Origin: Candidatus Binatia bacterium
Lineage (GTDB): Bacteria; Desulfobacterota; Binatia; HRBIN30
Length of the DNA stretch: 64,000 nucleotides
Assembly (NCBI GenBank): GCA_937925685.1
Contig: CALAMI010000007.1
Span: 310,001-374,000 of the forward strand
Direction of reading: 5' to 3'
Shown: in pieces, positions 1-64,000 of the stretch
Position numbering within the stretch: position 1 is the stretch's first letter
Layout: every line of letters starts with the position of its first letter
Notes under the pieces: generated by a model
The model's database searches: none
What the model was told of the DNA's origin: nothing
The model's input: only the letters and a program-made list of their open reading frames with translations
Program-made: the position numbers and the translations under genes

Positions 1-86
1 GGCCGTTGTCAATTTTTAGATCCAGCATGTTTCCGCTCCGCAAAAAGGTTTGTTCCCTAGCATGACAAAGAAATGAACATTTGTTA

Positions 87-1433
87 ATGGGCAGCCACGT
101 GTTCGTCGGGAAGGAGCGCTTGCAATCCAGGGCCGCTCGCGGCTTCATGTGGACCATGGGTGGGACCGCTGAAGCCGCCGGGAATTGGGATGCTTTGCTC
201 GCTCCTCTTGCGACCGTGCCACGCGAAAACGGCTCGCAGGCGTTGTTGCAGACAGCACGCTGGCTGACCGAGCACCTCGAGGCAGCCGGCTGGGAGGTGA
301 CGCAGCACTGGTACACGGCCTACCCGTACGAGCAACGCGCGCTCGGGCTGGTGCTCCTCGTCGGCGGGCTTACGTATGCCGTCTGCATGTGGCGACGCCG
401 GTTTGGCTGGGCCGCCCTTTTAGCGATCTCGTTACCGCTGCTCGTGGTGGCTCAGATCGACTTCCGCTTGCCCCTGACCTGGTTCGCTCCTTTTCCGCAA
501 CCGAACGTGGTAGCTCGCTGGCCCAACCCAAATGCAAGGGAAATTTTGGTGTTCTCGGCCCATTTCGATACCAAAACCGATGTCTTCGACCATGTGACTC
601 GCGCCCCGATCCTCCTATTTTCGGTGCCGGCAACGTTGCTCATGTCCGCGGTAGCGGCAGGCAGTTTCGTTGCCCAGCAAGCGGGAAGTTTGACCGTCGG
701 TCGGCTCGCGCTCGCCCGCATTCTCGGTTGGATGGGTGCAGCCTACAGCGCGCTGGTTGCCGCTGCATTTAGCGGCGGGATGCTGTTGGACCGCCGCAGC
801 GCGGGCGCGTTGGATAACGGGGCAGCTTGCGCAGTGCTTCTGCGTTTCGCTGAAGAGCTACGCAAGGATCCCCCGCATGGCGTCGAGGTTTACCTCGTGC
901 TGTTCTCCGGAGAGGAGTTGGCCGCACAAGGTTCGGCGGCTTTGTTGCAAGGGTGGAAGCCGAGCCCGGCGGGCCGGTCCGTCAAGGTCATCAATTTGGA
1001 CCCTTGGGGCGCGTCGACCGAGATCCGAGTCCTCGGCGCCGAACGCGGATTTCTACGGGGGAGCGCGCCCAGCCCCGAGGTCATTGCCTTGCTCGACGAG
1101 GCACATCGCAAGGTCAAGGCGGTTTCCGTTCCGACGCTCCCGCTCATGGGCTTGACCGACGCCTGGATGTGGCTTCAGCACGGTTATTTGGCAGCAACCA
1201 TCTTCACTGCCGTGCCTCCCTTCGAGCTGCCACGAGCCCTCCACTCTGCCGACGACAACATCGCGCGGGTGGATCCCCACTCGCTCGATTTTTCCGTTGA
1301 GTTTTTAGGCACGATCGTACGCATCCTAGAGAGCAACGCGAACGCCCCTTCCCCAGAGATTCACCTCCCTACGGCCGTACAGGAGAACCAGGGAGCCATG
1401 GAAAAGGAGCTCAGCCATGCATACGAGCAGTAG
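87..1433 (+). CDS. Membrane-bound M28-family peptidase-like protein
   Basis: A 448-residue protein with the zinc-peptidase M28 pattern: AHFDTK near residue 160 (first metal His), LDNGAAC near 243 (bridging Asp), FSGEE near 275 (catalytic and ligand Glu), NLDPWG further on, and ALHSADD near the end supplying the last His. Unlike soluble M28 aminopeptidases, it carries hydrophobic stretches around residues 85-125 and 170-230, between the first His and the bridging Asp, so the catalytic lobe is probably membrane-embedded. The substrate is unknown; the family removes N-terminal residues from peptides. No clear ribosome site distinguishes the ATG used here from a later ATG at 147. It stands alone, about 110 bases before the next promoter. 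Confidence 0.75.
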   Translation: MGSHVFVGKERLQSRAARGFMWTMGGTAEAAGNWDALLAPLATVPRENGSQALLQTARWLTEHLEAAGWEVTQHWYTAYPYEQRALGLVLLVGGLTYAVCMWRRRFGWAALLAISLPLLVVAQIDFRLPLTWFAPFPQPNVVARWPNPNAREILVFSAHFDTKTDVFDHVTRAPILLFSVPATLLMSAVAAGSFVAQQAGSLTVGRLALARILGWMGAAYSALVAAAFSGGMLLDRRSAGALDNGAACAVLLRFAEELRKDPPHGVEVYLVLFSGEELAAQGSAALLQGWKPSPAGRSVKVINLDPWGASTEIRVLGAERGFLRGSAPSPEVIALLDEAHRKVKAVSVPTLPLMGLTDAWMWLQHGYLAATIFTAVPPFELPRALHSADDNIARVDPHSLDFSVEFLGTIVRILESNANAPSPEIHLPTAVQENQGAMEKELSHAYEQ

Positions 1434-1542
1434 GACAAGTAGCGAGTGTCCCGATTCCACCACACGCCGCTGGGCGAGAACGGGGAACGAACTGCACGCG
1501 GAATCTCCTTTGAACGAACCAGGGCTATCAGCCGAGGTCCGG

Positions 1543-1571
1543 TTGACTCATTCTTGAGCCCCGCCGTATAA
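1543..1571 (+). promoter_or_regulatory. Predicted sigma70-type promoter for the YCF48/RND/DUF1329 operon
   Basis: TTGACT (1543-1548) and GTATAA (1566-1571) are separated by exactly 17 bases. Transcription would begin near 1578, just upstream of the YCF48-like gene. This also argues against the TTG codon at 1579 being the start of that gene. Confidence 0.55.
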
Positions 1572-1602
1572 GGCGAGTTTGTTGCGTCAAGTGAGAGATG
1601 TT

Positions 1603-2622
1603 GTGAATCACCAGTCATCCGAGCACGTGTGGATCCGCCTTCTAAGGGTGTCCGGATTCCTGCCCATCTTGCTGTTCACTGTGGCAGTGGCTCGCGCAAA
1701 CGACAGGCCTGTTCGCGTGGTCGACAACCTCTACGGGACCGCGTTCGTCAGCCCCGACGAAGGGTGGGCCGTTGGTGCGTTCGGCTCAATTTACCACACC
1801 ACCGACGGCGGGAAGAACTGGCGCTTGCAACATGCGGGAACCCTCGAACAACTTTTTGGAGTTGCCTTTGCCAATCGCGAGGTGGGCTGGGTCGTCGGGC
1901 GTACCGGCATCGTGTTGCACACACGGGATGGAGGTAAAACGTGGAGCAAACAAGCAACTCTCGGCAAGCATCTGTTTCACGTTTCTGCCCTCGATGAAAA
2001 AGTTGCCTGGGCGGTCGGTGATTGGGGGGCGATGGTGGTAACACGCGACGGCGGAACAACGTGGCAAGACCGCTCGATGGAACGCGACGTCATTCTCTAC
2101 GCGCAGTCTTGGCCGGATTCGTTCCACGGCTGGGTGGTGGGGGAAACTGGCGTGGTGTTGCGGACGACCGATGGCGGGGATACCTGGGAGGAACTCGACA
2201 CCGGCGTGGGTAAGACCCTCTTCGGCGTGCACTTTGCCGACACGCAACGCGGTTGGGCCTGCGGGTTGGATGGTTTGATCTTGCGCACCAACGACGGGGG
2301 GAAAAACTGGGAAATCATACGAGGGAACCCTGAGATCAGTGGTCTCGAACAAGTGGGCGTGGCGGAGCAACTCGAAAACGCCAGCCTCTACGACATCGTC
2401 GTCCACGGTCGCACGGGTGTGGCGGTCGGTGACATTGGAACGATCTTTCTAAGCAACGACGGCGGACACACCTGGCAGCGCAAGCAAGTTCCTGGCGAGT
2501 GGAAATTAGGCTGGATCCGTAGCGTGGCGCTCGTGGCAAACGGCGCAGGGATGATCGTGGGGGCGGGAGGGCTCACGGTGCGGATCGATGGCCAACGTCT
2601 CATTCTGGCAGAGGGGCGGTAA
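1603..2622 (+). CDS. YCF48/BNR-repeat beta-propeller, exported
   Basis: A signal-peptide-like hydrophobic segment (SGFLPILLFTVAVARA) is followed by at least six DGGxxW repeats (TTDGGKNW, TRDGGKTW, TRDGGTTW, TTDGGDTW, TNDGGKNW, SNDGGHTW), each with a nearby GWAVG-like strand. This is the BNR/sialidase-like propeller of the Ycf48/HCF136 type. It is probably periplasmic and scaffolding rather than enzymatic, since no catalytic residues are apparent. The start is uncertain: GTG at 1603 gives a normal signal peptide and lies about 25 bases after the predicted transcription start; GTG at 1591 or 1627 are alternatives. It ends 2 bases before the RND gene, so the two are almost certainly co-translated. 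Confidence 0.8.
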   Translation: MNHQSSEHVWIRLLRVSGFLPILLFTVAVARANDRPVRVVDNLYGTAFVSPDEGWAVGAFGSIYHTTDGGKNWRLQHAGTLEQLFGVAFANREVGWVVGRTGIVLHTRDGGKTWSKQATLGKHLFHVSALDEKVAWAVGDWGAMVVTRDGGTTWQDRSMERDVILYAQSWPDSFHGWVVGETGVVLRTTDGGDTWEELDTGVGKTLFGVHFADTQRGWACGLDGLILRTNDGGKNWEIIRGNPEISGLEQVGVAEQLENASLYDIVVHGRTGVAVGDIGTIFLSNDGGHTWQRKQVPGEWKLGWIRSVALVANGAGMIVGAGGLTVRIDGQRLILAEGR

Positions 2623-2624
2623 GG

Positions 2625-5021
2625 ATGCTGCCGCGGGAGTGGATTGAGGGATATCTGTATTTTCTTTTGCGCCGACGCCTGGCTGTGTCTGCTGTGGTAG
2701 GTGCCGGCACCGTGTTCTTCATTTGGTTCACGGCCACGCAACTGACCATTTTCACAAGCTTCTTCGACCTGATGCCGCCGAATCACCCCTATATCCAACT
2801 GTACATCAAATACCGCAACATGTTTGGCACCGCCAATCAGCTCGTCATGGTGGTCGAGGCAACCAACGGCACAATTTTCGACGATCCGCGAATCATCGAG
2901 AAAGTCGACCGCATCACCGTCGATCTCTTGCACAACGTCCCTGGAGTGAATGGGGAGCAAGTTCTTTCCATCACGCATCCCAAACTGAAAACCACCCTAA
3001 CCTCTGGCTCAGGAATCAAAGTCGTTCCTCTCATGTATCCACGTCTGCCTCAGGACAAAGAAGACATGGAGTTCCTCAGGCAGAAGGTGTACACGACCGA
3101 GGGAGTTCGGGGCTTTTTCGTGTCACCCGACGACACTGCCACGCTCGTGACCGCCGGCTTTTGGGAAGAGTACTTCGACCTCAAAACCATGTGGCGGCGG
3201 GTACAGGACATCGTCCAAAGGGAGGAGGCCGATGGTTTAGTCAAGATTTACGTGTCCGGCCCTCCGGTCCTCTACGCATATTTCAACGAAGCCCTGGGCA
3301 AAATGGGCTACGTGTTTCTCGCAACCGGCGTAGCCATCGTCCTGCTCTTGTGGTTTTACTTCCGATCTCTCCAGGGCGTCTTAATTCCCGTGTTCTCCGG
3401 GCTGATGAGCGCGATCTGGGGCCTTGGCTTTGCCGGGTTGTGCGGTTTTACCCTCGACCCGCTGGTGCTGGTCGTCTTCGTGCTCATTACCGCACGGGCC
3501 TTGAGCCACTCCGTGCAATCGATGGAACGCTACCACGACGAGTACTTCCTCACCCACAACAAACACGAGGCCATCGTCCGTTCCTACCGGGCACTGTTTC
3601 CCCCGGCTATGGTGTCGATCGTTGCTGACGGCTTAGCCATCTTGACCATTGCGGTTGCCAGCATCCCCTTGATGCAGAAGCTTGCCTTCGTGGCCAGCTT
3701 TTGGATCATCAGCATTTTTCTCAGCGTTGTCACCCTGCATCCCATCATTCTCACCTTCGTGAGACCCCCGAAATCTCATCCGCCTGGACGACGCATTTCC
3801 GATGCCATTTACGAGGGCATCAGCCGAGCGCTCATTGCCATGGGCCAGGGAAGTTTCCGCTGGTTGGTGGTGGCATTGTTTGCCGCGACCATGGCCTTCG
3901 GTGTTTACTATGCACACAAGCTCAAAACCGGAGACACCGAGCCAGGCGCCGCACTCTTGTACCATGACCACCCCTACAACGTGGCATTCCGCAAGCTCAA
4001 CGAAAAATTTGTGGGCGTGGCAAGCCAGTTGGTCATCATTGCTGAAGGCAAAAAACCCGAGGCCATCAAAGAGGCGAAAACGTTGAACGACATCGAACTC
4101 TTCGCCCGGCACATGACCCAAGGGGAAGGAGCCAACGGGAACATCACGGCAGCGACGCTTTTAAAGAAGATTTACCGGACCTTCCGCGAGGGTGACCCCA
4201 AGTGGGAGATGTTGCCCACGCGCGACGACCACATTGGTCAATTGTTCTACCTGTTGACCGCAGGCACCAGCCGGGGCGAGATGGATCGCTTCTTTAGCCC
4301 CGATTACACCAACGCCACGATCACGATTCTCTATCGCAACTACAACAACGACATCATTCACAGCGCCATCGACCGGGCCAAGGCTTACATTGCCGAGAAC
4401 GTGCGGCCGGAGGACAGTGTCCGCTACCTTCTGGCCGGTGGTTTACTGGGCATTCTGGCCGCGACGAACGAGGAGGTGGAATGGTCATACCGCGTCAACG
4501 TGCCGTTGATCTTTTCCGTCGTCTTCGTGCTGAGTTTCCTCACCTATTGGTCTGTGCTGGGGGCGCTAGTCGTCATGATCCCTTCCATCGTCGCACAGCC
4601 TCTCTCCGAGGCCGTCATGTACTTGGCCGGTATCGACTTCAACATCAATTCCCTCCCGGTAGCCGCGGTCGGCATTGGCATTGGGATCGACTACGGGTAC
4701 TATGTGCTCAGTCGCATCGTTGAAGAGTACGAAGAAACTGGCGATTTCGACGAGGCCAACCGCCGCGCCATTTTGACGACCGGCAAGGCGATCATTTTTA
4801 CTTGCACCACACTCGTGGTCAGCGTGATCTTTTGGCTGTTTTTCCCACTGAAGTTCCAGGCAGAAATGGCCTTTGTCCTCATGTTGCTCATGATTTTTCA
4901 TGCCGTTGGAGCGTTACTTTTCATCCCGGCGATGGTATCTTTGCTTCGGCCGCGCTTTGCCGTGGCTCGCGCTGAGCAGCGTGCCGAGGCGGTCCTCTTG
5001 CAGGCCGGGGCAGGGCGTTGA
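2625..5021 (+). CDS. RND-superfamily (MMPL-type) exporter
   Basis: A 798-residue inner-membrane protein with the duplicated RND plan: TM1 near residues 20-40, a large periplasmic loop, a five-helix bundle around 225-400, TM7 near 425, a second loop, and a final bundle from about 640 to 780 containing GIGIGIDYGYYVLSR, the conserved TM signature of MMPL/SSD-like RND proteins. These transporters move lipids or hydrophobic compounds using the proton gradient. The substrate cannot be read from the sequence. It sits between a YCF48-like propeller and a DUF1329 protein, genes that often accompany this RND class in proteobacteria, suggesting an envelope export function for a hydrophobic substrate. 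Confidence 0.85.
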   Translation: MLPREWIEGYLYFLLRRRLAVSAVVGAGTVFFIWFTATQLTIFTSFFDLMPPNHPYIQLYIKYRNMFGTANQLVMVVEATNGTIFDDPRIIEKVDRITVDLLHNVPGVNGEQVLSITHPKLKTTLTSGSGIKVVPLMYPRLPQDKEDMEFLRQKVYTTEGVRGFFVSPDDTATLVTAGFWEEYFDLKTMWRRVQDIVQREEADGLVKIYVSGPPVLYAYFNEALGKMGYVFLATGVAIVLLLWFYFRSLQGVLIPVFSGLMSAIWGLGFAGLCGFTLDPLVLVVFVLITARALSHSVQSMERYHDEYFLTHNKHEAIVRSYRALFPPAMVSIVADGLAILTIAVASIPLMQKLAFVASFWIISIFLSVVTLHPIILTFVRPPKSHPPGRRISDAIYEGISRALIAMGQGSFRWLVVALFAATMAFGVYYAHKLKTGDTEPGAALLYHDHPYNVAFRKLNEKFVGVASQLVIIAEGKKPEAIKEAKTLNDIELFARHMTQGEGANGNITAATLLKKIYRTFREGDPKWEMLPTRDDHIGQLFYLLTAGTSRGEMDRFFSPDYTNATITILYRNYNNDIIHSAIDRAKAYIAENVRPEDSVRYLLAGGLLGILAATNEEVEWSYRVNVPLIFSVVFVLSFLTYWSVLGALVVMIPSIVAQPLSEAVMYLAGIDFNINSLPVAAVGIGIGIDYGYYVLSRIVEEYEETGDFDEANRRAILTTGKAIIFTCTTLVVSVIFWLFFPLKFQAEMAFVLMLLMIFHAVGALLFIPAMVSLLRPRFAVARAEQRAEAVLLQAGAGR

Positions 5022-5049
5022 ACGTACTCTTACGAAAGGAAGGGATGCA

Positions 5050-6405
5050 ATGAGGGAGTACCAAAGCCTAGTGTCGGTGCTTTTGCCTAGTGCGATCTTT
5101 TGGGCCTTATGCTGTTCCCCCTGCACACTCGAGGCCACGTCGGAAACCGATGGGCTACGACCGGGAAGTATTCTCAGCAAAGAAAATGCGCACCTTGCCG
5201 AAGGTCTCCTGCCTCCGGAAATTCTCCGACATTACCGAGAGGGCCATTACCAGAATAGAATCATCGACTGGCCTGAAGGGATTTACCGTTGGGACCCTAA
5301 ATTTCTTGCTGCCACCGAAGCCAACCGGGGCCGCTACAGCCTGAGCCCAGAGGGGACGATTATCGAAACTGCCACGGGCCAACAGCCTCCGTTCATCTAT
5401 GGGTTGCCCTTTCCCATGGTCGAGCCCAAAACAGATGCGACGGCCGCCACCAAGATTCTCTGGAATTTTTTCTACCAGTATTGGAACGAAGGGAGCAGCC
5501 ACAACGTGGCCCTGCTTGTCTGGGTACGCCCGAATGGCGTGGATCGTGAAGCGATTCAAGATGTGTACTTCCAATACTACGACGGGCAAGATCCGGAGTA
5601 TCGCCTTCCTAACCCCAACAACTTTTCCATGCAGTTCATCTCCGTCTCCACTTCGCCAGCCGATCTTCACGGCACAGCAGCGCTTACCTGGCGCTACCGT
5701 GATCCTCAAAAGCGGGATTCCAACTGGGCGTACGTGCCGGCTTTGCGGCGGGTGCGCGCTGTGAGTCCAGCAAACCGGTCGGACGGGTTTCTGGGCTCGG
5801 ACATGAGCCAAGACGATGGCCCGTTTTTCGATGGTAAACCGGAGGAGTTCACGTGGTCGTTTGTCGGGGAATCGGAAACTCTTCGGATCGTCGACCCTGA
5901 AAGCTTCGAGCGCATCCCCACACGACACTGGCTTCCGGATGGTGGCTGGCGCACGGTGTGGACCAACCACCAAGTCGTTGGTTTCCAAACCCCTGATTGG
6001 AAAGGAATAGCTTGGGCCCCTGTACGCGCCGCGTTGGCCAAACGCAAAGTGTGGGTGATTCAAGGCGTTCCCAAGGACCGGTACTACCTGTTCGGGCGCA
6101 TCGAGCTGTATATCGACAAGGAGACGTACCAAGGGGCTTGGAATCGAAAGTTCGGCTGGAACGGCGAGCACATCAACACTTTGCAAGTCATCGCTTACCA
6201 GCGCGATAAGAACCAACGACCCGACGGCAAACTTGACTACCAGTGGTCTTCGCACTTCTCCTTTCAGTGCGCAGAGAACGTGAAGCTGAACCGGGCCACG
6301 ATCGCCGGACTCCAGCCTCCTGGGAAAGACATTCCCAATGACCGCAAGGTTCGTTTTCCAGCGAACTTTTTTGACTCTGCCACCCTCAACCGCTTCGGAA
6401 AGTAG
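5050..6405 (+). CDS. DUF1329 family exported protein
   Basis: A 451-residue protein that starts at an ATG after AAGGAAGGGATGCA, with a signal peptide (hydrophobic residues 8-22, possible cleavage before the SETDG region). The mature part has the aromatic-rich beta-sheet pattern of DUF1329: WPEGIYRWDPKF, YRDPQKRDSNWAYVPALRR with RRVRAVSPANR, DMSQDDGPFFDGK, and a late KRKVWVIQGVPKDRYY strand resembling outer-membrane or lipocalin-like barrels. Its function is not known. An in-frame extension to 4900 would overlap the RND gene and lacks a signal peptide, so the internal ATG is preferred. It is the third gene of the operon and ends 5 bases before the crotonase. Confidence 0.85.
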   Translation: MREYQSLVSVLLPSAIFWALCCSPCTLEATSETDGLRPGSILSKENAHLAEGLLPPEILRHYREGHYQNRIIDWPEGIYRWDPKFLAATEANRGRYSLSPEGTIIETATGQQPPFIYGLPFPMVEPKTDATAATKILWNFFYQYWNEGSSHNVALLVWVRPNGVDREAIQDVYFQYYDGQDPEYRLPNPNNFSMQFISVSTSPADLHGTAALTWRYRDPQKRDSNWAYVPALRRVRAVSPANRSDGFLGSDMSQDDGPFFDGKPEEFTWSFVGESETLRIVDPESFERIPTRHWLPDGGWRTVWTNHQVVGFQTPDWKGIAWAPVRAALAKRKVWVIQGVPKDRYYLFGRIELYIDKETYQGAWNRKFGWNGEHINTLQVIAYQRDKNQRPDGKLDYQWSSHFSFQCAENVKLNRATIAGLQPPGKDIPNDRKVRFPANFFDSATLNRFGK

Positions 6406-6410
6406 GCATC

Positions 6411-7205
6411 ATGTCGGGATTCGAGACGATTCGTTACTCTTTGGAAGAACATGTTGCCTGGGTTACCCTGAACCGCCCGGAGCAACGCAACGCCGTCAAT
6501 GCAACGATGCGCGACGAGTTGATCCGGGTTTTGACCGAGGCGCAAACCAACCTGGAAATTCGCGCCCTGGTGTTGACGGGAGCGGGCAAAGGCTTTTGCA
6601 CTGGAGCTGACCTCTCGGGGTCCCGCGGGCAGGGGCCGCAAGGCCCAGGGGCAACGCGTCTAGTGATGAAAAGTAGTTCTCAACGCTTGATTCGGGCCCT
6701 GTGGGAACTGGAAAAACCGGTCGTGTGCGCAGTCAATGGCGTCGCCGCCGGTCTCGGGGCGCACCTGGCCTTCGCCTCCGACTTCGTCATCGCCTCCTCC
6801 GAGGCTCGGTTTATTGAAATCTTCGTACGTCGCGGACTGTGCGTCGATGCTGGCGGGGCGTTTCTTCTCCCTCGCCTCATCGGTTTACAGCGCGCAAAAG
6901 AACTCGTCTTCTTCGGCGACGATTTGAGCGCGGACCAAGCCCACCAATGGGGCCTGGTGACCCGCGTGGTTGCGCCGGACCAACTGGAATCGACAGCCAG
7001 GGAATGGGCCAACCGACTCGCTAACGGGCCCACCGTGGCCATCGGGTTCTCCAAACGCTTGCTCCATCGCTCTCTGGATTGCGATTTAGAGACCTGCCTC
7101 GAAGAGGAGGCCTTAGCGCAGGCAATCGTGACACAGTCAGAAGACCTCCGCGAAGGTGTCCAGGCCTTCCTCGAGCGGCGCACACCTCAGTTCAAGGGCC
7201 GCTAA
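6411..7205 (+). CDS. Enoyl-CoA hydratase/isomerase (crotonase) family protein
   Basis: A 264-residue crotonase fold. ALVLTGAGKGFCTGADL near residues 45-65 provides the first oxyanion-hole amide, and VNGVAAGLGAHLAFASDF near 105-125 the second. GLCVDAGGAFLLPRLIG near 145-160 carries an acidic residue at the position used by isomerase-type members rather than the paired Glu of classic hydratases. It is likely a cytoplasmic acyl-CoA isomerase or hydratase acting in fatty or aromatic acid catabolism; the exact substrate is unknown. It begins 5 bases after the DUF1329 gene, so it is probably the last gene of the exporter operon and may link that locus to breakdown of a hydrophobic carbon source. 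Confidence 0.85.
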   Translation: MSGFETIRYSLEEHVAWVTLNRPEQRNAVNATMRDELIRVLTEAQTNLEIRALVLTGAGKGFCTGADLSGSRGQGPQGPGATRLVMKSSSQRLIRALWELEKPVVCAVNGVAAGLGAHLAFASDFVIASSEARFIEIFVRRGLCVDAGGAFLLPRLIGLQRAKELVFFGDDLSADQAHQWGLVTRVVAPDQLESTAREWANRLANGPTVAIGFSKRLLHRSLDCDLETCLEEEALAQAIVTQSEDLREGVQAFLERRTPQFKGR

Positions 7206-7230
7206 CCTCGAGCTTGCAGCGCCGCCGTAA

Positions 7231-7246
7231 GGAAGTTGCCACTTCC
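7231..7246. repeat. Small inverted repeat between convergent genes
   Basis: GGAAGT and ACTTCC form 6-bp arms around a 4-base loop between the convergent crotonase and nitroreductase genes. There is no T-tract, so terminator function is doubtful. Confidence 0.25.
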
Positions 7247-7258
7247 ATACCGAGGGAA

Positions 7259-7924
7259 TCAGGGAAGTGGATTTCCCCAGCGATCGAGGGAGACGAACTG
7301 ACGCACCGGTAAACGCTTCGCGGGCTTGAAATCCTCACCCTTGAAATAGGCGACCGGCAATAAGGCAACTTGGGTGACGTGTTCCGGAATCCCCAAAACC
7401 TTTGCCGCCTCCTTTTCATACATGAGATGCAAGGTCGTCCAAGCCGAGCCCAACCCACGAGACCGCAAAGCCAGCATAAGGGACCACACCGCTGGCAAAA
7501 TCGAGCCGTAGATCGACGCCTGCATCACCACCGGACCATTCTCTACCCTCCCCTCGACACAAGGAACGATGTGCACTGGCACCTCCTGGAGATGCTCGGC
7601 AAGATACAGTGCCGATTGCACGATCCGCAACGTCTGCTCTCGGCGCGGGTCACCCTCCTGAAGCTGGGGCGCATTGACGTTCATTTCCCGATACTGGGCG
7701 AACGCTTGCCGATACAGATCGGCCAGATGTTTGCGCTTTTGAGCATCTCTAACCACTACAAAATGCCAGTTCTGTGCATTAGAGCCAGTGGGCGCCTGGA
7801 GCGCAATCTCGATGCAACGCTCGATCACGTCGAGGGGGACTGGCCGCGTCAGGTCTAAACGCTTGCGCACCGAACGCGTCGTCGTCAGCAAATGATCCAC
7901 AGTGGCAAGGTCCAAAGGCTTCAT
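7259..7924 (-). CDS. Nitroreductase family FMN-dependent oxidoreductase
   Basis: A 221-residue member of the nitroreductase family. The N-terminal RSVRKRLDL motif (FMN phosphate binding), APTGSNAQNWHFVVV (FMN and phosphate contacts) and a C-terminal GLGSAWTTL glycine-rich segment are all present. It should bind FMN and reduce nitro, quinone or similar substrates with NAD(P)H. The ATG at 7924 is preceded by AAAGGAGGT at ideal spacing, so it is chosen over the TTG two codons upstream. It is transcribed divergently from the YqiA-like esterase, with about 110 bases between them. Confidence 0.85.
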   Translation of the reverse strand: MKPLDLATVDHLLTTTRSVRKRLDLTRPVPLDVIERCIEIALQAPTGSNAQNWHFVVVRDAQKRKHLADLYRQAFAQYREMNVNAPQLQEGDPRREQTLRIVQSALYLAEHLQEVPVHIVPCVEGRVENGPVVMQASIYGSILPAVWSLMLALRSRGLGSAWTTLHLMYEKEAAKVLGIPEHVTQVALLPVAYFKGEDFKPAKRLPVRQFVSLDRWGNPLP

Positions 7925-8033
7925 CGTCAACCTCCTTTAACACCGTCGCACGCCAGGCAAACAAACCAACTCGTGCTGTCCTGCCAGCGATTCTTGGCTT
8001 CCCTTTCTCTTGCGGCTCGGGCAATGGAGCAAC

Positions 8034-8543
8034 ATGGCACACATCCGGGTTCAGTTCATTCACGGCCTCGAAGGCAGCCCCCAGGGTACCAAGGCCCGCT
8101 TGTTCGCCCAACATTTCGTTGCCTGCACTCCCCGGATGGACACCAGAAATTTCCCCGCTTGCGTCGAACTCCAGGAACGCACCCTCACCGAGTTCGTACC
8201 GGACGTCTTGATTGGCTCTTCGTTTGGGGGTGCCGTCGCGGTGGCTTTGCTTCACCGCAAGGCCTGGAGCGGTCCCACGCTCCTGTTGGCTCCTGCGGTG
8301 TTTCATTACAATGTCCCCCGCTTCCTGCCCAAGGGAGTGCCCGTCTGGATCGTGCACGGTCTTCACGACACGGTCGTCCCGATCGACGACAGCCGCGCCC
8401 TTGCGCAAACAGGTACTCCGGCACTCGTGCGTCTTATCGAGGTCGACGATGACCATGCACTGTCAGCGACGGTCGCCAAGAGCGAACTCGTGGGCATCGT
8501 CCGTGAGCTGGCAAGCCACTACGGAAAGAGGAGCACGTCTTGA
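8034..8543 (+). CDS. YqiA/UPF0227-like alpha/beta-hydrolase (esterase)
   Basis: A 169-residue compact hydrolase. It opens with the strand IRVQFIHGLEGSP typical of YqiA-like esterases. The nucleophile elbow is GSSFGG, the acid residue lies in VHGLHDTVVP, and the catalytic His is in VDDDHALS, giving a complete Ser-Asp-His triad. It is likely cytoplasmic and acts on short acyl esters. The ATG at 8034 follows a GGAG at suitable spacing; an upstream start at 8010 adds eight residues without homology-like features. Confidence 0.75.
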   Translation: MAHIRVQFIHGLEGSPQGTKARLFAQHFVACTPRMDTRNFPACVELQERTLTEFVPDVLIGSSFGGAVAVALLHRKAWSGPTLLLAPAVFHYNVPRFLPKGVPVWIVHGLHDTVVPIDDSRALAQTGTPALVRLIEVDDDHALSATVAKSELVGIVRELASHYGKRSTS

Positions 8544-8598
8544 TGCTTGTACTTGTTGCGCCGACGCTGCCATGAGCAAAAGCCGCCATCCTCGACAC

Positions 8599-10113
8599 TT
8601 ACCGCAATGCGCCATACGTTCGTAGCTGGTATCTTCCCTCGACCTCGACCAGAACACGGTAACCGCCCGGCACGGTTTCCACTGACGCCCTTCGCACGCC
8701 GACCCCGGTGACCCGCGGGAAACCTGCGCGTTGCGGGACCCACAACTCGGCTCGGCCCGGCCGCGGGGTTTCTCCCTCGAGTACCAGTTCCCCGCGGGCC
8801 ACGTGACTGCTTAATGTGACCAGTCTCCCTGGAACCGCCCGCGGATAAGGCCGAGACAGCACCTCGACCCATTCTGGAACGAGACCAAGGTTCACATTCG
8901 CTGGACACCCAGTATAGTGCAAGCGAATCACCACACTCGGAGGACTCGATCCAGGAATGCGGATGCTATGCGGGTCGCCACACGCTTGCTTCCACACCCA
9001 CCACGCGCCACCGATGCGGTAGCGATCTTCCAACTCGGCGTAGCGTTCTAGCTTCTCCTTATTCCCAGCCGGATCCGAGAACCAGCCGTACTCCCCGATC
9101 CAAAAGGTCACGCCATAGAGATCGGCATCCGCCTGCGCTTGTGCGAAAACGTCCTCGAGCGACCGTGGATTCGCCTCCAAATTCGACTCGGCATAGTTAT
9201 GGGGCGCGAACACTAAGTTTGGATCTGTCATAACATCTGGATCTGGCAGCGTACCATTACCCACGGGCCAGGATATGATCGGCTCGAAAAACACGATGTG
9301 CTCGAATCCTCCTGCCGCACGCTCCGCTGCCCGAATGGCAGGGATAAGTCGCGCGTAAAAGGCACTGAGTTTGGGTGTAGCCCCGAGAATAATGTTGTTG
9401 CCCCAGTGTGGCTCGTTGAATAAATCGTATCCCGCAACCGCAACTTCTTGAGCAAAAGCTCTTACCAAATAAGCCCAAGTTTCGATAAATGCCGTTTGGA
9501 TCCCATCGCGATCGGCATAAAAGTTTTCGAACGCCTGTGCGACCGCAGGAGAAAGCTCGCGGAATCCAGGTGCTCGGCAAGTACTTCGGCCGTCCGTGAT
9601 CGTAGCCCAAGCTGGAGCACCGTCCCAGCCAATGGCTCTCTCTCGTGTGCTTCCGCAGTCGACGCCTGGGGGAGTTGCAATGTACTTTCCCCACGCATCC
9701 TGATGCATATCCAAGATGACATAAAGCCCGTGTTTCTTCGCCAGTGCTACAGCCTCGCGAATGCGCTCGAGATACGCCGCACTCCGTTGCCCCCGTTGCG
9801 GTTCTAGTGCAGACCAACTTAGAACTAAGCGCACGACATTGAACCCGAGGGCGGCCATCTGCCGAAAGTCGTCTTCGTCGAGAGGGAACACCGTCGGCAG
9901 CGCAGGATTGTCTTGGTAGTAATCGCCCAAGCTATTCAAATTAACGCCACGCAGGAGCACTTGGCGGCCTTCGCTGTCATAAACGCCTGCATGGGCCCCA
10001 CGCTGCGCTTTGAGCGGCAGGAAAACAGCGCCTGCAGTCGGCTCACTATCACTTCCGCAACCGGCCAACGCAAGCACACCGACCCAGAAAAACCATTTCC
10101 GCCAACGCAGCAT
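8599..10113 (-). CDS. Glycoside hydrolase family 5 lipoprotein
   Basis: A 504-residue protein starting with a lipoprotein signal (hydrophobic core then LALAGCG, lipidated Cys at about residue 19). The TIM barrel has RGVNLN, VRLVLSWSALEP, ILDMHQD, DLFNEPHWG (acid/base Glu near 234) and FWIGEYGW (nucleophile Glu near 341), all GH5 hallmarks. The arrangement, with a C-terminal beta-sandwich after about residue 410, resembles endoglycoceramidase-like GH5 subfamilies, so a glycolipid or glycan substrate is possible but unproven. It should be anchored on the envelope. The start is supported by GAGGAGGGATCT directly upstream. It is divergent from the receiver-domain gene. Confidence 0.8.
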   Translation of the reverse strand: MLRWRKWFFWVGVLALAGCGSDSEPTAGAVFLPLKAQRGAHAGVYDSEGRQVLLRGVNLNSLGDYYQDNPALPTVFPLDEDDFRQMAALGFNVVRLVLSWSALEPQRGQRSAAYLERIREAVALAKKHGLYVILDMHQDAWGKYIATPPGVDCGSTRERAIGWDGAPAWATITDGRSTCRAPGFRELSPAVAQAFENFYADRDGIQTAFIETWAYLVRAFAQEVAVAGYDLFNEPHWGNNIILGATPKLSAFYARLIPAIRAAERAAGGFEHIVFFEPIISWPVGNGTLPDPDVMTDPNLVFAPHNYAESNLEANPRSLEDVFAQAQADADLYGVTFWIGEYGWFSDPAGNKEKLERYAELEDRYRIGGAWWVWKQACGDPHSIRIPGSSPPSVVIRLHYTGCPANVNLGLVPEWVEVLSRPYPRAVPGRLVTLSSHVARGELVLEGETPRPGRAELWVPQRAGFPRVTGVGVRRASVETVPGGYRVLVEVEGRYQLRTYGALR

Positions 10114-10301
10114 AGATCCCTCCTCCTCGGAAAAACTTCACTCAAGCGACACAAAAGCGACGCAGACTACGAATTCAACCAACTCTTGTCACCTCCCAGC
10201 TAAACCACCAGCAAGCTCAACCTCTTCACCTCGTACCCACTATCGGCAGCCCCTGTTGGCACAGCAATTGGTTCGTCACTGGCTCGAAGGAGGAATGCCG
10301 C

Positions 10302-11873
10302 GTGTCAGGTCGCATGGCTAGCCCACTTCTTCGCTACCCTCGAGCCACTTTGCATCGCGACTCATATGTGCCACAGGCACCTGTCGGGTCAACGCATCCC
10401 GAACACCACAGTCGTCGCAGTTCAACAGCTGCCGTAGCGGCAAGCTCGGTCGCGTCCACCAACGAAGACGCGGCAATGGAGCTCTCCCGCCGCGCGCGCC
10501 TGCCCTATGTCGACTTGAGTACCATCGACTTTGACCCACGCGCAGGTCGTTTCCTCAAACCCGAACTGGCATACCGCTACGCATGCGTGCCCTATGCAGC
10601 CAGTGACTCGACCCTGTGGGTGTCAGCCACGTATCCCCTCGACAGCGAAACACGCCATATCCTGGAGTTTGCAGCCGGTCGTAAACTAAGCCTAGCCATT
10701 GCACCCGAGGCAGACATTCGCACTCTCCAGACTCGCTTGTACGACAGCGAACGGCTGTGGGCAACCTACCTCGCAGGTTTGCACAACCAAAGCCAGCTGT
10801 TTGCTTCCGACCATCTGGATGCAGCGCCATCGACCCGAACTCGTGCCCTGTCGGGCGGTGCCGCTCGGGCTCTCCAACTCTTGCTGGCCTATGCCTTGGC
10901 TCGGGACTCCCGCTGGGTTCAGGTCCAGGTGACACGAAGCTTTACGGTCGCGGAGCACGCCTGCGCTTCGGGTTCCACACTCGCGCTGGTGTGGCCAGCC
11001 TGGGTGGGCTCGTTGCTACTCGCTTGGTGCGAGACTGCCATGGTCGCGGAAGGCGTACATGCATTGTGGTACGTGGCCCGGGAAACAAAACTGCGCCTAC
11101 GTTGCCTCTTGGAGCGACACGGCCCAGTGAAGGCCTTGACGATAGAGCTGGTCGAAGGCGACCTCGCCGATGGCTTTCCTCCACGCCACCGGAGAGAAGC
11201 AAAAACCTTTGCCTGCCCGCGATGCGGAGAGATTCTTAAAACGCCCCGACCAACAGTTTGCCTGCGCTGTCGGATGCCGGTTTGGCGCATTTGTCGGAAC
11301 TGCGGCAGGCGATTCTCCTTCTCCCAAAGAGCTTGTTCTTGCTGCGGCGCAGCCGCGACCCCTGTGCCAGCAGCAGCTCCGGCGGCCCCCCTCGCGCCCA
11401 CGGGTCACCCCCTGCGCACTCGGCCCGTGGGCGCGCCGCCGACCGAGCTTCACGTTCTCGTTGTCGACGATCAACCGGACGTCCGTCATTGCATCGCCAG
11501 AGCGCTCGAGGGTTTGAGCGTCCGCATCAGCTCCGTGGGAAGTGGGCAAGAAGCGTTGGTGGTCGCCGACAACGATCCCCCACATCTCGTCGTGCTCGAC
11601 ATGCTGATGCCCTCGATGGACGGCTTCGAGGTGCTGCAGCGTTTGCGCAGCTCCTTGCGCACGGTGTTTACTCCCGTTCTCGCCGTCACCGTTCTCGATC
11701 CACTGGATCACGACGTCCGCCAAAGCCTGAGGTTCGATGATTACTGTTTGCAAAAGCCTTTCACACGCCCCGAGCTTGTCCGTTCGGTGGCGCGAATGAG
11801 CCGCCTGGCTTATGGAATGAATGTCGACGCCGCCATAAGGAACGAACGATCGGAGGCGTGCACGTTGACCTAG
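10302..11873 (+). CDS. GspE-N (MshEN-like)/zinc-ribbon/receiver-domain protein
   Basis: A 523-residue protein with an unusual order. Residues about 55-150 match the N-terminal domain of type II secretion/MshE ATPases (PYVDLSTIDFD, the F.kPELAYRYACVPYA pattern). Residues 185-290 look like a degenerate version of the next GspE domain, with no Walker motifs. Residues 304-350 hold four Cys pairs (CPRCG, CLRC, CRNCG, CSCCG), probably two zinc sites. Residues 383-505 are a response-regulator receiver with VVDD, the phospho-acceptor Asp near 433 (VVLDMLMP) and Lys near 485 (LQKPF). There is no DNA-binding output domain. GTG is used because AAGGAGG lies 8 bases upstream. The HPt gene follows and probably exchanges phosphate with it. 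Confidence 0.75.
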   Translation: MSGRMASPLLRYPRATLHRDSYVPQAPVGSTHPEHHSRRSSTAAVAASSVASTNEDAAMELSRRARLPYVDLSTIDFDPRAGRFLKPELAYRYACVPYAASDSTLWVSATYPLDSETRHILEFAAGRKLSLAIAPEADIRTLQTRLYDSERLWATYLAGLHNQSQLFASDHLDAAPSTRTRALSGGAARALQLLLAYALARDSRWVQVQVTRSFTVAEHACASGSTLALVWPAWVGSLLLAWCETAMVAEGVHALWYVARETKLRLRCLLERHGPVKALTIELVEGDLADGFPPRHRREAKTFACPRCGEILKTPRPTVCLRCRMPVWRICRNCGRRFSFSQRACSCCGAAATPVPAAAPAAPLAPTGHPLRTRPVGAPPTELHVLVVDDQPDVRHCIARALEGLSVRISSVGSGQEALVVADNDPPHLVVLDMLMPSMDGFEVLQRLRSSLRTVFTPVLAVTVLDPLDHDVRQSLRFDDYCLQKPFTRPELVRSVARMSRLAYGMNVDAAIRNERSEACTLT

Positions 11874-11887
11874 AAAAGGGGGGAACC

Positions 11888-12334
11888 ATGACACCCAGAA
11901 ACCGTTCCGTTTCCCAATGCCTAACTATCTTCGACGAGCAAAAGGCTTTAGCCGCTGCCGGAGGGGACACCGAAGTTCTGCGCGAAATTACAGGGCTCTT
12001 TCTCGTCGATCTACCAAGTCGCTTATACGAACTGCGCGAGGCCGTCCGTACAGGTACCCCAGAGCAGGTCGCTCGCATTGCACACGGGCTGCGGGGCTCA
12101 GCGGCCGTCTTTGGATCCGATCCCGCCGTGGCGGCCACCTTCGAACTCGAACATCTCGCCAAACAAGGAGACCGTGAAGCTATTCCCGCCGCAGCCGGAG
12201 AAGTAGAGCGTTTGTTCCAAAAATTGGCGCAAGCGGTGGCCGACCGCTTTGTTCCTGGCAACAGCCCTCAGTCGCAAATTCAGCGACCAGTCGCCTCGGA
12301 TAAATGTGCCGGCGAAGCCCCCGAGTTTCCGTAG
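11888..12334 (+). CDS. HPt (histidine phosphotransfer) domain protein
   Basis: A 148-residue protein consisting mainly of a four-helix HPt domain. The motif ARIAHGLRGSAAVFG places the phospho-acceptor His near residue 66, and the downstream ELEHLAKQGD helix is typical. The C-terminal 25 residues are likely disordered. ATG at 11888 follows AAAAGGGGGGAACC and lies 14 bases after the receiver gene stop, so the two genes form an operon. No histidine kinase is encoded nearby; the upstream kinase must be elsewhere, or a hybrid kinase uses this module as a relay. Confidence 0.8.
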   Translation: MTPRNRSVSQCLTIFDEQKALAAAGGDTEVLREITGLFLVDLPSRLYELREAVRTGTPEQVARIAHGLRGSAAVFGSDPAVAATFELEHLAKQGDREAIPAAAGEVERLFQKLAQAVADRFVPGNSPQSQIQRPVASDKCAGEAPEFP

Positions 12335-12722
12335 CGCGGGCGGTTACTTCCGGCTTATCCACGAGGACGAAAATGGCTGGAGCTGCTGGCATCGCCCAGG
12401 TAGACTCCCGGGCCGCTATTGTGGCTGCCACACCACGTCGTTCCTTCCCAGCGAAGGACAGCGCGAACATGGTGCCGGCCAAATGTGGGTACAGATGCCG
12501 CCAAGCTACGCAAATTGAACGACGGACTTTCTCCTTTCCGCCCACCCACTCGTTCCCCAGCAGGCAAAACTTTTTTCGCAAAGCAAGCCGCGTGTGATTT
12601 CTCGTCCCACCCGAAGAAATCCTTCAGAGGCCATGACAGCGCCCTGAGTCTTGTCGCCAAAGCTCGTACCCTGGCTCCCCAAGAGGCGAGGCTTTGTCTC
12701 CGACCGCAATGCGCTCGCAGCC
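12335..12722. other. Convergent intergenic region, 388 bp, no gene recognised
   Basis: It lies between the HPt gene and the 3' end of the GH94 gene. Short open frames here have no recognisable protein pattern, and no strong hairpin with a T-run or tRNA-like structure was seen. Confidence 0.5.
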
Positions 12723-15700
12723 TTAACCCCTCGCGTCAGCGTTGCTCGTTGGAACCCAGTGGATGAGGACGTCGTGTTCGGCAGCGTCTCGAACCAGTGG
12801 CACCTGCACAGACCGTGCACGCACAACCAACGGCTGCCCATCGAGCCACGCCCGAGTCCCGACGGGCATTCCGTTGGCCTCAAGCTGCTCGAGACGAATA
12901 TGGTAAACATCACCCACGCCGGGCACGCGCCAGCGCAGACGAAACCCGGGCCAGTGAGCGGGAATCGAAGGGGCGATCGTAAGCATTCGACCTTGGTGGA
13001 GCGTGACTCCCAACAAGGTCTCGATCACCAAACGGTAAAGCCACCCCGCGGAACCGGTGTACCACGACCACCCTCCTCGGCCCACGTGAGGTGCAGTTCC
13101 ATAAAGATCTGCAGCAACGACGTAGGGCTCCAACTTGTACCTCTCCGCGCCAGCAAAACCGGCGCTGTGCTCGGTCGGCAATAGGTAGCGGAGCAGTTCC
13201 GTCGCTCGCTCGCGCATGCCGGCTTGAAAAAACGCTTGCACGACCCAAATCGCGGCGTGGGTGTACTGGCCGCCGTTTTCGCGAACACCAGGTACGTATC
13301 CTTTGATATACCCCGGATCTCGCTCCGTTCGGTCGAACGGCGGCGTCAGTAAACGAATGAGCTTTGCCTCCGAGTCCACCAGCTTCTCTTCGACCGCCTT
13401 CAAGGCACGCTCGGCCCGCGCCGGCGAAGCGACGCCAGACAACACTGCCCAGGCTTGTGCCAATGCGTCGATCTGGCACTCGGCATTTTCAGCCGAGCCG
13501 AGCGGGGTACCATCGTCAAAATACGCTCGGCGGTACCAAGCTCCATCCCATCCGTGCGTTTCCAAGGCACGGACGAGCTTCTCGCGGTACGCACGGTAAC
13601 GCTGCACCCGACGGTGGTCGCCGCGCTCCTCGCAAAGTGGCACGAAACGAGCGAGCACTTCAGCGAGAAAGAACCCCAGCCACACACTCTCTCCCTGCCC
13701 TCCGCGGCCAACACGGTTCATGCCGTCGTTCCAGTCTCCCGTTCCCATGAGGGGCAAGCCATGCGGGCCAGCGGTCAGGGACCGATCGATGGCCCGGCAA
13801 CAGTGCTCATAGAGCGTTGCTTCCTCATCACTGGTTTGGACCGCCAGGTAAGCCTCGTCTTCACCCGGTTGTAAAACGCGCGCTCGAACAAAGGGCCGAC
13901 GTTCGTCGAGGATGGCACGGTCCCCGGTGAAGGAGAGATACCAAGCCGTTACCATTGGAAGCCAAAGCAGGTCGTCGGAAAAACGTGTTCGTGTTCCTCG
14001 CTCCCAGGGCGGGTGCCACCAGTGCAACACGTCGCCTTCGGCGAACTGATGGGCTGCGTGCAAAAGGATTTGCGTCCTTGTCTGCTCAGGATGGCTCCAC
14101 AGCAGCGCACACGCATCTTGCAGCTGATCGCGAAAACCAAAGGCTCCCCCTGACTGATAAAAGGCTGAACGGCCCCACAACCGACAACTTGTCGTTTGAT
14201 ACAACAACCAGTGATTCACCAACAGGTCCAAGTCGGGCCACGGAGTTTCCACTTGCAAGTGCGAAGTGCGGCGCGACCAAAACTCCATCGTCTCCTGAAA
14301 ACTCTCGCACAGGGATCCCAGCCGCCGGTAGCGTTCGACGCACTCACGGGCTTCGCGTTCGTTTGCGGCCTCTCCCAAAAGCACTCCAGCCTCCCAGCAT
14401 TGTCCCGGCTCGAGCACGAATTCGCCCGCCAGAATCGCTGCTGGGTCGCGGCCAGCCCCGACCGGGCCATCCCGTACCCCTGGGCGCTGCAACATGTAGG
14501 GAGACTCCAACGAGCCCCTCAACCCGAGGAACCACACTCGATCCCCAGCCCCCGCGGTGCGTATCCACGGTGCGGCTGAAGCCAAAGCCGCAAATGCAAC
14601 GCGACCTTCGAACAACTCCACCTTGGGGTTGCGTGCCCGGAGAATTGCAGCATCGCGGTCGAAGTCCGTCACCACGTAGCGTCCCTCTATCCACGGCTCG
14701 GCCCCCAGAACTAAACGGTGATAGGCCCAAAGCGACAGTCTCTTTGGCTGCGAGCTCCGGTTCTCTAACTGCACCCAAAGAACCCGAATTCGGTCATTGG
14801 GGGGAACGAAACAGGTCGCTTTCAACTCCAGCTCCTCATGACGACTTTCCCACCGCGTGAAGCCTTGACTGTGAGTTACCGTGAACGTTCCAGGGCCGCA
14901 CGGCGCAGGCAGAAACGACCAAAATTCACCCGTGCTTTCGTCCCGCAAATACAGGCACTCGCTCGGTGGATCGACCACAGGGTCGTTGGACCAGGCAGTG
15001 AGGCGAAACTCCCGACTGTTGTGACTCCAGGTGAAACCAATGCCCCGTTCCGAAACTAGGCAACCAAATTCCGGATTGGCAATGACGTTGACCCACGGCA
15101 TTGGCGGCAGACGACCATCGGCAAGGTGCACCACATATTGTCGCCCGCCGTCTCGAAACCCTCCAAACCCGTTCCAAAACTGGAGCTGAGCGCCCCCTCG
15201 ATCGTCGGGCGCGCTGCCAAGCAGAGGCCGCTTTTGTTCGTACAGCCGCGGTCTACGTCCGCTTCCGCGAGGGTTGTGCTTGTCGCACCCGTCCGCCAAT
15301 GCCAGCAACGCCCCGTATTCCCTGTGCGACAAAGTCGTGGTGCCGATGCTACCGAAAGCCTCTCCCACAGCCCGTCGCACCGACACCCCGTCGTTCGACC
15401 CCCGAGCAAGCACGACATCGATCGGTAGACCTGCGTATTGCCAATAACGGCTTACCGTTTCCCACTGTGACGCTCCCTCGTCATCGGCGGCGATAAAAAG
15501 CCGCCGGGAAGGCTCCAATCTTAGGCGCGCCTGCACGCTAGATGCGGTGTCCGCCTCCATAGTCATGCCGGTGCGTAAACTCGGGCTCCCATAAAGAAGC
15601 GAAACCGCCACTCGCTCCGCTCGCCTCACCTCCCTGAATTGCAAGCCGGCGCTGCCCATGAGTTGTCGATGCGCGACCCGTGCCCCACCGATGCTGATCT

Positions 15701-16550
15701 GGCGTTGCTGGTCTTCCCCAGCCGTGCGCGACACCTCCGGCACGCTTGCTTCCTCGCCAGCCACACCGCAGACGAACTCGACGTCTACGATCTCACCCGG
15801 TTGCAAATGCAGCACTTTCCGCATGCATAAAACAGGGTCGAGCACGTTGCCCACCGTTCCCGAGAGTGGGCTCGCAGAGCCAAGAGCGCGGGGGGCTCGC
15901 AGATCGCAGCCACGGCCGAGGAAGGATACGCGGTCAGTTTCGTACTCCACCGCGGCGTCCCCCTTGCTGACAGCAAGAAATAAGATGGGCCACTGTTCCT
16001 CGGCCGAACGCGGCCGACGACGAGCCAGAAGGCAAGCCCTCTCCGGCAACCAAGATGTTTGGACAAACAGTTTGGCGAATGCGGGATGCGCGCGGAAAGC
16101 AGCAGGGGGGAATAAAACCACTTCCAGGTAGGTGGTGACATCGAGATCGAGCGAACACTGGGAAACGTTGCGAAGCCGCAACCAGCGGTGCTCTTGAGGC
16201 AGCTTGGCATCGACCCACGCTGTCAACTGCGAGTCGATTTCCGCAGTCCGGCACTCGATCACCGCTGCACCTAGACACCGCCGGAAGCGATACTGCGCAT
16301 CGGCGCGGGGCCACGGCGAGGGCACAGGCGACCAAGTGCGGCCCGTAGTTCGGTCGCGCAGGTAAAACAGCCAGCCAAGTACGTCGTCGACAACATCCGG
16401 CTGCCAGCCGTAAGTTTGCAGCCACTCTCCGTGCGACCGGAAAAATGCGCCGCCGGTACCATTCTCGGACAGCAGACTCCAGTAGTGCCCGTTCGAGAGC
16501 ACCGCTCCTCGTGGACTTGCCTTGACTCGCCGACTCGGTCCCCGCTTCAC
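12723..16550 (-). CDS. GH94 phosphorylase, cyclic glucan synthase C-terminal type
   Basis: A 1275-residue protein with two GH94-type beta-sandwich segments (about residues 10-390 and 450-720, each opening with an SNGHYWSLLSENG- or NPEFGCLVSERG-like strand) and one (alpha/alpha)6 catalytic barrel (about 740-1150). GTGDWNDGMN puts the general-acid Asp near residue 942, and GGQYTHAAIW follows. This equals the C-terminal half of NdvB/cyclic beta-1,2-glucan synthase and also matches the size of 1,2-beta-oligoglucan phosphorylases. The membrane GT84 part is absent and no signal peptide is seen, so a cytoplasmic phosphorylase is most likely. Its GTG start overlaps the stop of the preceding gene (GTGA), showing translational coupling. 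Confidence 0.8.
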   Translation of the reverse strand: MKRGPSRRVKASPRGAVLSNGHYWSLLSENGTGGAFFRSHGEWLQTYGWQPDVVDDVLGWLFYLRDRTTGRTWSPVPSPWPRADAQYRFRRCLGAAVIECRTAEIDSQLTAWVDAKLPQEHRWLRLRNVSQCSLDLDVTTYLEVVLFPPAAFRAHPAFAKLFVQTSWLPERACLLARRRPRSAEEQWPILFLAVSKGDAAVEYETDRVSFLGRGCDLRAPRALGSASPLSGTVGNVLDPVLCMRKVLHLQPGEIVDVEFVCGVAGEEASVPEVSRTAGEDQQRQISIGGARVAHRQLMGSAGLQFREVRRAERVAVSLLYGSPSLRTGMTMEADTASSVQARLRLEPSRRLFIAADDEGASQWETVSRYWQYAGLPIDVVLARGSNDGVSVRRAVGEAFGSIGTTTLSHREYGALLALADGCDKHNPRGSGRRPRLYEQKRPLLGSAPDDRGGAQLQFWNGFGGFRDGGRQYVVHLADGRLPPMPWVNVIANPEFGCLVSERGIGFTWSHNSREFRLTAWSNDPVVDPPSECLYLRDESTGEFWSFLPAPCGPGTFTVTHSQGFTRWESRHEELELKATCFVPPNDRIRVLWVQLENRSSQPKRLSLWAYHRLVLGAEPWIEGRYVVTDFDRDAAILRARNPKVELFEGRVAFAALASAAPWIRTAGAGDRVWFLGLRGSLESPYMLQRPGVRDGPVGAGRDPAAILAGEFVLEPGQCWEAGVLLGEAANEREARECVERYRRLGSLCESFQETMEFWSRRTSHLQVETPWPDLDLLVNHWLLYQTTSCRLWGRSAFYQSGGAFGFRDQLQDACALLWSHPEQTRTQILLHAAHQFAEGDVLHWWHPPWERGTRTRFSDDLLWLPMVTAWYLSFTGDRAILDERRPFVRARVLQPGEDEAYLAVQTSDEEATLYEHCCRAIDRSLTAGPHGLPLMGTGDWNDGMNRVGRGGQGESVWLGFFLAEVLARFVPLCEERGDHRRVQRYRAYREKLVRALETHGWDGAWYRRAYFDDGTPLGSAENAECQIDALAQAWAVLSGVASPARAERALKAVEEKLVDSEAKLIRLLTPPFDRTERDPGYIKGYVPGVRENGGQYTHAAIWVVQAFFQAGMRERATELLRYLLPTEHSAGFAGAERYKLEPYVVAADLYGTAPHVGRGGWSWYTGSAGWLYRLVIETLLGVTLHQGRMLTIAPSIPAHWPGFRLRWRVPGVGDVYHIRLEQLEANGMPVGTRAWLDGQPLVVRARSVQVPLVRDAAEHDVLIHWVPTSNADARG

Positions 16551-19500
16551 AGCCTCTGCTCCGGTGCGAACGACAGTTCCACCTCCGCGGGAATTTCCGC
16601 AACGCGAACTTCGTGCCCGTCGAAGTCCGTTGTCGTCTGGCCGTTAACCCGCACCTCTCGCGGAGGTGACGGGAAGGGCAATTGTAAAACTACTTTGCCT
16701 GGTGGCATTTGCAGGTCGCCGCTGAGGTGGATCCTCCAGGTTGAGGATTCGGCAACTCGAGCACGGAAATGCAGGATGCCGTAATGCGTTGGCAGCCTTC
16801 GAAATCCTACGCCAGCTTGAATCCAAGCTGGCGGCAGCCCGGCTCCTACGACCAATGCCGCATCTGCGGTTCGCTCGTACACGAACAAATGACGCACCGC
16901 TTCGATGAATAGGGCGCTAATCCAAGCGTGGGGCATGTCGCCAATGAAACGCGGCCACAGAACATCACGCCACACAATCTCCGGCCACTGCCGCCACAGC
17001 AAAGGTCGGCGATCGCGCATCAATGCGTTGAGCACTTCCAGCGCCTGCGCGCGCCTACCCAAACGCACGAAGGCAGGCACATTGCGTAGTTCGTAAGGGG
17101 TATACGAGTCCCACGGCTCCACGCCTGCCAGCCGTGCCTGGAAAATGGCCCAGTAGCGCTCGAAGGTGCGTTCGACCATTTCGCTCGGGAGAGCCGACAC
17201 GACATCGACGGGATAGAGCGCAATAGCAGTGGAGTTCGGGTCGAAATCAGCCAACTCCACGGAGGCTGGTAGGTAATCGAGCCCGTGCCGCCCGGCCACT
17301 GCGAGCAACGAAGCTTTCAAAGTAGAACGAAAATCATCCCGAAGCAAAGCCCAACGAGCGGCAGTTTCCAGTTCGCCCATCACCGCCGCCAGACGGGCCG
17401 CGTCGTCCAATCCCCGTAGCGCCCAGAAGTCATCCCAATAGGAGTGAACAGGCCGCGCGGCATAGCCTTCGTGACTGATCGACTCGGGCAGCAAGCCGTA
17501 GAACGGCCGCTTGTCCTCACGGCGATACTCCTCGGTCATGCGTTGTGCTCGAGCACGCTCGATCCATTCCACAGCAGCCTGAACTTGGGGCCATAACTCA
17601 GCCACCAGCCCGACGTCGCGGGTAAAGCGGTAATACTCGGCGACCAGAAAGAGAAATTGCCCATTGCTATCGTGCTCCGGCACCGGGTCAGCCCCACGCC
17701 AATCGACACAACATGGGATTCTTCCGTCGGGGAACTGGTATTGAGCAAACCAACGGGCGAACGCCCTTGCTTCAGCCGTGGCTCCGAGCTGAAGCAAGGC
17801 TGTAGCCATGGTCACACCGTCGCGAATCCACGACCGTGCGTAAGTGCGTGGACCCGGCTGTAGCGCTGGGCCTCGTTGGTTCATGAGGATGTGCGCCATT
17901 GCGCTGCGCAACGTGGCGTCGATCTCTCTTGCCTCTTCGGGCAACTCGAACTCCACTCGACCAAGGGTGCTTTCCCAACTTTGCCGGGCACGCTCGCGCT
18001 GCTGCTGGTAGAAAGTCTCGGCCCCGTCGGTGGTCAACTGCAACGGACCGACGTCCGCGGCATCCCACGGAAAGGCAAGGTAAACTGCTACCTTTTCGTT
18101 GGGGCCCAAGGTCAAGTTGTACTCGAGGGCTCCTGAAGCGTAACCCAAAGGGTCAGCAACCTGGACACGAGGCGGGAGCACCCCGCGCACGAGAAAGTCC
18201 ATCACCATTCCTTCATCGAAGTACGCTGCCCCGAACCGGGCACCGGGAGTTTGCACGATGATCGCCGGCTTGCGGTCCACCCAAATCGTCCGTGAATCGA
18301 AAGCCAACTCTCGCACCGAGGTTACACCGCCAACCAAATTCAGGTTCTGCCACGGGGGCAACACTTGGAACGGGCGGATTACGAGGAATAGGGAAAACCC
18401 TGCTGGTTCAGGCGAACGGTTTTGGAGCTCGTAGCGGGCAAAGAAGGCACGTGCCGCGTCGCTGCCGCCAGCAAACATTTCCACCTGCAGACGAAACCAC
18501 TCGTGCTCCCAGTCGACACGGGGAATCGGCACGGCCGCTCCGTATGTATTTGGCGCCGTCTGCACTTGCCTCCAAGTAAACAACCTGCCGTTACGATACA
18601 CGAACGGCTCTAAGGAATACCCACCGGCCAGCGGCTCGATGGCGCCATCGTTGCTCAACAAAGCTTGTCGGCCGCCGCTCGGCGGGGCCACCGTGGTCCA
18701 GTATACCTGCTCGGGGACGAAATAGCGCGGATACAACCCTGGCGGCGCTTCGCTGGCCAAGGCTGCAAAGAACGCGTTCGGAGAGGCCGCAAGTTCGTAC
18801 GGCTTGACTGCCAGGGAGCGAATGGCGTAGCCTTGCCCACGGCTACTCCGCTCCATTTCGATCCGCACCCATCGTGATTCCGCTTCCCCTGTCGGAATGT
18901 AGTCGCGGCCTCCGTTTCCATGCTCGCTCGTAAACAAGGCCCACCAACGCTCCCCGTCAGCGGAAGCCAACACGCGATAGACGACAGCGTAATCGATCGG
19001 GTCCCAATCGATCACGATGGCGCCATACTCCTGCAAGGTTTGGAAATCGATTTGTAACCATTGCCTCGGCGCCAACACTCCGCTGCGCCACGCGGTTTGC
19101 GGGTCGGTATCGATGACCGCTTCGGGGGGAGCATCCGGAAGAGAGGTCGAGGCCTCGACGCGTGGCCGCGGGACTCGACCTTTTGCCGCCCGACGCGGCT
19201 CCCAAGTGAGTTCGTCGAGCCACAACGAACCGCGGCCACCCGCGCCGGCCGCGATCGCAAACTCGATGAACCCAACCTCGCTAGGCTGTGTGGTTGGCAA
19301 ATCGCCCCAAGCAAACTCCACCCGCACGTCGCGAATGGTGAGCTGGCGCCACTCGGCCGGAAAGTGACACGGTCTTTGCCGATACCACCAAACATTTCGC
19401 CCCGACGGATCCACCAGCTTGAACTGCAAGTCGTTGGGCGGGCCGTCGCCACGCAGCCACACTTTGAAGGCGTAATTTTTGGGCAGCTTGATCCGTGCCG

Positions 19501-19756
19501 CTTTGCGGACGATGACGAAGCTTCCTCCGGGCTGGATATCGAAGTCAATGCGGAGAGCTTTACCGAGCACGCCTTCATCGATCGAGAGTTCCACGTGAGC
19601 GTTCTGCGAAGCGTGTGTCGTCCAACCCTCGAGCGACTCGAAACTTTCCACCGTTGTCTGTCCCCAGGCTGCCCCAGCGAAAACCAGCCACCCGAACCAC
19701 GCCACCGTTTGCCCCCACACCCACCAAAGCCAGACTCGTTGCGCGCGACACCACAC
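16547..19756 (-). CDS. Secreted F5/8-type and six-hairpin glycosidase-like protein
   Basis: About 1069 residues if the GTG at 19756 is the start. A signal peptide (VWLWWVWGQTVAWFGWLVFAGAAWG) precedes a beta-sandwich of carbohydrate-binding style (about 38-190, WLRGDGPPNDLQFKLVD), then an F5/8 (discoidin) domain at about 196-326 (EAVIDTDPQTAWRSG, WVRIEMERS). The C-terminal region, about 640-1000, is an (alpha/alpha)6 barrel with RSWIRDGVTMATALLQLG and SYWDDFWALRGL. Such proteins act on extracellular glycans. The frame stays open to 20062, but that extension has no signal-like start and approaches the divergent acyltransferase gene. The GTG has no clear Shine-Dalgarno site, so the start is weak. 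It is co-transcribed with the GH94 gene. Confidence 0.75.
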   Translation of the reverse strand: MWCRAQRVWLWWVWGQTVAWFGWLVFAGAAWGQTTVESFESLEGWTTHASQNAHVELSIDEGVLGKALRIDFDIQPGGSFVIVRKAARIKLPKNYAFKVWLRGDGPPNDLQFKLVDPSGRNVWWYRQRPCHFPAEWRQLTIRDVRVEFAWGDLPTTQPSEVGFIEFAIAAGAGGRGSLWLDELTWEPRRAAKGRVPRPRVEASTSLPDAPPEAVIDTDPQTAWRSGVLAPRQWLQIDFQTLQEYGAIVIDWDPIDYAVVYRVLASADGERWWALFTSEHGNGGRDYIPTGEAESRWVRIEMERSSRGQGYAIRSLAVKPYELAASPNAFFAALASEAPPGLYPRYFVPEQVYWTTVAPPSGGRQALLSNDGAIEPLAGGYSLEPFVYRNGRLFTWRQVQTAPNTYGAAVPIPRVDWEHEWFRLQVEMFAGGSDAARAFFARYELQNRSPEPAGFSLFLVIRPFQVLPPWQNLNLVGGVTSVRELAFDSRTIWVDRKPAIIVQTPGARFGAAYFDEGMVMDFLVRGVLPPRVQVADPLGYASGALEYNLTLGPNEKVAVYLAFPWDAADVGPLQLTTDGAETFYQQQRERARQSWESTLGRVEFELPEEAREIDATLRSAMAHILMNQRGPALQPGPRTYARSWIRDGVTMATALLQLGATAEARAFARWFAQYQFPDGRIPCCVDWRGADPVPEHDSNGQFLFLVAEYYRFTRDVGLVAELWPQVQAAVEWIERARAQRMTEEYRREDKRPFYGLLPESISHEGYAARPVHSYWDDFWALRGLDDAARLAAVMGELETAARWALLRDDFRSTLKASLLAVAGRHGLDYLPASVELADFDPNSTAIALYPVDVVSALPSEMVERTFERYWAIFQARLAGVEPWDSYTPYELRNVPAFVRLGRRAQALEVLNALMRDRRPLLWRQWPEIVWRDVLWPRFIGDMPHAWISALFIEAVRHLFVYERTADAALVVGAGLPPAWIQAGVGFRRLPTHYGILHFRARVAESSTWRIHLSGDLQMPPGKVVLQLPFPSPPREVRVNGQTTTDFDGHEVRVAEIPAEVELSFAPEQRL

Positions 19757-20025
19757 GCCGTCCGTACTTACGCGATTCTCGCGGCTGACTCCACCGCAAA
19801 CGGAGTGCAGTCCACTCGCCACCACCGTCTTACCGCTAACCGAGTGCGCAGCCCTTTGGAGTGCGGCGGCCATGTGACCGCATGCGGGCGGTAGAACCAC
19901 AAACCGAGTGCAGCCCACACCACCAGCCGATCGCATCGCTGACGCAATGGGCGCGAAAGCATGGCTTTGGCACTCCATAGTCGACTTTCGCGAGCAAGAT
20001 TTGGATGTTACCCCTTGCAGCAAAT

Positions 20026-21561
20026 ATGGAAGGCAGCCGGACGCAACGCCGTCGCGACCCACTGCTGGACGTTTGGCGGGGCTTGGCCCTTGTCGACATG
20101 GCGTGGGTGCACCTGGCCCTGTACCCTATCGGCATGCCCGATGCAGTTGCGCAATGGATCGGGCAACACACACGCTTTGCCGCTGGTACGTTCGTGTTGG
20201 TGTCGGGCATTGCAGTGGCGCGCGCGTTCGGCTCCTCGCTGCTCGAGCGCTCACCTGCGGGAGTCGAGGCACGGTGGCGACTTATGCGACGAGCAGCGCT
20301 GTTGTTCCTCCTCGACCGGATTGTGGGCGTGCTCTTTGTCTTGCTGGAAAGTTTCCGCCTCTCCGCACCCGAGCTAACAGCACGTCTACCTTTGATTTGG
20401 GATCTGTTGCTGTTTCGTCTCCCTGGTGTCACGGGCGGACTTCTCTTCCTGTACAGCTTACTCTTGCTGGCGACTCCCGCGATGGAATTCGTCAGGCAGC
20501 GCTGGGGTGGCCTAGTTCTCGTCGGGCTCAGCGCAGCGGTTTATACGCTCGGCTATAGCCTGAGCTCGGGGAGCAGTAATGCCCAGTGGCCTTTCCCGTT
20601 TGCTTGCTGGCAGCCATTGTTCGTGCTCGGCTATCTCGGCCCGCCGTGGTTTGCACGTATCAGTGCGGGCCAGGCTCCTTGGCGGTGGTTTGCAGCCATC
20701 GGGGCGGCCTTCGCAGTGGTCTTTCTCCTGCGCAACGGTTGGGCCATCGGCTTCCCCGCTGAGATCACGGCACGTTCCTGGTTCGTCAAGGTACCGTTGT
20801 CGCCAGCGGAACTCGCTTGGTACGTGCTGGCGTCGCTCGTGGTGATAACGCTGAGCTCCGCGAGCTGGCACCACTTCCATAGCACTCGTCCGCTCTGGGG
20901 CCTTTTCGAGCGGCTCGGTCGCAAGAGCTTGGTGGTGTATGTGGCGCATTTGCTCCTAGAAGTGCCGTTGCTCGAAACCCTCACACTGCTCGATCCCGCG
21001 CCGCTGGTGCGAACGGCGGCGTTGCTGTGGATGGCAGGTGCTTTATTCGTCGTTGCGGTCGGCGCCGAAGCACTCGACCGCTTGCTGGAACACCACCCGT
21101 GGCTGTTGCCCCGCGAGGTCACGTTCACGGTGAGGATCCCACGGGGCCTGGCGGTAGGGGCGGCCGTCGCAGCAGGGGCGGTTAGCCTCGTGGTTGCGAC
21201 CCAGCGCCTTCTCGGACCTGGGATTGCTGCGTCTCCCCGCGAATTTGTCGCGGACGAATACGAACATCCCGGAGGTTCCGGAGACGCAATCATTGTTGTG
21301 GACGAACCACTGGAAGGTGAGACAACGATCGAAGATGCTGCGTTGGAAGATCAGCCTTCCCCAGAGCCACCACTTCCCGCGCCGTTCACGGAGTCATCTC
21401 TGGACCAGCCGCTCCCCCTTCCGCCCGAACTTCTCCCCATGGAAGAAGTCGGGGCGGAACTGCGTGTCCGCCCGGGAGCGGTACCCACACGGCACCATTC
21501 AGGTTACGATCCGCCGTGGCAGTTGGTCGTCGAAATCGTCGTAACGACAGCTGTAACCTAG
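20026..21561 (+). CDS. DUF1624/YeiB-like membrane acyltransferase family protein
   Basis: A 511-residue polytopic membrane protein. The N-terminal RDPLLDVWRGLALVDMAWVH matches the RxxxlDvlRGlai opening of the heparan-alpha-glucosaminide N-acetyltransferase/DUF1624 group. About ten hydrophobic helices follow to residue 410. It probably moves an acyl group onto an extracellular sugar or polymer. Residues about 415-510 form a Pro- and Glu-rich tail (QPSPEPPLPAPF, LPLPPELLPMEE) unlike the rest of the family and likely disordered. The ATG at 20026 begins the conserved region. The 3' end overlaps the convergent gene at 21499 by 63 bases. Confidence 0.7.
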   Translation: MEGSRTQRRRDPLLDVWRGLALVDMAWVHLALYPIGMPDAVAQWIGQHTRFAAGTFVLVSGIAVARAFGSSLLERSPAGVEARWRLMRRAALLFLLDRIVGVLFVLLESFRLSAPELTARLPLIWDLLLFRLPGVTGGLLFLYSLLLLATPAMEFVRQRWGGLVLVGLSAAVYTLGYSLSSGSSNAQWPFPFACWQPLFVLGYLGPPWFARISAGQAPWRWFAAIGAAFAVVFLLRNGWAIGFPAEITARSWFVKVPLSPAELAWYVLASLVVITLSSASWHHFHSTRPLWGLFERLGRKSLVVYVAHLLLEVPLLETLTLLDPAPLVRTAALLWMAGALFVVAVGAEALDRLLEHHPWLLPREVTFTVRIPRGLAVGAAVAAGAVSLVVATQRLLGPGIAASPREFVADEYEHPGGSGDAIIVVDEPLEGETTIEDAALEDQPSPEPPLPAPFTESSLDQPLPLPPELLPMEEVGAELRVRPGAVPTRHHSGYDPPWQLVVEIVVTTAVT

Positions 21562-22296
21562 CCGCAGTCTACGTTGCAAATGGCACGCAAGTTCAGGGTG
21601 CTCGCGCGCGATGGCAGCAAGGGCCCGGTGCACCGCCTTGGCCACGGCCACCCGCGCTCGTTCCGCGTTGGCCACCACGTTCTTCTCTTTTCCAAACAGA
21701 CACTCGGCAAAGAGCCGCCTACGTTCGCGCAGCACACGAGCCCGCTCGAAATCGTTGTTGCCTTCAGCTTCCAAAAGCTCGCTTTCCAAGCTAGCCATGA
21801 CCTCCTCTGCTTCCACGGAGGCGTACAATAAACCTCGCCGCGTCCCAGTGTTGTTGCCGGTGTACACCACCGGCCCCTCGACCGCACCACCGACCAGGTG
21901 AAGCACCGGTATGGCCCGACCTGGACTCGAGAGCAACGCGTGGATGTATCCAAACCCGACTCGATGCTTCAGTTGGATGCTCCTTCCGCGCCACTGAATC
22001 TTCCAGTACTCTCCCTGGCGGCAGAACACCAAGCTTTCCGACTCGCCTTCGCTCGCTTCGCAAAGGCCGATCCCTGGCCGCGACATCCTTTCCCCTCGCT
22101 CGATCGCGTCCGCCCACTCCAGGAGCAGCGCTGCCTGACGCCGCAGCTTGGTCGCCAAGTCGGCTAGCTGCTTCCCCGAAGCATCTGGCACAACCACTTT
22201 CATCCCACTGGCTTGTCGCGGCCGCACCGCCGAGGCACTCTTCCGCGAAATTCTCTGCGCTTGGCGTTCTTGACAGGCTCCATTCGATGCGCTCAT
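21499..22296 (-). CDS. Stand-alone regulator-associated C-terminal domain protein
   Basis: A 265-residue protein. LVFCRQGEYWKIQWRGR, followed by a FGYIHALLSSPGRAIPVLHL segment, matches the winged-helix-like unit found near the C-terminus of large ATPase-type regulators and adenylate/guanylate cyclases. Residues about 170-260 match the tail that follows it: a coiled segment (NDFERARVLRERRRLFA), then ERARVAVAKAVHRALAAI and EHPELACHLQRRLRLGYSCRY. In known proteins this unit sits behind an AAA/NACHT-like or cyclase part; here it is alone, behind about 100 residues with a KLRRQAALLLEWADAIE helix. The function is unknown. GAGG upstream supports the start. It lies 7 bases downstream of the propeller gene, so they are probably co-transcribed. 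Confidence 0.6.
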   Translation of the reverse strand: MSASNGACQERQAQRISRKSASAVRPRQASGMKVVVPDASGKQLADLATKLRRQAALLLEWADAIERGERMSRPGIGLCEASEGESESLVFCRQGEYWKIQWRGRSIQLKHRVGFGYIHALLSSPGRAIPVLHLVGGAVEGPVVYTGNNTGTRRGLLYASVEAEEVMASLESELLEAEGNNDFERARVLRERRRLFAECLFGKEKNVVANAERARVAVAKAVHRALAAIAREHPELACHLQRRLRLGYSCRYDDFDDQLPRRIVT

Positions 22297-22303
22297 CGTT
22301 GCC

Positions 22304-23629
22304 TCACCCGGGGCAGCCGTGCAGGAGGTTACCGACCGACTTCACGACTTCGTCGACACTGGCTTGCCGGTCCCCGCTCGAGTCGGCAGCCAGGCAACGG
22401 TCTGGCGGGAGAAGTTCCAAAACAATGTTGACCGCGCGGATCACTTCGTCCACCGTCACCGTGCCGTTCGCATCGCAATCCCCGACGCAAGGTATTCCCG
22501 CTCGGCAACCACCGCGCACGATCTCCGGCGGGGCAAAGGCCGCAGTCGATTCCGTTCTCCCGAGTTCGGCCGCCAAATCGGAACTCCACACCACCAGCGC
22601 CCCCCGCATCGAGGCCACGACCCAGTTGCGCTCCGGACTTACTCTCAACCACCCGACGCACCGCTCCGTAAGCTTTGTCGCCAATGTTTCCAAGGCAGGC
22701 AACGACACTAGCGAAACTCCACACCCGTTCGCTCCTTCGTTGCGCACATACACGGCGAGCGCGTCCGCGCGATCCAACAGCGCCAGCGGCTGTCCGCCGA
22801 GTTCCAGCGACGCGGTATGCTGCCCACGGGCGCCGTCCACAACCTCGAGTCGTGACTGCCCCGCACGCACAAGGTACACCTGATCGAGCCCGTCGACACC
22901 AACGATCCGATAGTGATAGTCCAACTCGGGGCGCTCGGCTCGGGGCAATTCTGCCGCGCCCAGCGTCTGCGCGGACTCCAGGTCGATCACCGCGAGCCAT
23001 TGCGAGGAACCGACCGAATCCCCATTCTCCCAATCCGCAGAATACGTTGCGTATACCCGGTCGCCACGAGGCGAACTCGCTAACGAAGCTACAAAGCCCG
23101 GGACGGGAATCGTGTGGCGTATCGTCCCCGTAGACACGTCGTAAACCACTATAAGTGGCTCCGCATCGCTAGCCACCAGTACCTGACCACCACCCGCCAA
23201 CACTAATTCGAAGGCACGAAAGGGTAACCGGCCGCTCGGCCGTACGGCGGCGGCATCGACCACCACCACGGAAAGCGGATCCTCAGGCTCCCCCATCAGC
23301 GGCCACATACCGAACTGGCGAACAGGCCGGTAAATGCGAGAGACCGGACACCACAGCCACCGCCCATCTTCGGGCCCAACGCAGCTTCGAGCGCTGAAAT
23401 CCCACGCTGGCACCACCGGGATTCGGTAGCGAAACCGTGCCTCCGGCAAGTCGATCGCACTCAGAGTACCGCCCGGCCCGTCAGGCACATAACCGCAAAA
23501 TTCAGCCTCTGCCACCGCCGATGCATTCCATGCGACGAAGAGAAACATTGCGCACGCGGACAAGTATGTCGCCAAACGCACAACCTGCGCTTGAACCTTC
23601 GTGCCCAACAGCGAGCTTGACCGGGCCAT
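22304..23629 (-). CDS. Secreted beta-propeller protein with dockerin-like C-terminus
   Basis: About 441 residues from ATG 23629. A hydrophobic N-terminal segment (ATYLSACAMFLFVAWNASAVA) precedes a mature part with repeated strands such as VLVASDAEPLIVVYDVSTG and DRVYATYSADW, typical of YVTN/Lactonase-like seven-bladed propellers. The last 60 residues contain two EF-hand-like repeats, GDCDANGTVTVDEVIRAVN and DSSGDRQASVDEVVKSV, ending in CPG: a dockerin-like or type-I EF-hand pair expected to bind calcium. An upstream TTG at 23689 is possible but has no ribosome site. It is the second gene of a minus-strand group of secreted proteins and shares its C-terminal module with the subtilase. Confidence 0.65.
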   Translation of the reverse strand: MARSSSLLGTKVQAQVVRLATYLSACAMFLFVAWNASAVAEAEFCGYVPDGPGGTLSAIDLPEARFRYRIPVVPAWDFSARSCVGPEDGRWLWCPVSRIYRPVRQFGMWPLMGEPEDPLSVVVVDAAAVRPSGRLPFRAFELVLAGGGQVLVASDAEPLIVVYDVSTGTIRHTIPVPGFVASLASSPRGDRVYATYSADWENGDSVGSSQWLAVIDLESAQTLGAAELPRAERPELDYHYRIVGVDGLDQVYLVRAGQSRLEVVDGARGQHTASLELGGQPLALLDRADALAVYVRNEGANGCGVSLVSLPALETLATKLTERCVGWLRVSPERNWVVASMRGALVVWSSDLAAELGRTESTAAFAPPEIVRGGCRAGIPCVGDCDANGTVTVDEVIRAVNIVLELLPPDRCLAADSSGDRQASVDEVVKSVGNLLHGCPG

Positions 23630-23725
23630 TGCGCTGCTCGCGATTTCAGTCCGTGGGAGCGAATAAGTCAAGCATCGTTTGGCACCCAAGGCTCATCCAC
23701 CTCGTGGCAACGATGCCGAAAGGGC

Positions 23726-24442
23726 TCACGTAACCCCACTAGCACCTACAGCGCAGCCCGTGAGAGCGATGTTGGTGCCGGTCAGGAGCTCATCGGTGGT
23801 AACTACGCCATCCCCAGTAGCATCGAACGAGGGGCAGGCGGTAAGGGGCAGTGTACCGAGGGCAATAGCCACGCCTGCTTCTAGTTCCTCAGTGAGCACG
23901 CTCCAGTCGCCATTGCAATCACCGACCGAGTTCGGCCTGGTCAGGGTGGCAGCATCCAGGTTCAACCGTGGGAAGCGGAGGCCGTTGCGGTGGTCGGTAA
24001 TCGCGTCACCGGTCTTCACCATCCTGGCGATTGTACAGTCAGCGGAATCGAGCCGGAACCTACCTTGGGTGCGCAGCGCCGCAACCGCTCCAGAAACGTG
24101 TGGAGCGGCTTGCGACGTACCCGCGAACGAGAGTCCGGCGAAGTTGACGAATGCGCCTGGGCCGAGGAAGGTGAGAAAAAACGCGCTGTTGGAAAAACAT
24201 ACCACCTGGTCTCGAGCGGGGTTTCCATCTTCACAGGCCCTCCACCGAAAAGTACGCGAGAAGTCTCGGTCATACACCGCACCGACGCGAACCACCCGCG
24301 GAATGCATGCCGGGTCGTTAACGCTGTCTGTCCAGCCATCGTTACCCGATGCGGCAACAACAATGCGCCCTCGCCGACGCAAGTCTCGAATTGCCGACGC
24401 TAGATTCGAAGCCGGACACGGCTCACGAGCCTGCCCCCCCAA
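23726..24442 (-). CDS. Subtilase (S8), C-terminal part after frame break
   Basis: The downstream piece of a split subtilisin-like protease. VVAASGNDG carries the oxyanion-hole Asn and FAGTSQAAPHVSG the catalytic Ser. The final 70 residues form a dockerin-like double EF-hand (GDCNGDWSVLTEELEAGV and DATGDGVVTTDELLTG). It begins in the G7 tract where the N-terminal piece ends, and reading one base fewer there joins both pieces into one normal subtilase. As sequenced it would not be made on its own unless ribosomes or polymerase slip at the tract. It is the same gene as the feature at 24423-25562. Confidence 0.75.
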   Translation of the reverse strand: MGGQAREPCPASNLASAIRDLRRRGRIVVAASGNDGWTDSVNDPACIPRVVRVGAVYDRDFSRTFRWRACEDGNPARDQVVCFSNSAFFLTFLGPGAFVNFAGLSFAGTSQAAPHVSGAVAALRTQGRFRLDSADCTIARMVKTGDAITDHRNGLRFPRLNLDAATLTRPNSVGDCNGDWSVLTEELEAGVAIALGTLPLTACPSFDATGDGVVTTDELLTGTNIALTGCAVGASGVT

Positions 24443-25562
24443 GGCTCAAGTTCACGGCGACGATATTGTACCGTCGCCAATTGTCCCGGACCCACTGCAA
24501 GCCGCTAATGATATCCGGGTCGTCCGCACCCGCCTGTTTAAACACATCCACCGCGACAATGCCCGAAGCTGGCGCTACGGTCGAGGAAATTCCGGCCACG
24601 TTAGTCCCATGCTCCGGGCCCTCCTCTTCGCCTTCCCGATCTCGGGCAGCATCGAAGGTAGCGACGATGGCGCAACCGGGTGCACCCACGCCGTTGGCGC
24701 AACCGTCCCCGAAGGCAAGCGGTCCACCGGGATAGGCGAGACGAAGGTGGTCCACCCAGCTATCGAGAATCGCTACGCTCGCGCCCGTGCCGTCGAAACC
24801 GCGGCCCAAGGCTGCCGGCTGGCCGATGAGCGGGAGACTTTCAGCGAGGGTAGGCGAGTAGATCTGTGGATCGTGAACCGCGGTGACCTCAGGTAAAGAC
24901 AACAGGTTCATCAAGGATGTCCCGTCGCCCAGGTACAGGCGCAGCTGGGGAAAGCCGCGAGGTTTGGAGAGAACGATAGCACTGGAAGCGGTCAGTCTTT
25001 GTACTACGGCATCCTGCAAGCGCCTCACCGCCGTGTCGTAAGCAGCTTCAGCCTCTTCACTATCCCACTCGTAGCGAACGAGGTCCCGCACGCGCTGGCG
25101 CGCCTGCCGCACAGCGGCATAGTCGTCGAGGGTAACCAGGACCACCGCTGGCAGCCCGCGGGCGAGTCGTGCAGTTGCGTGCGGTGGGGGCGTTTTCTCT
25201 CGCTTCGCTCGAATCGACTCAAGCTTCCAGGAAAGGGCAGTCCCATCGACCAGGGTCAGTTCGCCTCTCACACCCTCGGCTCCGAAGGCACCCCGCAATT
25301 TACCCAAGCGAGCAATGGTTCCCGTTCGAAAAAGGGAGCCCTGTTGGATCACTCCTCGAGACCAAGTTGCCAACAAATTGGCCTCCGCCAGGGATGGAAG
25401 ACCCGCGAAACTCACGCGCCCGCTGATGGCCCCGTTGCCGTCGATTCCCACCACTGCGTGCCACCTTCCTTGCTTTTCCGCAGTGGACCAGGACCCCTCG
25501 GCGACGAACTCGAGCGGTTGCGCAAAGGCCCGGGCAACCATGCACGAAAGCATCATCGCCAT
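24423..25562 (-). CDS. Subtilase (S8), N-terminal part before frame break
   Basis: The upstream piece of the split protease. A signal peptide (MAMMLSCMVARAFA) is followed by a beta-rich domain, then a prodomain (LVTLDDYAAVRQARQRVRD onward, like inhibitor I9). The catalytic domain begins with Asp in VAILDSWVD and His in PEHGTNVAG, continues through NLSLGG and stops four codons later at the G7 tract (24434-24440). The frame is also open upstream to 25898 and merges with the end of the cohesin-like gene without a stop, so the ATG at 25562 is chosen by its signal peptide only; no Shine-Dalgarno site is visible. Product expected in periplasm or medium. Confidence 0.7.
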   Translation of the reverse strand: MAMMLSCMVARAFAQPLEFVAEGSWSTAEKQGRWHAVVGIDGNGAISGRVSFAGLPSLAEANLLATWSRGVIQQGSLFRTGTIARLGKLRGAFGAEGVRGELTLVDGTALSWKLESIRAKREKTPPPHATARLARGLPAVVLVTLDDYAAVRQARQRVRDLVRYEWDSEEAEAAYDTAVRRLQDAVVQRLTASSAIVLSKPRGFPQLRLYLGDGTSLMNLLSLPEVTAVHDPQIYSPTLAESLPLIGQPAALGRGFDGTGASVAILDSWVDHLRLAYPGGPLAFGDGCANGVGAPGCAIVATFDAARDREGEEEGPEHGTNVAGISSTVAPASGIVAVDVFKQAGADDPDIISGLQWVRDNWRRYNIVAVNLSLGGAGS

Positions 25563-25610
25563 CGTCCAAGCAGGCGCACACGACCCGAACAGACGGCAAC
25601 ATCGAAGTAG

Positions 25611-26270
25611 CTTCTCCCTCCCCCGTCTGAAAAAAGCCAAGCTCAGAAGAGCTCCTACCACGAAAGCCGGCCACCGGGCTCCACCATTGCCACTGCCACC
25701 CGGAACCACTGCGCAACCTCCTCCGCCTGCTGGAGGTGGTAAAACCTCTACGGCACCGTTCGCACCCGAAGCCACGAGCGAAATCCCGCCACGGGCTGCA
25801 GCGTCGGCATCACGGAGTTCCACCGGATAGCTGCCCGCGGCGGCGTCAGCTGCGATCGCGACCTTACATCGAAATAGCTCGCCTGCGGGCAGATCGGGTT
25901 AAGTGCCTGAAACATCGACAGCAAGGATGCGGAGCGAGTCGCATTCATCTTCCTCGTAGATACAACCCACGGGCCAGAACACAAACGCAGCTGGCGTGCC
26001 TACATTTGCGGTGACGCGACAGTCGGGCTTGCCATCCGACCGCGCCGCGATCTTGACGCTGCGAGGATCGGAGAAAAACAGCGTCGCACCCGCTGAGGAA
26101 GGAGCCGTACCGGTGACGCGAACGGCCACCGGTAGCTCCACGATCCAGCCCGGGTACCCGCTCGTCTCGCCCGCATCGATCCACACCTGTGCTGCGCTCG
26201 GAGCAACAAGAGTGACCAGAAGAAGTCCCACCCGCATTACAGCAAACGGCCGTCGCACCCGTTGGATCAT
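25611..26270 (-). pseudogene. Cohesin-like surface protein gene with in-frame stop
   Basis: ATG 26270 follows GGGAGGCGTCTC and encodes a signal peptide (VMRVGLLLVTLVAPSAAQ). Residues after it (GYPGWIVELPVAVRV, ATLFFSDPRSVKIAAR, AFVFWPVGC, LRILAVDVSG) match a cohesin-like beta-sandwich. A TAA at 25899-25901 interrupts it. The same frame then resumes the expected fold (LPAGELFRCKVAIAADAAAG) and ends with a Gly-Cys stretch (PPPAGGGGC), a TM helix (WPAFVVGALLSLAFF) and RRGREK, a C-terminal surface-sorting tail of MYXO-CTERM style. Either the gene is disrupted or the stop is a sequencing error or is read through. There is no stop after the tail: the frame runs on into the subtilase. Confidence 0.6.
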
Positions 26271-26631
26271 GAGACGCCTCCCTGATAAATCTCGCACTTA
26301 ATAGTGTGACTTCTCTCGGAACAAGTCGGACACCGCGTGTCCCCACCACAAACCTCGCAGGTATCGCCGCAGTCTGCGGGTGCACCCTAAACCCAAGCAG
26401 CGCTTCACGAAGCCTTGGCACTTGTTTCCCTCTCGAGGTGCCCGCCTTCTGCGTCCGCGACAGGGCCACGGGAATCGCCAACGGCGCCGGGCCCATGCTC
26501 CGCGCCCGACTCGGCCAGGTTCGCACAGTGGCTCCCCCCTGTAGCACCATTGGGCCTCGCAGCGGCCCAGCGAAGGAGAATACCAGCAGCGGCGTTGCTC
26601 CAGACCTGCCCTACGGGCTAGCTTGAGGAGC
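26271..26631. other. Divergent intergenic region, 361 bp
   Basis: It separates the minus-strand cohesin-like gene from the plus-strand HD hydrolase, so it must hold promoters for both. No convincing promoter pair, operator or RNA structure could be assigned by eye. A GAGGAG ribosome site lies immediately before the HD gene. Confidence 0.5.
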
Positions 26632-27900
26632 ATGCTCATCCGCGACGCAGTCCATGGCGACGTCGAGCTCGACAAGCTGCAAACGGCGATCCTCGATTTG
26701 CCCGTTTTGCAACGGCTCCGCGGTATCAAGCAGCTCGGCACTGCCTATCTCGTTTACCCAAGTGCAGTGCACACCCGCTTCGACCACTCGCTCGGCACCT
26801 GCGCGGCCGCCCAGCGATTGTTGAGCACGCTGCGAACGCGCCATCCGCAACTCGTCACTCCAAGGCTTGCCAGCCTCATTGGCGTTGCAGCGTTGCTGCA
26901 CGATGTAACGCACGTCCCCTTCGGTCACACCTTCGAAGACGAGCGACGACTCTTCCCACGGCACGACAAGGGCCAACGTTTGGCACTGCTCCTCGAGGGC
27001 CAGCTGGGAGAGGCTCTGCATCGACTCAGCATTGCCGAGCCCATGGAGGAACTCCTCGGGGTACGTGGCCACCGCACGACGCCCCCCTGGGCGCGACAAA
27101 TCGTCTCCAGCACCATCGACGCCGATCTCCTCGACTACCTCCGTCGCGATGCGTACTTCACCGGGCTGGCGCAGCGCTACGACGAGCGCGTCTTCCACTC
27201 GTTCGACATCGTCGACGATCAGCTTGCACTCGCCATTACACGCCACGGCATGCTCCGTCCGGATGCGTTCTCCGAGATCGTGCAGCTCTTGCGCCTGCGG
27301 TATTTTCTCACCGAGCGAGTGTACTACCACCACACCAAAGTTGCCGCCGGAGCCATGATCTCCAAAGCCGTAGAGCTGGCGCAACAACAGGGGCGGCTCG
27401 GAGAAACCGAGCTCCTAGAGCTGCAGGACGCCACCTTGTTCGAGCAGCTGAAGCACATAGGCACCGGCAAAGAAGGGGATGCCAACATCGTTCGTTTGGT
27501 ACAGCGCCTCGAGCGACGAGATCTTTTCAAACGCGGCTACGTGCTTTCGGCCGCCCAACTCTCGCGTGCCGAGCGCTCGACTTTGGTGCGCCGCTATCAT
27601 GAGTCGGCCAAGGAGCGGCGGCAAGCAGAAGAAGCGCTCGCTCGAGAGTTACGGTGCCAGGCGAGCGAGGTCGTCGTCTATTGTCCGGCACTGACCTCGA
27701 TGAAAGAGGCCACCGCGTTCGCGGTCACCCCAGAGGGTTTACGATCGCTCGACCAGTACGACGGTAGCGGAGAGATCGCGGCACTGCAGCGGCGCTACGA
27801 AGAACTATGGCGATTTTATGTCTTCGTGCCCGCCGAACTGCGCACTCCAGCAGCCGAAGTTGCGGCAGCTTACTTTGGCTATCCCAGCGAGCACCGCTAG
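26632..27900 (+). CDS. HD-superfamily phosphohydrolase (dNTPase-like)
   Basis: A 422-residue protein opening with IRDAVHGDVEL and PVLQRLRGIKQLG, both typical of the YwfO/SAMHD1-like HD family. The metal-binding His/Asp set is in HTRFDHSLGT (about residue 45) and LLHDVTHVPFGHTFED (about 90-105), followed by DADLLDYLRRD, the family's later Asp motif. The protein probably hydrolyses nucleotides such as dNTPs in the cytoplasm. ATG 26632 is preceded by GAGGAGC; a TTG three codons earlier is less likely. It is convergent with the HemQ-like gene, with 31 bases between stops. Confidence 0.85.
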   Translation: MLIRDAVHGDVELDKLQTAILDLPVLQRLRGIKQLGTAYLVYPSAVHTRFDHSLGTCAAAQRLLSTLRTRHPQLVTPRLASLIGVAALLHDVTHVPFGHTFEDERRLFPRHDKGQRLALLLEGQLGEALHRLSIAEPMEELLGVRGHRTTPPWARQIVSSTIDADLLDYLRRDAYFTGLAQRYDERVFHSFDIVDDQLALAITRHGMLRPDAFSEIVQLLRLRYFLTERVYYHHTKVAAGAMISKAVELAQQQGRLGETELLELQDATLFEQLKHIGTGKEGDANIVRLVQRLERRDLFKRGYVLSAAQLSRAERSTLVRRYHESAKERRQAEEALARELRCQASEVVVYCPALTSMKEATAFAVTPEGLRSLDQYDGSGEIAALQRRYEELWRFYVFVPAELRTPAAEVAAAYFGYPSEHR

Positions 27901-27931
27901 TTCCACCCGCGACCCCGCCCTGGAACACGCC

Positions 27932-28756
27932 TCACAATAGGTGAAGCACAGTGGCCAGCCGCTCCGGCGCAAAGCGGATTCCCACGTAAAAGGAACCAAA
28001 CAAGCCGTACACGGCGCTCGCCTCGTCGTAACGCAGCTCGTAAACAATATCGCGAATGGCCTTGAGATCGCGAGAGAACAAGGTCACGCCCCACTCCCAA
28101 TCATCGATACCGGTGCACGTGGTGATGAGTTGGGTCACCCGGTCGGCAAATCGGCGTCCCGCCTCGCCATGTTGCAGCATGAGCTTTTTTCGCTCCTCGA
28201 AACTCAAACGATACCAGTTGTCCCGATCGCGCCGCGCTTTGCTCATGGGGTAAAAACACACGATGGGATAATCCTCGGGCAACTTGGGGTGGATACGCGA
28301 GTCGGCATAGATCGCCGTACGCTTACGCAACGCCGCAAAGCGCTGGGCAAATTCGGGGGCAGTTGGGTCGAGTTTCTGCTCTTCAATCAACAAGCGGGCC
28401 CAGTCGAGTTCGTTGGTAATGTACTCGCTCGCCTCGGTGAGCGAGAGAAATTGATAAACCGGCACCAAGCATGCACCGAGACCCGTGCCGGCAATCTGTT
28501 GCCCTAACTGCTGGATGCGCCACAAGTCTGGGTGAATGGCCATCACCCCGAAATCGAACTTCGTCACTCCGGCTTGGGGCACGAACTGCAGATCCGCTTC
28601 ATTCTCGACACGGGCAAGCCATGCCTGGAACTCCTCCACATGAGCCTCGCGGGCTTCCGCGCTTTGGCTGCGCCAGCGTGGCCGATGCAACCGATAAAAC
28701 AAATGCACCACCGGCCAACCTGCCGAGGGCCGCAAACCCTGAAGTGGCTCTGTCAT
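27932..28756 (-). CDS. hemQ: Chlorite dismutase-family protein, HemQ-like coproheme decarboxylase
   Basis: A 274-residue protein of the HemQ branch. CFYPMSKARRDRDNWYRL holds the conserved Tyr region, MLQHGEAGRRFADRV the probable heme-ligand His, and IDDWEWGVTLF plus FGSFYVGIRF the family's C-terminal signature. HemQ oxidatively decarboxylates coproheme to heme b with H2O2. ATG 28756 follows GGGAG at proper spacing; the open frame upstream to 28996 lacks homology-like sequence. No other heme-synthesis genes are beside it, so the function rests on family similarity alone. Clade-level distinction from other chlorite dismutase-like proteins is not possible by eye. Confidence 0.75.
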   Translation of the reverse strand: MTEPLQGLRPSAGWPVVHLFYRLHRPRWRSQSAEAREAHVEEFQAWLARVENEADLQFVPQAGVTKFDFGVMAIHPDLWRIQQLGQQIAGTGLGACLVPVYQFLSLTEASEYITNELDWARLLIEEQKLDPTAPEFAQRFAALRKRTAIYADSRIHPKLPEDYPIVCFYPMSKARRDRDNWYRLSFEERKKLMLQHGEAGRRFADRVTQLITTCTGIDDWEWGVTLFSRDLKAIRDIVYELRYDEASAVYGLFGSFYVGIRFAPERLATVLHLL

Positions 28757-29220
28757 CGCACAGATCTCCCGCCCCTTTTTGCTACCGTAGGCGGCCGAGT
28801 GCCGCAACGTAGGTGGAAACCTCACCGGCCGCGGCGGCGATTGCGCATCTCGCCCCTTGCGCTCCCAGCCACTGACCGTTGGCTGGGGTCGGGGGTTCGA
28901 GCGAACGGGTCTTCCGCCTCGGAGCCATCGAGACGAACAACCTCTCGAAGGCCGCACTTTCGGCGAACGCTGGACCCGGTGTCGGCACCAGTCCACGCCG
29001 CAACTGGATGCGACACCCAGCCTCTTTCCCGACTCTACCGTCCAAGAGTCGCTGCCATTGCCAGGGCAACCTGGCGCGAGTCGGGCGTGCTTTTTTTCCT
29101 GCGGTTGGTGCCCACCCCAGGAGGCTCGGGCCTAATCCCCGCCTAGTCCCGACCTAGGGAACGTTCCGCAACCTCCACCACCAGGCCGACTCGAACACGC
29201 GGCACGATGTTGCGACGGCA
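28757..29220. other. Divergent intergenic region, 464 bp, nothing recognised
   Basis: GC-rich sequence between the HemQ-like and methyltransferase genes. It must include promoters for both. Several short overlapping frames exist in it, none with recognisable domains or a ribosome site. Confidence 0.45.
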
Positions 29221-30531
29221 ATGTTGAGGCCGACTCGCTCTCGGGATAGGTTTGCTCACGCTGTGAGCCACCTGATCACGATCGAGCGTATGGCCTACGG
29301 ACCGCACGGGGTGGCGCACTTGGATGGCCAAGTGGTCTTCGTGCGCGGCGTGGTACCGGGGGAAGTGGTACGAGCGACCATCGACGAGGACCATGGCAAC
29401 TACGCCTATGCGCACGTGGACGAAGTGGTGATTCCCTCGCCGCACAGGCGCGTTCCACCTTGTTCGTACCTGCCGCGATGCGGCGGCTGTCCGTGGCAAC
29501 ACCTGGAATACCAGAAACAACTCCAAGCGAAGCAAGCAAACCTCCGGGACCACCTGGAACGGATTGCCAAACTTCCGGATCCTCCGCTGCTCCCGCCCGT
29601 GCCGTCGCCGCTCGAGTTTGGCTACCGCCAGCGCCTTTCCTTACGAGTGGAGGATCGAGAAATCGGCTATTATGCAGCGGCATCGCACCAGCTCGTAGCC
29701 ATCGAGCGGTGCCTGCTTGGGGTGGAGATTCTCAACGACGCTCTGCACCATGTTCAGGGGCTCGTCAGGAGTCTGACCAGCACGGTGCGCCGCATCGAGC
29801 TCGCCGCCCATCCCACAGAGCCACGGGTGGTCGTGGCCATGCAGGTCGAGGGCACATGGCTAGCTCGAGACCACCGCTTGCTTCTGCGCTGGCTGGAGCA
29901 AACGCCGATGATTCAGGGCGTGGTGCTGCAAAGCAAGCGCTCACGCCGGGTGTACAAGAATCCACAAACTGTCCTTTTCCCTATGACCAACCTGCCTCTT
30001 GCAGTCACCGCCGGGGTATTCGCGCAAGTCAACCCGGAGGCAAATCGCATTCTCGTGGATACGGTACTCCGTTTCCTCGCGCCGCGGTCCCACGAACGCG
30101 TCGTCGACGCCTATGCCGGTGTCGGTAACTTCACCTTCCCCTTGGCCCGAGAAACTGCCGAAGTCCTTGCCATAGAAGCGGATGTGGTGGCAGCAGAAGA
30201 TTTCCGACACAATGCGCGCCGCTTGCGGGCAGAGAACGTGCACCTGCTGCGCGACACCGCCGAGCGTGCCCTCCGCACCCTCGCAGCGCGGGGCGAACGG
30301 ATCGACGCCCTTGTGCTAGATCCACCGCGGAGCGGGGCGCGCGAGAGCCTAAGTGCCATCCTCGCGCTGCGGCCCCAGCGCATTGTCTACGTTTCGTGCA
30401 ACTCTTCCACGCTCGCACGCGACTTGGCCGTGCTTTCCCCTCGCTACCAGCTCGAGCGCGCGCAGGTCATCGACCTTTTTCCGCAAACCTACCACGCTGA
30501 AACCGTGGCACAGCTTATATTGACTTGCTGA
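29221..30531 (+). CDS. RlmD/TrmA-family 23S rRNA (uracil-C5)-methyltransferase
   Basis: A 436-residue SAM-dependent RNA methyltransferase. An N-terminal TRAM-like domain (AYGPHGVAHLDGQVVFVRG) is followed by a Cys cluster CSYLPRCGGCPWQHL for a 4Fe-4S centre. The catalytic domain has VDAYAGVGNFTFPLA (SAM binding), VLDPPRSGARE, and VYVSCNSSTLARD, whose Cys is the nucleophile. It methylates C5 of uridine in rRNA, or tRNA in some family members. The start is uncertain: ATG 29221 has no clear ribosome site, and GTG 29263 directly before SHLITIERMAYG is equally possible. Confidence 0.85.
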   Translation: MLRPTRSRDRFAHAVSHLITIERMAYGPHGVAHLDGQVVFVRGVVPGEVVRATIDEDHGNYAYAHVDEVVIPSPHRRVPPCSYLPRCGGCPWQHLEYQKQLQAKQANLRDHLERIAKLPDPPLLPPVPSPLEFGYRQRLSLRVEDREIGYYAAASHQLVAIERCLLGVEILNDALHHVQGLVRSLTSTVRRIELAAHPTEPRVVVAMQVEGTWLARDHRLLLRWLEQTPMIQGVVLQSKRSRRVYKNPQTVLFPMTNLPLAVTAGVFAQVNPEANRILVDTVLRFLAPRSHERVVDAYAGVGNFTFPLARETAEVLAIEADVVAAEDFRHNARRLRAENVHLLRDTAERALRTLAARGERIDALVLDPPRSGARESLSAILALRPQRIVYVSCNSSTLARDLAVLSPRYQLERAQVIDLFPQTYHAETVAQLILTC

Positions 30532-30554
30532 AAGCCGGCCCTTAAAGGACAATA

Positions 30555-30631
30555 CCCGTGCGTGGAATACCCGATCACCAACGTCCTCACTAGGTTTGGT
30601 TCGCAGTGACCAGACGGATTTCCCGCACGGG
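30555..30631 (+). promoter_or_regulatory. Possible structured 5' leader of the 80-aa gene
   Basis: CCCGTGCG (30555-30562) and CGCACGGG (30624-30631) are perfect 8-bp inverted arms separated by 61 bases. The second arm ends right before the GAGAAAGAGG ribosome site of the small gene at 30641. A long-range stem here could affect translation. No known riboswitch was recognised. Confidence 0.25.
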
Positions 30632-30640
30632 AGAAAGAGG

Positions 30641-30883
30641 ATGAAACAGCACAAGTCGGCAAAACCGAAAGTAACCATCATTCCGGCCAAGGGGGTCTCG
30701 CAAACGCTCAATTATTTGCTGGAAGATCGTGATCAGCTCGATTGGCTCGTGGCCGTCGGTCGGAACAAAAATGGCGACATCCTACTTTACGACACCGGAG
30801 GGGACATTCTCGAAGACCTCGGGACGCTGGAATACTTAAAGCAGCGGATCGTACGGGCTCACTTTGGCGAGGACTATGAATAA
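30641..30883 (+). CDS. Small conserved-looking protein of unknown function
   Basis: An 80-residue protein not recognised. It starts Lys-rich, then has an alternating beta-like strand LDWLVAVGRNKNGDILLYDTG and an acidic C-terminal helix (LEYLKQRIVRAHFGEDYE). ATG 30641 is preceded by GAGAAAGAGG, a good ribosome site, which together with ordinary codon use supports a real gene. No membrane segment, signal or metal motif is visible. It stands between the RNA methyltransferase and gamma-glutamyltransferase genes and is not obviously coupled to either. Confidence 0.6.
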   Translation: MKQHKSAKPKVTIIPAKGVSQTLNYLLEDRDQLDWLVAVGRNKNGDILLYDTGGDILEDLGTLEYLKQRIVRAHFGEDYE

Positions 30884-31082
30884 CGTTCTGAACGCGTACC
30901 TCCCCCAAGGGCAGAAATCGTGCCTTTCGTGCCGCGCTTCCCAGGACGGTGGTGTTGCTCGACGATCGATCGTGGGGACGTAAGCATTCTTGCCAGCACC
31001 AGCCGGCGTTCCAGGAAAGAGGTCATGAGAGCCACCCTGGCCCGAGCTTGAAGGGCTCAGCCTGCCTCCTCGAACATGGCCC

Positions 31083-32777
31083 ATGCGTGTAGTGCTATTT
31101 CGAAGTTTTACCGCCACGCTTTGCTGTGTCGCATTTCTCTGGGCGGCGGACGCCACGGCCGAAATGGCCGTTCGTGGCATGGTGGCAGCGGAGCATCCGC
31201 TGGCGGCCCGTGCCGGCGCAACCATCTTGGAGGAAGGTGGGAATGCCATGGATGCCGCGGTCGCGACCGCGTTCGCCGTCTGTGTGCTCAATCCCTCCTC
31301 CTGCGGCATCGGCGGTGGCGGCTTTCTCCTGTACTACCGCGCACAGGATCGACAGGCGTTTGCCTTAGACTTCCGTGAAACCGCACCCCGAGCGCTGCGG
31401 CCGGAACTGTTTTTCGCTGACGGCCGTTTCGATGCCCGCCGCAGCCAACGAGGTGGCTTGGCCGTAGGCGTGCCCGGAGAGGTTGCGGGATTGGCTTTAG
31501 CACAGGAACGTTTCGGCACCCTCCCGCTCCGTGTCGTCCTCGAGCCCGCGATTCGGCTCGCTCGCAACGGCTTCCCCGTCGGCAGCCACCTAGCCAAAGA
31601 GATTGCCAACAATCAAAGAGAACTGGCTGCGCAGCCTCAACTGGCGCGCTGGTTTTTGCACGAGGACCACCGCCCCCGCAGGGAAGGGGAACTGCTCAAG
31701 CTGCCCGAACTTGCCACCACGCTTTCGACCATTGCTGACGAAGGACCTCATGCTTTCTACCGGGGCCTGATCGCGCGAGAAATCGTGCAGGCAGTCCGGG
31801 AAAAGGGTGGGGTGATGACCGAGGACGACCTCGCCGCCTATGCGCCGAAGTGGCGCAAGCCCCTCGCGGCAAGCTATCGGGGGTTTCGCATCCTGACCAT
31901 GCCCCCACCGAGTTCCGGTGGCGGGGTGCTCTTGGCAGCCCTGAGCATCCTGCGTGCCGACGACCTCACGCGGCTCGGCCATAATTCGCCCACGTACCTG
32001 CACCTCTTGGCCGAGACGATGAAGCACGTCTTTGCCGACCGCGCCCGCTACTACGGGGATCCGGACTTCGTCCGCGTACCCCTTGCCGAGTTGCTCGATC
32101 CGAATTTGACCGCGGCTTTGCGCCGCCGCATCCTTTCCACTCGGACGCTAGCTCCAAACGAATATGGAAGTCACCTGCCGCCGAGCGCATCCCCGGCGGA
32201 AGATGCCGGCACCGCTCATCTTTCCGTGATCGACGCCGAGGGTAACGCCGTCGCCTGCACGACCACGATCAACACAGCCTTCGGGGCCATGGTGGTGGCC
32301 GGGTCCACCGGTATCCTACTCAACAACCAAATCGATGATTTTGCCATTGCACCCAACGCGCCCAATGCGTACGGCCTGGTGGGAAGCGCGGCCAATGCGG
32401 CGGCACCAGGGAAGCGACCGCTGAGTAGCATGGCCCCCACGATCGTTCTCCAGGGTGATCGGGCGGTTGCAGCGCTCGGCGGCTCCGGGGGGCCCATGAT
32501 CATCAGTGGAACGCTGCAGGTGTTGCTCAATGTATTGGTCTTCGATTACGACGCCGTGCAAGCGGTTGCCGCGCCCCGCATTCATCACCAGTGGCAACCC
32601 CCGGTGCTGCTCGTGGAGCCGCAGGTGGATCCGACGACTCGAAACGTGCTTGAACGAGTTGGTCACACCGTGCGAGAAGTGCCAGCCATGGGAGCCATTC
32701 AACTCGTGCGCCGGATCCCCTCCGGGTTCGACGGAGCGGCGGACCCGCGCAAAGGCGGCGGTGCCAGCGGGTGGTGA
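31083..32777 (+). CDS. ggt: Gamma-glutamyltransferase
   Basis: A 564-residue Ntn-hydrolase precursor with a signal peptide (LFRSFTATLCCVAFLWAADATA). The large-subunit part has AAEHPLAARAGATILEEGGN, CGIGGGGFLLYY and DFRETAPRAL (glutamate-binding Arg). Auto-cleavage is expected before the Thr near residue 377 in DAGTAHLSVIDAEGN, which becomes the catalytic N-terminus of the small subunit. GGSGGPMIISGTLQ supplies the oxyanion-hole Gly pair. It cleaves glutathione or other gamma-glutamyl compounds in the periplasm. The stop is separated by only 2 bases from the ATG of the next gene, so they are co-translated. Confidence 0.9.
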   Translation: MRVVLFRSFTATLCCVAFLWAADATAEMAVRGMVAAEHPLAARAGATILEEGGNAMDAAVATAFAVCVLNPSSCGIGGGGFLLYYRAQDRQAFALDFRETAPRALRPELFFADGRFDARRSQRGGLAVGVPGEVAGLALAQERFGTLPLRVVLEPAIRLARNGFPVGSHLAKEIANNQRELAAQPQLARWFLHEDHRPRREGELLKLPELATTLSTIADEGPHAFYRGLIAREIVQAVREKGGVMTEDDLAAYAPKWRKPLAASYRGFRILTMPPPSSGGGVLLAALSILRADDLTRLGHNSPTYLHLLAETMKHVFADRARYYGDPDFVRVPLAELLDPNLTAALRRRILSTRTLAPNEYGSHLPPSASPAEDAGTAHLSVIDAEGNAVACTTTINTAFGAMVVAGSTGILLNNQIDDFAIAPNAPNAYGLVGSAANAAAPGKRPLSSMAPTIVLQGDRAVAALGGSGGPMIISGTLQVLLNVLVFDYDAVQAVAAPRIHHQWQPPVLLVEPQVDPTTRNVLERVGHTVREVPAMGAIQLVRRIPSGFDGAADPRKGGGASGW

Positions 32778-32779
32778 TC

Positions 32780-33781
32780 ATGACGGAAGCCCGCGAAACC
32801 TCGCCCGTGTGGTCGCAGTGGTGGTTCAAGGGCGCCATCAGTGCTGCGGTTTTAGCGTTGCTTTTTTACAAAGTGGACACGCACGAACTAGGCGGCGCCC
32901 TCAAAGAAGTCGATCTGTGGTGGCTCTTGGCCGCACTCTTCACTTATCTCGCAAGCATGGTGGTCAGCTGTCTGCGTTGGACCATGCTGGCCCGCCCGCT
33001 CGGGTTTGATCAACCGTACTCCCATTTTTTCGGCTCGTACTTTACCGGCATGTACATGAATTTGTTCGGTGTCAGCACCGTCGCGGGTGACATTGGGCGG
33101 GCGTTGTTCCTTGCCGGGGGGCCCGGGCGGCGAGCGCTTGCCCTGACCACTGTGATCGCCGACCGAGGTCTCGGTTTCGTGGTTCTCGTGTGGATCGGGG
33201 CGTGCGCGATCATCTTGCAGCCTCAGTACCGGATGCCGTTACCTCTGTACTGGTCGGCTTGGCTCGTTCCGCCGGCGACCCTGCTCGGCTGGCTTTTCGG
33301 ACCGCAACTCGCTGTCCGCGTGCTCCCGCCAGAGAATCGTTGGCGCCGTATGGTGGAGGTCGACTTAGTTCCTTACTGGAATGACGTGCAGCTCCTGCTG
33401 ACCACCAGCGTGGTGGCTGCCGTATTTCACATCTTGCAGATTGTCTCCCAGGTGTTTCTCGGCTTGGGACTGGGGCTCAAGTTACCGTGGTTGTACTATT
33501 TTATTTTCGTCCCGGTGGTAAACATTGCCGGCATGGCCCCCATTACGTTCAGTGGGATCGGAGTCCGCGAAGCCGGCTACATTTTCTTTCTGCACCGGAT
33601 GCGGGTAGACCAACATGCCGCCATGGCCCTCGGGCTTTTGGCAAGCGCCATCGTGCTTGCGTCCGGTTTGGTCGGCGGGCTGGTGTATCTGTTTTGGTCC
33701 GGCCCCCAGCAGCGTGTTCCAGAGGCCACCACAGAAAACGAGCAGTCGGCTCGCGAACGCCGCGAATCGATTGCCCGGTAG
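32780..33781 (+). CDS. Lysylphosphatidylglycerol synthase TM-region (UPF0104-like) protein
   Basis: A 333-residue membrane protein with seven to eight helices. The conserved SCLRWTMLARPLG segment, SYFTGMYMNLFGVSTVAGDIGRAL, TVIADRGLGF and MAPITFSGIGVREAGY match the flippase-like TM domain of MprF/AglD (UPF0104). No aminoacyl-transferase domain is attached, so it is likely a lipid or polyprenyl-sugar handling membrane protein, not a complete lysyl-PG synthase. A GTG three codons upstream of the chosen ATG would overlap the gamma-glutamyltransferase stop. Functional tie to that gene is suggested only by the tight spacing. Confidence 0.75.
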   Translation: MTEARETSPVWSQWWFKGAISAAVLALLFYKVDTHELGGALKEVDLWWLLAALFTYLASMVVSCLRWTMLARPLGFDQPYSHFFGSYFTGMYMNLFGVSTVAGDIGRALFLAGGPGRRALALTTVIADRGLGFVVLVWIGACAIILQPQYRMPLPLYWSAWLVPPATLLGWLFGPQLAVRVLPPENRWRRMVEVDLVPYWNDVQLLLTTSVVAAVFHILQIVSQVFLGLGLGLKLPWLYYFIFVPVVNIAGMAPITFSGIGVREAGYIFFLHRMRVDQHAAMALGLLASAIVLASGLVGGLVYLFWSGPQQRVPEATTENEQSARERRESIAR

Positions 33782-33809
33782 AGAGCTTTCTAAGCGGTGA
33801 GCATCTTTC

Positions 33810-34826
33810 ATGACCCGAGTGGAATCTAAGGACTGGATCCGGTCCCTCCTCGCGGCGCAGTATGTCCCAGGGCAAAGCCAGGGGCACTACGAGAGCTTTT
33901 TCTTTCGTGCCAATCACCCCCAGCGTCCCCTCGCTTTTTGGATCCGTTACACGCTCTTCAGCCCCCGGCGAGAGCCGGAGCGTGCCATCGGCGAATTATG
34001 GGGTATTTGGTTCGATGGCGAGACGGGGCAGCATGTCGCCGTGAAACGAGAGGTCGCGCTGCAAGAATGTGAGTTTTCTCGGGAAACCTTTCGCGTCCGC
34101 ATTGGCGCGGCCGGCTGCCAACCAGGGGAACTCTGGGGAGAGGCGCAAAGCGCTGACGGCCGCTTGACCTGGCAACTGTCGTTTGCCGGCGAACAGCCAC
34201 CGCTTCTGCTGCTTCCCCCTGCCGCCTACCGGGCTCGACTCCCACGGGCCAAGAGCCTCGTTGGGTTGCCACTGGCCCGATTCAACGGGCAGATCGAGGT
34301 GAACGGTACCGCGCACCGCATCGAGGATTGGGTCGGCAGCCAAAACCATAATTGGGGCTCTCGACATACCGACAGCTACGCCTGGGGGCAGGTTGCCGGT
34401 TTCGACAATGCGCCAAATTCCTTTCTAGAGGTCGCCACCGCCCGGCTGAAGATAGGCGGGCTTTGGAGTCCACCCTTTACCCCGTTGGTCTTACGCCATC
34501 TGGGTCGAGAGTACGCGCTCACCAACACCTTGCAGACCATGCGCGCCAGTGGCCGGTGGAACTTTTTCCACTGGCAGTTTGCCACTGGCAATGACGAGGT
34601 GCGCATCCTCGGCACGATCGAAGCACCGGCATCTCTCTTCGTCGCTCTGCGATACTACAACCCTCCAGGCGGCGAGAAGCATTGCCTCAACAGCAAGCTT
34701 GCCCGCTGCGAGTTACAACTCACCCACCGTTCCACGGGCGCCACGGAGGTGCTCCACACCCAGCACCGGGCCGCCTTCGAGATCCTCACCGATCGTCGGG
34801 ATCATGGCCTTAGAGTCCGCGTCTAG
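33810..34826 (+). CDS. CrtC/AttH-like lipocalin-fold protein
   Basis: A 338-residue protein resembling the hydroxyneurosporene synthase (CrtC)/AttH group: GHYESFFFRANHP near the N-terminus, DWVGSQNHNWGSRHTD near residues 170-185 (the NHxWG signature), AYAWGQ-like YAWGQVAGFD, and a second lipocalin-like barrel in the C-terminal half. No signal peptide is obvious. Family members hydrate carotenoids or act on other hydrophobic substrates, but no carotenoid genes are near, so the role is open. It follows the UPF0104-like gene by 28 bases and may belong to the same transcript. Confidence 0.55.
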   Translation: MTRVESKDWIRSLLAAQYVPGQSQGHYESFFFRANHPQRPLAFWIRYTLFSPRREPERAIGELWGIWFDGETGQHVAVKREVALQECEFSRETFRVRIGAAGCQPGELWGEAQSADGRLTWQLSFAGEQPPLLLLPPAAYRARLPRAKSLVGLPLARFNGQIEVNGTAHRIEDWVGSQNHNWGSRHTDSYAWGQVAGFDNAPNSFLEVATARLKIGGLWSPPFTPLVLRHLGREYALTNTLQTMRASGRWNFFHWQFATGNDEVRILGTIEAPASLFVALRYYNPPGGEKHCLNSKLARCELQLTHRSTGATEVLHTQHRAAFEILTDRRDHGLRVRV

Positions 34827-35073
34827 CATCGCTGGTTCTCCTTCTGCGGACCTTTGCTGCGGGCCTATGCAACGGACTCTCCCGCAACCGGGTCGGTGCC
34901 TGATGTAGGCCGTCCTCGTTCTCGCCTTCGTCGAGCCGCACCCCGGTCGGTGCCGACTTCTGGCGCAAAGCAAAGACGATGGTCTCGTCTAGCGTGACTT
35001 CCGGGTCGATCATACCTTCGGCAGCGGGCCTCCCCCCGCCTTCTTTACGCAGGCGAGCGTCCACAGTATAAGC

Positions 35074-35817
35074 ATGCGCATGGCTACGCACCGGCGGCAG
35101 CGCCGCACGCAAGCACAGCGGCGCGCTGAGGCGCGGGAGCGCCTTCTGCAGGCAACCATCGAGTGTCTTTACGAACTCGGGTATCGGCGCGCCAGCACGA
35201 CGGAGATTGCGCGGCGGGCTGGGCTATCGCACGGTGGGCGACTCCATCATTTTCCGACGAAAACCCTATTGGTGGCGACCGCAGTGGAGCACTTGATCCA
35301 TCGCCGTAGAGACGAGCTCGTGCGTGCCATTCAAGCCCTACCCTCGGAAACCGACCCCGTCGAAGCAGCCATCGATGTCATTTGGCAATTGTTTCAAGGT
35401 CCTGAATTCTTCGCTTGGCTCGAGCTGGCAGTGGCCGCCCGGACCGACCCGACACTGCGCAAGGTTGTCCGTGATTTGTCGCGGCGGTTTGCCGACAACA
35501 TCGAAGCCACGTTCTTGCAACTGTTTCCGCCGCGAGAGCAGCCGGAGTCGTTGTACTCGGCAATCCCGGCCTTTGTGGTCGCGTTTTTTCAAGGGCTCGC
35601 GTTGGACAACGAGCTTCTCGGCTACGGTGTACGGACGGAAAATGCGCTGCGGCTCCTAAAAACGATTTCTCGCTCATTGGCTCCGCGCTTTCTCTCCGGA
35701 TTCCAAGAAGGCCCTCCAGCGACATCAACCGCTCCCCAGGCGTCGTTGCTACCGAGCGAGGCAGGCACTGAAACCGCGCGAGCTTCTCACCCTCGGTTCA
35801 AGCGACAACGCCAGTAA
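35074..35817 (+). CDS. TetR/AcrR-family transcriptional regulator
   Basis: A 247-residue regulator. Residues about 15-65 form the TetR helix-turn-helix (ARERLLQATIECLYELGY, ASTTEIARRAGLSHGGRLHHF), starting after an Arg-rich N-terminus. The remaining alpha-helical part is the ligand-binding/dimerisation domain, with a disordered tail after about residue 215. The DNA target and ligand are unknown; the upstream CrtC-like/UPF0104/GGT genes are candidates for regulation, but no palindromic operator was recognised near them. Confidence 0.8.
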   Translation: MRMATHRRQRRTQAQRRAEARERLLQATIECLYELGYRRASTTEIARRAGLSHGGRLHHFPTKTLLVATAVEHLIHRRRDELVRAIQALPSETDPVEAAIDVIWQLFQGPEFFAWLELAVAARTDPTLRKVVRDLSRRFADNIEATFLQLFPPREQPESLYSAIPAFVVAFFQGLALDNELLGYGVRTENALRLLKTISRSLAPRFLSGFQEGPPATSTAPQASLLPSEAGTETARASHPRFKRQRQ

Positions 35818-36543
35818 ACGGGAAAAAACCCACGGCGCTGTTCAGGCAAAGCGACCGCTCTTCCGGGCGTTGCAAACTCGGGTCCTCGGCAACGTTCGCT
35901 CAGGACAGCGCTCCCAAAAAGGAGACTGCTTGGCAGGAGCTGTCCTCTTTTAGACACATTTTTCCTTGTGCCTCGGCTCTGGAGAGATGGAACGATCCTG
36001 CGCCTGCGCTGAGCCCATGCTTGGCACCGTTGTTGCGCCTGCCCCAGTTATGATGCCATGGAGCGTGATCCGACCGCTACCTGCCTCCGTCACGAGCCAG
36101 ACCAGCCCCCTCCCTACGACCAGAGGCTCGGATCGGTCACGCCCATGGCATCGCGTAACGTTCCGCTGTCCCCTGTTGCTCCAACGCTCACCGGGCGCGA
36201 GCTCCTGTGAGGCTGGACAACCCGGTGCGGAAGGTGGCCCCCTTCCTCCATCTTCCGCACCTCCCTCCCTCGTGCCCTCTGCAAGCCAACAAGTGGTGGC
36301 GCGACCCAAACCAGAGAGGTCGGTGGGGTTCGGGATTCCTCACGGGGCGGTCGGGTCATCCGCATATATTTGCCGCGGCCCAAATGAGCGTAAGCGCAGC
36401 ATGTTTTAAAGGACAGCCCCGAAGAGAACGCAAGCGAACCATTGCGCGAATCGGCCCAAGCCGAAATCGCCACGCGTGCACGGCGCCTGCGTAATAAAAA
36501 GCACCTCGACAAAGTTCCTCCGCCGCAAATATCGGTCAAACCT
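35818..36543. other. Intergenic region, 726 bp, no gene recognised
   Basis: Between the TetR gene and the NHL-repeat gene. Both strands have short frames rich in Pro, Gly and Arg but without domain-like patterns or ribosome sites. No rRNA/tRNA signature or convincing terminator seen. The promoter of the NHL-repeat gene should lie near the right end. Confidence 0.45.
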
Positions 36544-39500
36544 ATGGCAACCGAGTCCTGGCTCCGCTGCCCCGCGCGGCGGATTGCGACCCTCGGCAAG
36601 ATGGCGCTCCTTGGATGGACTCTGACCCTCGTTTTGGGCGCTTCTCAGCGTCGGGCTTGGGCCACCCCCACACCCACACCCACGCCCATCCCGACACCAG
36701 TGCGCGGCCAGGCCGGCGATCTATGGGCGGACATCGTGTTAGGTCAGCCCGATTTTAGCGAAGTCGTTCCGCACAAAGTCAGCAGTCGTCGCTTGTTCCA
36801 TCCCGGCGGCGTTCTTGTCGACCGCTCTGTCCGACCCAACCGCGTATACGTGTTCGATGGTGGCAACAGCCGGGTGCTGGGTTTTACCTACATTGGTCAC
36901 GTGCAAAGTGGTGCCCACGCTGGTGCTCCGTGCACGTCGGACTCCGACTATGGGGCGCGTTGCGTCGTTGACGAAGCTCGCGGAGCCGACATCGTTCTTG
37001 GCCAGCCGTCGTTCAACCGCGGTGCTTGCAATGGCGATGGCGGATTCCAAAGCTATCCGCAAAGGCCACGGGCCAGCGCTGCGACCTTCTGCTCCATGCG
37101 AGAGGACCAGATTTCGCTCACCGAGGGAGGCTCTTTCGCCAATCTCGCGGTAGACACAGCGGGTAACTTGTACGTGCCTGATTTTTTCAACCACCGCGTG
37201 CTTCGCTACGATAGTCCGTTCACCAGCGACACGACCGCAGACGATGTTTGGGGCCAAGCAGACTTCAGCGGCAACGAGTGCAACCGCGGGCGTGGCGTCG
37301 GTGCCCCGGATGCGCAAAGCTTGTGTTTCGGTAGCCCCTTCAACGAAGGGTTTGTCGGTGGTGTCGCCGTAGATCCTGGCGGAAACTTGTGGGTGGCCGA
37401 TAACCAGAACAATCGCGTTTTGCGCTTCCCCTTCGATCCCGACACGGGCAAGCCTGCTCACGCTGCGGATTTGGTTCTCGGGCAACCTGACTTCTTTTCC
37501 TGGCAGCGAGGTTCGGGACTCGATCGCATGTGGGCACCGGCTGGCGTTCGCGTTGGCAGCAGCGGCACGGTTTACGTCGCCGGCTCGCAAGCCGGGGACA
37601 ACTTCAACACCGCTAGGATTCTCGTGTTCGAACCTCCCCTCAGCTCCGGAATGGCGGCAAGCCGCACTCTGGGAAGTGGGTTTCGGCTGCCGACCGGCTT
37701 GGAGTTCGACGTCAGTGGCGGCCTTTGGGTGAGCGACCGGATCAACAACCAACTCCTCCTTTACGGTTCGAGCGGAGCCATCGAGAAAGTTCTCTTCAAG
37801 GATCTGCCGAACATGAGCGGCACCTGTGGCGGGAACTACGTTGGCAACGGACCTGACTTTTATTCCCCTGGGGATAACGGGTGGTTTCCCTCGTACAATG
37901 TTTGCGATTCGGCTGGGTCCATCGGTGTCGATATCGATGGCAACATCCTCGTAGCCGCATCGAGCTTCGTGCAAGATGTTTGGCGTTTCCCCGCACCGAT
38001 CCCCACGCCACAACCAGGGGTTGCCCATTCCGCGGATGCGCGGCTGTTCAAGCCCTTTCAGTTCGCGGCTGTGAACGAACCCGTGCTCGAAGAGATGTAC
38101 TCTGCTCGAGGCGTTGCGGTGGCAGCAGGGCAGTTGATTGTTGCCGATGGTTCTCGCTTGCTGTTTTGGAACGACCCGCCGAATTTCACCAACGGTCAGC
38201 CTCCCGATGGGTTCACCGGTGTTCCTAGTGCGCAACACGAACATGGGACGCGCCCTCCCTTCGGCCGCATCCGCGCCGACGACGCTGGCCGCTTATGGGC
38301 CACACGCGGCAACAAGTTGCTCGTCTACCAGTTGCCCCTCACCCAAGGCGAGGCCCCAGCCTATGTGATTGCACCGCCGATCCCTGTGCTCGGGGGCGGC
38401 GAGCTTCGATGGGAGTCGCTCAACATTGGCGGAATTGCCCCCGTGGGTGGCGGTGAGCAGCTCTGGGTTGCCGACCCGGGGACGCACCGTGTCTTGCGTA
38501 TCCGCAATCCCCTCACGAATCCGGTGGTCGATGTGCTGCTCGGTCAGGAATCGTTGAGCGGAAAGCGCTGCAATCGCGGACGCGGGCAAAGTGCACCCTC
38601 ACAAAACAGTCTTTGCTACCCGGGGGCGGTTGCTCTCGATGCCAACGGCAATCTTTGGGTTTCCGACCATGCCCTCGAAGTTGCAGGCAACCATCGCCTG
38701 TTGGTGTTTTCTGCGGCTTCGATCCCCAACCGACCAAGTCGTGCCGTTTTTGGAATTCCCGCAGATCAGGTATTGGGCACGAATGGCAGTTTCACCGGCC
38801 CTCCCTGCCAAGACGCCCTGTGCGGGCCTTTCGAGCCTGCATTTACTTGGCAGGGCCAGATGGCTGTGGGACTCAATAGTTACATCGGCTCGCGCTTCGC
38901 GTTGCTCTACACAGACCCCCGCAACAATGCCACTCCGACGCCGCTCAAAGATTTCGAGTCCATGCCTTACGCTGCCACATTCGACCATGACGGCAATCTG
39001 TACATCGCTTCGCTGAACCGCGCGCGCGTGCTGATTTACAGAAATCCGCTGTCCCTCCCCGCCGCGCCTACGCCTACACCGACAGCGACGCCGCAACCAT
39101 CTTGTTTCGATTTCGCACCAGACAATGTGTGCGTACCCGGTGGTGGCAAGGCAAAAACCGACTGCCACCTAGAATGGAAATTGCTGCCTGTGCCATCGCT
39201 GAACCGACGGGGGTTACCGAAAAACGTGCTGTACTGTTACGAAGGCGACCCTCGTTGCGACGCAGACCCGGATTTGAGCAACCACAGTTGCTCGTTCCAG
39301 GTTGCACTGTGCATAAACAATAGCGACGCCCGTTTCGTCCAGTGCGCGCCCGCAAATATTGCGGCCTTCGAGGTCCGAAGCCCCGACCCGGCGAGGGCAT
39401 TACCACCCGAGGATCGAGCGAACGTGGCCACGCTGGAAGATCAGGCTGGAGCTGGCGGCTTCGGAGTGCAAATCCTGCGGCGACGCACACCGCTACCCAC

Positions 39501-39783
39501 CCCAGGGGCAACACCCAATGCGTCAACGAACACCTGCGGCACCACCTTTCAGTTAACCGTGCCGTTAAAGCAAACGGCCTTGGGCACACTTTCTCGGGGG
39601 CGAAAGCGCTTCCGGGTAGGCGCTTGGACATCGGCCGGCATCCTCGATTCTGACTCCCTTCGCCTGGTGTGCAGGCCGAGCACTTGTGGTGACGGCGCGG
39701 TGCAACGCCACGAAGAATGCGACGACGGCAACCGGACCAATGGGGACGGCTGCGATCAGGCCTGCCGAACCGAAGAGCCCTAA
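36544..39783 (+). CDS. Secreted NHL-repeat protein with C-terminal DUF4215 repeat
   Basis: About 1079 residues. The signal peptide (hydrophobic LGKMALLGWTLTLVLGA) is followed by a TPTPTPTPIPTP linker, then a long array of NHL/propeller repeats marked by recurring VLGQPDF-type strands (IVLGQPDF, IVLGQPSF, VWGQADF, LVLGQPDF) and NLWVADNQNNRVLRF, NLWVSDHALEV. Two units share CNRGRG...SLC. A second PTPTPTATPQP linker leads to a Cys-rich domain, and the last 35 residues are CGDG...EECDDGN...GCDQAC, the Myxococcus-type DUF4215 repeat. It is likely a surface or secreted adhesion or sugar-binding protein. ATG 36544 is chosen because earlier codons lack a signal sequence. Confidence 0.75.
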   Translation: MATESWLRCPARRIATLGKMALLGWTLTLVLGASQRRAWATPTPTPTPIPTPVRGQAGDLWADIVLGQPDFSEVVPHKVSSRRLFHPGGVLVDRSVRPNRVYVFDGGNSRVLGFTYIGHVQSGAHAGAPCTSDSDYGARCVVDEARGADIVLGQPSFNRGACNGDGGFQSYPQRPRASAATFCSMREDQISLTEGGSFANLAVDTAGNLYVPDFFNHRVLRYDSPFTSDTTADDVWGQADFSGNECNRGRGVGAPDAQSLCFGSPFNEGFVGGVAVDPGGNLWVADNQNNRVLRFPFDPDTGKPAHAADLVLGQPDFFSWQRGSGLDRMWAPAGVRVGSSGTVYVAGSQAGDNFNTARILVFEPPLSSGMAASRTLGSGFRLPTGLEFDVSGGLWVSDRINNQLLLYGSSGAIEKVLFKDLPNMSGTCGGNYVGNGPDFYSPGDNGWFPSYNVCDSAGSIGVDIDGNILVAASSFVQDVWRFPAPIPTPQPGVAHSADARLFKPFQFAAVNEPVLEEMYSARGVAVAAGQLIVADGSRLLFWNDPPNFTNGQPPDGFTGVPSAQHEHGTRPPFGRIRADDAGRLWATRGNKLLVYQLPLTQGEAPAYVIAPPIPVLGGGELRWESLNIGGIAPVGGGEQLWVADPGTHRVLRIRNPLTNPVVDVLLGQESLSGKRCNRGRGQSAPSQNSLCYPGAVALDANGNLWVSDHALEVAGNHRLLVFSAASIPNRPSRAVFGIPADQVLGTNGSFTGPPCQDALCGPFEPAFTWQGQMAVGLNSYIGSRFALLYTDPRNNATPTPLKDFESMPYAATFDHDGNLYIASLNRARVLIYRNPLSLPAAPTPTPTATPQPSCFDFAPDNVCVPGGGKAKTDCHLEWKLLPVPSLNRRGLPKNVLYCYEGDPRCDADPDLSNHSCSFQVALCINNSDARFVQCAPANIAAFEVRSPDPARALPPEDRANVATLEDQAGAGGFGVQILRRRTPLPTPGATPNASTNTCGTTFQLTVPLKQTALGTLSRGRKRFRVGAWTSAGILDSDSLRLVCRPSTCGDGAVQRHEECDDGNRTNGDGCDQACRTEEP

Positions 39784-39868
39784 CGCGCTCTCTTGGCAAG
39801 CCGCGCACCGCGACCTCCAGGTAAAAGACCGACCCGAGGCCGAGAGGGCCGGCCAACCTCGGCTCGCC

Positions 39869-40963
39869 TCACGAACCAGGCAACAAACAAGAATGAATGC
39901 TCGATTCTCCGGGAATCTCCCCAGCCAACAAGCGGATGGCGTGCTCTGCTTGCTCGAGAGGAAAATCGTGGGTGTGCATTTTGTCCAAGGGAACGCGTCC
40001 CGACTCGATCAACCGAATGGCCGAGAGGTAAGCACGGCTGGTCACCCCAAAGGCTCCCCGAATCGTCACCTCTTTGATCACAGCAAGGTCGCTGACGAAG
40101 TTCGGAACGACCTTGAAGCCTTTTACTCCAGCAAGCACGATTCGGCCGCCGGTGGCTACGTAGTAAAGCGCCTCGGCAACTGGTTCGGGAGAATTCGCTG
40201 AAACTTCCACCACCACATCGGCACCGCGACCATCCGTGAGTTCGTGCACCCGACGGCGAACATCCTCGGCTTCGACGTTAATGGTCGCGTCGGCACCGAA
40301 CTCTTTCGCCAATGCGAGCTTTTGTTCGTCGCGCGCCAGGCCAGTGACGATGATGCGCTCTGCACCAGCGGCCCGCGCCGCGATGACACTGGCCAAGCCA
40401 CGCTGCCCCGGCCCTAGGATCAGAACCGTATCGCCAGGGCCCGTATTCGGCACCTCCACTGCCCAACGGAAGCCGGCTCCCAAGGGGTTGAACATCACGG
40501 CAACGCTCGCCGGTAAGTCTTTGCGGACCCGATGTACGATCGAAAACGGGTCGAGGTACATATAGTCCGCGTACGCTCCCCAAAGCGCCGGTGGACGAGA
40601 AAGTGGAATGTAGCCGTGAGCGAACATGCCGCCCCGGCCTCGGCACACTTGGTAGTTGCCACTGCGGCACGCCGAACAGTATCCACAAGGGATGAGAGGT
40701 TCCACGGCAACCCGGTCTCCCACATCAACCCCCCAGCGCTTGGCTGCTCGGTCGCCGATTTTCTCGATAACACCCAGCGGCTCATGCCCGGGAATCACTG
40801 GCATGGGCACGGGCAGCACGCCCGCGTACTGCTCTGCATCGCTGCCACAAATGCCACAGGCCTCCACCCGCATGAGGGCGCTATCGTCGTCAACCTCCGG
40901 CAGCGGAAACTCGCGCATTTCAAGCTGTCGGGGAGCAGTTTGCACAATCGCTCGGGCTTTCAT
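39869..40963 (-). CDS. Zinc-dependent medium-chain alcohol dehydrogenase
   Basis: A 364-residue MDR-family enzyme. Catalytic zinc ligands are in ACGICGSD and PGHEPLG; the structural-zinc lobe CGYCSACRSGNYQVC retains four Cys. The NAD(P) Rossmann fold has LILGPGQRGLASV and an acidic residue at the end of the second strand region. It resembles threonine/sorbitol dehydrogenase-like members, but no feature fixes the substrate. The start at 40963 (ATG) has only a weak ribosome site. It is convergent with the NHL-repeat gene. Confidence 0.85.
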   Translation of the reverse strand: MKARAIVQTAPRQLEMREFPLPEVDDDSALMRVEACGICGSDAEQYAGVLPVPMPVIPGHEPLGVIEKIGDRAAKRWGVDVGDRVAVEPLIPCGYCSACRSGNYQVCRGRGGMFAHGYIPLSRPPALWGAYADYMYLDPFSIVHRVRKDLPASVAVMFNPLGAGFRWAVEVPNTGPGDTVLILGPGQRGLASVIAARAAGAERIIVTGLARDEQKLALAKEFGADATINVEAEDVRRRVHELTDGRGADVVVEVSANSPEPVAEALYYVATGGRIVLAGVKGFKVVPNFVSDLAVIKEVTIRGAFGVTSRAYLSAIRLIESGRVPLDKMHTHDFPLEQAEHAIRLLAGEIPGESSIHSCLLPGS

Positions 40964-41432
40964 TGACGGCTACCATTCTAAACACCGCGAACGCCTCCGA
41001 CCGGGTTCGTTTCTTGCGCCTCCGAGGGCACACCCTCTACTGGCAACGTTCACTCGGAACATCCAGAACGCCCCAAGCAGCACGCTCGTCGGCAGAGCTC
41101 TACAGCCACGATGATTCCCTTGCCGCAAGGACTAAGTGTTGTCAATGCGAACTGCTGTTTCGCATAGGGAACAGCTGGGCGGAACCCCCATCCCCAGCAA
41201 TTGGACTCTCCACCCCGTATTGAACCCGAAGTCGTGCTCCAACGGCGACATCATCGACGACATCATCGAGGGGATGCACGGCGATTCCCTGCGGCACGAA
41301 TCCGAGGGGAAGGGTTCGACACCATTTGTCCCGCCAAGCAAAGGGCCGCTCCTCCCATAGCGTTACGAAGGGCGCAGCTCGCTCGCGCTCCCTCCATTGC
41401 CACCAGGGCTGCGCCATGGGAAAGACTCTCGC
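40964..41432. other. Divergent intergenic region, 469 bp
   Basis: Lies between the alcohol dehydrogenase and DUF2889 genes. It contains an inverted repeat TGCGAA (41146-41151)/TTCGCA (41159-41164) and a near-perfect 12-base duplication at 41247-41270. Otherwise nothing is recognised. Confidence 0.4.
41247..41270. repeat. 12-bp tandem duplication
   Basis: GACATCATCGAC followed directly by GACATCATCGAG, one mismatch. No coding frame of recognised function covers it. Confidence 0.6.
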
Positions 41433-41990
41433 ATGTCGGAAGTTCGCGCCATTTATCATCGGACAAAGGAGGTCAACATCTACCCTCTTGGGGGCGACCG
41501 TTTCCTGATCGAGGCATTCCTGCGAGACGAAGTTCACGATGTACATGCGGAGGTCGAGGTGCTGCACCCCTCGCTCGAAATCGTTGCTGCCCGAGCCGAA
41601 GTGCGCAGTGGACCATTCACCAACATTTGCAACCTCACCCACCGTAACATTGAAAGCTTAGTGGGCATGCGGGTGCAGCGCGGATTCACGGTGGCCGCAC
41701 GCAACCTTGTTGGCGGACCTAGCGGCTGCCACCGGATTTCCGAACTTGTCGTGGAGATCGCACAAGCAGCATACCAGTTGCACTTCGTCCGCCTGTTTCA
41801 AAACGTTCCGCCGGAAGTACGCGAGCGGGAGGACGACCCTCCTCGACGGCACGCATTCGTGATGGACCACGTACCCGGAATGCGGAATACGTGTTTTTCG
41901 TACAACGAGGCCAATCGGGAATTGATCGCGCAGGCTCGTCCCCTGCGCTTGCGGCCGCAAAACATGCCGGTGCGGAAGATTCGTGACTGA
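41433..41990 (+). CDS. DUF2889 family protein
   Basis: A 185-residue protein with the DUF2889 pattern: HRTKEVNIYPLGGDRFLIEAFLRDEVHDV near the N-terminus, then SLEIVAARAEVRSGPFTNICN and GCHRISELVVEIAQAAYQ. The biochemical role is unknown. ATG 41433 follows GGAAAG; an in-frame ATG/alternative start 12 codons earlier lies in non-conserved sequence. It is not tied to neighbours. Confidence 0.75.
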   Translation: MSEVRAIYHRTKEVNIYPLGGDRFLIEAFLRDEVHDVHAEVEVLHPSLEIVAARAEVRSGPFTNICNLTHRNIESLVGMRVQRGFTVAARNLVGGPSGCHRISELVVEIAQAAYQLHFVRLFQNVPPEVREREDDPPRRHAFVMDHVPGMRNTCFSYNEANRELIAQARPLRLRPQNMPVRKIRD

Positions 41991-42455
41991 GACCCGCGTC
42001 CATCTTTGCCCCTACGTCACCCGAAGCCGATCTCTCCTAGGTCGAGCGACAACGAAGTGTGGGGGTGGCGCTACGGCCTGAGGCAGAAGCTTTGGGGGTC
42101 GGGAGGACCAACTCAGACGCACGCTGCGGCGCTCGCCCGGGCACTGTTTCGCCTGCCCGTTCCGCCGAACGGTGCAGTTCGGAGGTCCACCGTTTGCGGC
42201 TGTAAGCGAATCGCATACGGTCCAAGGCAACTTTGGCTAGCGCTGTTCACGGGAACAGGTGCGCTAGTGGGCGCAGGGAACGCCGAAGACGGGCAAATCT
42301 CCGCCACTCCGTCGCCTTGCCGAAGCACGCCTTGCTCGTACCGGCTCGCCCCGGCAGGAAGCTTTCCAGCTCTGCCCATGCCCGAGCCCACAGGGCCAAA
42401 GCACGCTCTGGCGCACGCCCAGCTCATCCCCGCCCGTGGCCACGAGCCAGCGCGG
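41991..42455. other. Convergent intergenic region, 465 bp, nothing recognised
   Basis: Between the DUF2889 gene and the 3' end of the glutaredoxin gene. Overlapping frames on both strands are Ala/Arg/Pro-rich with no domain pattern. No tRNA-like T-arm or convincing terminator hairpin was seen. Confidence 0.45.
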
Positions 42456-42692
42456 CTACAGTTCGCCGGCAACCTCCAGAGCGAACAGTTCGTCGTAGCC
42501 ACCAATGGGTTGGCCATCGATAAAAATTTGTGGCACGGTGCGGCGGCCCGTGCGCTCGACCAACCAAGTGCGCAATTCATCGTTATCAGTGACGTCAACC
42601 TCCTCGTAGGCAATCGCTTTCCTCTCCAGCAGCCGTTTGGCAGCAACGCAGTAGGGGCAGTACGTAGTCGTGTAAATGACAACCTTGCGCAT
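42456..42692 (-). CDS. grxC: Glutaredoxin (GrxC-type)
   Basis: A 78-residue glutaredoxin. VVIYTTTYCPYCVAAKRLL holds the CPYC redox site, RTVPQIFIDGQPIGGYDE the cis-Pro and GSH-binding GG segments. It reduces protein disulfides or glutathionylated proteins in the cytoplasm with glutathione. The ATG at 42692 begins the conserved strand; nine upstream in-frame codons do not resemble the family. It is divergent from the mazG gene with an 83-base gap. Confidence 0.9.
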   Translation of the reverse strand: MRKVVIYTTTYCPYCVAAKRLLERKAIAYEEVDVTDNDELRTWLVERTGRRTVPQIFIDGQPIGGYDELFALEVAGEL

Positions 42693-42775
42693 ACGAGTTG
42701 ACTCTATCGTAGGCGTCAAACTCGAACAATGAATTCCGTGGCCGCAGCCGTCGCTTCCTGCTAGCCGCAGGAGTC

Positions 42776-43630
42776 ATGACCCGAGCGCAAGAATTGTTTG
42801 GGGAACTCGTTCGCATCATGGAGCGCCTGCGCGCCCCGGGGGGCTGCCCATGGGACCGTGCCCAGACCCACCAATCGATCAAACCTTATTTGATCGAAGA
42901 AGCTTACGAAGTGGCGGAAGCTATCGACGAAGACAACTTCGAGGAACTCCGCAAAGAACTGGGCGATGTACTTCTTCAAGTCGTCTTTCACGCACAAATG
43001 GGGCGGGAGGCCGGAACGTTCACCCTAGAAGAGGTGATTTCCCACATCAATGAAAAGATGATTCGCCGCCACCCCCATGTGTTTGGCTCGGGCAGCGCGG
43101 AAACAGCGGACGAAGTGCTGCGGAACTGGGCGCGCATCAAAGCCGAAGAACGACGAGCAGAGGAGCGGGACCGTTCGCTTCTTGCGGGCGTTCCGCGAGC
43201 GCTTCCGGCATTGCAACGCGCCCATCGTTTGGGGGAAAAAGCAGCCCACGTTGGCTTCGACTGGGCTAACGCTCGTGCGGTTCTTTCCAAAGTACACGAG
43301 GAGCTTGCCGAACTCGAAGCGGCGCTGCACAACGAGTCGCACGACCGCGCCGCTCAAGAATTGGGCGATTTGCTTTTCGCCCTTGCCTCGCTCGCCCGCC
43401 ATTTGCGCGTCCACGCCGAGGACGTCCTCCAACGAGCGAGCGACCGCTTTATTGCCCGTTTTCGCCGTGTCGAGGAAATGCTTGCAGCCCGAGGAATCGA
43501 CGCCCATCGCGCTTCGGCAGAATTGTGGGACCAGCTTTGGGAAGAAGCCAAACAGGCCGAGGCAGCTCGTCCGGCGCAAGCGGAAGGCGACGCTGCCGCA
43601 CAGCCGGGCGAACGTACAACGCGTCGTTGA
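42776..43630 (+). CDS. mazG: MazG nucleoside triphosphate pyrophosphohydrolase
   Basis: A 284-residue protein with two MazG repeats. The N-terminal one has LRAPGGCPWDRAQTHQSIKP and EEAYEVAEAIDEDNFEELRKELGDVLLQVVFH, giving the EExxE...ExxD metal-binding set. The C-terminal repeat near residues 165-245 has KVHEELAELEAAL and ELGDLLFALASLARH, also intact. MazG hydrolyses (d)NTPs, and sometimes ppGpp, to monophosphates. ATG 42776 follows CAGGAG. The last 25 residues are low-complexity. It is convergent with murJ. Confidence 0.9.
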   Translation: MTRAQELFGELVRIMERLRAPGGCPWDRAQTHQSIKPYLIEEAYEVAEAIDEDNFEELRKELGDVLLQVVFHAQMGREAGTFTLEEVISHINEKMIRRHPHVFGSGSAETADEVLRNWARIKAEERRAEERDRSLLAGVPRALPALQRAHRLGEKAAHVGFDWANARAVLSKVHEELAELEAALHNESHDRAAQELGDLLFALASLARHLRVHAEDVLQRASDRFIARFRRVEEMLAARGIDAHRASAELWDQLWEEAKQAEAARPAQAEGDAAAQPGERTTRR

Positions 43631-43743
43631 GCAGAGGCTAAACTAGCTTCCGGGCATGGCTTGGTCGCAGACGCCCGCTCCAGGTGGAACCCGCAGTTTT
43701 CACCGTGGACCGGCGAGCTGCCCGACTCGGATCGTCCGCGCTC

Positions 43744-45393
43744 TCATAGCCGGGTCGCCCAACGCCGCCCGAAGCGTTCGCGGGCCAATTCCCACACGCG
43801 GCGGAGCTCGCTCCCTCCGAGCAAAGCGTGCACCCCACCGTACACAACCACGCCAGCGCACACACACAGAAGCAACCAACCCGCCCGCCACCACAGCGGT
43901 TCGCTCGCCGTCCAAGTCGCGTGGCCTTGTAGCCACCACACCAGGGGAATCATTGTCGCCGTGGCGACAGCGTCGCGGCCAAAGCTGGGAACAAGCTCTG
44001 CGAAACCTAAGCGACCTAACCTCCGCCGTAACATCGCGAGCAGTAACACCAGGTTGACCGTGGCCGCCAACGAAGTGGAAAGCGCCAGGCCGGCATGTCG
44101 GAAATCCGCGACCTGCAAGTAAAAAGTCAAGAACGAGAGCGCCTGCAGCACCAGCGAATCCCCACCAGCGATCGGCCCCATCAAGCTCAGGCTAAAAAAC
44201 ACGTTCGCCGCGAAGGCTGCAGCCGCCGTCCACACTGGCGTGCGGGTATCTTGCAAGGCATAAAATGCTGGTACCACCACGCGCAGCACCGCCACCGGCC
44301 ACAGACCCAATGCAAATGCTGACAGCGCGTACGCCGTTTGACGGGTTTCTTCTGGGGTAAATTGGCCGCGTTGGAAAAGTACGGCAACGATGGGAAAGGC
44401 GAGCAGCGCCAACCCCACCGTGGCAGGCGCCACAATCCAGCTCGTCAAGCGAACGGCAAAGCGCAAGCTCGACCGCATTTCCGCCCATTCTTGACGCGCT
44501 GCTTGGGCAGAAAAACTCGGCAGTGCAGCCGTTCCCAGGGCAACGGCAAAAAGACCCAAGGGAAATTCAAAGACGCGGTCGGCGTACCATAAGTACGACA
44601 CGCTCCCCGGGGGCAACGCCGACGCCAAAATAGTGTCGACCAGTAAGTTGATTTGGTACACCGCGGCACCGAACAACGTCGGCAGGAGCAAACGTGCAGA
44701 GCGGCTCACGGCCTCGTGCCTTGGTTCCCACTGCGGCACCAGCACGATGCCCAGGCGAGCCAGGGAGGCAACTTGCAAGGCGATTTGTACGATCCCCCCG
44801 AGCAGTACTCCATAAGCCAGAGCTTGTACGGGCGGACTCACCCAAGGGCTCGCGGTTGCTCCCAGGATCATGGCCAAGTTCAAAAAAATCGGTGACATCG
44901 CTGGGGCGGCAAAGTGGCGGAGGGAATTCAGTACCCCAGAACACAAGGCCACGAGGCTGACCAAAGCGATGTACGGGAAGGTCCAACGGGTCAACCGCAC
45001 CGTCAGCGCAAACTTCTCGGGATCGGTGGCAAAGCCCGGCGCAAACAAAGCGGTGAGCGGTTCGGCCAACACGATACCGAGCAGCGCAACGGCCCCCACG
45101 ACCAGGCCTAGCATGGTGGCCAGGACGCGGGCGGCGTGCACAGCCTCGGAGCGCGTGCGCGTAGCCCAGTACTCCGTGAAGATAGGGATAAACGCCGTAC
45201 TCATTGCCCCCTCGGCAACAAAGCGACGCAGCAAATTGGGGATTCGAAAGGCGACGAAAAACGCGTCGGCAGCCAGGCCCGTGCCAAAGAAGTAGCCCAC
45301 CGTAGCGTCACGCACGAGGCCGGCAACGCGGCTGATCAGGGTGAACACCGCGACCAAGCCCGCGGCGCGCGCGATGGCTCGGTTTTCGCTCAT
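43744..45393 (-). CDS. murJ: Lipid II flippase MurJ (MviN family)
   Basis: A 549-residue protein with about 14 TM helices. The opening AAGLVAVFTLISRVAGLVRD is followed by FFVAFRIPNLLRRFVAEGAMSTAFIPIF, the strongest MurJ signature, and LVDTILASALPPGSVSYLWYADRVFEFPLGLFAVALGT, another conserved region. MurJ moves lipid II to the periplasmic face of the inner membrane for peptidoglycan synthesis. ATG 45393 is preceded by GGAGCGGAGAGCGC; the open frame upstream to 45426 adds only low-homology residues. It is divergent from rpsT. Confidence 0.92.
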   Translation of the reverse strand: MSENRAIARAAGLVAVFTLISRVAGLVRDATVGYFFGTGLAADAFFVAFRIPNLLRRFVAEGAMSTAFIPIFTEYWATRTRSEAVHAARVLATMLGLVVGAVALLGIVLAEPLTALFAPGFATDPEKFALTVRLTRWTFPYIALVSLVALCSGVLNSLRHFAAPAMSPIFLNLAMILGATASPWVSPPVQALAYGVLLGGIVQIALQVASLARLGIVLVPQWEPRHEAVSRSARLLLPTLFGAAVYQINLLVDTILASALPPGSVSYLWYADRVFEFPLGLFAVALGTAALPSFSAQAARQEWAEMRSSLRFAVRLTSWIVAPATVGLALLAFPIVAVLFQRGQFTPEETRQTAYALSAFALGLWPVAVLRVVVPAFYALQDTRTPVWTAAAAFAANVFFSLSLMGPIAGGDSLVLQALSFLTFYLQVADFRHAGLALSTSLAATVNLVLLLAMLRRRLGRLGFAELVPSFGRDAVATATMIPLVWWLQGHATWTASEPLWWRAGWLLLCVCAGVVVYGGVHALLGGSELRRVWELARERFGRRWATRL

Positions 45394-45444
45394 GCGCTCT
45401 CCGCTCCGAGATCCTGGCCCTGCCACCGCGGAAGGGTTTCGGCG

Positions 45445-45473
45445 TTGACGGCTGAGCTCTCAGCCGCTAGCAA
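45445..45473 (+). promoter_or_regulatory. Predicted rpsT promoter with palindrome in the spacer
   Basis: TTGACG (45445-45450) and TAGCAA (45468-45473) are 17 bases apart, 31 bases before the rpsT start. GGCTGAG (45450-45456) and CTCAGCC (45459-45465) form perfect 7-bp arms within the spacer, so a protein or DNA structure could regulate it. Confidence 0.45.
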
Positions 45474-45503
45474 TGCGCGACCGATCATTGGGAGGAGCAT
45501 CCT

Positions 45504-45785
45504 GTGGCCTTACGTCACAAATCAGCCATAAAGCGCCACCGACAAGCGGTAAAGCGGTATGCACGGAACAAGGCTGTGCGCACACGCTTGCGCCACGTGT
45601 TGCGCGAGCTGCGGGAAACCATTGCCAAACAAGATTCGCATGCAGCCGAGGAAAAATTGCGCTTGGCGGTGAAGACATTGACCAAGGCGGTCTCCAAAGG
45701 GGTGTTGCATCGTAATAATGCAGCCCGCCGCATTGCGCGACTGAGCCAAGAGGTGGCTCGACTCAAACCCAGAGTGGCAGCGTGA
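45504..45785 (+). CDS. rpsT: 30S ribosomal protein S20
   Basis: A 93-residue basic protein. ALRHKSAIKRHRQAVKRYARNKAVRT and the later helix KAVSKGVLHRNNAARRIARL are typical S20. It binds 16S rRNA in the body of the small subunit. GTG is the start; GAGGAG lies 6 bases before it. It is a single-gene unit, divergent from murJ. Confidence 0.95.
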   Translation: MALRHKSAIKRHRQAVKRYARNKAVRTRLRHVLRELRETIAKQDSHAAEEKLRLAVKTLTKAVSKGVLHRNNAARRIARLSQEVARLKPRVAA

Positions 45786-45825
45786 GGATAGGCAGATCGA
45801 GAGTGAGTCGATTTGCGCTGCCGCA

Positions 45826-46464
45826 CTAAAAGTCCTCGATCATGGCATTGTACGCATCGCGGGCGAGTTGTTGTGCCAACCGTTCCAGGAGCTGGCGTTT
45901 TTCGCCCTCGGCCAACTGGACATGGATCGCTTCACGGTCCACGGCGCTTTGTGGATTCCACTGAGGGTCGCGCAAGTTAGCCGCATCGAGGGGCTGTAAC
46001 TGGAAGGCAGCCGCGCTGGTGACGATCACGTTCGCGTTCGTGACGTACTCGCCGACGACGCGCAGCCCTTCGGATTGCCAGAGAACGTCGCCGTTGTCAC
46101 GGCGGGACAGGGTCAAGTCGACTACGGCGCTCACTTGGTACTGCACTGCCTGGTCACGGCTGTTGAACGCAACCGGTTTCACCGACACGCTACGAACCCT
46201 ACCGGAAATCACCGCATCGCCCCGCAAGGGATCTGGCTCCCAACGAAGTTGGCGCCGCCACGTGATTTCCCGCTCGAACGCAAAGGAAAGCATTTTCTCC
46301 CAGCCATGCTCTGCCGTCGCGTTTTCGATCTCGCCCACTGCGACACTGCGGATATCCGCCGGTAACTGCACCTGCGTGCCCGCAAGGTGGTACCCACAAG
46401 CGTTTGCCCACAAGCTAGCCAACGCCAAAGCTCGGAGCCGCTGCCTAGTGGCCCAAGAGCTCAT
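45826..46464 (-). CDS. lptE: LPS-assembly lipoprotein LptE
   Basis: A 212-residue lipoprotein. The signal ends at LASLWANACGYHLAGT, with the lipidated Cys near residue 23 and the CGYHL motif typical of LptE. The rest forms the alpha/beta sandwich that plugs LptD in the outer membrane; VSVKPVAFNSRDQAVQYQVSAVVDLTL is a family pattern. The ATG overlaps the leuS stop (ATGA), so they are translationally coupled. Presence of LptE means the cell has LPS and an outer membrane. Confidence 0.85.
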   Translation of the reverse strand: MSSWATRQRLRALALASLWANACGYHLAGTQVQLPADIRSVAVGEIENATAEHGWEKMLSFAFEREITWRRQLRWEPDPLRGDAVISGRVRSVSVKPVAFNSRDQAVQYQVSAVVDLTLSRRDNGDVLWQSEGLRVVGEYVTNANVIVTSAAAFQLQPLDAANLRDPQWNPQSAVDREAIHVQLAEGEKRQLLERLAQQLARDAYNAMIEDF

Positions 46465-48878
46465 GACACCACAATGCTCACTAGCCGCCCGGGTACGACC
46501 ACTTGCTTGCGAACGGTCTTTCCCCTCACGTGCTGCTGGACCGTCGGCAGAGCCATGGCTAGCTGCAACACGTCTGCTTCGCGGGCGTCCCGCGGCACAG
46601 TGACGCGGCCGCGCACCTTGCCGTTGACTTGGACCGCCAGCTCCACTTGTTCTTCCACCAGCTCAGCCGGATCGTACTCTGGCCAACGGGCGTGGAAAAT
46701 GCTGTCGCCATGTCCCAAGGCTTCCCACAACTCCTCCGCCAGGTGCGGAGCGAATGGGGCGATCATCAGCAGCAGCGACTCGAGCACCCAGCGATCCGCC
46801 GGGCCGTGCCGGCGGATATCGTTCAACAAGCTCATCAATGCGGCAATGGCTGTGTTGTACCGGAGTTCCTCCAAGTCGTGTTGTACCTTGGCAATGGTAC
46901 GGTGCACACTGCGCCGCAGCTCCGGGGAGCTTTGTGCCTGCGGGTCGAATTGGGCAACAGTGCGCCAGATGCCTTCGAAAAAGCGCTGCACGCCGGCGAT
47001 CCCTTCGTCTCGAAAATCGCCGCCCTCGGTATAGGGTCCGAGAAACATCATGTAAGTGCGAAAGACATCGGCGCCGTAACGCTCGATGTATTGGTCGGGG
47101 TTGACCACGTTGCCCCTCGACTTCGACATCTTTGCCCCGTCCTTGGTAATGAGTCCGTGGGCACGGAACTTTTTGAACGGCTCTTCGAAGGGCAACAAGC
47201 CCATGTCGTGCAGTGCCATCGTAAGGAAGCGGGTGTACATCAGATGGAGGACGGCGTGCTCGTTGCCTCCGATGTACATGTCCACCGGCAGCCACTTGCG
47301 GGTCAGTTCGTCATCGAAGGCGACATCGGAGCGGTGGGTGGAGGGGTAGCGCAAGAAATACCATGCCGAGTCAAGGAAGGTATCGGAGACATCGGTTTCG
47401 CGGCGTGCCAGGCGCCGGCACCGAGGACAGGGTACCTCATAAAACTCTTTCACCCGCGCCAGCGGGGCGATGCCGGTTTCGTCCGGGCGAAAGTTTTCCA
47501 CGTACGGCAGGAGCACGGGCAAGTCGCTTTCCGGCACCGGAACAACGCCGCAATCATCGCAGTAAATCATGGGTATGGGGGGTCCCCAGTAGCGTTGGCG
47601 CGAAATACACCAATCGTGCAGGCGGTACTCCACCCGCGCTTCCCCAAGGCCACGCTTTGCCAACCATTGCGTGATGGCACGCTTGGCGGCGTCAGAGTCG
47701 AGTCCCGTGAACGGTCCACTGTGCACCAGCCGCCCTGGGCCCTCGTAGGCTTCTTCCACGCTGCCACAGCCTTCGCCTTCGATCGGCTCGATCACCTGCA
47801 CGATGGGCAGGGAGAACGCCCGCGCAAACTCGAAGTCGCGCTGGTCGTGAGCGGGCACCGCCATGATGGCTCCGGTGCCGTACTCGGCAAGGACGTAATC
47901 GGCAATCCAAACAGGAATGCGCTGCTCGGTTGCGGGATTGATGGCATAAGCGCCGGTGAACACCCCGGTCTTTTCTCGCACCGAACGGCGTCGCACCAAA
48001 TCCATCTTGAGTGTGCGCTCCACGTAGGCACGCACCTCGGCACGTTGCGCCGGGGAAGTAATCTCTTCAACCAGCGGGTGTTCCGGTGCGAGCACCATGT
48101 ACGTAGCACCGAACAGCGTGTCTGGCCGTGTCGTGAACACGCGGATTTTCCGCGTCGGCTGGCCGGCCAGGGGAAAGTCAATGGCTGCGCCCTCCGAGCG
48201 GCCAATCCAATTGCGCTGGGCGGTCTTGGTCGTTTCCGACCAGTCGATCCACTCGAGGTTCTTCAGCAGCCGCTCGGCATAATGGGTGATCTTAAAAAAC
48301 CACTGTTCGGTAAAGCGCTGCTCCACAGCGACGCCGGGATGGCGCTCGCAATAACCGTCGATTACCTGCTCATTGGCCAGAACCGTGTGGCAGGCTGGAC
48401 ACCAATTCACCGGCGCGGTTTTCCGTTCGGCAAGGCCGAAATGGTAAAGCTTCAAGAAAATCCACTGCGTCCAGCGGTAGTATTCAGGGTCGGTGGTATC
48501 GACCACGTGCTCCCAATCGAGCATGAGCCCGAGGCGGCGGAGTTGCCGGCGAAAGTTGGCAATCGTGCGCGGGATCAGCTGGGCTGGATGGGCGCCAACT
48601 TTCAGGGCGTAATTCTCCGAGTGGATACCGAAGGCATCGAAACCAATGGGTTCGAACACGTCGAAGCCTTGCAAGCGGCGGAAGCGGCCGTGAATATCCG
48701 CACCAGGGAAGGCGAAGGCATGCCCCACGTGCAAACCTTCGGCCGAAGGGTACGGGAACATCATCAAGTTGTAGTACGGCCGCTGGGCGTTGAAGAGATC
48801 GACGCGGTTGGTGCCGCGCTCTTCCCACAGCCGTTGCCACTTTTCTTCCACAACGGACGGGTCGTAGCGCTCATCCAT
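46461..48878 (-). CDS. leuS: Leucyl-tRNA synthetase
   Basis: An 805-residue class I aminoacyl-tRNA synthetase. PYPSAEGLHVGHAFAFPGADI contains the HIGH equivalent (HVGH), DGAKMSKSRGNVVNP the KMSKS loop, and between them an inserted editing (CP1) domain with TTRPDTLFGATYMVLAPEHPL. A zinc-like CPACHTVLANEQV lies near residue 160. It attaches leucine to tRNA-Leu. ATG 48878 gives MDERYDPSVVEEKWQ, the normal LeuS start, and overlaps the end of nusB by 8 bases. The frame is open further upstream without homology. Confidence 0.97.
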   Translation of the reverse strand: MDERYDPSVVEEKWQRLWEERGTNRVDLFNAQRPYYNLMMFPYPSAEGLHVGHAFAFPGADIHGRFRRLQGFDVFEPIGFDAFGIHSENYALKVGAHPAQLIPRTIANFRRQLRRLGLMLDWEHVVDTTDPEYYRWTQWIFLKLYHFGLAERKTAPVNWCPACHTVLANEQVIDGYCERHPGVAVEQRFTEQWFFKITHYAERLLKNLEWIDWSETTKTAQRNWIGRSEGAAIDFPLAGQPTRKIRVFTTRPDTLFGATYMVLAPEHPLVEEITSPAQRAEVRAYVERTLKMDLVRRRSVREKTGVFTGAYAINPATEQRIPVWIADYVLAEYGTGAIMAVPAHDQRDFEFARAFSLPIVQVIEPIEGEGCGSVEEAYEGPGRLVHSGPFTGLDSDAAKRAITQWLAKRGLGEARVEYRLHDWCISRQRYWGPPIPMIYCDDCGVVPVPESDLPVLLPYVENFRPDETGIAPLARVKEFYEVPCPRCRRLARRETDVSDTFLDSAWYFLRYPSTHRSDVAFDDELTRKWLPVDMYIGGNEHAVLHLMYTRFLTMALHDMGLLPFEEPFKKFRAHGLITKDGAKMSKSRGNVVNPDQYIERYGADVFRTYMMFLGPYTEGGDFRDEGIAGVQRFFEGIWRTVAQFDPQAQSSPELRRSVHRTIAKVQHDLEELRYNTAIAALMSLLNDIRRHGPADRWVLESLLLMIAPFAPHLAEELWEALGHGDSIFHARWPEYDPAELVEEQVELAVQVNGKVRGRVTVPRDAREADVLQLAMALPTVQQHVRGKTVRKQVVVPGRLVSIVVS

Positions 48879-49317
48879 GTTCCTCTCCCCGTTGATCCGG
48901 TACGTTTTCCTTCGCCCCGAGTCGCTGCGCAATTTGGTCGAGCACCCCATTGAGAAACTCGGCGGCGCGCTCGCTCGAATAACGCTTGCCAATTTCAATG
49001 GCCTCGTTAATGATCACGGCTGCCGGCGGCCGCTCGGCCGACAACAGTTCGTACGTCGCCACCCTGAGGATGGCAAGATCCACCGGGGCAATGCGTTCCA
49101 AGCGCCAGTGCTCTGCCGTTTCCGCAATCAAACGGTCAATTTCGCGCTGATGCGCGCGCACTCCCTGGACCAGGGCCGCAGCGAACTCTCGCGCTTCCAC
49201 AGATGCCCCCGAGTCTTCCCAAAGAAAAGCAATGCGTTCGGGCTGGTACTCCCCGGTCAAATCGATTTGGTACAAGGCCTGAATAGCCAACTCGCGACCT
49301 TTTCTTCGTGTTCCCAT
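48871..49317 (-). CDS. nusB: Transcription antitermination factor NusB
   Basis: A 148-residue all-helical protein. RRKGRELAIQALYQIDLTG at the start and PVDLAILRVATYELL...INEAIEIGKRYSSERAAEFLNGVLD at the end are diagnostic NusB motifs. It binds boxA RNA with NusE for rRNA antitermination. It lies 12 bases downstream of ribH, the classical ribH-nusB pairing. Confidence 0.95.
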   Translation of the reverse strand: MGTRRKGRELAIQALYQIDLTGEYQPERIAFLWEDSGASVEAREFAAALVQGVRAHQREIDRLIAETAEHWRLERIAPVDLAILRVATYELLSAERPPAAVIINEAIEIGKRYSSERAAEFLNGVLDQIAQRLGAKENVPDQRGEEHG

Positions 49318-49329
49318 GGTCGTTCGTGT

Positions 49330-49797
49330 TCACCCGAGTTGACGATGGAGCTGCGCGCATTCGACCGCCACCCGCGCTGCTTCGTAACCTTTGTTTCCGG
49401 GGTCGTCCTTAGACCGTGCAAAAGCCTGCTCCAAAGTTTCCGTGGTCAAGATGCCGACGGCAACCGGAATGTGTCGCATCAACTGAACCTGCTGCAGCGC
49501 AGTGAACACGGAGTGGGCGATGAATTGGTGATGCTGGGTTTCGCCGCGCACGATCGCACCCAGGCAGACGATGGCATCGTAACGGCCACGGCCCGCCAGC
49601 AAATCCGCCGCCAACGGCACTTCGAAAGCCCCGGGCACACGGACCACCTCGATATCTTCCTCCCGCACCCCGACTTCCCGGAGCGCTTTCAGCGCCCCGT
49701 GCAACAAGCGATCCGTTACATCCTGGTTAAAGCGCGCGGCGACAATGCCGATGCGTAGCCCTGCCCCCTGACTTTCCCCTTGGATGGCTTTCGGCAT
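49330..49797 (-). CDS. ribH: 6,7-dimethyl-8-ribityllumazine synthase
   Basis: A 155-residue lumazine synthase. RIGIVAARFNQDVTDRLL, VPGAFEVPLAADLL, AIVCLGAIVRGETQHHQF (catalytic His retained after ETQ) and VAVGILTTETLEQAFARS match the family in order. It condenses DHBP with the ribityl-aminouracil made by the RibA/RibD branch. It begins 3 bases after the ribBA stop, in the rib part of the large operon. Confidence 0.95.
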   Translation of the reverse strand: MPKAIQGESQGAGLRIGIVAARFNQDVTDRLLHGALKALREVGVREEDIEVVRVPGAFEVPLAADLLAGRGRYDAIVCLGAIVRGETQHHQFIAHSVFTALQQVQLMRHIPVAVGILTTETLEQAFARSKDDPGNKGYEAARVAVECAQLHRQLG

Positions 49798-49800
49798 GCT

Positions 49801-51015
49801 TCATTCCTGGTGCGGCAGATCGATGTTGGACAGCAAGTGCCCCATTTTCTGCCGCTTGGTGCGCAAGTAATGCAAATTGCCGCGGTGCGGGGCGACCTCG
49901 AGCGGCACGCGCTCGACCACTTCCATGCCGTAATGCTCTAGGCCCTCGATTTTGCGCGGGTTGTTGGTCATCAAGCGGACACGGCGAATGCCCAAGTCGC
50001 GCAAAATTTGCGCCGTCATGCCATAGTCTCGCCCGTCGTCCGCGAAGCCCAGCTCGCGATTGGCTTCCACAGTGTCACGGCCGCGATCTTGCAAGGCATA
50101 GGCCCGCACTTTGTTCGCCAAACCGATGCCCCGGCCTTCTTGCTGCATGTAGACCAACACACCCTTGCCAGCGCGATCGATTTGCTCGAGCGCGCAGCGA
50201 AGCTGTTCTCCACAATCGCACCGCTGAGAACCAAATACGTCGCCGGTGAGACACTCCGAATGCACGCGCACCAGAACGGCGTCGTCCGCTTTCCACCGCC
50301 CTTTAATCACGGCGAGGTGCTCGTGAGAATCCACGTCGTTGCGGTAGACCACCATGCGAAACTTCGCGCCGAAGGCCGTAACCATGGGGACGTCGACCAC
50401 GCGATGAACGAGCGAGTCAGACCGCAAGCGGTAAGCCACCACGTCGTCGACCGTCACCACTGGCAGCTCGAACAGCTCGGCAAGGGCCTGTACATCAGGC
50501 TCCGTGGCCACGTTCCCGGCGTCGTCGAGGATCGTGCAAGTCACGGCGGCTGGCTTTAGACCCGCCAGCCGCACCAGGTCTACCGCCGCCTCCGGCAGCC
50601 CGCGCCACGCCAACACCCCCCCCGCGCGCGCCATCACTGGAAACATGTGGCCAGGCATGACGATATCTTCCGGACCAGCGTCGTCTGCCACGGCGACGCG
50701 TATGGTGGTAGCCCGATCCGCAGCAGAAATGCCCGTCGTGACCCCTTGGCGTGCCTCGAAGGAGGCACCGTATGCTTTGCGGTGGGTGACGCCGGGGTTC
50801 CCGAGTAACGGAATTCCCAAACGTTGCATGAGTTCGCGCGGCAACACCAGTTCCACCAAGCCCCGCGCATGGGTGGCCAAGAAGTTAATGGCTTCGGGCG
50901 TCACCTTTTGAGCGGCCAAGCAAACAACGGTCTCGCCCTCGCCACCCTCGCTGAGGATGACCTTTTGCCCTTGGCGGAGCGCCTCCAATGCCGCATCCAA
51001 CGCTGCCGAAGTCAT
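49801..51015 (-). CDS. ribBA: RibBA fusion with intact GTP cyclohydrolase II and degenerate RibB domain
   Basis: A 404-residue fusion. The C-terminal half is a complete GTP cyclohydrolase II: SECLTGDVFGSQRCDCGEQL supplies the zinc Cys set, QQEGRGIGL and the final Arg-rich region are intact. The N-terminal half aligns along its length with DHBP synthase (KVTPEAINFLATHARGLVELVL, GVLAWRGLPEAAVDLVRLAGLKP), but the acidic metal loop normally DxEDRENEGD reads SEGGEGETV, the GHTEA His motif reads GLPEA, and the usual CEIL reads CTIL. The RibB half is therefore probably catalytically dead. ATG 51015 overlaps the ribD stop (ATGA). Confidence 0.9.
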   Translation of the reverse strand: MTSAALDAALEALRQGQKVILSEGGEGETVVCLAAQKVTPEAINFLATHARGLVELVLPRELMQRLGIPLLGNPGVTHRKAYGASFEARQGVTTGISAADRATTIRVAVADDAGPEDIVMPGHMFPVMARAGGVLAWRGLPEAAVDLVRLAGLKPAAVTCTILDDAGNVATEPDVQALAELFELPVVTVDDVVAYRLRSDSLVHRVVDVPMVTAFGAKFRMVVYRNDVDSHEHLAVIKGRWKADDAVLVRVHSECLTGDVFGSQRCDCGEQLRCALEQIDRAGKGVLVYMQQEGRGIGLANKVRAYALQDRGRDTVEANRELGFADDGRDYGMTAQILRDLGIRRVRLMTNNPRKIEGLEHYGMEVVERVPLEVAPHRGNLHYLRTKRQKMGHLLSNIDLPHQE

Positions 51016-52115
51016 GGGTAACTCCACTCTGTAGCAACGAGCCAATCCCCTGCAAAGCGACGCACCCGTAAGGGCGGTAAAGACAGCGCCTCGGTCATTT
51101 CCCGCACCCCAAGGGGATCGATCATCGGCTTGCCATCGCCGCCTATGAGCTTGGCGGCCAGAAACAAGAGAAAGCGATCGACCCCGCGCGCTCTCAGTGC
51201 TTGCGCCGCCACGTTCGGACCCCCTTCCAACAGCACCGCCAGTATTTCCCGACGCCCCAGCTCGGCAAGCACCGTCTCCCAAGGAATCTCTGGCGCGGTG
51301 CCCAGCCGAGCAACGGCCACGCCGCGCTCCTCGAGGGCGCTCACTCTCTCTCGGGGAGCACAATCCGAGGTCAACACCAACGTGGGAGCGCGGGTTACGT
51401 CAAAGACCCGGGCACCCAAGGGGCTCCGCAGTCGGCCGTCGAGAACCACGCGCAGCGGCTGCCGCCCGCTTTTATCAGCACGGCACGTAAGTTCAGGGTC
51501 GTCGCGGACAATCGTGCCCGCCCCGACAAGCACGGCATCGTGTTCCGCCCGCAAGCGGTGCACGTATGCACGACTTTTCTCGTTGGTAATCCAGCGCGAA
51601 GCGCCACTGGCCGTAGCCACGCGTCCGTCCAACGAAGCGGCGAGTTTCAGCGTGACCCAAGGTTTTCCCGTGCGGACGAACTTGCGAAACGGAGCAATGA
51701 GTTCAGCGCACGCACTTTGTGCCACCCCTCCTACCACTTCGATCCCGGCAGCGCGCAGCCTTTCGGCACCTCCGCCACTGACATGGGGGTTCGGATCAGG
51801 CACACCGTAAACCACTCGGCGAATCCCAGCTTGCAAAATCGCCTCGGTGCACGGCGGAGTACGGCCATAGTGGGCGCAAGGCTCGAGGGTGACGTAAAGG
51901 GTTGCACCGGCCGCCGCCGATCCGGCGGCGCGCAGCGCCTCGACCTCGGCGTGAGGCAACCCGGCACGGCGATGGTATCCGGCACCGACCACACGGCCAT
52001 TCTGCACCACGACGGCGCCCACTGGCGGATTTGGTCGTGTCCGCCCTAAGCCGCGCCTGCCCCAGCGCACGGCTAAACGGAGAAAACGTTCATCGTCCGA
52101 GGCTTTACGGCTCAC
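51012..52115 (-). CDS. ribD: Bifunctional riboflavin deaminase/reductase RibD
   Basis: A 367-residue two-domain enzyme. The deaminase domain has [10 protein letters not shown] and [15 protein letters not shown], the zinc HAE and PCxxxxxxxxC motifs. The reductase domain has [22 protein letters not shown] and [20 protein letters not shown]. It deaminates and then reduces the pyrimidine intermediate made from GTP. The GTG start overlaps the end of nrdR by 11 bases, and its own stop overlaps the ribBA start, so nrdR-ribD-ribBA are translationally linked. Confidence 0.95.
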
Positions 52116-52596
52116 GTTGGCGCCTCTTCACGCGAGCTTTGCGGCGGTCTTTCATCAAACGTTGCAGTTCGCGCATGAATTCGTCCACATCCTTAAATTC
52201 CCGGTACACCGAAGCAAAGCGGACATAAGCGACTTGGTCGAGACGGTGCAGCTCGCGCATAGCAGCCTCGCCAATAAGAGTACTGGGGACCTCTTTTTCG
52301 CCTCGCTCCTGCAAGAGCTGCTCGATGCGGTCCACCGCTTGTTCGATAGCCGCCGTGCTCACTGGCCGCTTCTCACAGGCCTTCTTCAATCCAGCCACCA
52401 CCTTCTGGCGGTCATAAGCTTCGCGCCGCCCGTCTTTTTTCACCACTACGGGAAGCACCTCTTCGACGCGCTCGTACGTGGTGAAGCGCCGGCCGCACTT
52501 TTCACATGCGCGACGGCGGCGGATGGTGTGGCCGTCCTTGCTCAAGCGGGAGTCGATCACGTGATTGCCCACGTCGTGGCAAAAGGGGCACCTCAT
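52105..52596 (-). CDS. nrdR: Transcriptional repressor NrdR
   Basis: A 163-residue regulator. [17 protein letters not shown] and [19 protein letters not shown] give the four-Cys zinc ribbon, followed by an ATP-cone domain ([26 protein letters not shown]). NrdR represses ribonucleotide reductase genes according to (d)ATP level. It is followed by ribD with 11-base overlap. A basic Lys/Arg tail of about 12 residues ends the protein. No nrd genes are in the window. Confidence 0.95.
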
Positions 52597-52663
52597 GGCG
52601 CTTTTGGCCTTCGACTGATTACGGCGTGCCCCGCTGCCAGAGCGTGCGGCTGCTTCCCTGTGG

Positions 52664-54124
52664 TCACACCTCCGCCACCTCGAACAACCAAAGTTGGTTT
52701 TTGCGTCCCAAGTCGGTCACCGGTACGGGGTAGCGACCGGTAAAACAGGCGTCGCAAAAGCCCTGCCGCTGGCTCCGCACAAAGGCGTACAACCCCTCTT
52801 GGCTTAAATACCCCAAGGAGTCCGCGGTAATGAAACGACAGATTTCCTCCACCGGCAAACGCGCGGCCACCAGCTCTTCGCTTGTGGGAGTGTCGACGCC
52901 ATAAAAACACGAGGCGATCGTAGGGGGGGAGCTGATGCGCATATGGACCGCGGTCGCTCCCGCTTGCCGTACCATTTGCACGATTTTCTTGCTCGTCGTG
53001 CCGCGGACGATGGAATCGTCGACAATCACCACCCGCTTGCCGCAGAGCACGTCTGCCTGGGCGTTCAGCTTGACCTTCACTCCGAAGTGCCGAATCGAAT
53101 CGCGCGGCTCGATGAACGTGCGACCGACGTAGTGGTTGCGAATGAGGCCCATCTCGAACGGTAAGCCCGACTCTTCCGCGTATCCCAACGCCGCTGGCAC
53201 TCCGGAATCCGGCACGGGGATGACAATGTCCGCATCGGCAGGTTGTTCCCGTGCCAATTGCCGGCCCAGTTCCTTGCGCACCTCGTACACGTTGCGGCCG
53301 AACACCTTGCTGTCGGGACGAGCGAAGTACACGTATTCGAACACGCAGGCCGCCCTCGGCTGCCGGGGAAACGGGTGCAAACTTTCCACGCCGGCTGCGG
53401 AAATGCAGAGGACTTCTCCCGGCTCGACTTCGCGTTCGTACCTGGCACCGATCAAATCGAGAGCGCAGGTTTCCGAGGCCACGATCCACGCATCTTTAAT
53501 GCGACCGAGCACGAGCGGACGAAATCCGTGGGGATCGCGTGCGGCGAGGAGTTCCCGTGGCGTCAGAAAAACGAGCGAGTAGGCACCGCGCACCCGTGCC
53601 AAGGCGGCGCACACTCGGTCGATGGTGCGATCGCCCTTGGCGTTGGCCATGAGGTGAATGATCACCTCGGTGTCGACGTTGGACTGGAAAATCGAGCCAC
53701 TCGCTTCGAGCTGTTCGCGCAACTCGAGGGCATTGACCAAGTTCCCGTTATGAGCCACAGCGAGACCGCCCCGGCCATACTCGACCACGAAGGGCTGGGT
53801 GTTCTTGAGCAACGTTTGCCCCGAGGTGGAATATCGATTGTGGCCAATCGCCGCTGAGCCCTTCAATTGGCGGATAATATGCTCGGGAAAGACGTCAGCG
53901 ACCAGGCCAAGCCCCCGATGGGAGAGCAACATGCCCCCATGCGCCGACACGATTCCCGAGCCCTCCTGTCCGCGATGCTGCATGGCATACAGGCTAAGAT
54001 ACGCCAAATTCGCTGCCTCCGGATGACCGAAGACACCCACAACCGCACATTTCTCGCCGAAGCTGTCGCCGACCCCCGGGATCGCTGTTTCTGTTTGTAT
54101 GCCTGGGAACTTTGCGCGGGTCAT
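52664..54124 (-). CDS. purF: Amidophosphoribosyltransferase PurF
   Basis: A 486-residue enzyme for the first step of purine synthesis. The N-terminal Ntn nucleophile is Cys26 ([11 protein letters not shown]), preceded by a propeptide that must be removed. [13 protein letters not shown] and the phosphoribosyltransferase P-loop [13 protein letters not shown] are present. Cys in [18 protein letters not shown] and FCDACFTG match the four 4Fe-4S ligands of the Bacillus-type enzyme. ATG 54124 overlaps the purL stop (ATGA); an upstream extension in frame is not supported. A 67-base gap follows before nrdR. Confidence 0.95.
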
Positions 54125-56379
54125 TGTGTTCGATCCTCGCCTCGCGACTCCGCCATTTCCATGCGCCGGGGCAACGCGTTGGCCCACACCTCTCGCAAGG
54201 TGGCGCACTCGAGGTCGATCCAAGGATGAACGACCAAACGACGACCACGCACTTCACCGAGCATGGCACAGGGCACGCCAAGTTGTTGCGCCAAGTCGCG
54301 CAAGCGTGGCCAGTTGCGTCGCTTGAGCGACACCACGATGCGCGACTGACTTTCGCCAAACAGCAATGCGTCGATCCTCATCGACGCCGGCAACTCCACC
54401 ACTGCCCCCAACGGAGCCTCGGGATGGGTGACGCAGCACTCTGCCAAGGCTACCGCCAGGCCGCCTTCGCTCACGTCGTGTGCCGAGGCCAATAACCCTT
54501 CGCGAATGGCCCGCAGGCAAACCTCTTGGACCTTGCGCTCGACGGCCAAGTCGATCCATGGAGGCACGCCGGCCACCTGCCCGTGGATGACCGCAAGGTA
54601 CTCGCTGGCACCAAGTTCCTCGCGCGTTTGCCCCAACAGCGCAATGACATCCCCTTCGCTCTTGAACCACTGCGTGGTGAAAGCACGCACCGGTTGCAGC
54701 AAACCAACCATAGCAATGGTTGGTGTGGGGGGAATCGAATGGCCTTCGGTTTCGTTGTAGAAACTCACGTTGCCGCTCACCACCGGCAGCTGCAATGCTA
54801 GGCAAGCGTCGCGAATGCCTTGAATGGCTTCGACGAACTGCCACATGACTTCGGGCTTCTCCGGACTGCCGAAGTTCAGGCAGTCGGTCACCCCGATGGG
54901 TTCGCCACCCGCGCAGACCACGTTGCGCGCTGCCTCGGCAACCGCAATGACGGCGCCGACGTACGGGTCTTGCAAACAGTAGCGGCTGTTGCAGTCGACA
55001 CTGAGCACCAGACCTTTGTCCGTACCTTTGATGCGCAGCACGGCCGCATCGCTCCCTGGCCCGACCACGGTGTTTCCTCGCACCAAGCAATCGTACTGGC
55101 GATATATCCACGCCTTACTCGCGAGGTTCGGTGAGTCCAGCAGACGCAACAGAACCTCGTTCCAATCCTGCGGCTGGGGAATGCGATCCAAACGTAGTTG
55201 CTGCCGCACATCGAGATCGCTTGGCGGCCGGGCCGGTCGTTCGTACACGGGGGCTTCGTCGGTCAACAGAGCAATGGGCAAGCAAGCGACCTCCCGACCC
55301 GCATAACTGGCGCGGAAGAGGCCGTCATCGGTTACTTGGCCCACGACGACAGCTTCCAAGTCCCATTTGGCAAAGATGTCGCGAACTCGGTCCTCGCATC
55401 CGGCGCGGGCCACGAGCAGCATCCTTTCTTGCGACTCCGACAGCAGGATCTCGTACGGTGTCATCCCTCGAGCCCGTGTCGGCACCTGGTCGAGGTCGAG
55501 CCAAATGCCCGTGTGGCCGCGAGCTGCCATCTCCACACTCGAGCTTGTCAGCCCCGCAGCACCCATGTCTTGAATGGCCACAATGACGTCTTCCTCCATG
55601 AGTTCCAGGCAGGCTTCGAGCAGAAGCTTTTCCGTAAAGGGGTCGCCCACTTGTACGGTCGGGCGTTTTTCCTCGGCCTCGCCGCGAAACTCGGCCGAGG
55701 CCAGCAAACTCGCGCCGTGGATGCCGTCCCGCCCAGTCTTCGAACCTACATACATTACCGGGTTGCCGACACCGGCCGCGCGCGCGCGGAAAATCCGATT
55801 TGCCGGCAAGACGCCCAGGGTAAAGGCGTTGACCAAGATGTTAGCGTTGTAGCCGGCGTCAAAGTACGTTTCCCCGCCCACCGTAGGGACACCCACGCAG
55901 TTTCCGTACCCACCGATGCCCGCGACGACGCCGTCAACGAGGTAGCGAGTGCGTGGGTGATCGAAACTTCCAAACCGCAGCGAGTCGAGAATGGCAATGG
56001 GCCGCGCCCCCATGGTGAACACATCCCGCAGAATTCCGCCGACACCGGTAGCCGCCCCTTGGTAAGGCTCGACGTACGAGGGGTGGTTGTGACTTTCGAT
56101 CTTGAAGGCCACGGCAAGTCCATCGCCAATGTCGATCACCCCGGCGTTTTCCCCCGGGCCTTGCAACACGCGGGGACCGGTAGACGGCAACTTCCGCAAG
56201 TGCACCCGTGAGCTTTTGTAACTGCAGTGCTCCGACCACATCACCGATACCACACCTAATTCCACGAGGTTCGGAGCTCGCCCCAGGGCGCCGCACAGGC
56301 GTTCGAATTCCTCAGGCGTAAGCCCATGCTCGATGGCGTGGTATTCGTCCACCGGACGAACCATGTTCTCCCAATTCAT
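54121..56379 (-). CDS. purL: Phosphoribosylformylglycinamidine synthase subunit PurL
   Basis: A 752-residue small-type PurL, which needs PurS and Pur[19 protein letters not shown] holds the active His, [13 protein letters not shown] and [17 protein letters not shown] the ATP/metal loop, and [17 protein letters not shown] the second half-site. It converts FGAR, ATP and glutamine to FGAM. Its ATG overlaps the purQ stop by one base (TGATG). Confidence 0.97.
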
Positions 56380-57110
56380 CAGTGCCCCGGTGCTACCGCC
56401 GTGCGATCGGTCGTGCCTGGGTTACGCTGGGCAGCCAGTACGGACTGGAAGAACTTCAGTCCATCGTCGCTACCCATCCATTTTTCCACCGCATGTTCCG
56501 GGTGGGGCATCAAACCAAAAACGTTACGGCTCTCGTTGACGATTCCCGCAATGTTGTCGAGCGAGCCGTTGGGGTTCGCTTCGCTCGTGGCTCGGCCATT
56601 GGCATCGACGTAGCGAAGAAGCACTTGGCGGTTTCGTTCGAGGAGCTCGAGGGTAGTGGCATCGGCGACATAGCAGCCCTCACCGTGTTTTATGGGTATG
56701 CGCAACACCTCGCCCCTGCGGCACAAGCGAGTGAACGGTGTGTCGTTGTCTTCCACACGGACGTAACTCATGGCACATACGAAGCGACGATCGCGATTGC
56801 GCACCAGGGCTCCCGGAAGAAGACCAGCTTCGCACAACACCTGGAAGCCGTTACAAATGCCCCACACCAGGCCGCCCCGGCCAGCAAATTCGATCACCTT
56901 GTCCATGATCGGTGAAAACCGTGCCATGGCTCCGCAGCGAAGGTAGTCACCGTAGGAAAACCCTCCGGGCAGCACGACCACATCCACCCCGTGCAAATCC
57001 GCATCTTTATGCCACAGCCGAACCACCGGTTCGCCCAGCACCTGTTCGATGGCCCAGAGGGTATCCTGATCGTCGTTCGACCCGGGAAAGACAACAACGC
57101 CCCAACGCAT
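56379..57110 (-). CDS. purQ: FGAM synthase glutaminase subunit PurQ
   Basis: A 243-residue class I glutamine amidotransferase. WGVVVFPGSNDDQDTLWAI starts the fold, VLPGGFSYGDYLRCGA forms the oxyanion region, WGICNGFQVL has the nucleophile Cys, and GLMPHPEHAVE the His-x-Glu pair. It releases ammonia for PurL. ATG 57110 is chosen over an extension to 57182 that has no family residues. It starts 11 bases after purS ends. Confidence 0.95.
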   Translation of the reverse strand: MRWGVVVFPGSNDDQDTLWAIEQVLGEPVVRLWHKDADLHGVDVVVLPGGFSYGDYLRCGAMARFSPIMDKVIEFAGRGGLVWGICNGFQVLCEAGLLPGALVRNRDRRFVCAMSYVRVEDNDTPFTRLCRRGEVLRIPIKHGEGCYVADATTLELLERNRQVLLRYVDANGRATSEANPNGSLDNIAGIVNESRNVFGLMPHPEHAVEKWMGSDDGLKFFQSVLAAQRNPGTTDRTAVAPGH

Positions 57111-57121
57111 TGTAGCCTCGC

Positions 57122-57364
57122 TCACTCCTCGATTTCGAAAGAAAAGTCCTCGATCACCCCGTTCGCAAGCAGTTTCCGGCACATGGCCTCGGTGCGCTCT
57201 GCCGCTTGACGGCGATCGTCAGCTTGCAGTTCCAGTTCGATGAGTTTGCCAACGCGCACTTCCCCCACCTCGGTAAACCCCAAGGCTTGCAACGAGCGAG
57301 CGACCGCTTTTCCCTGCGGATCCAAAACCTCTTTTTTCGGCATCACGAATACGCGCGCACGCAC
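57122..57364 (-). CDS. purS: FGAM synthase subunit PurS
   Basis: An 80-residue PurS of normal length. ARVFVMPKKEVLDPQGKAVARSLQALGF and EVRVGKLIELELQ are family patterns. It bridges PurQ and PurL for ammonia transfer. GTG 57364 is picked because GAGGAGG lies at ideal distance; it overlaps nothing and starts 10 bases after the purC stop, so the three purS-Q-L genes are contiguous. Confidence 0.9.
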   Translation of the reverse strand: MRARVFVMPKKEVLDPQGKAVARSLQALGFTEVGEVRVGKLIELELQADDRRQAAERTEAMCRKLLANGVIEDFSFEIEE

Positions 57365-57374
57365 GCTTTCCTCC

Positions 57375-58085
57375 TCAGGCCACACCGCAAATGCGGCGGT
57401 GGACTTCCGCATAGGCGCTCTCGACATTCCCCAGATCGAAACGGAAACGATCCTTGTCCAACTTTTCGCCGCTCGCTGCATCCCAAAAGCGGCAAGTATC
57501 CGGACTGATCTCGTCAGCTAACAGCAACCGACCCTGGAACCGCCCGAACTCGAGCTTGAAGTCAACGAGGATCAAACCCCGCGGCTGCAAGAATGTACGC
57601 AACGAATCGTTGACCTGCAGGGCACGACGGTTGATTTCCTCGAGTTCGCCCTCGCTGGCAAAACCGAGCACCGTGATGTGCCACGGATTGATCAGCGGAT
57701 CGCCGAGCGCGTCGTTTTTGTAATAGTGCTCGAGGATGGGGCGCGGAAGTTCCCGGCCTTCGCTCAAGCCAAGGCGCTTTGCCAGGCTCCCAGCAATGAC
57801 ATTGCGCACGACCACTTCCACGGGAATGATTTCCAACCGACGCACGAGCATCTCTCGCTCGCTCAACGTGCGCACGAAGTGCGTCGGTACCCCGTGCTCT
57901 TCGAGGTAACGAAACAATGACGCACTGATGGCATTGTTGTATCGGCCTTTGTTCACGATGGTACCGCGCTTTTGAGCGTTGAACGCGGTAGCATCGTCTT
58001 TGAAGTACTGGATCACCAAATCAGGATCCACCGTCGCGTACACCTGCTTCGCTTTTCCTTCGTACAACAGTTCGCGCTTTTCCAT
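57375..58085 (-). CDS. purC: SAICAR synthetase PurC
   Basis: A 236-residue enzyme. [20 protein letters not shown] opens the ATP-binding lobe, [19 protein letters not shown] is the substrate and ATP region, and [11 protein letters not shown] the metal site, all typical. It adds aspartate to CAIR. ATG 58085 yields [10 protein letters not shown], the usual start. A 136-base gap separates it from dut, where a promoter for the pur genes might lie, but none was recognised. Confidence 0.95.
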
Positions 58086-58221
58086 GTTCGTCCTCGAGCC
58101 ACTCCGGCTCTGGGGCAGTGCCCCCCTGTCGGGCGGGTTTGAGCTTTGCTGGACGCCCGGGATGGTACGTTCTTTCGTAGCGCACTCTGGCTGCAAGTTC
58201 ACCCCCCTTTCTCCGAGGTCG

Positions 58222-58692
58222 TCACTTGCCGGTGTGGCCAAAGCCACCCTCTCCCCGCTGCGTCAGCGGTAGCTCCTCTACCTCGGACCACTCCACGCAG
58301 CTCACCGGTGCCACCACCAACTGGGCAATGCGATCCCCGCGGTGAATCGTGACCGGCTCTTGTCCCAAATTGATCAAAACCACCTGGATCTCGCCGCGGT
58401 AATCCGCATCGATCGTACCCGGTGCGTTCAGCAAAGTCACACCCGTGCGCCACGCCCAACCCGAACGGGGCCGCACTTGGGCCTCGTATCCCAAAGGCAA
58501 CGCGATCGCCACACCGGTGGGGACCAAGCCGCGCTCTCCTGGGACTAAAGTCAACGGGTGCTCGATGTCCGCGTAGAGGTCGAGCCCCGCCGCGCCTGGG
58601 GTAGCGTACGAGGGCAAGGGGAGCGGGTGCCCCGATCGGCGAACGCGACGGATCGCCACCTTCACGGCTCCCGTGGGAGGTCCTACGTTCAT
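58222..58692 (-). CDS. dut: Deoxyuridine triphosphate nucleotidohydrolase
   Basis: A 156-residue dUTPase with the five family motifs: [18 protein letters not shown] (Leu to Trp variant), [20 protein letters not shown] and the C-terminal [10 protein letters not shown] (usual GFGSTG with Ser to His). It keeps dUTP low and gives dUMP. ATG 58692 follows GGAGGGCAGAA. It lies between an SDR gene and purC. Confidence 0.93.
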
Positions 58693-58758
58693 TTCTGCCC
58701 TCCGACCCGTAGCGACCCAGTTCACCCTCTGCATGGCCCTCGTGGGCGGATCCATGGC

Positions 58759-59526
58759 TCAGCGCACGCTCAGCCCGCCGTCCACCGGAATGACCGCACC
58801 GGTCACGTACGCACCGGCGCGCGAGGCTAAGTAAATCGCAATTCCTGCCATGTCTTCCGGCTCGCCAATGCGTCCGAGAGGGCAGGCTGCGATGATCGCA
58901 TCGCGAAAACGTTCCAAGGTTGCCGCCATCATTTTGCTCTCGAACGGCCCCGGGGCCACCGCGTTCACGGTGATGTTTCGTGGCGCGAGCTGCATCGCCA
59001 GCACGCGGGTTAAATGGTGCAGCGCAGCCTTACTGGCCGAGTATGCATAAGTTTCCAACAGTGGTACTCGTAAACCATCGATCGAACCGATGTTGATGAC
59101 TCGCGCTGGGTCTCCTGGGCGAGCGCCGGCTTCCAGTTGCGGGAGCAAGGCACGGGTCAGATGAAATACGGCTTTTACGTTGAGCGACAGCACTTTGTCC
59201 CATGCGCTGTCGGGATACTCTCGCAGCGGTGCTCCCCAGTTGGCGCCGGCGTTGTTTACCAGGATGTGGATAGCCTGTTCCCGGCTCGCGATTTCACCTG
59301 CCAGGCGCTGGCACTCGACTTCGGTGGAGAGGTCAGCGGGCAAAGCGATGCAGGTGCCCTCACGGGAGAGTTCTTCAGCCATGCGCTCGCAGGCTTCTTT
59401 CTTGCGCGAGGAAATGTACACGCGCACCCCGCATTGCACGTAGCCACGCGCGATCATGGCCCCGATCCCGCGCGACCCTCCGGTAACGAGCGCTACCTTG
59501 CCAGCGATGTCGAACAAGCCCTTCAT
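58759..59526 (-). CDS. Short-chain dehydrogenase/reductase, FabG-like
   Basis: A 255-residue Rossmann enzyme: ALVTGGSRGIGAMIARGY (cofactor Gly loop), NNAGANWG, catalytic Ser in IGSIDG and YAYSASKAAL with Tyr and Lys, and a PGPFES loop. It fits acyl-, steroid- or sugar-oxidising SDRs; substrate unknown. It starts 21 bases after the preceding SDR gene and is preceded by GAGGAG, so both SDRs are in one transcript with dut downstream. Confidence 0.85.
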   Translation of the reverse strand: MKGLFDIAGKVALVTGGSRGIGAMIARGYVQCGVRVYISSRKKEACERMAEELSREGTCIALPADLSTEVECQRLAGEIASREQAIHILVNNAGANWGAPLREYPDSAWDKVLSLNVKAVFHLTRALLPQLEAGARPGDPARVINIGSIDGLRVPLLETYAYSASKAALHHLTRVLAMQLAPRNITVNAVAPGPFESKMMAATLERFRDAIIAACPLGRIGEPEDMAGIAIYLASRAGAYVTGAVIPVDGGLSVR

Positions 59527-59547
59527 ACCGAGCAGCTCCTCTTCTCT

Positions 59548-60369
59548 TTACCAGAGGTCGGGATCGAACATGCGGTCGAGCCGCTCCGCACGGCGCCGCA
59601 AGATCGCACGCTGCTCGGGGTGGGTCAGAATGTAAAAGTCACCACGCTCGATGCCTCGCACTACCCGCTCGGCAACCTCGGCAGGCGCAATCACGCTGCC
59701 TTGCATGGCGCCAGCGGGAGGCACCACAGGCTCGGCGCCCGGGGCGCGCAACGCCGCGGGACGCAGCCGCACGGAATTCTCGTTGATACGGGTGTCGACC
59801 ATCATCGGACACAGCACGCTCACCCCGATCCCTAAGGGTTTCAGCTCGCGATACAGAGCCTCGCTCAGTCCGACAACGGCGAACTTCGACGCGGAGTAAA
59901 TCCCGAGCCATTCCATGCCGACCAAGCCCGCCATCGATGCCGTGTTGACGATGTGCCCGCCGGCCCCTTGCTCGATCAACCACGGCAAAAACGTCTCGAT
60001 GCCGTGCACCACGCCCCAGAAGTTCACCGCCATGGTAAACTCCCAGTCTTCGTGCCGAGCCTCGCGCAGTGGGCCGAACACCGCCACTCCAGCATTGTTG
60101 CAGACAACGTGCACCGCACCGAAATGGCGCCGGACTTCCTCTGCCAACTGACGCGTGCTCTCCCGCGAGGTGACATCGGTGACCACCCCCACCACCTCGC
60201 CGCCAATTCCGCGCAAATCTGCGAGTGCTCGATCGAGCGCTTCGGAGTCCAGGTCGGCCAACGCGACACGAGCGCCTCGACGAAGAAAGGCTCGTGCGAG
60301 GGCACAGCCAATTCCTCCGGCACCTCCGGTAATCACTGCAACCCGCCCGGCAAACTTCTCTGCGGCCAT
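59548..60369 (-). CDS. Short-chain dehydrogenase/reductase, second copy
   Basis: A 273-residue SDR. AVITGGAGGIGCALARAFL, NNAGVAVFG and YSASKFAVVGLSEAL mark cofactor and catalytic regions; ADLDSEALDRALADL suggests NAD(H) preference by the Asp after the second strand. Its substrate loop and C-terminus (AVVERV-type region, then a positively charged tail) differ from the next SDR, so it is a distinct enzyme. ATG 60369 begins the fold; the open frame continuing upstream to 61032 has no domain-like sequence. Confidence 0.85.
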   Translation of the reverse strand: MAAEKFAGRVAVITGGAGGIGCALARAFLRRGARVALADLDSEALDRALADLRGIGGEVVGVVTDVTSRESTRQLAEEVRRHFGAVHVVCNNAGVAVFGPLREARHEDWEFTMAVNFWGVVHGIETFLPWLIEQGAGGHIVNTASMAGLVGMEWLGIYSASKFAVVGLSEALYRELKPLGIGVSVLCPMMVDTRINENSVRLRPAALRAPGAEPVVPPAGAMQGSVIAPAEVAERVVRGIERGDFYILTHPEQRAILRRRAERLDRMFDPDLW

Positions 60370-61104
60370 GAGCGCCCGCGTAGCACGTCGGCAAACCCTC
60401 GCCAACAAGTGCCGATCGACCCCGAACGAACAGAGCCAAGTGCAGCTGCAATCGGCGAAGTGCAGAGGTGCGTGATGTGGATCCCGGAACGGCCATCGCA
60501 CCACTGCCACCCCGAAAGACAACGGGAACTCCATTGGTCCTTCGAGCTCTTCTCGACTGCGAAAAACTTGCCTCGACGTGCCCCACCCCCCTCGCAATCG
60601 CCCAAAAACCCAGGAGAAACCCACCCTACCACCCTCGCCGTCCGCTCCACGCGGAAACGGAACGTGATCTCCTCCGTCACTTCGCAGACCACCCCAACAT
60701 CGCACTCCATTCAAGCGGTGACTTCCAGGCACTCGCGATCTCCCTGCAGTGCCTCCTACGGGTTCGCCTGCCCTCCGAAAACAGGCATAAAGTGCCACAC
60801 CGAAGACAAAGCAAACCAGCCTCGAAGGCAAAGCTACTACCAACCTTCTTTCTCCCGGGCGTTTTTCTCGGTCACCGGAGCTCGTCCACACCGGAGCTCG
60901 TCCACAGCGGTCGCGCTCCGATCCGCTGCCCACGGATGTACCGGTCTTGAAACCACCAACAAACCTGGCCAGCCGCCCGAGACCGTCCAATCTGCGCTGG
61001 TGATCGCACCCTTCGTCAAGGTCTCCCACCACTACGGCGCTCCCTTCTCATAACGACTCCGCCGGCGTCATGCGACCACATTAAGTGGCTGATTTCGTTA
61101 CCGA
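60370..61104. other. Intergenic region, 735 bp, with a tandem repeat
   Basis: It separates the SDR genes (minus) from the DruA-like fragment (plus). The one strong structure is the 16-bp duplication at 60874-60905. No promoter or RNA gene was recognised. It marks the left edge of the scarred defence-like region. Confidence 0.4.
60874..60905. repeat. Perfect 16-bp tandem duplication
   Basis: ACCGGAGCTCGTCCAC occurs twice head-to-tail with no mismatch. There is no obvious coding explanation. Confidence 0.75.
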
Positions 61105-61640
61105 ATGCGTCATAACGTGCCGGTAGCGTGGCTGCGGGAGGCGACGGCTCGGCGTCTCAGAGGGTCGCTTCGAAGGATGGCGATAACCGTGGTGGTGGAC
61201 AACCGAAACTTGCTACGCGCTCGTGTTTTGCGTTCGCTACGTGCGCAGGGGTTCCGCATCCGAGCCGGACGGCTGGTGCCACCAGACCCAAACGACAAGG
61301 AACGACTACGCGCGCTTCCTTTCGAGGCGGTGAGACATCGGATCGAGCGCTCCCAAAAAGGGCTAGCGCGACACGAAGACCGCCTCCTGACTTACATCGC
61401 GGCTGGCAGTGACGTCGACCCCGAACGCATTCGACCGCGACTCGTGGTCGTGCAGCCGAAGAGCGAAGACGAGCTTTTGTTCCGGTACGCTCGCCTGCAC
61501 TGGAGCATCCCGGTGTCCGCCGGTTACGGCCGCCGGCTCCGCTTCGTCGTATGCGACGAAGCCAACGGCAAGCTGATGGGAATCTTCGGGCTCGGCGATC
61601 CGGTGTTTAGCCTCGGCCCTCGCCACCGGTGGAAGGGCGG
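61105..61640 (+). pseudogene. Truncated DUF4338 (Druantia DruA-like) protein gene
   Basis: About 175 residues resemble the N-terminal part of DUF4338/DruA-like proteins: LLRARVLRSLRAQGFRIRAGRL, ALPFEAVRHRIERSQKGL, ELLFRYARLHWSIPVSAGYGRRLRF and LMGIFGLGDPVFSLG. DruA belongs to the Druantia phage-defence system, and DUF4338 proteins are also found with transposons. After the last motif the expected continuation is missing; the frame runs on to 62019 through sequence that belongs, in another frame, to the HerA-type gene. The gene is thus cut off in its middle, by deletion, recombination or an assembly join. The upper start is unclear; ATG 61178 within it is an alternative. Confidence 0.6.
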
Positions 61641-61699
61641 CGCCGCTGGCTACGAGCATCCTTGGAACCGTCCCGCCAACCGGCACACCGATCCACCTG

Positions 61700-63073
61700 G
61701 TGACCGACCCCGTGCTCGACGAACTTCTCCGACCGTACCGCGACCAGATCTTCTATCTCGGCCACGTCCACGGCTCGAAGCCGCGGCTGCCGCTGTGGTT
61801 CAAGCATTTCGACCGCGGTCCCGACGGCGCCGGCGAGGCGTACCACCTCGGCATCTTCGGCAAGACCGGTTCGGGCAAGTCGGTGCTCGCCAAGATGATC
61901 CTGCTCGCCTACGCACGTTATCCGAAGATGGCGCTCCTCGTAATCGACCCGCAGGGCGAATTCGCGCGGGACATGAAGAAGGGCGGCACCAGCGGCGAGT
62001 TTGCTCTGCCCGTGGGTGATGTGGCGCGCAAGCTCGGTAAGCAGCCCGTCACTCTCACCGTTCGCAACCTCGTGCTCGACCGCTGGGAGCTTTTCGAGCA
62101 AATCCTGTTCGAGTCCTTGTTCTTCGAGCGGCTGACCGTGCCCAAGGGCGAGAACCGGGAACTCGCCTGCGGCGTGCTGGCCGACAAGCTGCAGAAAGCC
62201 AAGATCAAGCTCGCCGACCTGCATCAACGCAAGTCCTTCGACGCCGCGTGGGCACTGCTGCAGGATGACAAGGTGCAGAAGGTCTTCTACCGGACCGAGG
62301 CCTCGCGCGCCCGCTTCGACACAGCACTGCACGAGGCCGACCCCGACGAGTTCTTCAACGACTACTGGCGACCGGTGGCGGAGCTGTTTCGCGAGGACCG
62401 TCCGGGCGCCAAGAGCATCAACAAGGCGCTCGCCTGGCTGCTGTCGCTGACCAACGACGACGGAGCCCCCCGTGACAACCGGCCGATCCTGGTGATCGAT
62501 CTTTCCAAGGAGCAGGCCAAAGGCCTGTTCTGGAACGACAAGATCCAGTCGCTCGTCATCAAGCGGCTCCTCGACGGGCTCGGCCAGACGGCGGAGTACT
62601 TCTACAAGGAGAACCAGAGCCTCAATGCGCTCGTGGTCATCGACGAGGCGCACCGGCTGGCACCACGAGAGCTGCCGAGCGAGGACGACGCCGCCCGCGG
62701 GGTGCGCGGCGTGCTGATCGACGCGGCACGGACGACGCGCAAGTACGGCCTCGGCTGGCTCTTCATCAGCCAGACGCTCTCGAGCCTGCACCCCGAGATT
62801 CTCCAACAGCTCCGCATCTTCTTCTTTGGCTTCGGGCTGGCGCTCGGGCAAGAGTTTCAGTCGTTGCGGCAGCTCGTGGGGTCGTCGGGTACGGCGCTGG
62901 ATCTCTACCAGCTCTTCCGCGATCCGCACTCGGCCTTCGACGCGAAGAGCCGCCAGTACTCGTTCATGACCATCGGGCCGGTGAGCCCGCTCTCGTTCTC
63001 GGGAAGCCCCCTCTTCCTGAATGCCTTCAACACCGTCGAGGCGTTTCTCGACGCGAACGATTTGAGTACCTGA
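61700..63073 (+). CDS. HerA-type (DUF87) ATPase, 5'-truncated
   Basis: A 457-residue open frame from GTG 61700. Walker A is GIFGKTGSGKS near residues 51-61, Walker B LVVIDEAHRL near 309-318, and FISQTLSSLHPEIL is the later conserved HerA region. These are the marks of HerA/DUF87 hexameric ATPases acting with nucleases or methyltransferases. The same frame is open upstream to 61577 and reads LGTVPPTGTPIHLV, which looks like native coding, but no earlier start codon exists; the usual N-terminal HAS-barrel-like part is absent. Lys codons are nearly all AAG, unlike the mixed use in neighbours, suggesting transfer. The next gene begins 13 bases after its stop. Confidence 0.75.
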   Translation: MTDPVLDELLRPYRDQIFYLGHVHGSKPRLPLWFKHFDRGPDGAGEAYHLGIFGKTGSGKSVLAKMILLAYARYPKMALLVIDPQGEFARDMKKGGTSGEFALPVGDVARKLGKQPVTLTVRNLVLDRWELFEQILFESLFFERLTVPKGENRELACGVLADKLQKAKIKLADLHQRKSFDAAWALLQDDKVQKVFYRTEASRARFDTALHEADPDEFFNDYWRPVAELFREDRPGAKSINKALAWLLSLTNDDGAPRDNRPILVIDLSKEQAKGLFWNDKIQSLVIKRLLDGLGQTAEYFYKENQSLNALVVIDEAHRLAPRELPSEDDAARGVRGVLIDAARTTRKYGLGWLFISQTLSSLHPEILQQLRIFFFGFGLALGQEFQSLRQLVGSSGTALDLYQLFRDPHSAFDAKSRQYSFMTIGPVSPLSFSGSPLFLNAFNTVEAFLDANDLST

Positions 63074-63086
63074 GAGCGATCGGCAC

Positions 63087-64000
63087 ATGGCACGGAAAAA
63101 GAGCAACGGCCTGAAGACCGAGAAGAAGGTCACCCGCTACACCTACGACCACGTCAAGGAACCGCGCACGCCGGAGACCGGACACACGCCGCTCCTGCCA
63201 GCCGAGGAGCAGGTGGTGACGCTGCCGATGGACAATGGCTGGAGCAAGGCGATCGTGGTCGGCAAGCTCCCGGACGACGAGCGGCCGGTGGTGGTGGACA
63301 TGGACCCGACGGCGGACCCGGTGCTCTTCTGGGCGGGCAAGCGCAACCGCCGCGGGAGGCGCCGGTGCTGCCGCTCCAGCGCAACGAGATCGTCTCCGAG
63401 TCGCGCATCGCGCAAATCATCGAGCGGGCGAGGAAAGCGGCGGAGGAGAAGTCAAGCGCCTCGAGGCATGGGCACCTCTTCGCCGACCTCGAGAAGCAGC
63501 TTCGCGAGAGCGAGAGGGGCAAGCGCGTCGAGTTCTACACCCACGAGGAGGGCTGGAAGAACAAGCTCATCTGCGGCGACTCGCTGCACGTGATGGAGTC
63601 GCTGCTCCACTACGAGAACCTGCGCGGCAAGGTGCAGATGATCTATATCGACCCGCCCTACGGCATCGAGTACGACTCGAACTTCCAACAGCGGGTCGAT
63701 TCGACGAAGAACGACCAGAAGGATCAGGCCGACGACGTGCTCACGATCAAGGCGTTCCGCGACACGCGGGCGCTGGGGATTCACTCGTACCTGTCGTATT
63801 AGCGGGAACGTCTCTACCTGTGCCGGGAGCTGCTGGCGACGTCCGGGTCGATTCTCGTCCAGATCAACGATGAGAACATGCACCTCGTCCGCGCCCTGAT
63901 GGGGGAGGTCTTCAGCGCGTCGAACCACTTCGCGACCGTGGTCTTCGAGAAGACGACGCGATTCACGGATCAGCGCATGTCCTGTGTCTATGACTGTCTC
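63087..64000 (+). pseudogene. DNA methyltransferase (N6/N4, Mod-like) gene, disrupted
   Basis: Starts at ATG 63087, 13 bases after the HerA gene. The first part (VTRYTYDHVKEPRTPETGH, NGWSKAIVVGKLPDDERPVVVDMDP, VLFWAGKRN) is in one frame. Near 63350-63362 the frame shifts (net -1 or +2) and continues in the frame from 63365: VLPLQRNEIVSESRIAQIIERA, LICGDSLHVMESL and MIYIDPPYGIEYDSN, the DPPY catalytic motif. At 63800-63802 a TAG interrupts YLSY*RERLYLCRELL, after which coding (SILVQINDENMHLVRALMGEVF) continues in the same frame to the window end. Normal copies read YL without a stop. The protein resembles Mod subunits of type III-like systems. Confidence 0.65.

Follow-up and report, generated by a model that had tools for sequence, protein, structure and literature searches.

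Cohesin-dockerin pairing is known from cellulosomes, in which type I pairs such as CaCohA2-CaDoc0917 of Clostridium acetobutylicum (6kgc) combine a cohesin fold with a dockerin fold. Non-cellulosomal proteins carrying these domains occur in ANME archaea and in their sulfate-reducing, Gram-negative partners; scaffoldin-like ANME proteins with up to 5 cohesins are reported, as are S-layer links in ANME-2c (PMC9012536, PMC10553843). A surface-sorting route has been described in Myxococcus, where MrtX cuts MYXO-CTERM tails and the proteins are then found on the surface; it combines a tail made of a Cys, a TM helix and an Arg-rich end with a CPBP intramembrane protease and type II secretion (PMC11980579).

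The present analysis concerns a three-gene cluster in a stretch of 64,000 nucleotides, hereafter the window (contig CALAMI010000007.1, positions 310,001 to 374,000), from a genome of HRBin30, an order within Binatota (PMC8262859). With cellulosomal type I pairs, the HRBin30 proteins share cohesin and dockerin folds and, in relatives, multi-cohesin proteins; they differ in a cargo without glycoside hydrolases among the families listed, in four-cysteine tails with Glu at loop position 12, in MYXO-CTERM-type anchors and in a cohesin-tail pairing that is predicted. Like the ANME and partner proteins, they bring cohesin and dockerin domains together outside cellulose degradation, in Gram-negative hosts as in the partners, and include scaffoldin-like proteins, whereas the lineage is another one, MYXO-CTERM-type tails stand in place of S-layer links, and the families are present in 15/15 genomes of the order. 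The Myxococcus arrangement is matched by the tail layout, a CPBP protease and type II secretion; unlike there, the tails sit on cohesin proteins, the host belongs to Binatota, and the candidate protease, at 96.7 bits, misses the family threshold of 100 and falls far short of the equivalog ones. Among the literature matches listed, a set that leaves most subscription papers outside its scope, no report of an HRBin30-type system was found and none named 'dockerin' together with 'MYXO-CTERM'; the words 'dockerin', 'cohesin' and 'scaffoldin' are absent from the main text of the paper on Binatota genomes, as a term search showed.

Layout of the window locus and identity of the cohesin domain

The three genes run on the minus strand from 26270 down to 22304, in the order previously proposed. 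Their features, with gene starts placed by inspection, are as follows.

25614..26270, minus strand: gene 1, predicted secreted cohesin-like anchor, interrupted by a stop; ATG start at 26270
25743..26162, minus strand: cohesin-family domain of gene 1 (profile A1, 116.4 bits, E 1.5e-33), with one TAA inside
25899..25901, minus strand: in-frame TAA within the cohesin domain, from frame reading; stop-free relatives at the same site exist
25614..25727, minus strand: C-terminal tail of gene 1 with a MYXO-CTERM-like layout (GGGGC, hydrophobic stretch, RRGRE)
23726..25562, minus strand: gene 2, predicted secreted subtilase with a dockerin-like tail, in two frames
24438..24791, minus strand: N-terminal half of Peptidase_S8 in gene 2 (PF00082, E 3.2e-4, 20.6 bits, cut-off 21.8)
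24434..24440, minus strand: run of seven G at the protease frame change of gene 2, from frame reading
24068..24409, minus strand: C-terminal half of Peptidase_S8 in gene 2, with the GTSQAAP motif (PF00082, E 2.3e-9, 37.4 bits)
23753..23926, minus strand: dockerin-like tail of gene 2 (tail profile and sequence)
22304..23629, minus strand: gene 3, predicted secreted protein with a dockerin-like tail, open frame
22313..22489, minus strand: dockerin-like tail of gene 3 (tail profile; fold model)

Gene 1 reads as a signal peptide, the cohesin-like domain, GGGGC, a hydrophobic stretch and RRGRE. The Gly-Cys/TM/Arg tail attributed to it by the preliminary description is present in the sequence (25727-25614, coordinates assigned by hand); it does not score as TIGR03901 (MYXO-CTERM), its best NCBIfam match being JDVT-CTERM (E 0.62). 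Paired EF-hand tails close both gene 2 and gene 3. The propeller earlier assigned to gene 3 is a weak and unproven identification, its best matches being Phytase-like in Pfam (E 0.2) and NCBIfam entries at best E values of 0.0097-0.067, all far under the respective cut-offs.

Other genes of the window encode an OpgC-like acyltransferase (20005-21558, plus strand), a GH94-family protein (12726-16550, minus strand) adjoining one whose domains are of the F5/8-type C and hairpin glycosidase kinds (16550-19999, minus strand), a GH5 cellulase-family protein (8602-10113, minus strand), a chlorite-dismutase-family protein (27935-28996, minus strand) adjoining an HD-domain phosphohydrolase (26623-27897, plus strand), and an NHL-repeat protein of 1113 aa with DUF4215 at its end (36442-39780, plus strand). 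The tail profile lists only two tails in the window, neither of them on the GH5 gene.

Searches of the window proteins against Pfam and NCBIfam returned no cohesin or dockerin match at E<=1 (neither PF00963 nor, in either tail, PF00404), and phmmer comparison of the window domain with PDB gave nothing at the same threshold. The cohesin family becomes apparent only through profiles built from relatives. Profile A1, made from 28 relatives with the window copy left out, gave 12 matches in PDB at E<=10. The ten top-ranked ones are named as scaffoldins or as proteins anchoring to the cell surface (E 7.8e-9 to 0.13, five of them at 1.7e-5 or better), and the remaining two (E 0.94 and 1.3) are unrelated. 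PF00963 itself is matched at E<=0.1 by 10/28 of the A1 members, and at C24 of the window's genome two tandem domains exceed its cut-off (46.5 and 37.8 bits). For L105, a natural chain bearing both a cohesin and a tail, a model with pLDDT 90.7 was obtained, and all 50 PDB matches listed by Foldseek were cohesins (best E 1e-11). The cohesin-like character proposed for gene 1 is borne out by its A1 score, by the PDB matches of A1 and by the modelled fold of this relative, which together place the domain, by profile and by a relative's predicted fold, in the cohesin family.

Dockerin-like tails and their distribution across the order

The tails are roughly 60 residues long and hold two calcium-binding repeats of the loop-helix kind, as seen in alignments and loop counts, a helix being predicted after each loop in the model. 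Across 78 distinct tails from the examined loci, four cysteines are conserved in 92, 100, 99 and 97%; in the two loops position 1 is Asp in 76 and 73 and position 12 is Glu in 73 and 71, the latter position being usually Asp in dockerins. When one tail was used as query, 49 places were matched in the window's genome, itself included and one of them a half tail. Dockerin_1 exceeds its Pfam cut-off at 8 places in that genome, of which two (C28 and C5:123333) are among the 49, so six other dockerin-type places exist there.

Whether the tails are generic EF hands receives different answers from sequence and fold. In PDB the tail profile finds calmodulin-type EF hands, with no dockerin named among the best 60 of 309 matches, and EF-hand_1 matches 24/26 tails, against 8/26 for Dockerin_1. 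The model of the gene 3 tail (pLDDT 89.0), in contrast, is nearest to dockerins: these fill Foldseek ranks 1-20 (probability 0.99-0.54), with a best E of 0.12 that is weak and not significant, and account for four more of the 50 matches listed, the others having a probability of 0.14 or less; in VIA they take the first 25 rows (Z 6.7-2.9), ahead of a polycystin EF hand (2.7). On this predicted fold the EF-hand tails are divergent dockerins. Since Pfam calls most of them EF hands, ordinary annotation hides the system.

Used as query, the window cohesin domain has 8 matches in its own genome, itself included, and matches in 15/39 genomes, precisely the 15 of its order; with the 49 tail places, these 8 matches show that the likeness seen in the window exceeds chance. 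The preliminary description had suggested surveying related genomes, and at E<=1e-5 both families proved to be present throughout the order and absent from the rest of the class as sampled. Cohesins (profile A1) occur in 15/15 order genomes, with 6-34 each and 277 in total, and in 0/43 other genomes of the class; tails (profile A2) occur in 15/15, with at least 11-149 each and at least 1,157 in total, counts that may be low as the first 150 candidates were scored in nine order genomes, and in 0/24 other genomes of the class. Such numbers do not fit the 'small' system first envisaged. Cohesin and tail counts per genome rise together (rho 0.83, or 0.64 as a partial correlation controlling for genome size), among genomes whose relatedness means that the co-occurrence may reflect one event.

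Several architectures are found. Multi-cohesin frames, none of which lies at the window locus, carry seven cohesins in 1974 aa (G002, of the same genus as the window's genome), five in 967 aa (G001) and four in 948 aa (G003), while cohesin and tail share a single chain at C7:91k, C10 and C4 of the window's genome. Cohesin genes adjoin tail genes in the window, at C16 and C23 of the same genome, at C20 and C7 of G001, at C3 of G012, and in L094 (HR30), L095 and L103, the latter two from MAGs; in five of 17 loci (L097, L098, L099, L101 and L102) the stretch examined holds zero tails. The nine cohesin loci of the window's genome were used for an adjacency count, leaving out the three with a same-frame tail: a tail lies within 5 kb in 4/6 remaining loci, window included (chance 0.124 per point, binomial 0.003), or in 3/5 when the window is set aside (about 0.016 by hand). 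At C12 no listed tail lies within 63 kb of the cohesin; at C24 there are none of the 49 listed tails, and the tail profile finds one in an adjoining frame. One frame at C24 (L080, 4494-6899, plus strand) encodes a lipoprotein-like product of 802 aa that carries three cohesins in tandem; a weak-cohesin frame and then a tail frame follow.

A recurrent cluster, hereafter of the C16 type, consists of a propeller with a tail, a secreted protein of about 330 aa with a tail, and a cohesin anchor. Its frames are open at C16 of the window's genome, where an intact anchor-plus-two-dockerins cluster is found, and in L094, G012 C3, L103 and L095, the contig end cutting the last. FG-GAP repeats were checked in the L094, L103 and G012 clusters, likeness at the other loci being judged by eye. 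The protein of about 330 aa (L079, 6427-7416, minus strand, and relatives) appears by eye to be a divergent cohesin-type sandwich with a dockerin-like tail, and in its relatives Pfam finds nothing but EF hands.

Damage to the window cluster and its sister copies

Three lesions absent from the preliminary description affect the window copy: the TAA in the cohesin domain, the lack of any stop between gene 1 and gene 2 (the frame of gene 1 has zero stops from the Arg tail to the protease start) and the frame change in the protease gene. The PF00082 catalytic domain is consequently not contained in one open frame, its halves lying in two; the secreted subtilase reported earlier is upheld as regards the Peptidase_S8 matches and the EF-hand end, and not as regards an uninterrupted protease.

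Window-type clusters were read at five protease-gene loci in three genomes of the genus, and the protease gene is damaged at 5/5, with lesions that differ among loci. At C20 of G001 the cohesin is open, the protease has a frame change and a stop, and the third gene has a frame change and a stop within the tail. Cohesin and protease are each spread over several frames at C23 of the window's genome; the cohesin is truncated and the protease bears a frame change at C7 of G001; and at C14 of G002 the protease remnant is in pieces, the third gene is open (483 aa) and the closest cohesin gene lies about 8 kb upstream. The window's genome also holds, at C12, an open cohesin paralogue whose C-terminal tail has no Cys (L074, 5181-6059, minus strand), with zero protease matches at the locus.

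Between the window and G001 C20, dN and dS are 0.26 and 1.73 for the C-terminal half of the protease and 0.56-0.57 and 1.9-2.1 for gene 3, with dN 0.42 and saturated dS for the cohesin, and since synonymous sites are near saturation, dN below dS shows only that the frames were kept through much of their history. The C16 cluster of the window's genome has dN 0.12-0.17 relative to HR30.

The window cluster is most likely a recently decayed copy with broken anchor and protease genes, and probably a relic. The working display system first pictured at this locus is not supported, its anchor and protease genes being interrupted and its sister copies damaged as well; the window copy is probably no longer functional in the manner described.

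Anchoring, cargo and the proposed display system

Nine cohesin proteins were scanned for MYXO-CTERM (TIGR03901, cut-off 20 bits), which is passed by three (L094, 23.5; L079, 22.6; L103, 20.9), missed by three (L096, 19.4; L091, 17.5; L099, 16) and without a match in three (L073, L074 and L102). The window's genome encodes a type II secretin (570 bits, over cut-off) and three CPBP proteases, one of them close to myxosortases and under all curated cut-offs (MrtP 109.7/250, MrtC 100.1/195, Mrt_core 96.7/100).

The cargo scan covered 35 tail-bearing frames of the window's genome, some ended by locus limits. FG-GAP repeats (4), MtrC/MtrF-like cytochromes (2) and UnbV_ASPIC (2) recur, next to single occurrences of trypsin, matrixin, MauG peroxidase, lactonase, YCF48 and others; glycoside hydrolases are absent among 25 of 32 families listed. 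Near G000:C2:238390, L066 (1240-3183, plus strand) and L064 (1813-3183, plus strand) combine a tail with MtrC/MtrF-like multihaem cytochrome domains (71.2 bits); as they overlap on the contig, they are probably one gene seen twice, whose product is, to judge from its domains, a possible dockerin-borne electron-transfer protein, and a second tail gene at C2:237817 is divergent to it. At G000:C10:240343, L067 (1504-2958, minus strand) is a MauG-type di-haem cytochrome peroxidase with a dockerin-like tail.

We favour, at a probability of roughly 65%, an order-wide, non-cellulosomal cohesin-dockerin display in HRBin30, of which the window would hold a recently decayed cluster and C16 of the same genome an intact one. 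Anchor proteins that carry from one to seven cohesins, part of them with MYXO-CTERM-type tails, would be exported; judging from the tails and the analogy with Myxococcus, a myxosortase-like CPBP protease would then cleave these anchors, which would be kept on the cell surface. Many secreted proteins per genome, including proteases, FG-GAP propellers and multihaem cytochromes, bear the divergent, cysteine-rich dockerin tails and would bind the cohesins with calcium, a pairing suggested by co-occurrence and gene neighbourhood. The window cluster would then have comprised a cohesin anchor, a subtilase-dockerin and a third dockerin-tailed protein. What computation supplies is the identity of the families and their distribution; the pairing of cohesins with tails, its calcium dependence and the display on the surface are inferences. 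The surface-display idea of the preliminary description is well supported for the order, by the cohesin profile and fold, the gene 3 tail fold, co-occurrence, the clusters and some MYXO-CTERM tails, and is not supported for the window copy.

The lesions might instead be assembly or sequencing faults, the window copy being intact in the organism. The coincidence of the protease frame change with a run of seven G and the dN below dS in aligned frames speak for such faults; the meeting of three breaks at one locus (a stop codon within the frame, no stop from gene 1 to gene 2, a change of frame), the distinct damage that two other genomes show in this cluster type, and the open frames of the C16 cluster in the same assembly make them an improbable explanation. 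Somewhat less improbable, yet still unlikely, is that the tails are non-binding, calcium-stabilised EF-hand caps that aid secretion or folding, and that the cohesin domains are independent adhesive beta-sandwiches. The EF-hand-like tail profile and Glu at loop position 12 agree with that explanation, as does the single-chain model of L105, in which both modules are present with pTM 0.64 and a weak linker, so that it gives no sign of docking. Against it stand the tail fold nearest to dockerins, the strict co-occurrence of cohesins and tails, the repeated side-by-side placement of their genes, and the tail within 5 kb in 4/6 own-genome cohesin loci without a same-frame tail, at a chance of 0.124 each.

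A cellulosome or other polysaccharide-degrading complex could draw on the multi-cohesin proteins of relatives and on the GH5 cellulase-family gene of the window (8602-10113). That gene has no detected tail, and zero glycoside hydrolases appear in 25 of 32 families listed for the 35 tail-bearing frames; the cellulosome reading is rejected on this ground, the system not being a cellulosome on present evidence, and we regard such a complex as very improbable.

What the preliminary description noticed, through a broken example, is a real and little-described kind of system. A bolder extension of the favoured display, to which we would give even odds, is that throughout a whole Gram-negative order proteases, adhesive propellers and multihaem cytochromes plug into a general-purpose surface, with MYXO-CTERM-anchored cohesins as the sockets and cysteine-stapled dockerins as the plugs. 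This would be a counterpart of the cellulosome that is not cellulosomal and has an anchor chemistry of its own, and its protease clusters would be undergoing repeated loss in one genus. If the order-wide display is true, it would explain one tail common to at least 11-149 secreted proteins per genome, would supply protein assembly with new pairs that disulfides probably stabilise, and would carry cohesin-dockerin assembly into Gram-negative bacteria of an uncultured order whose surface anchor is of another kind.
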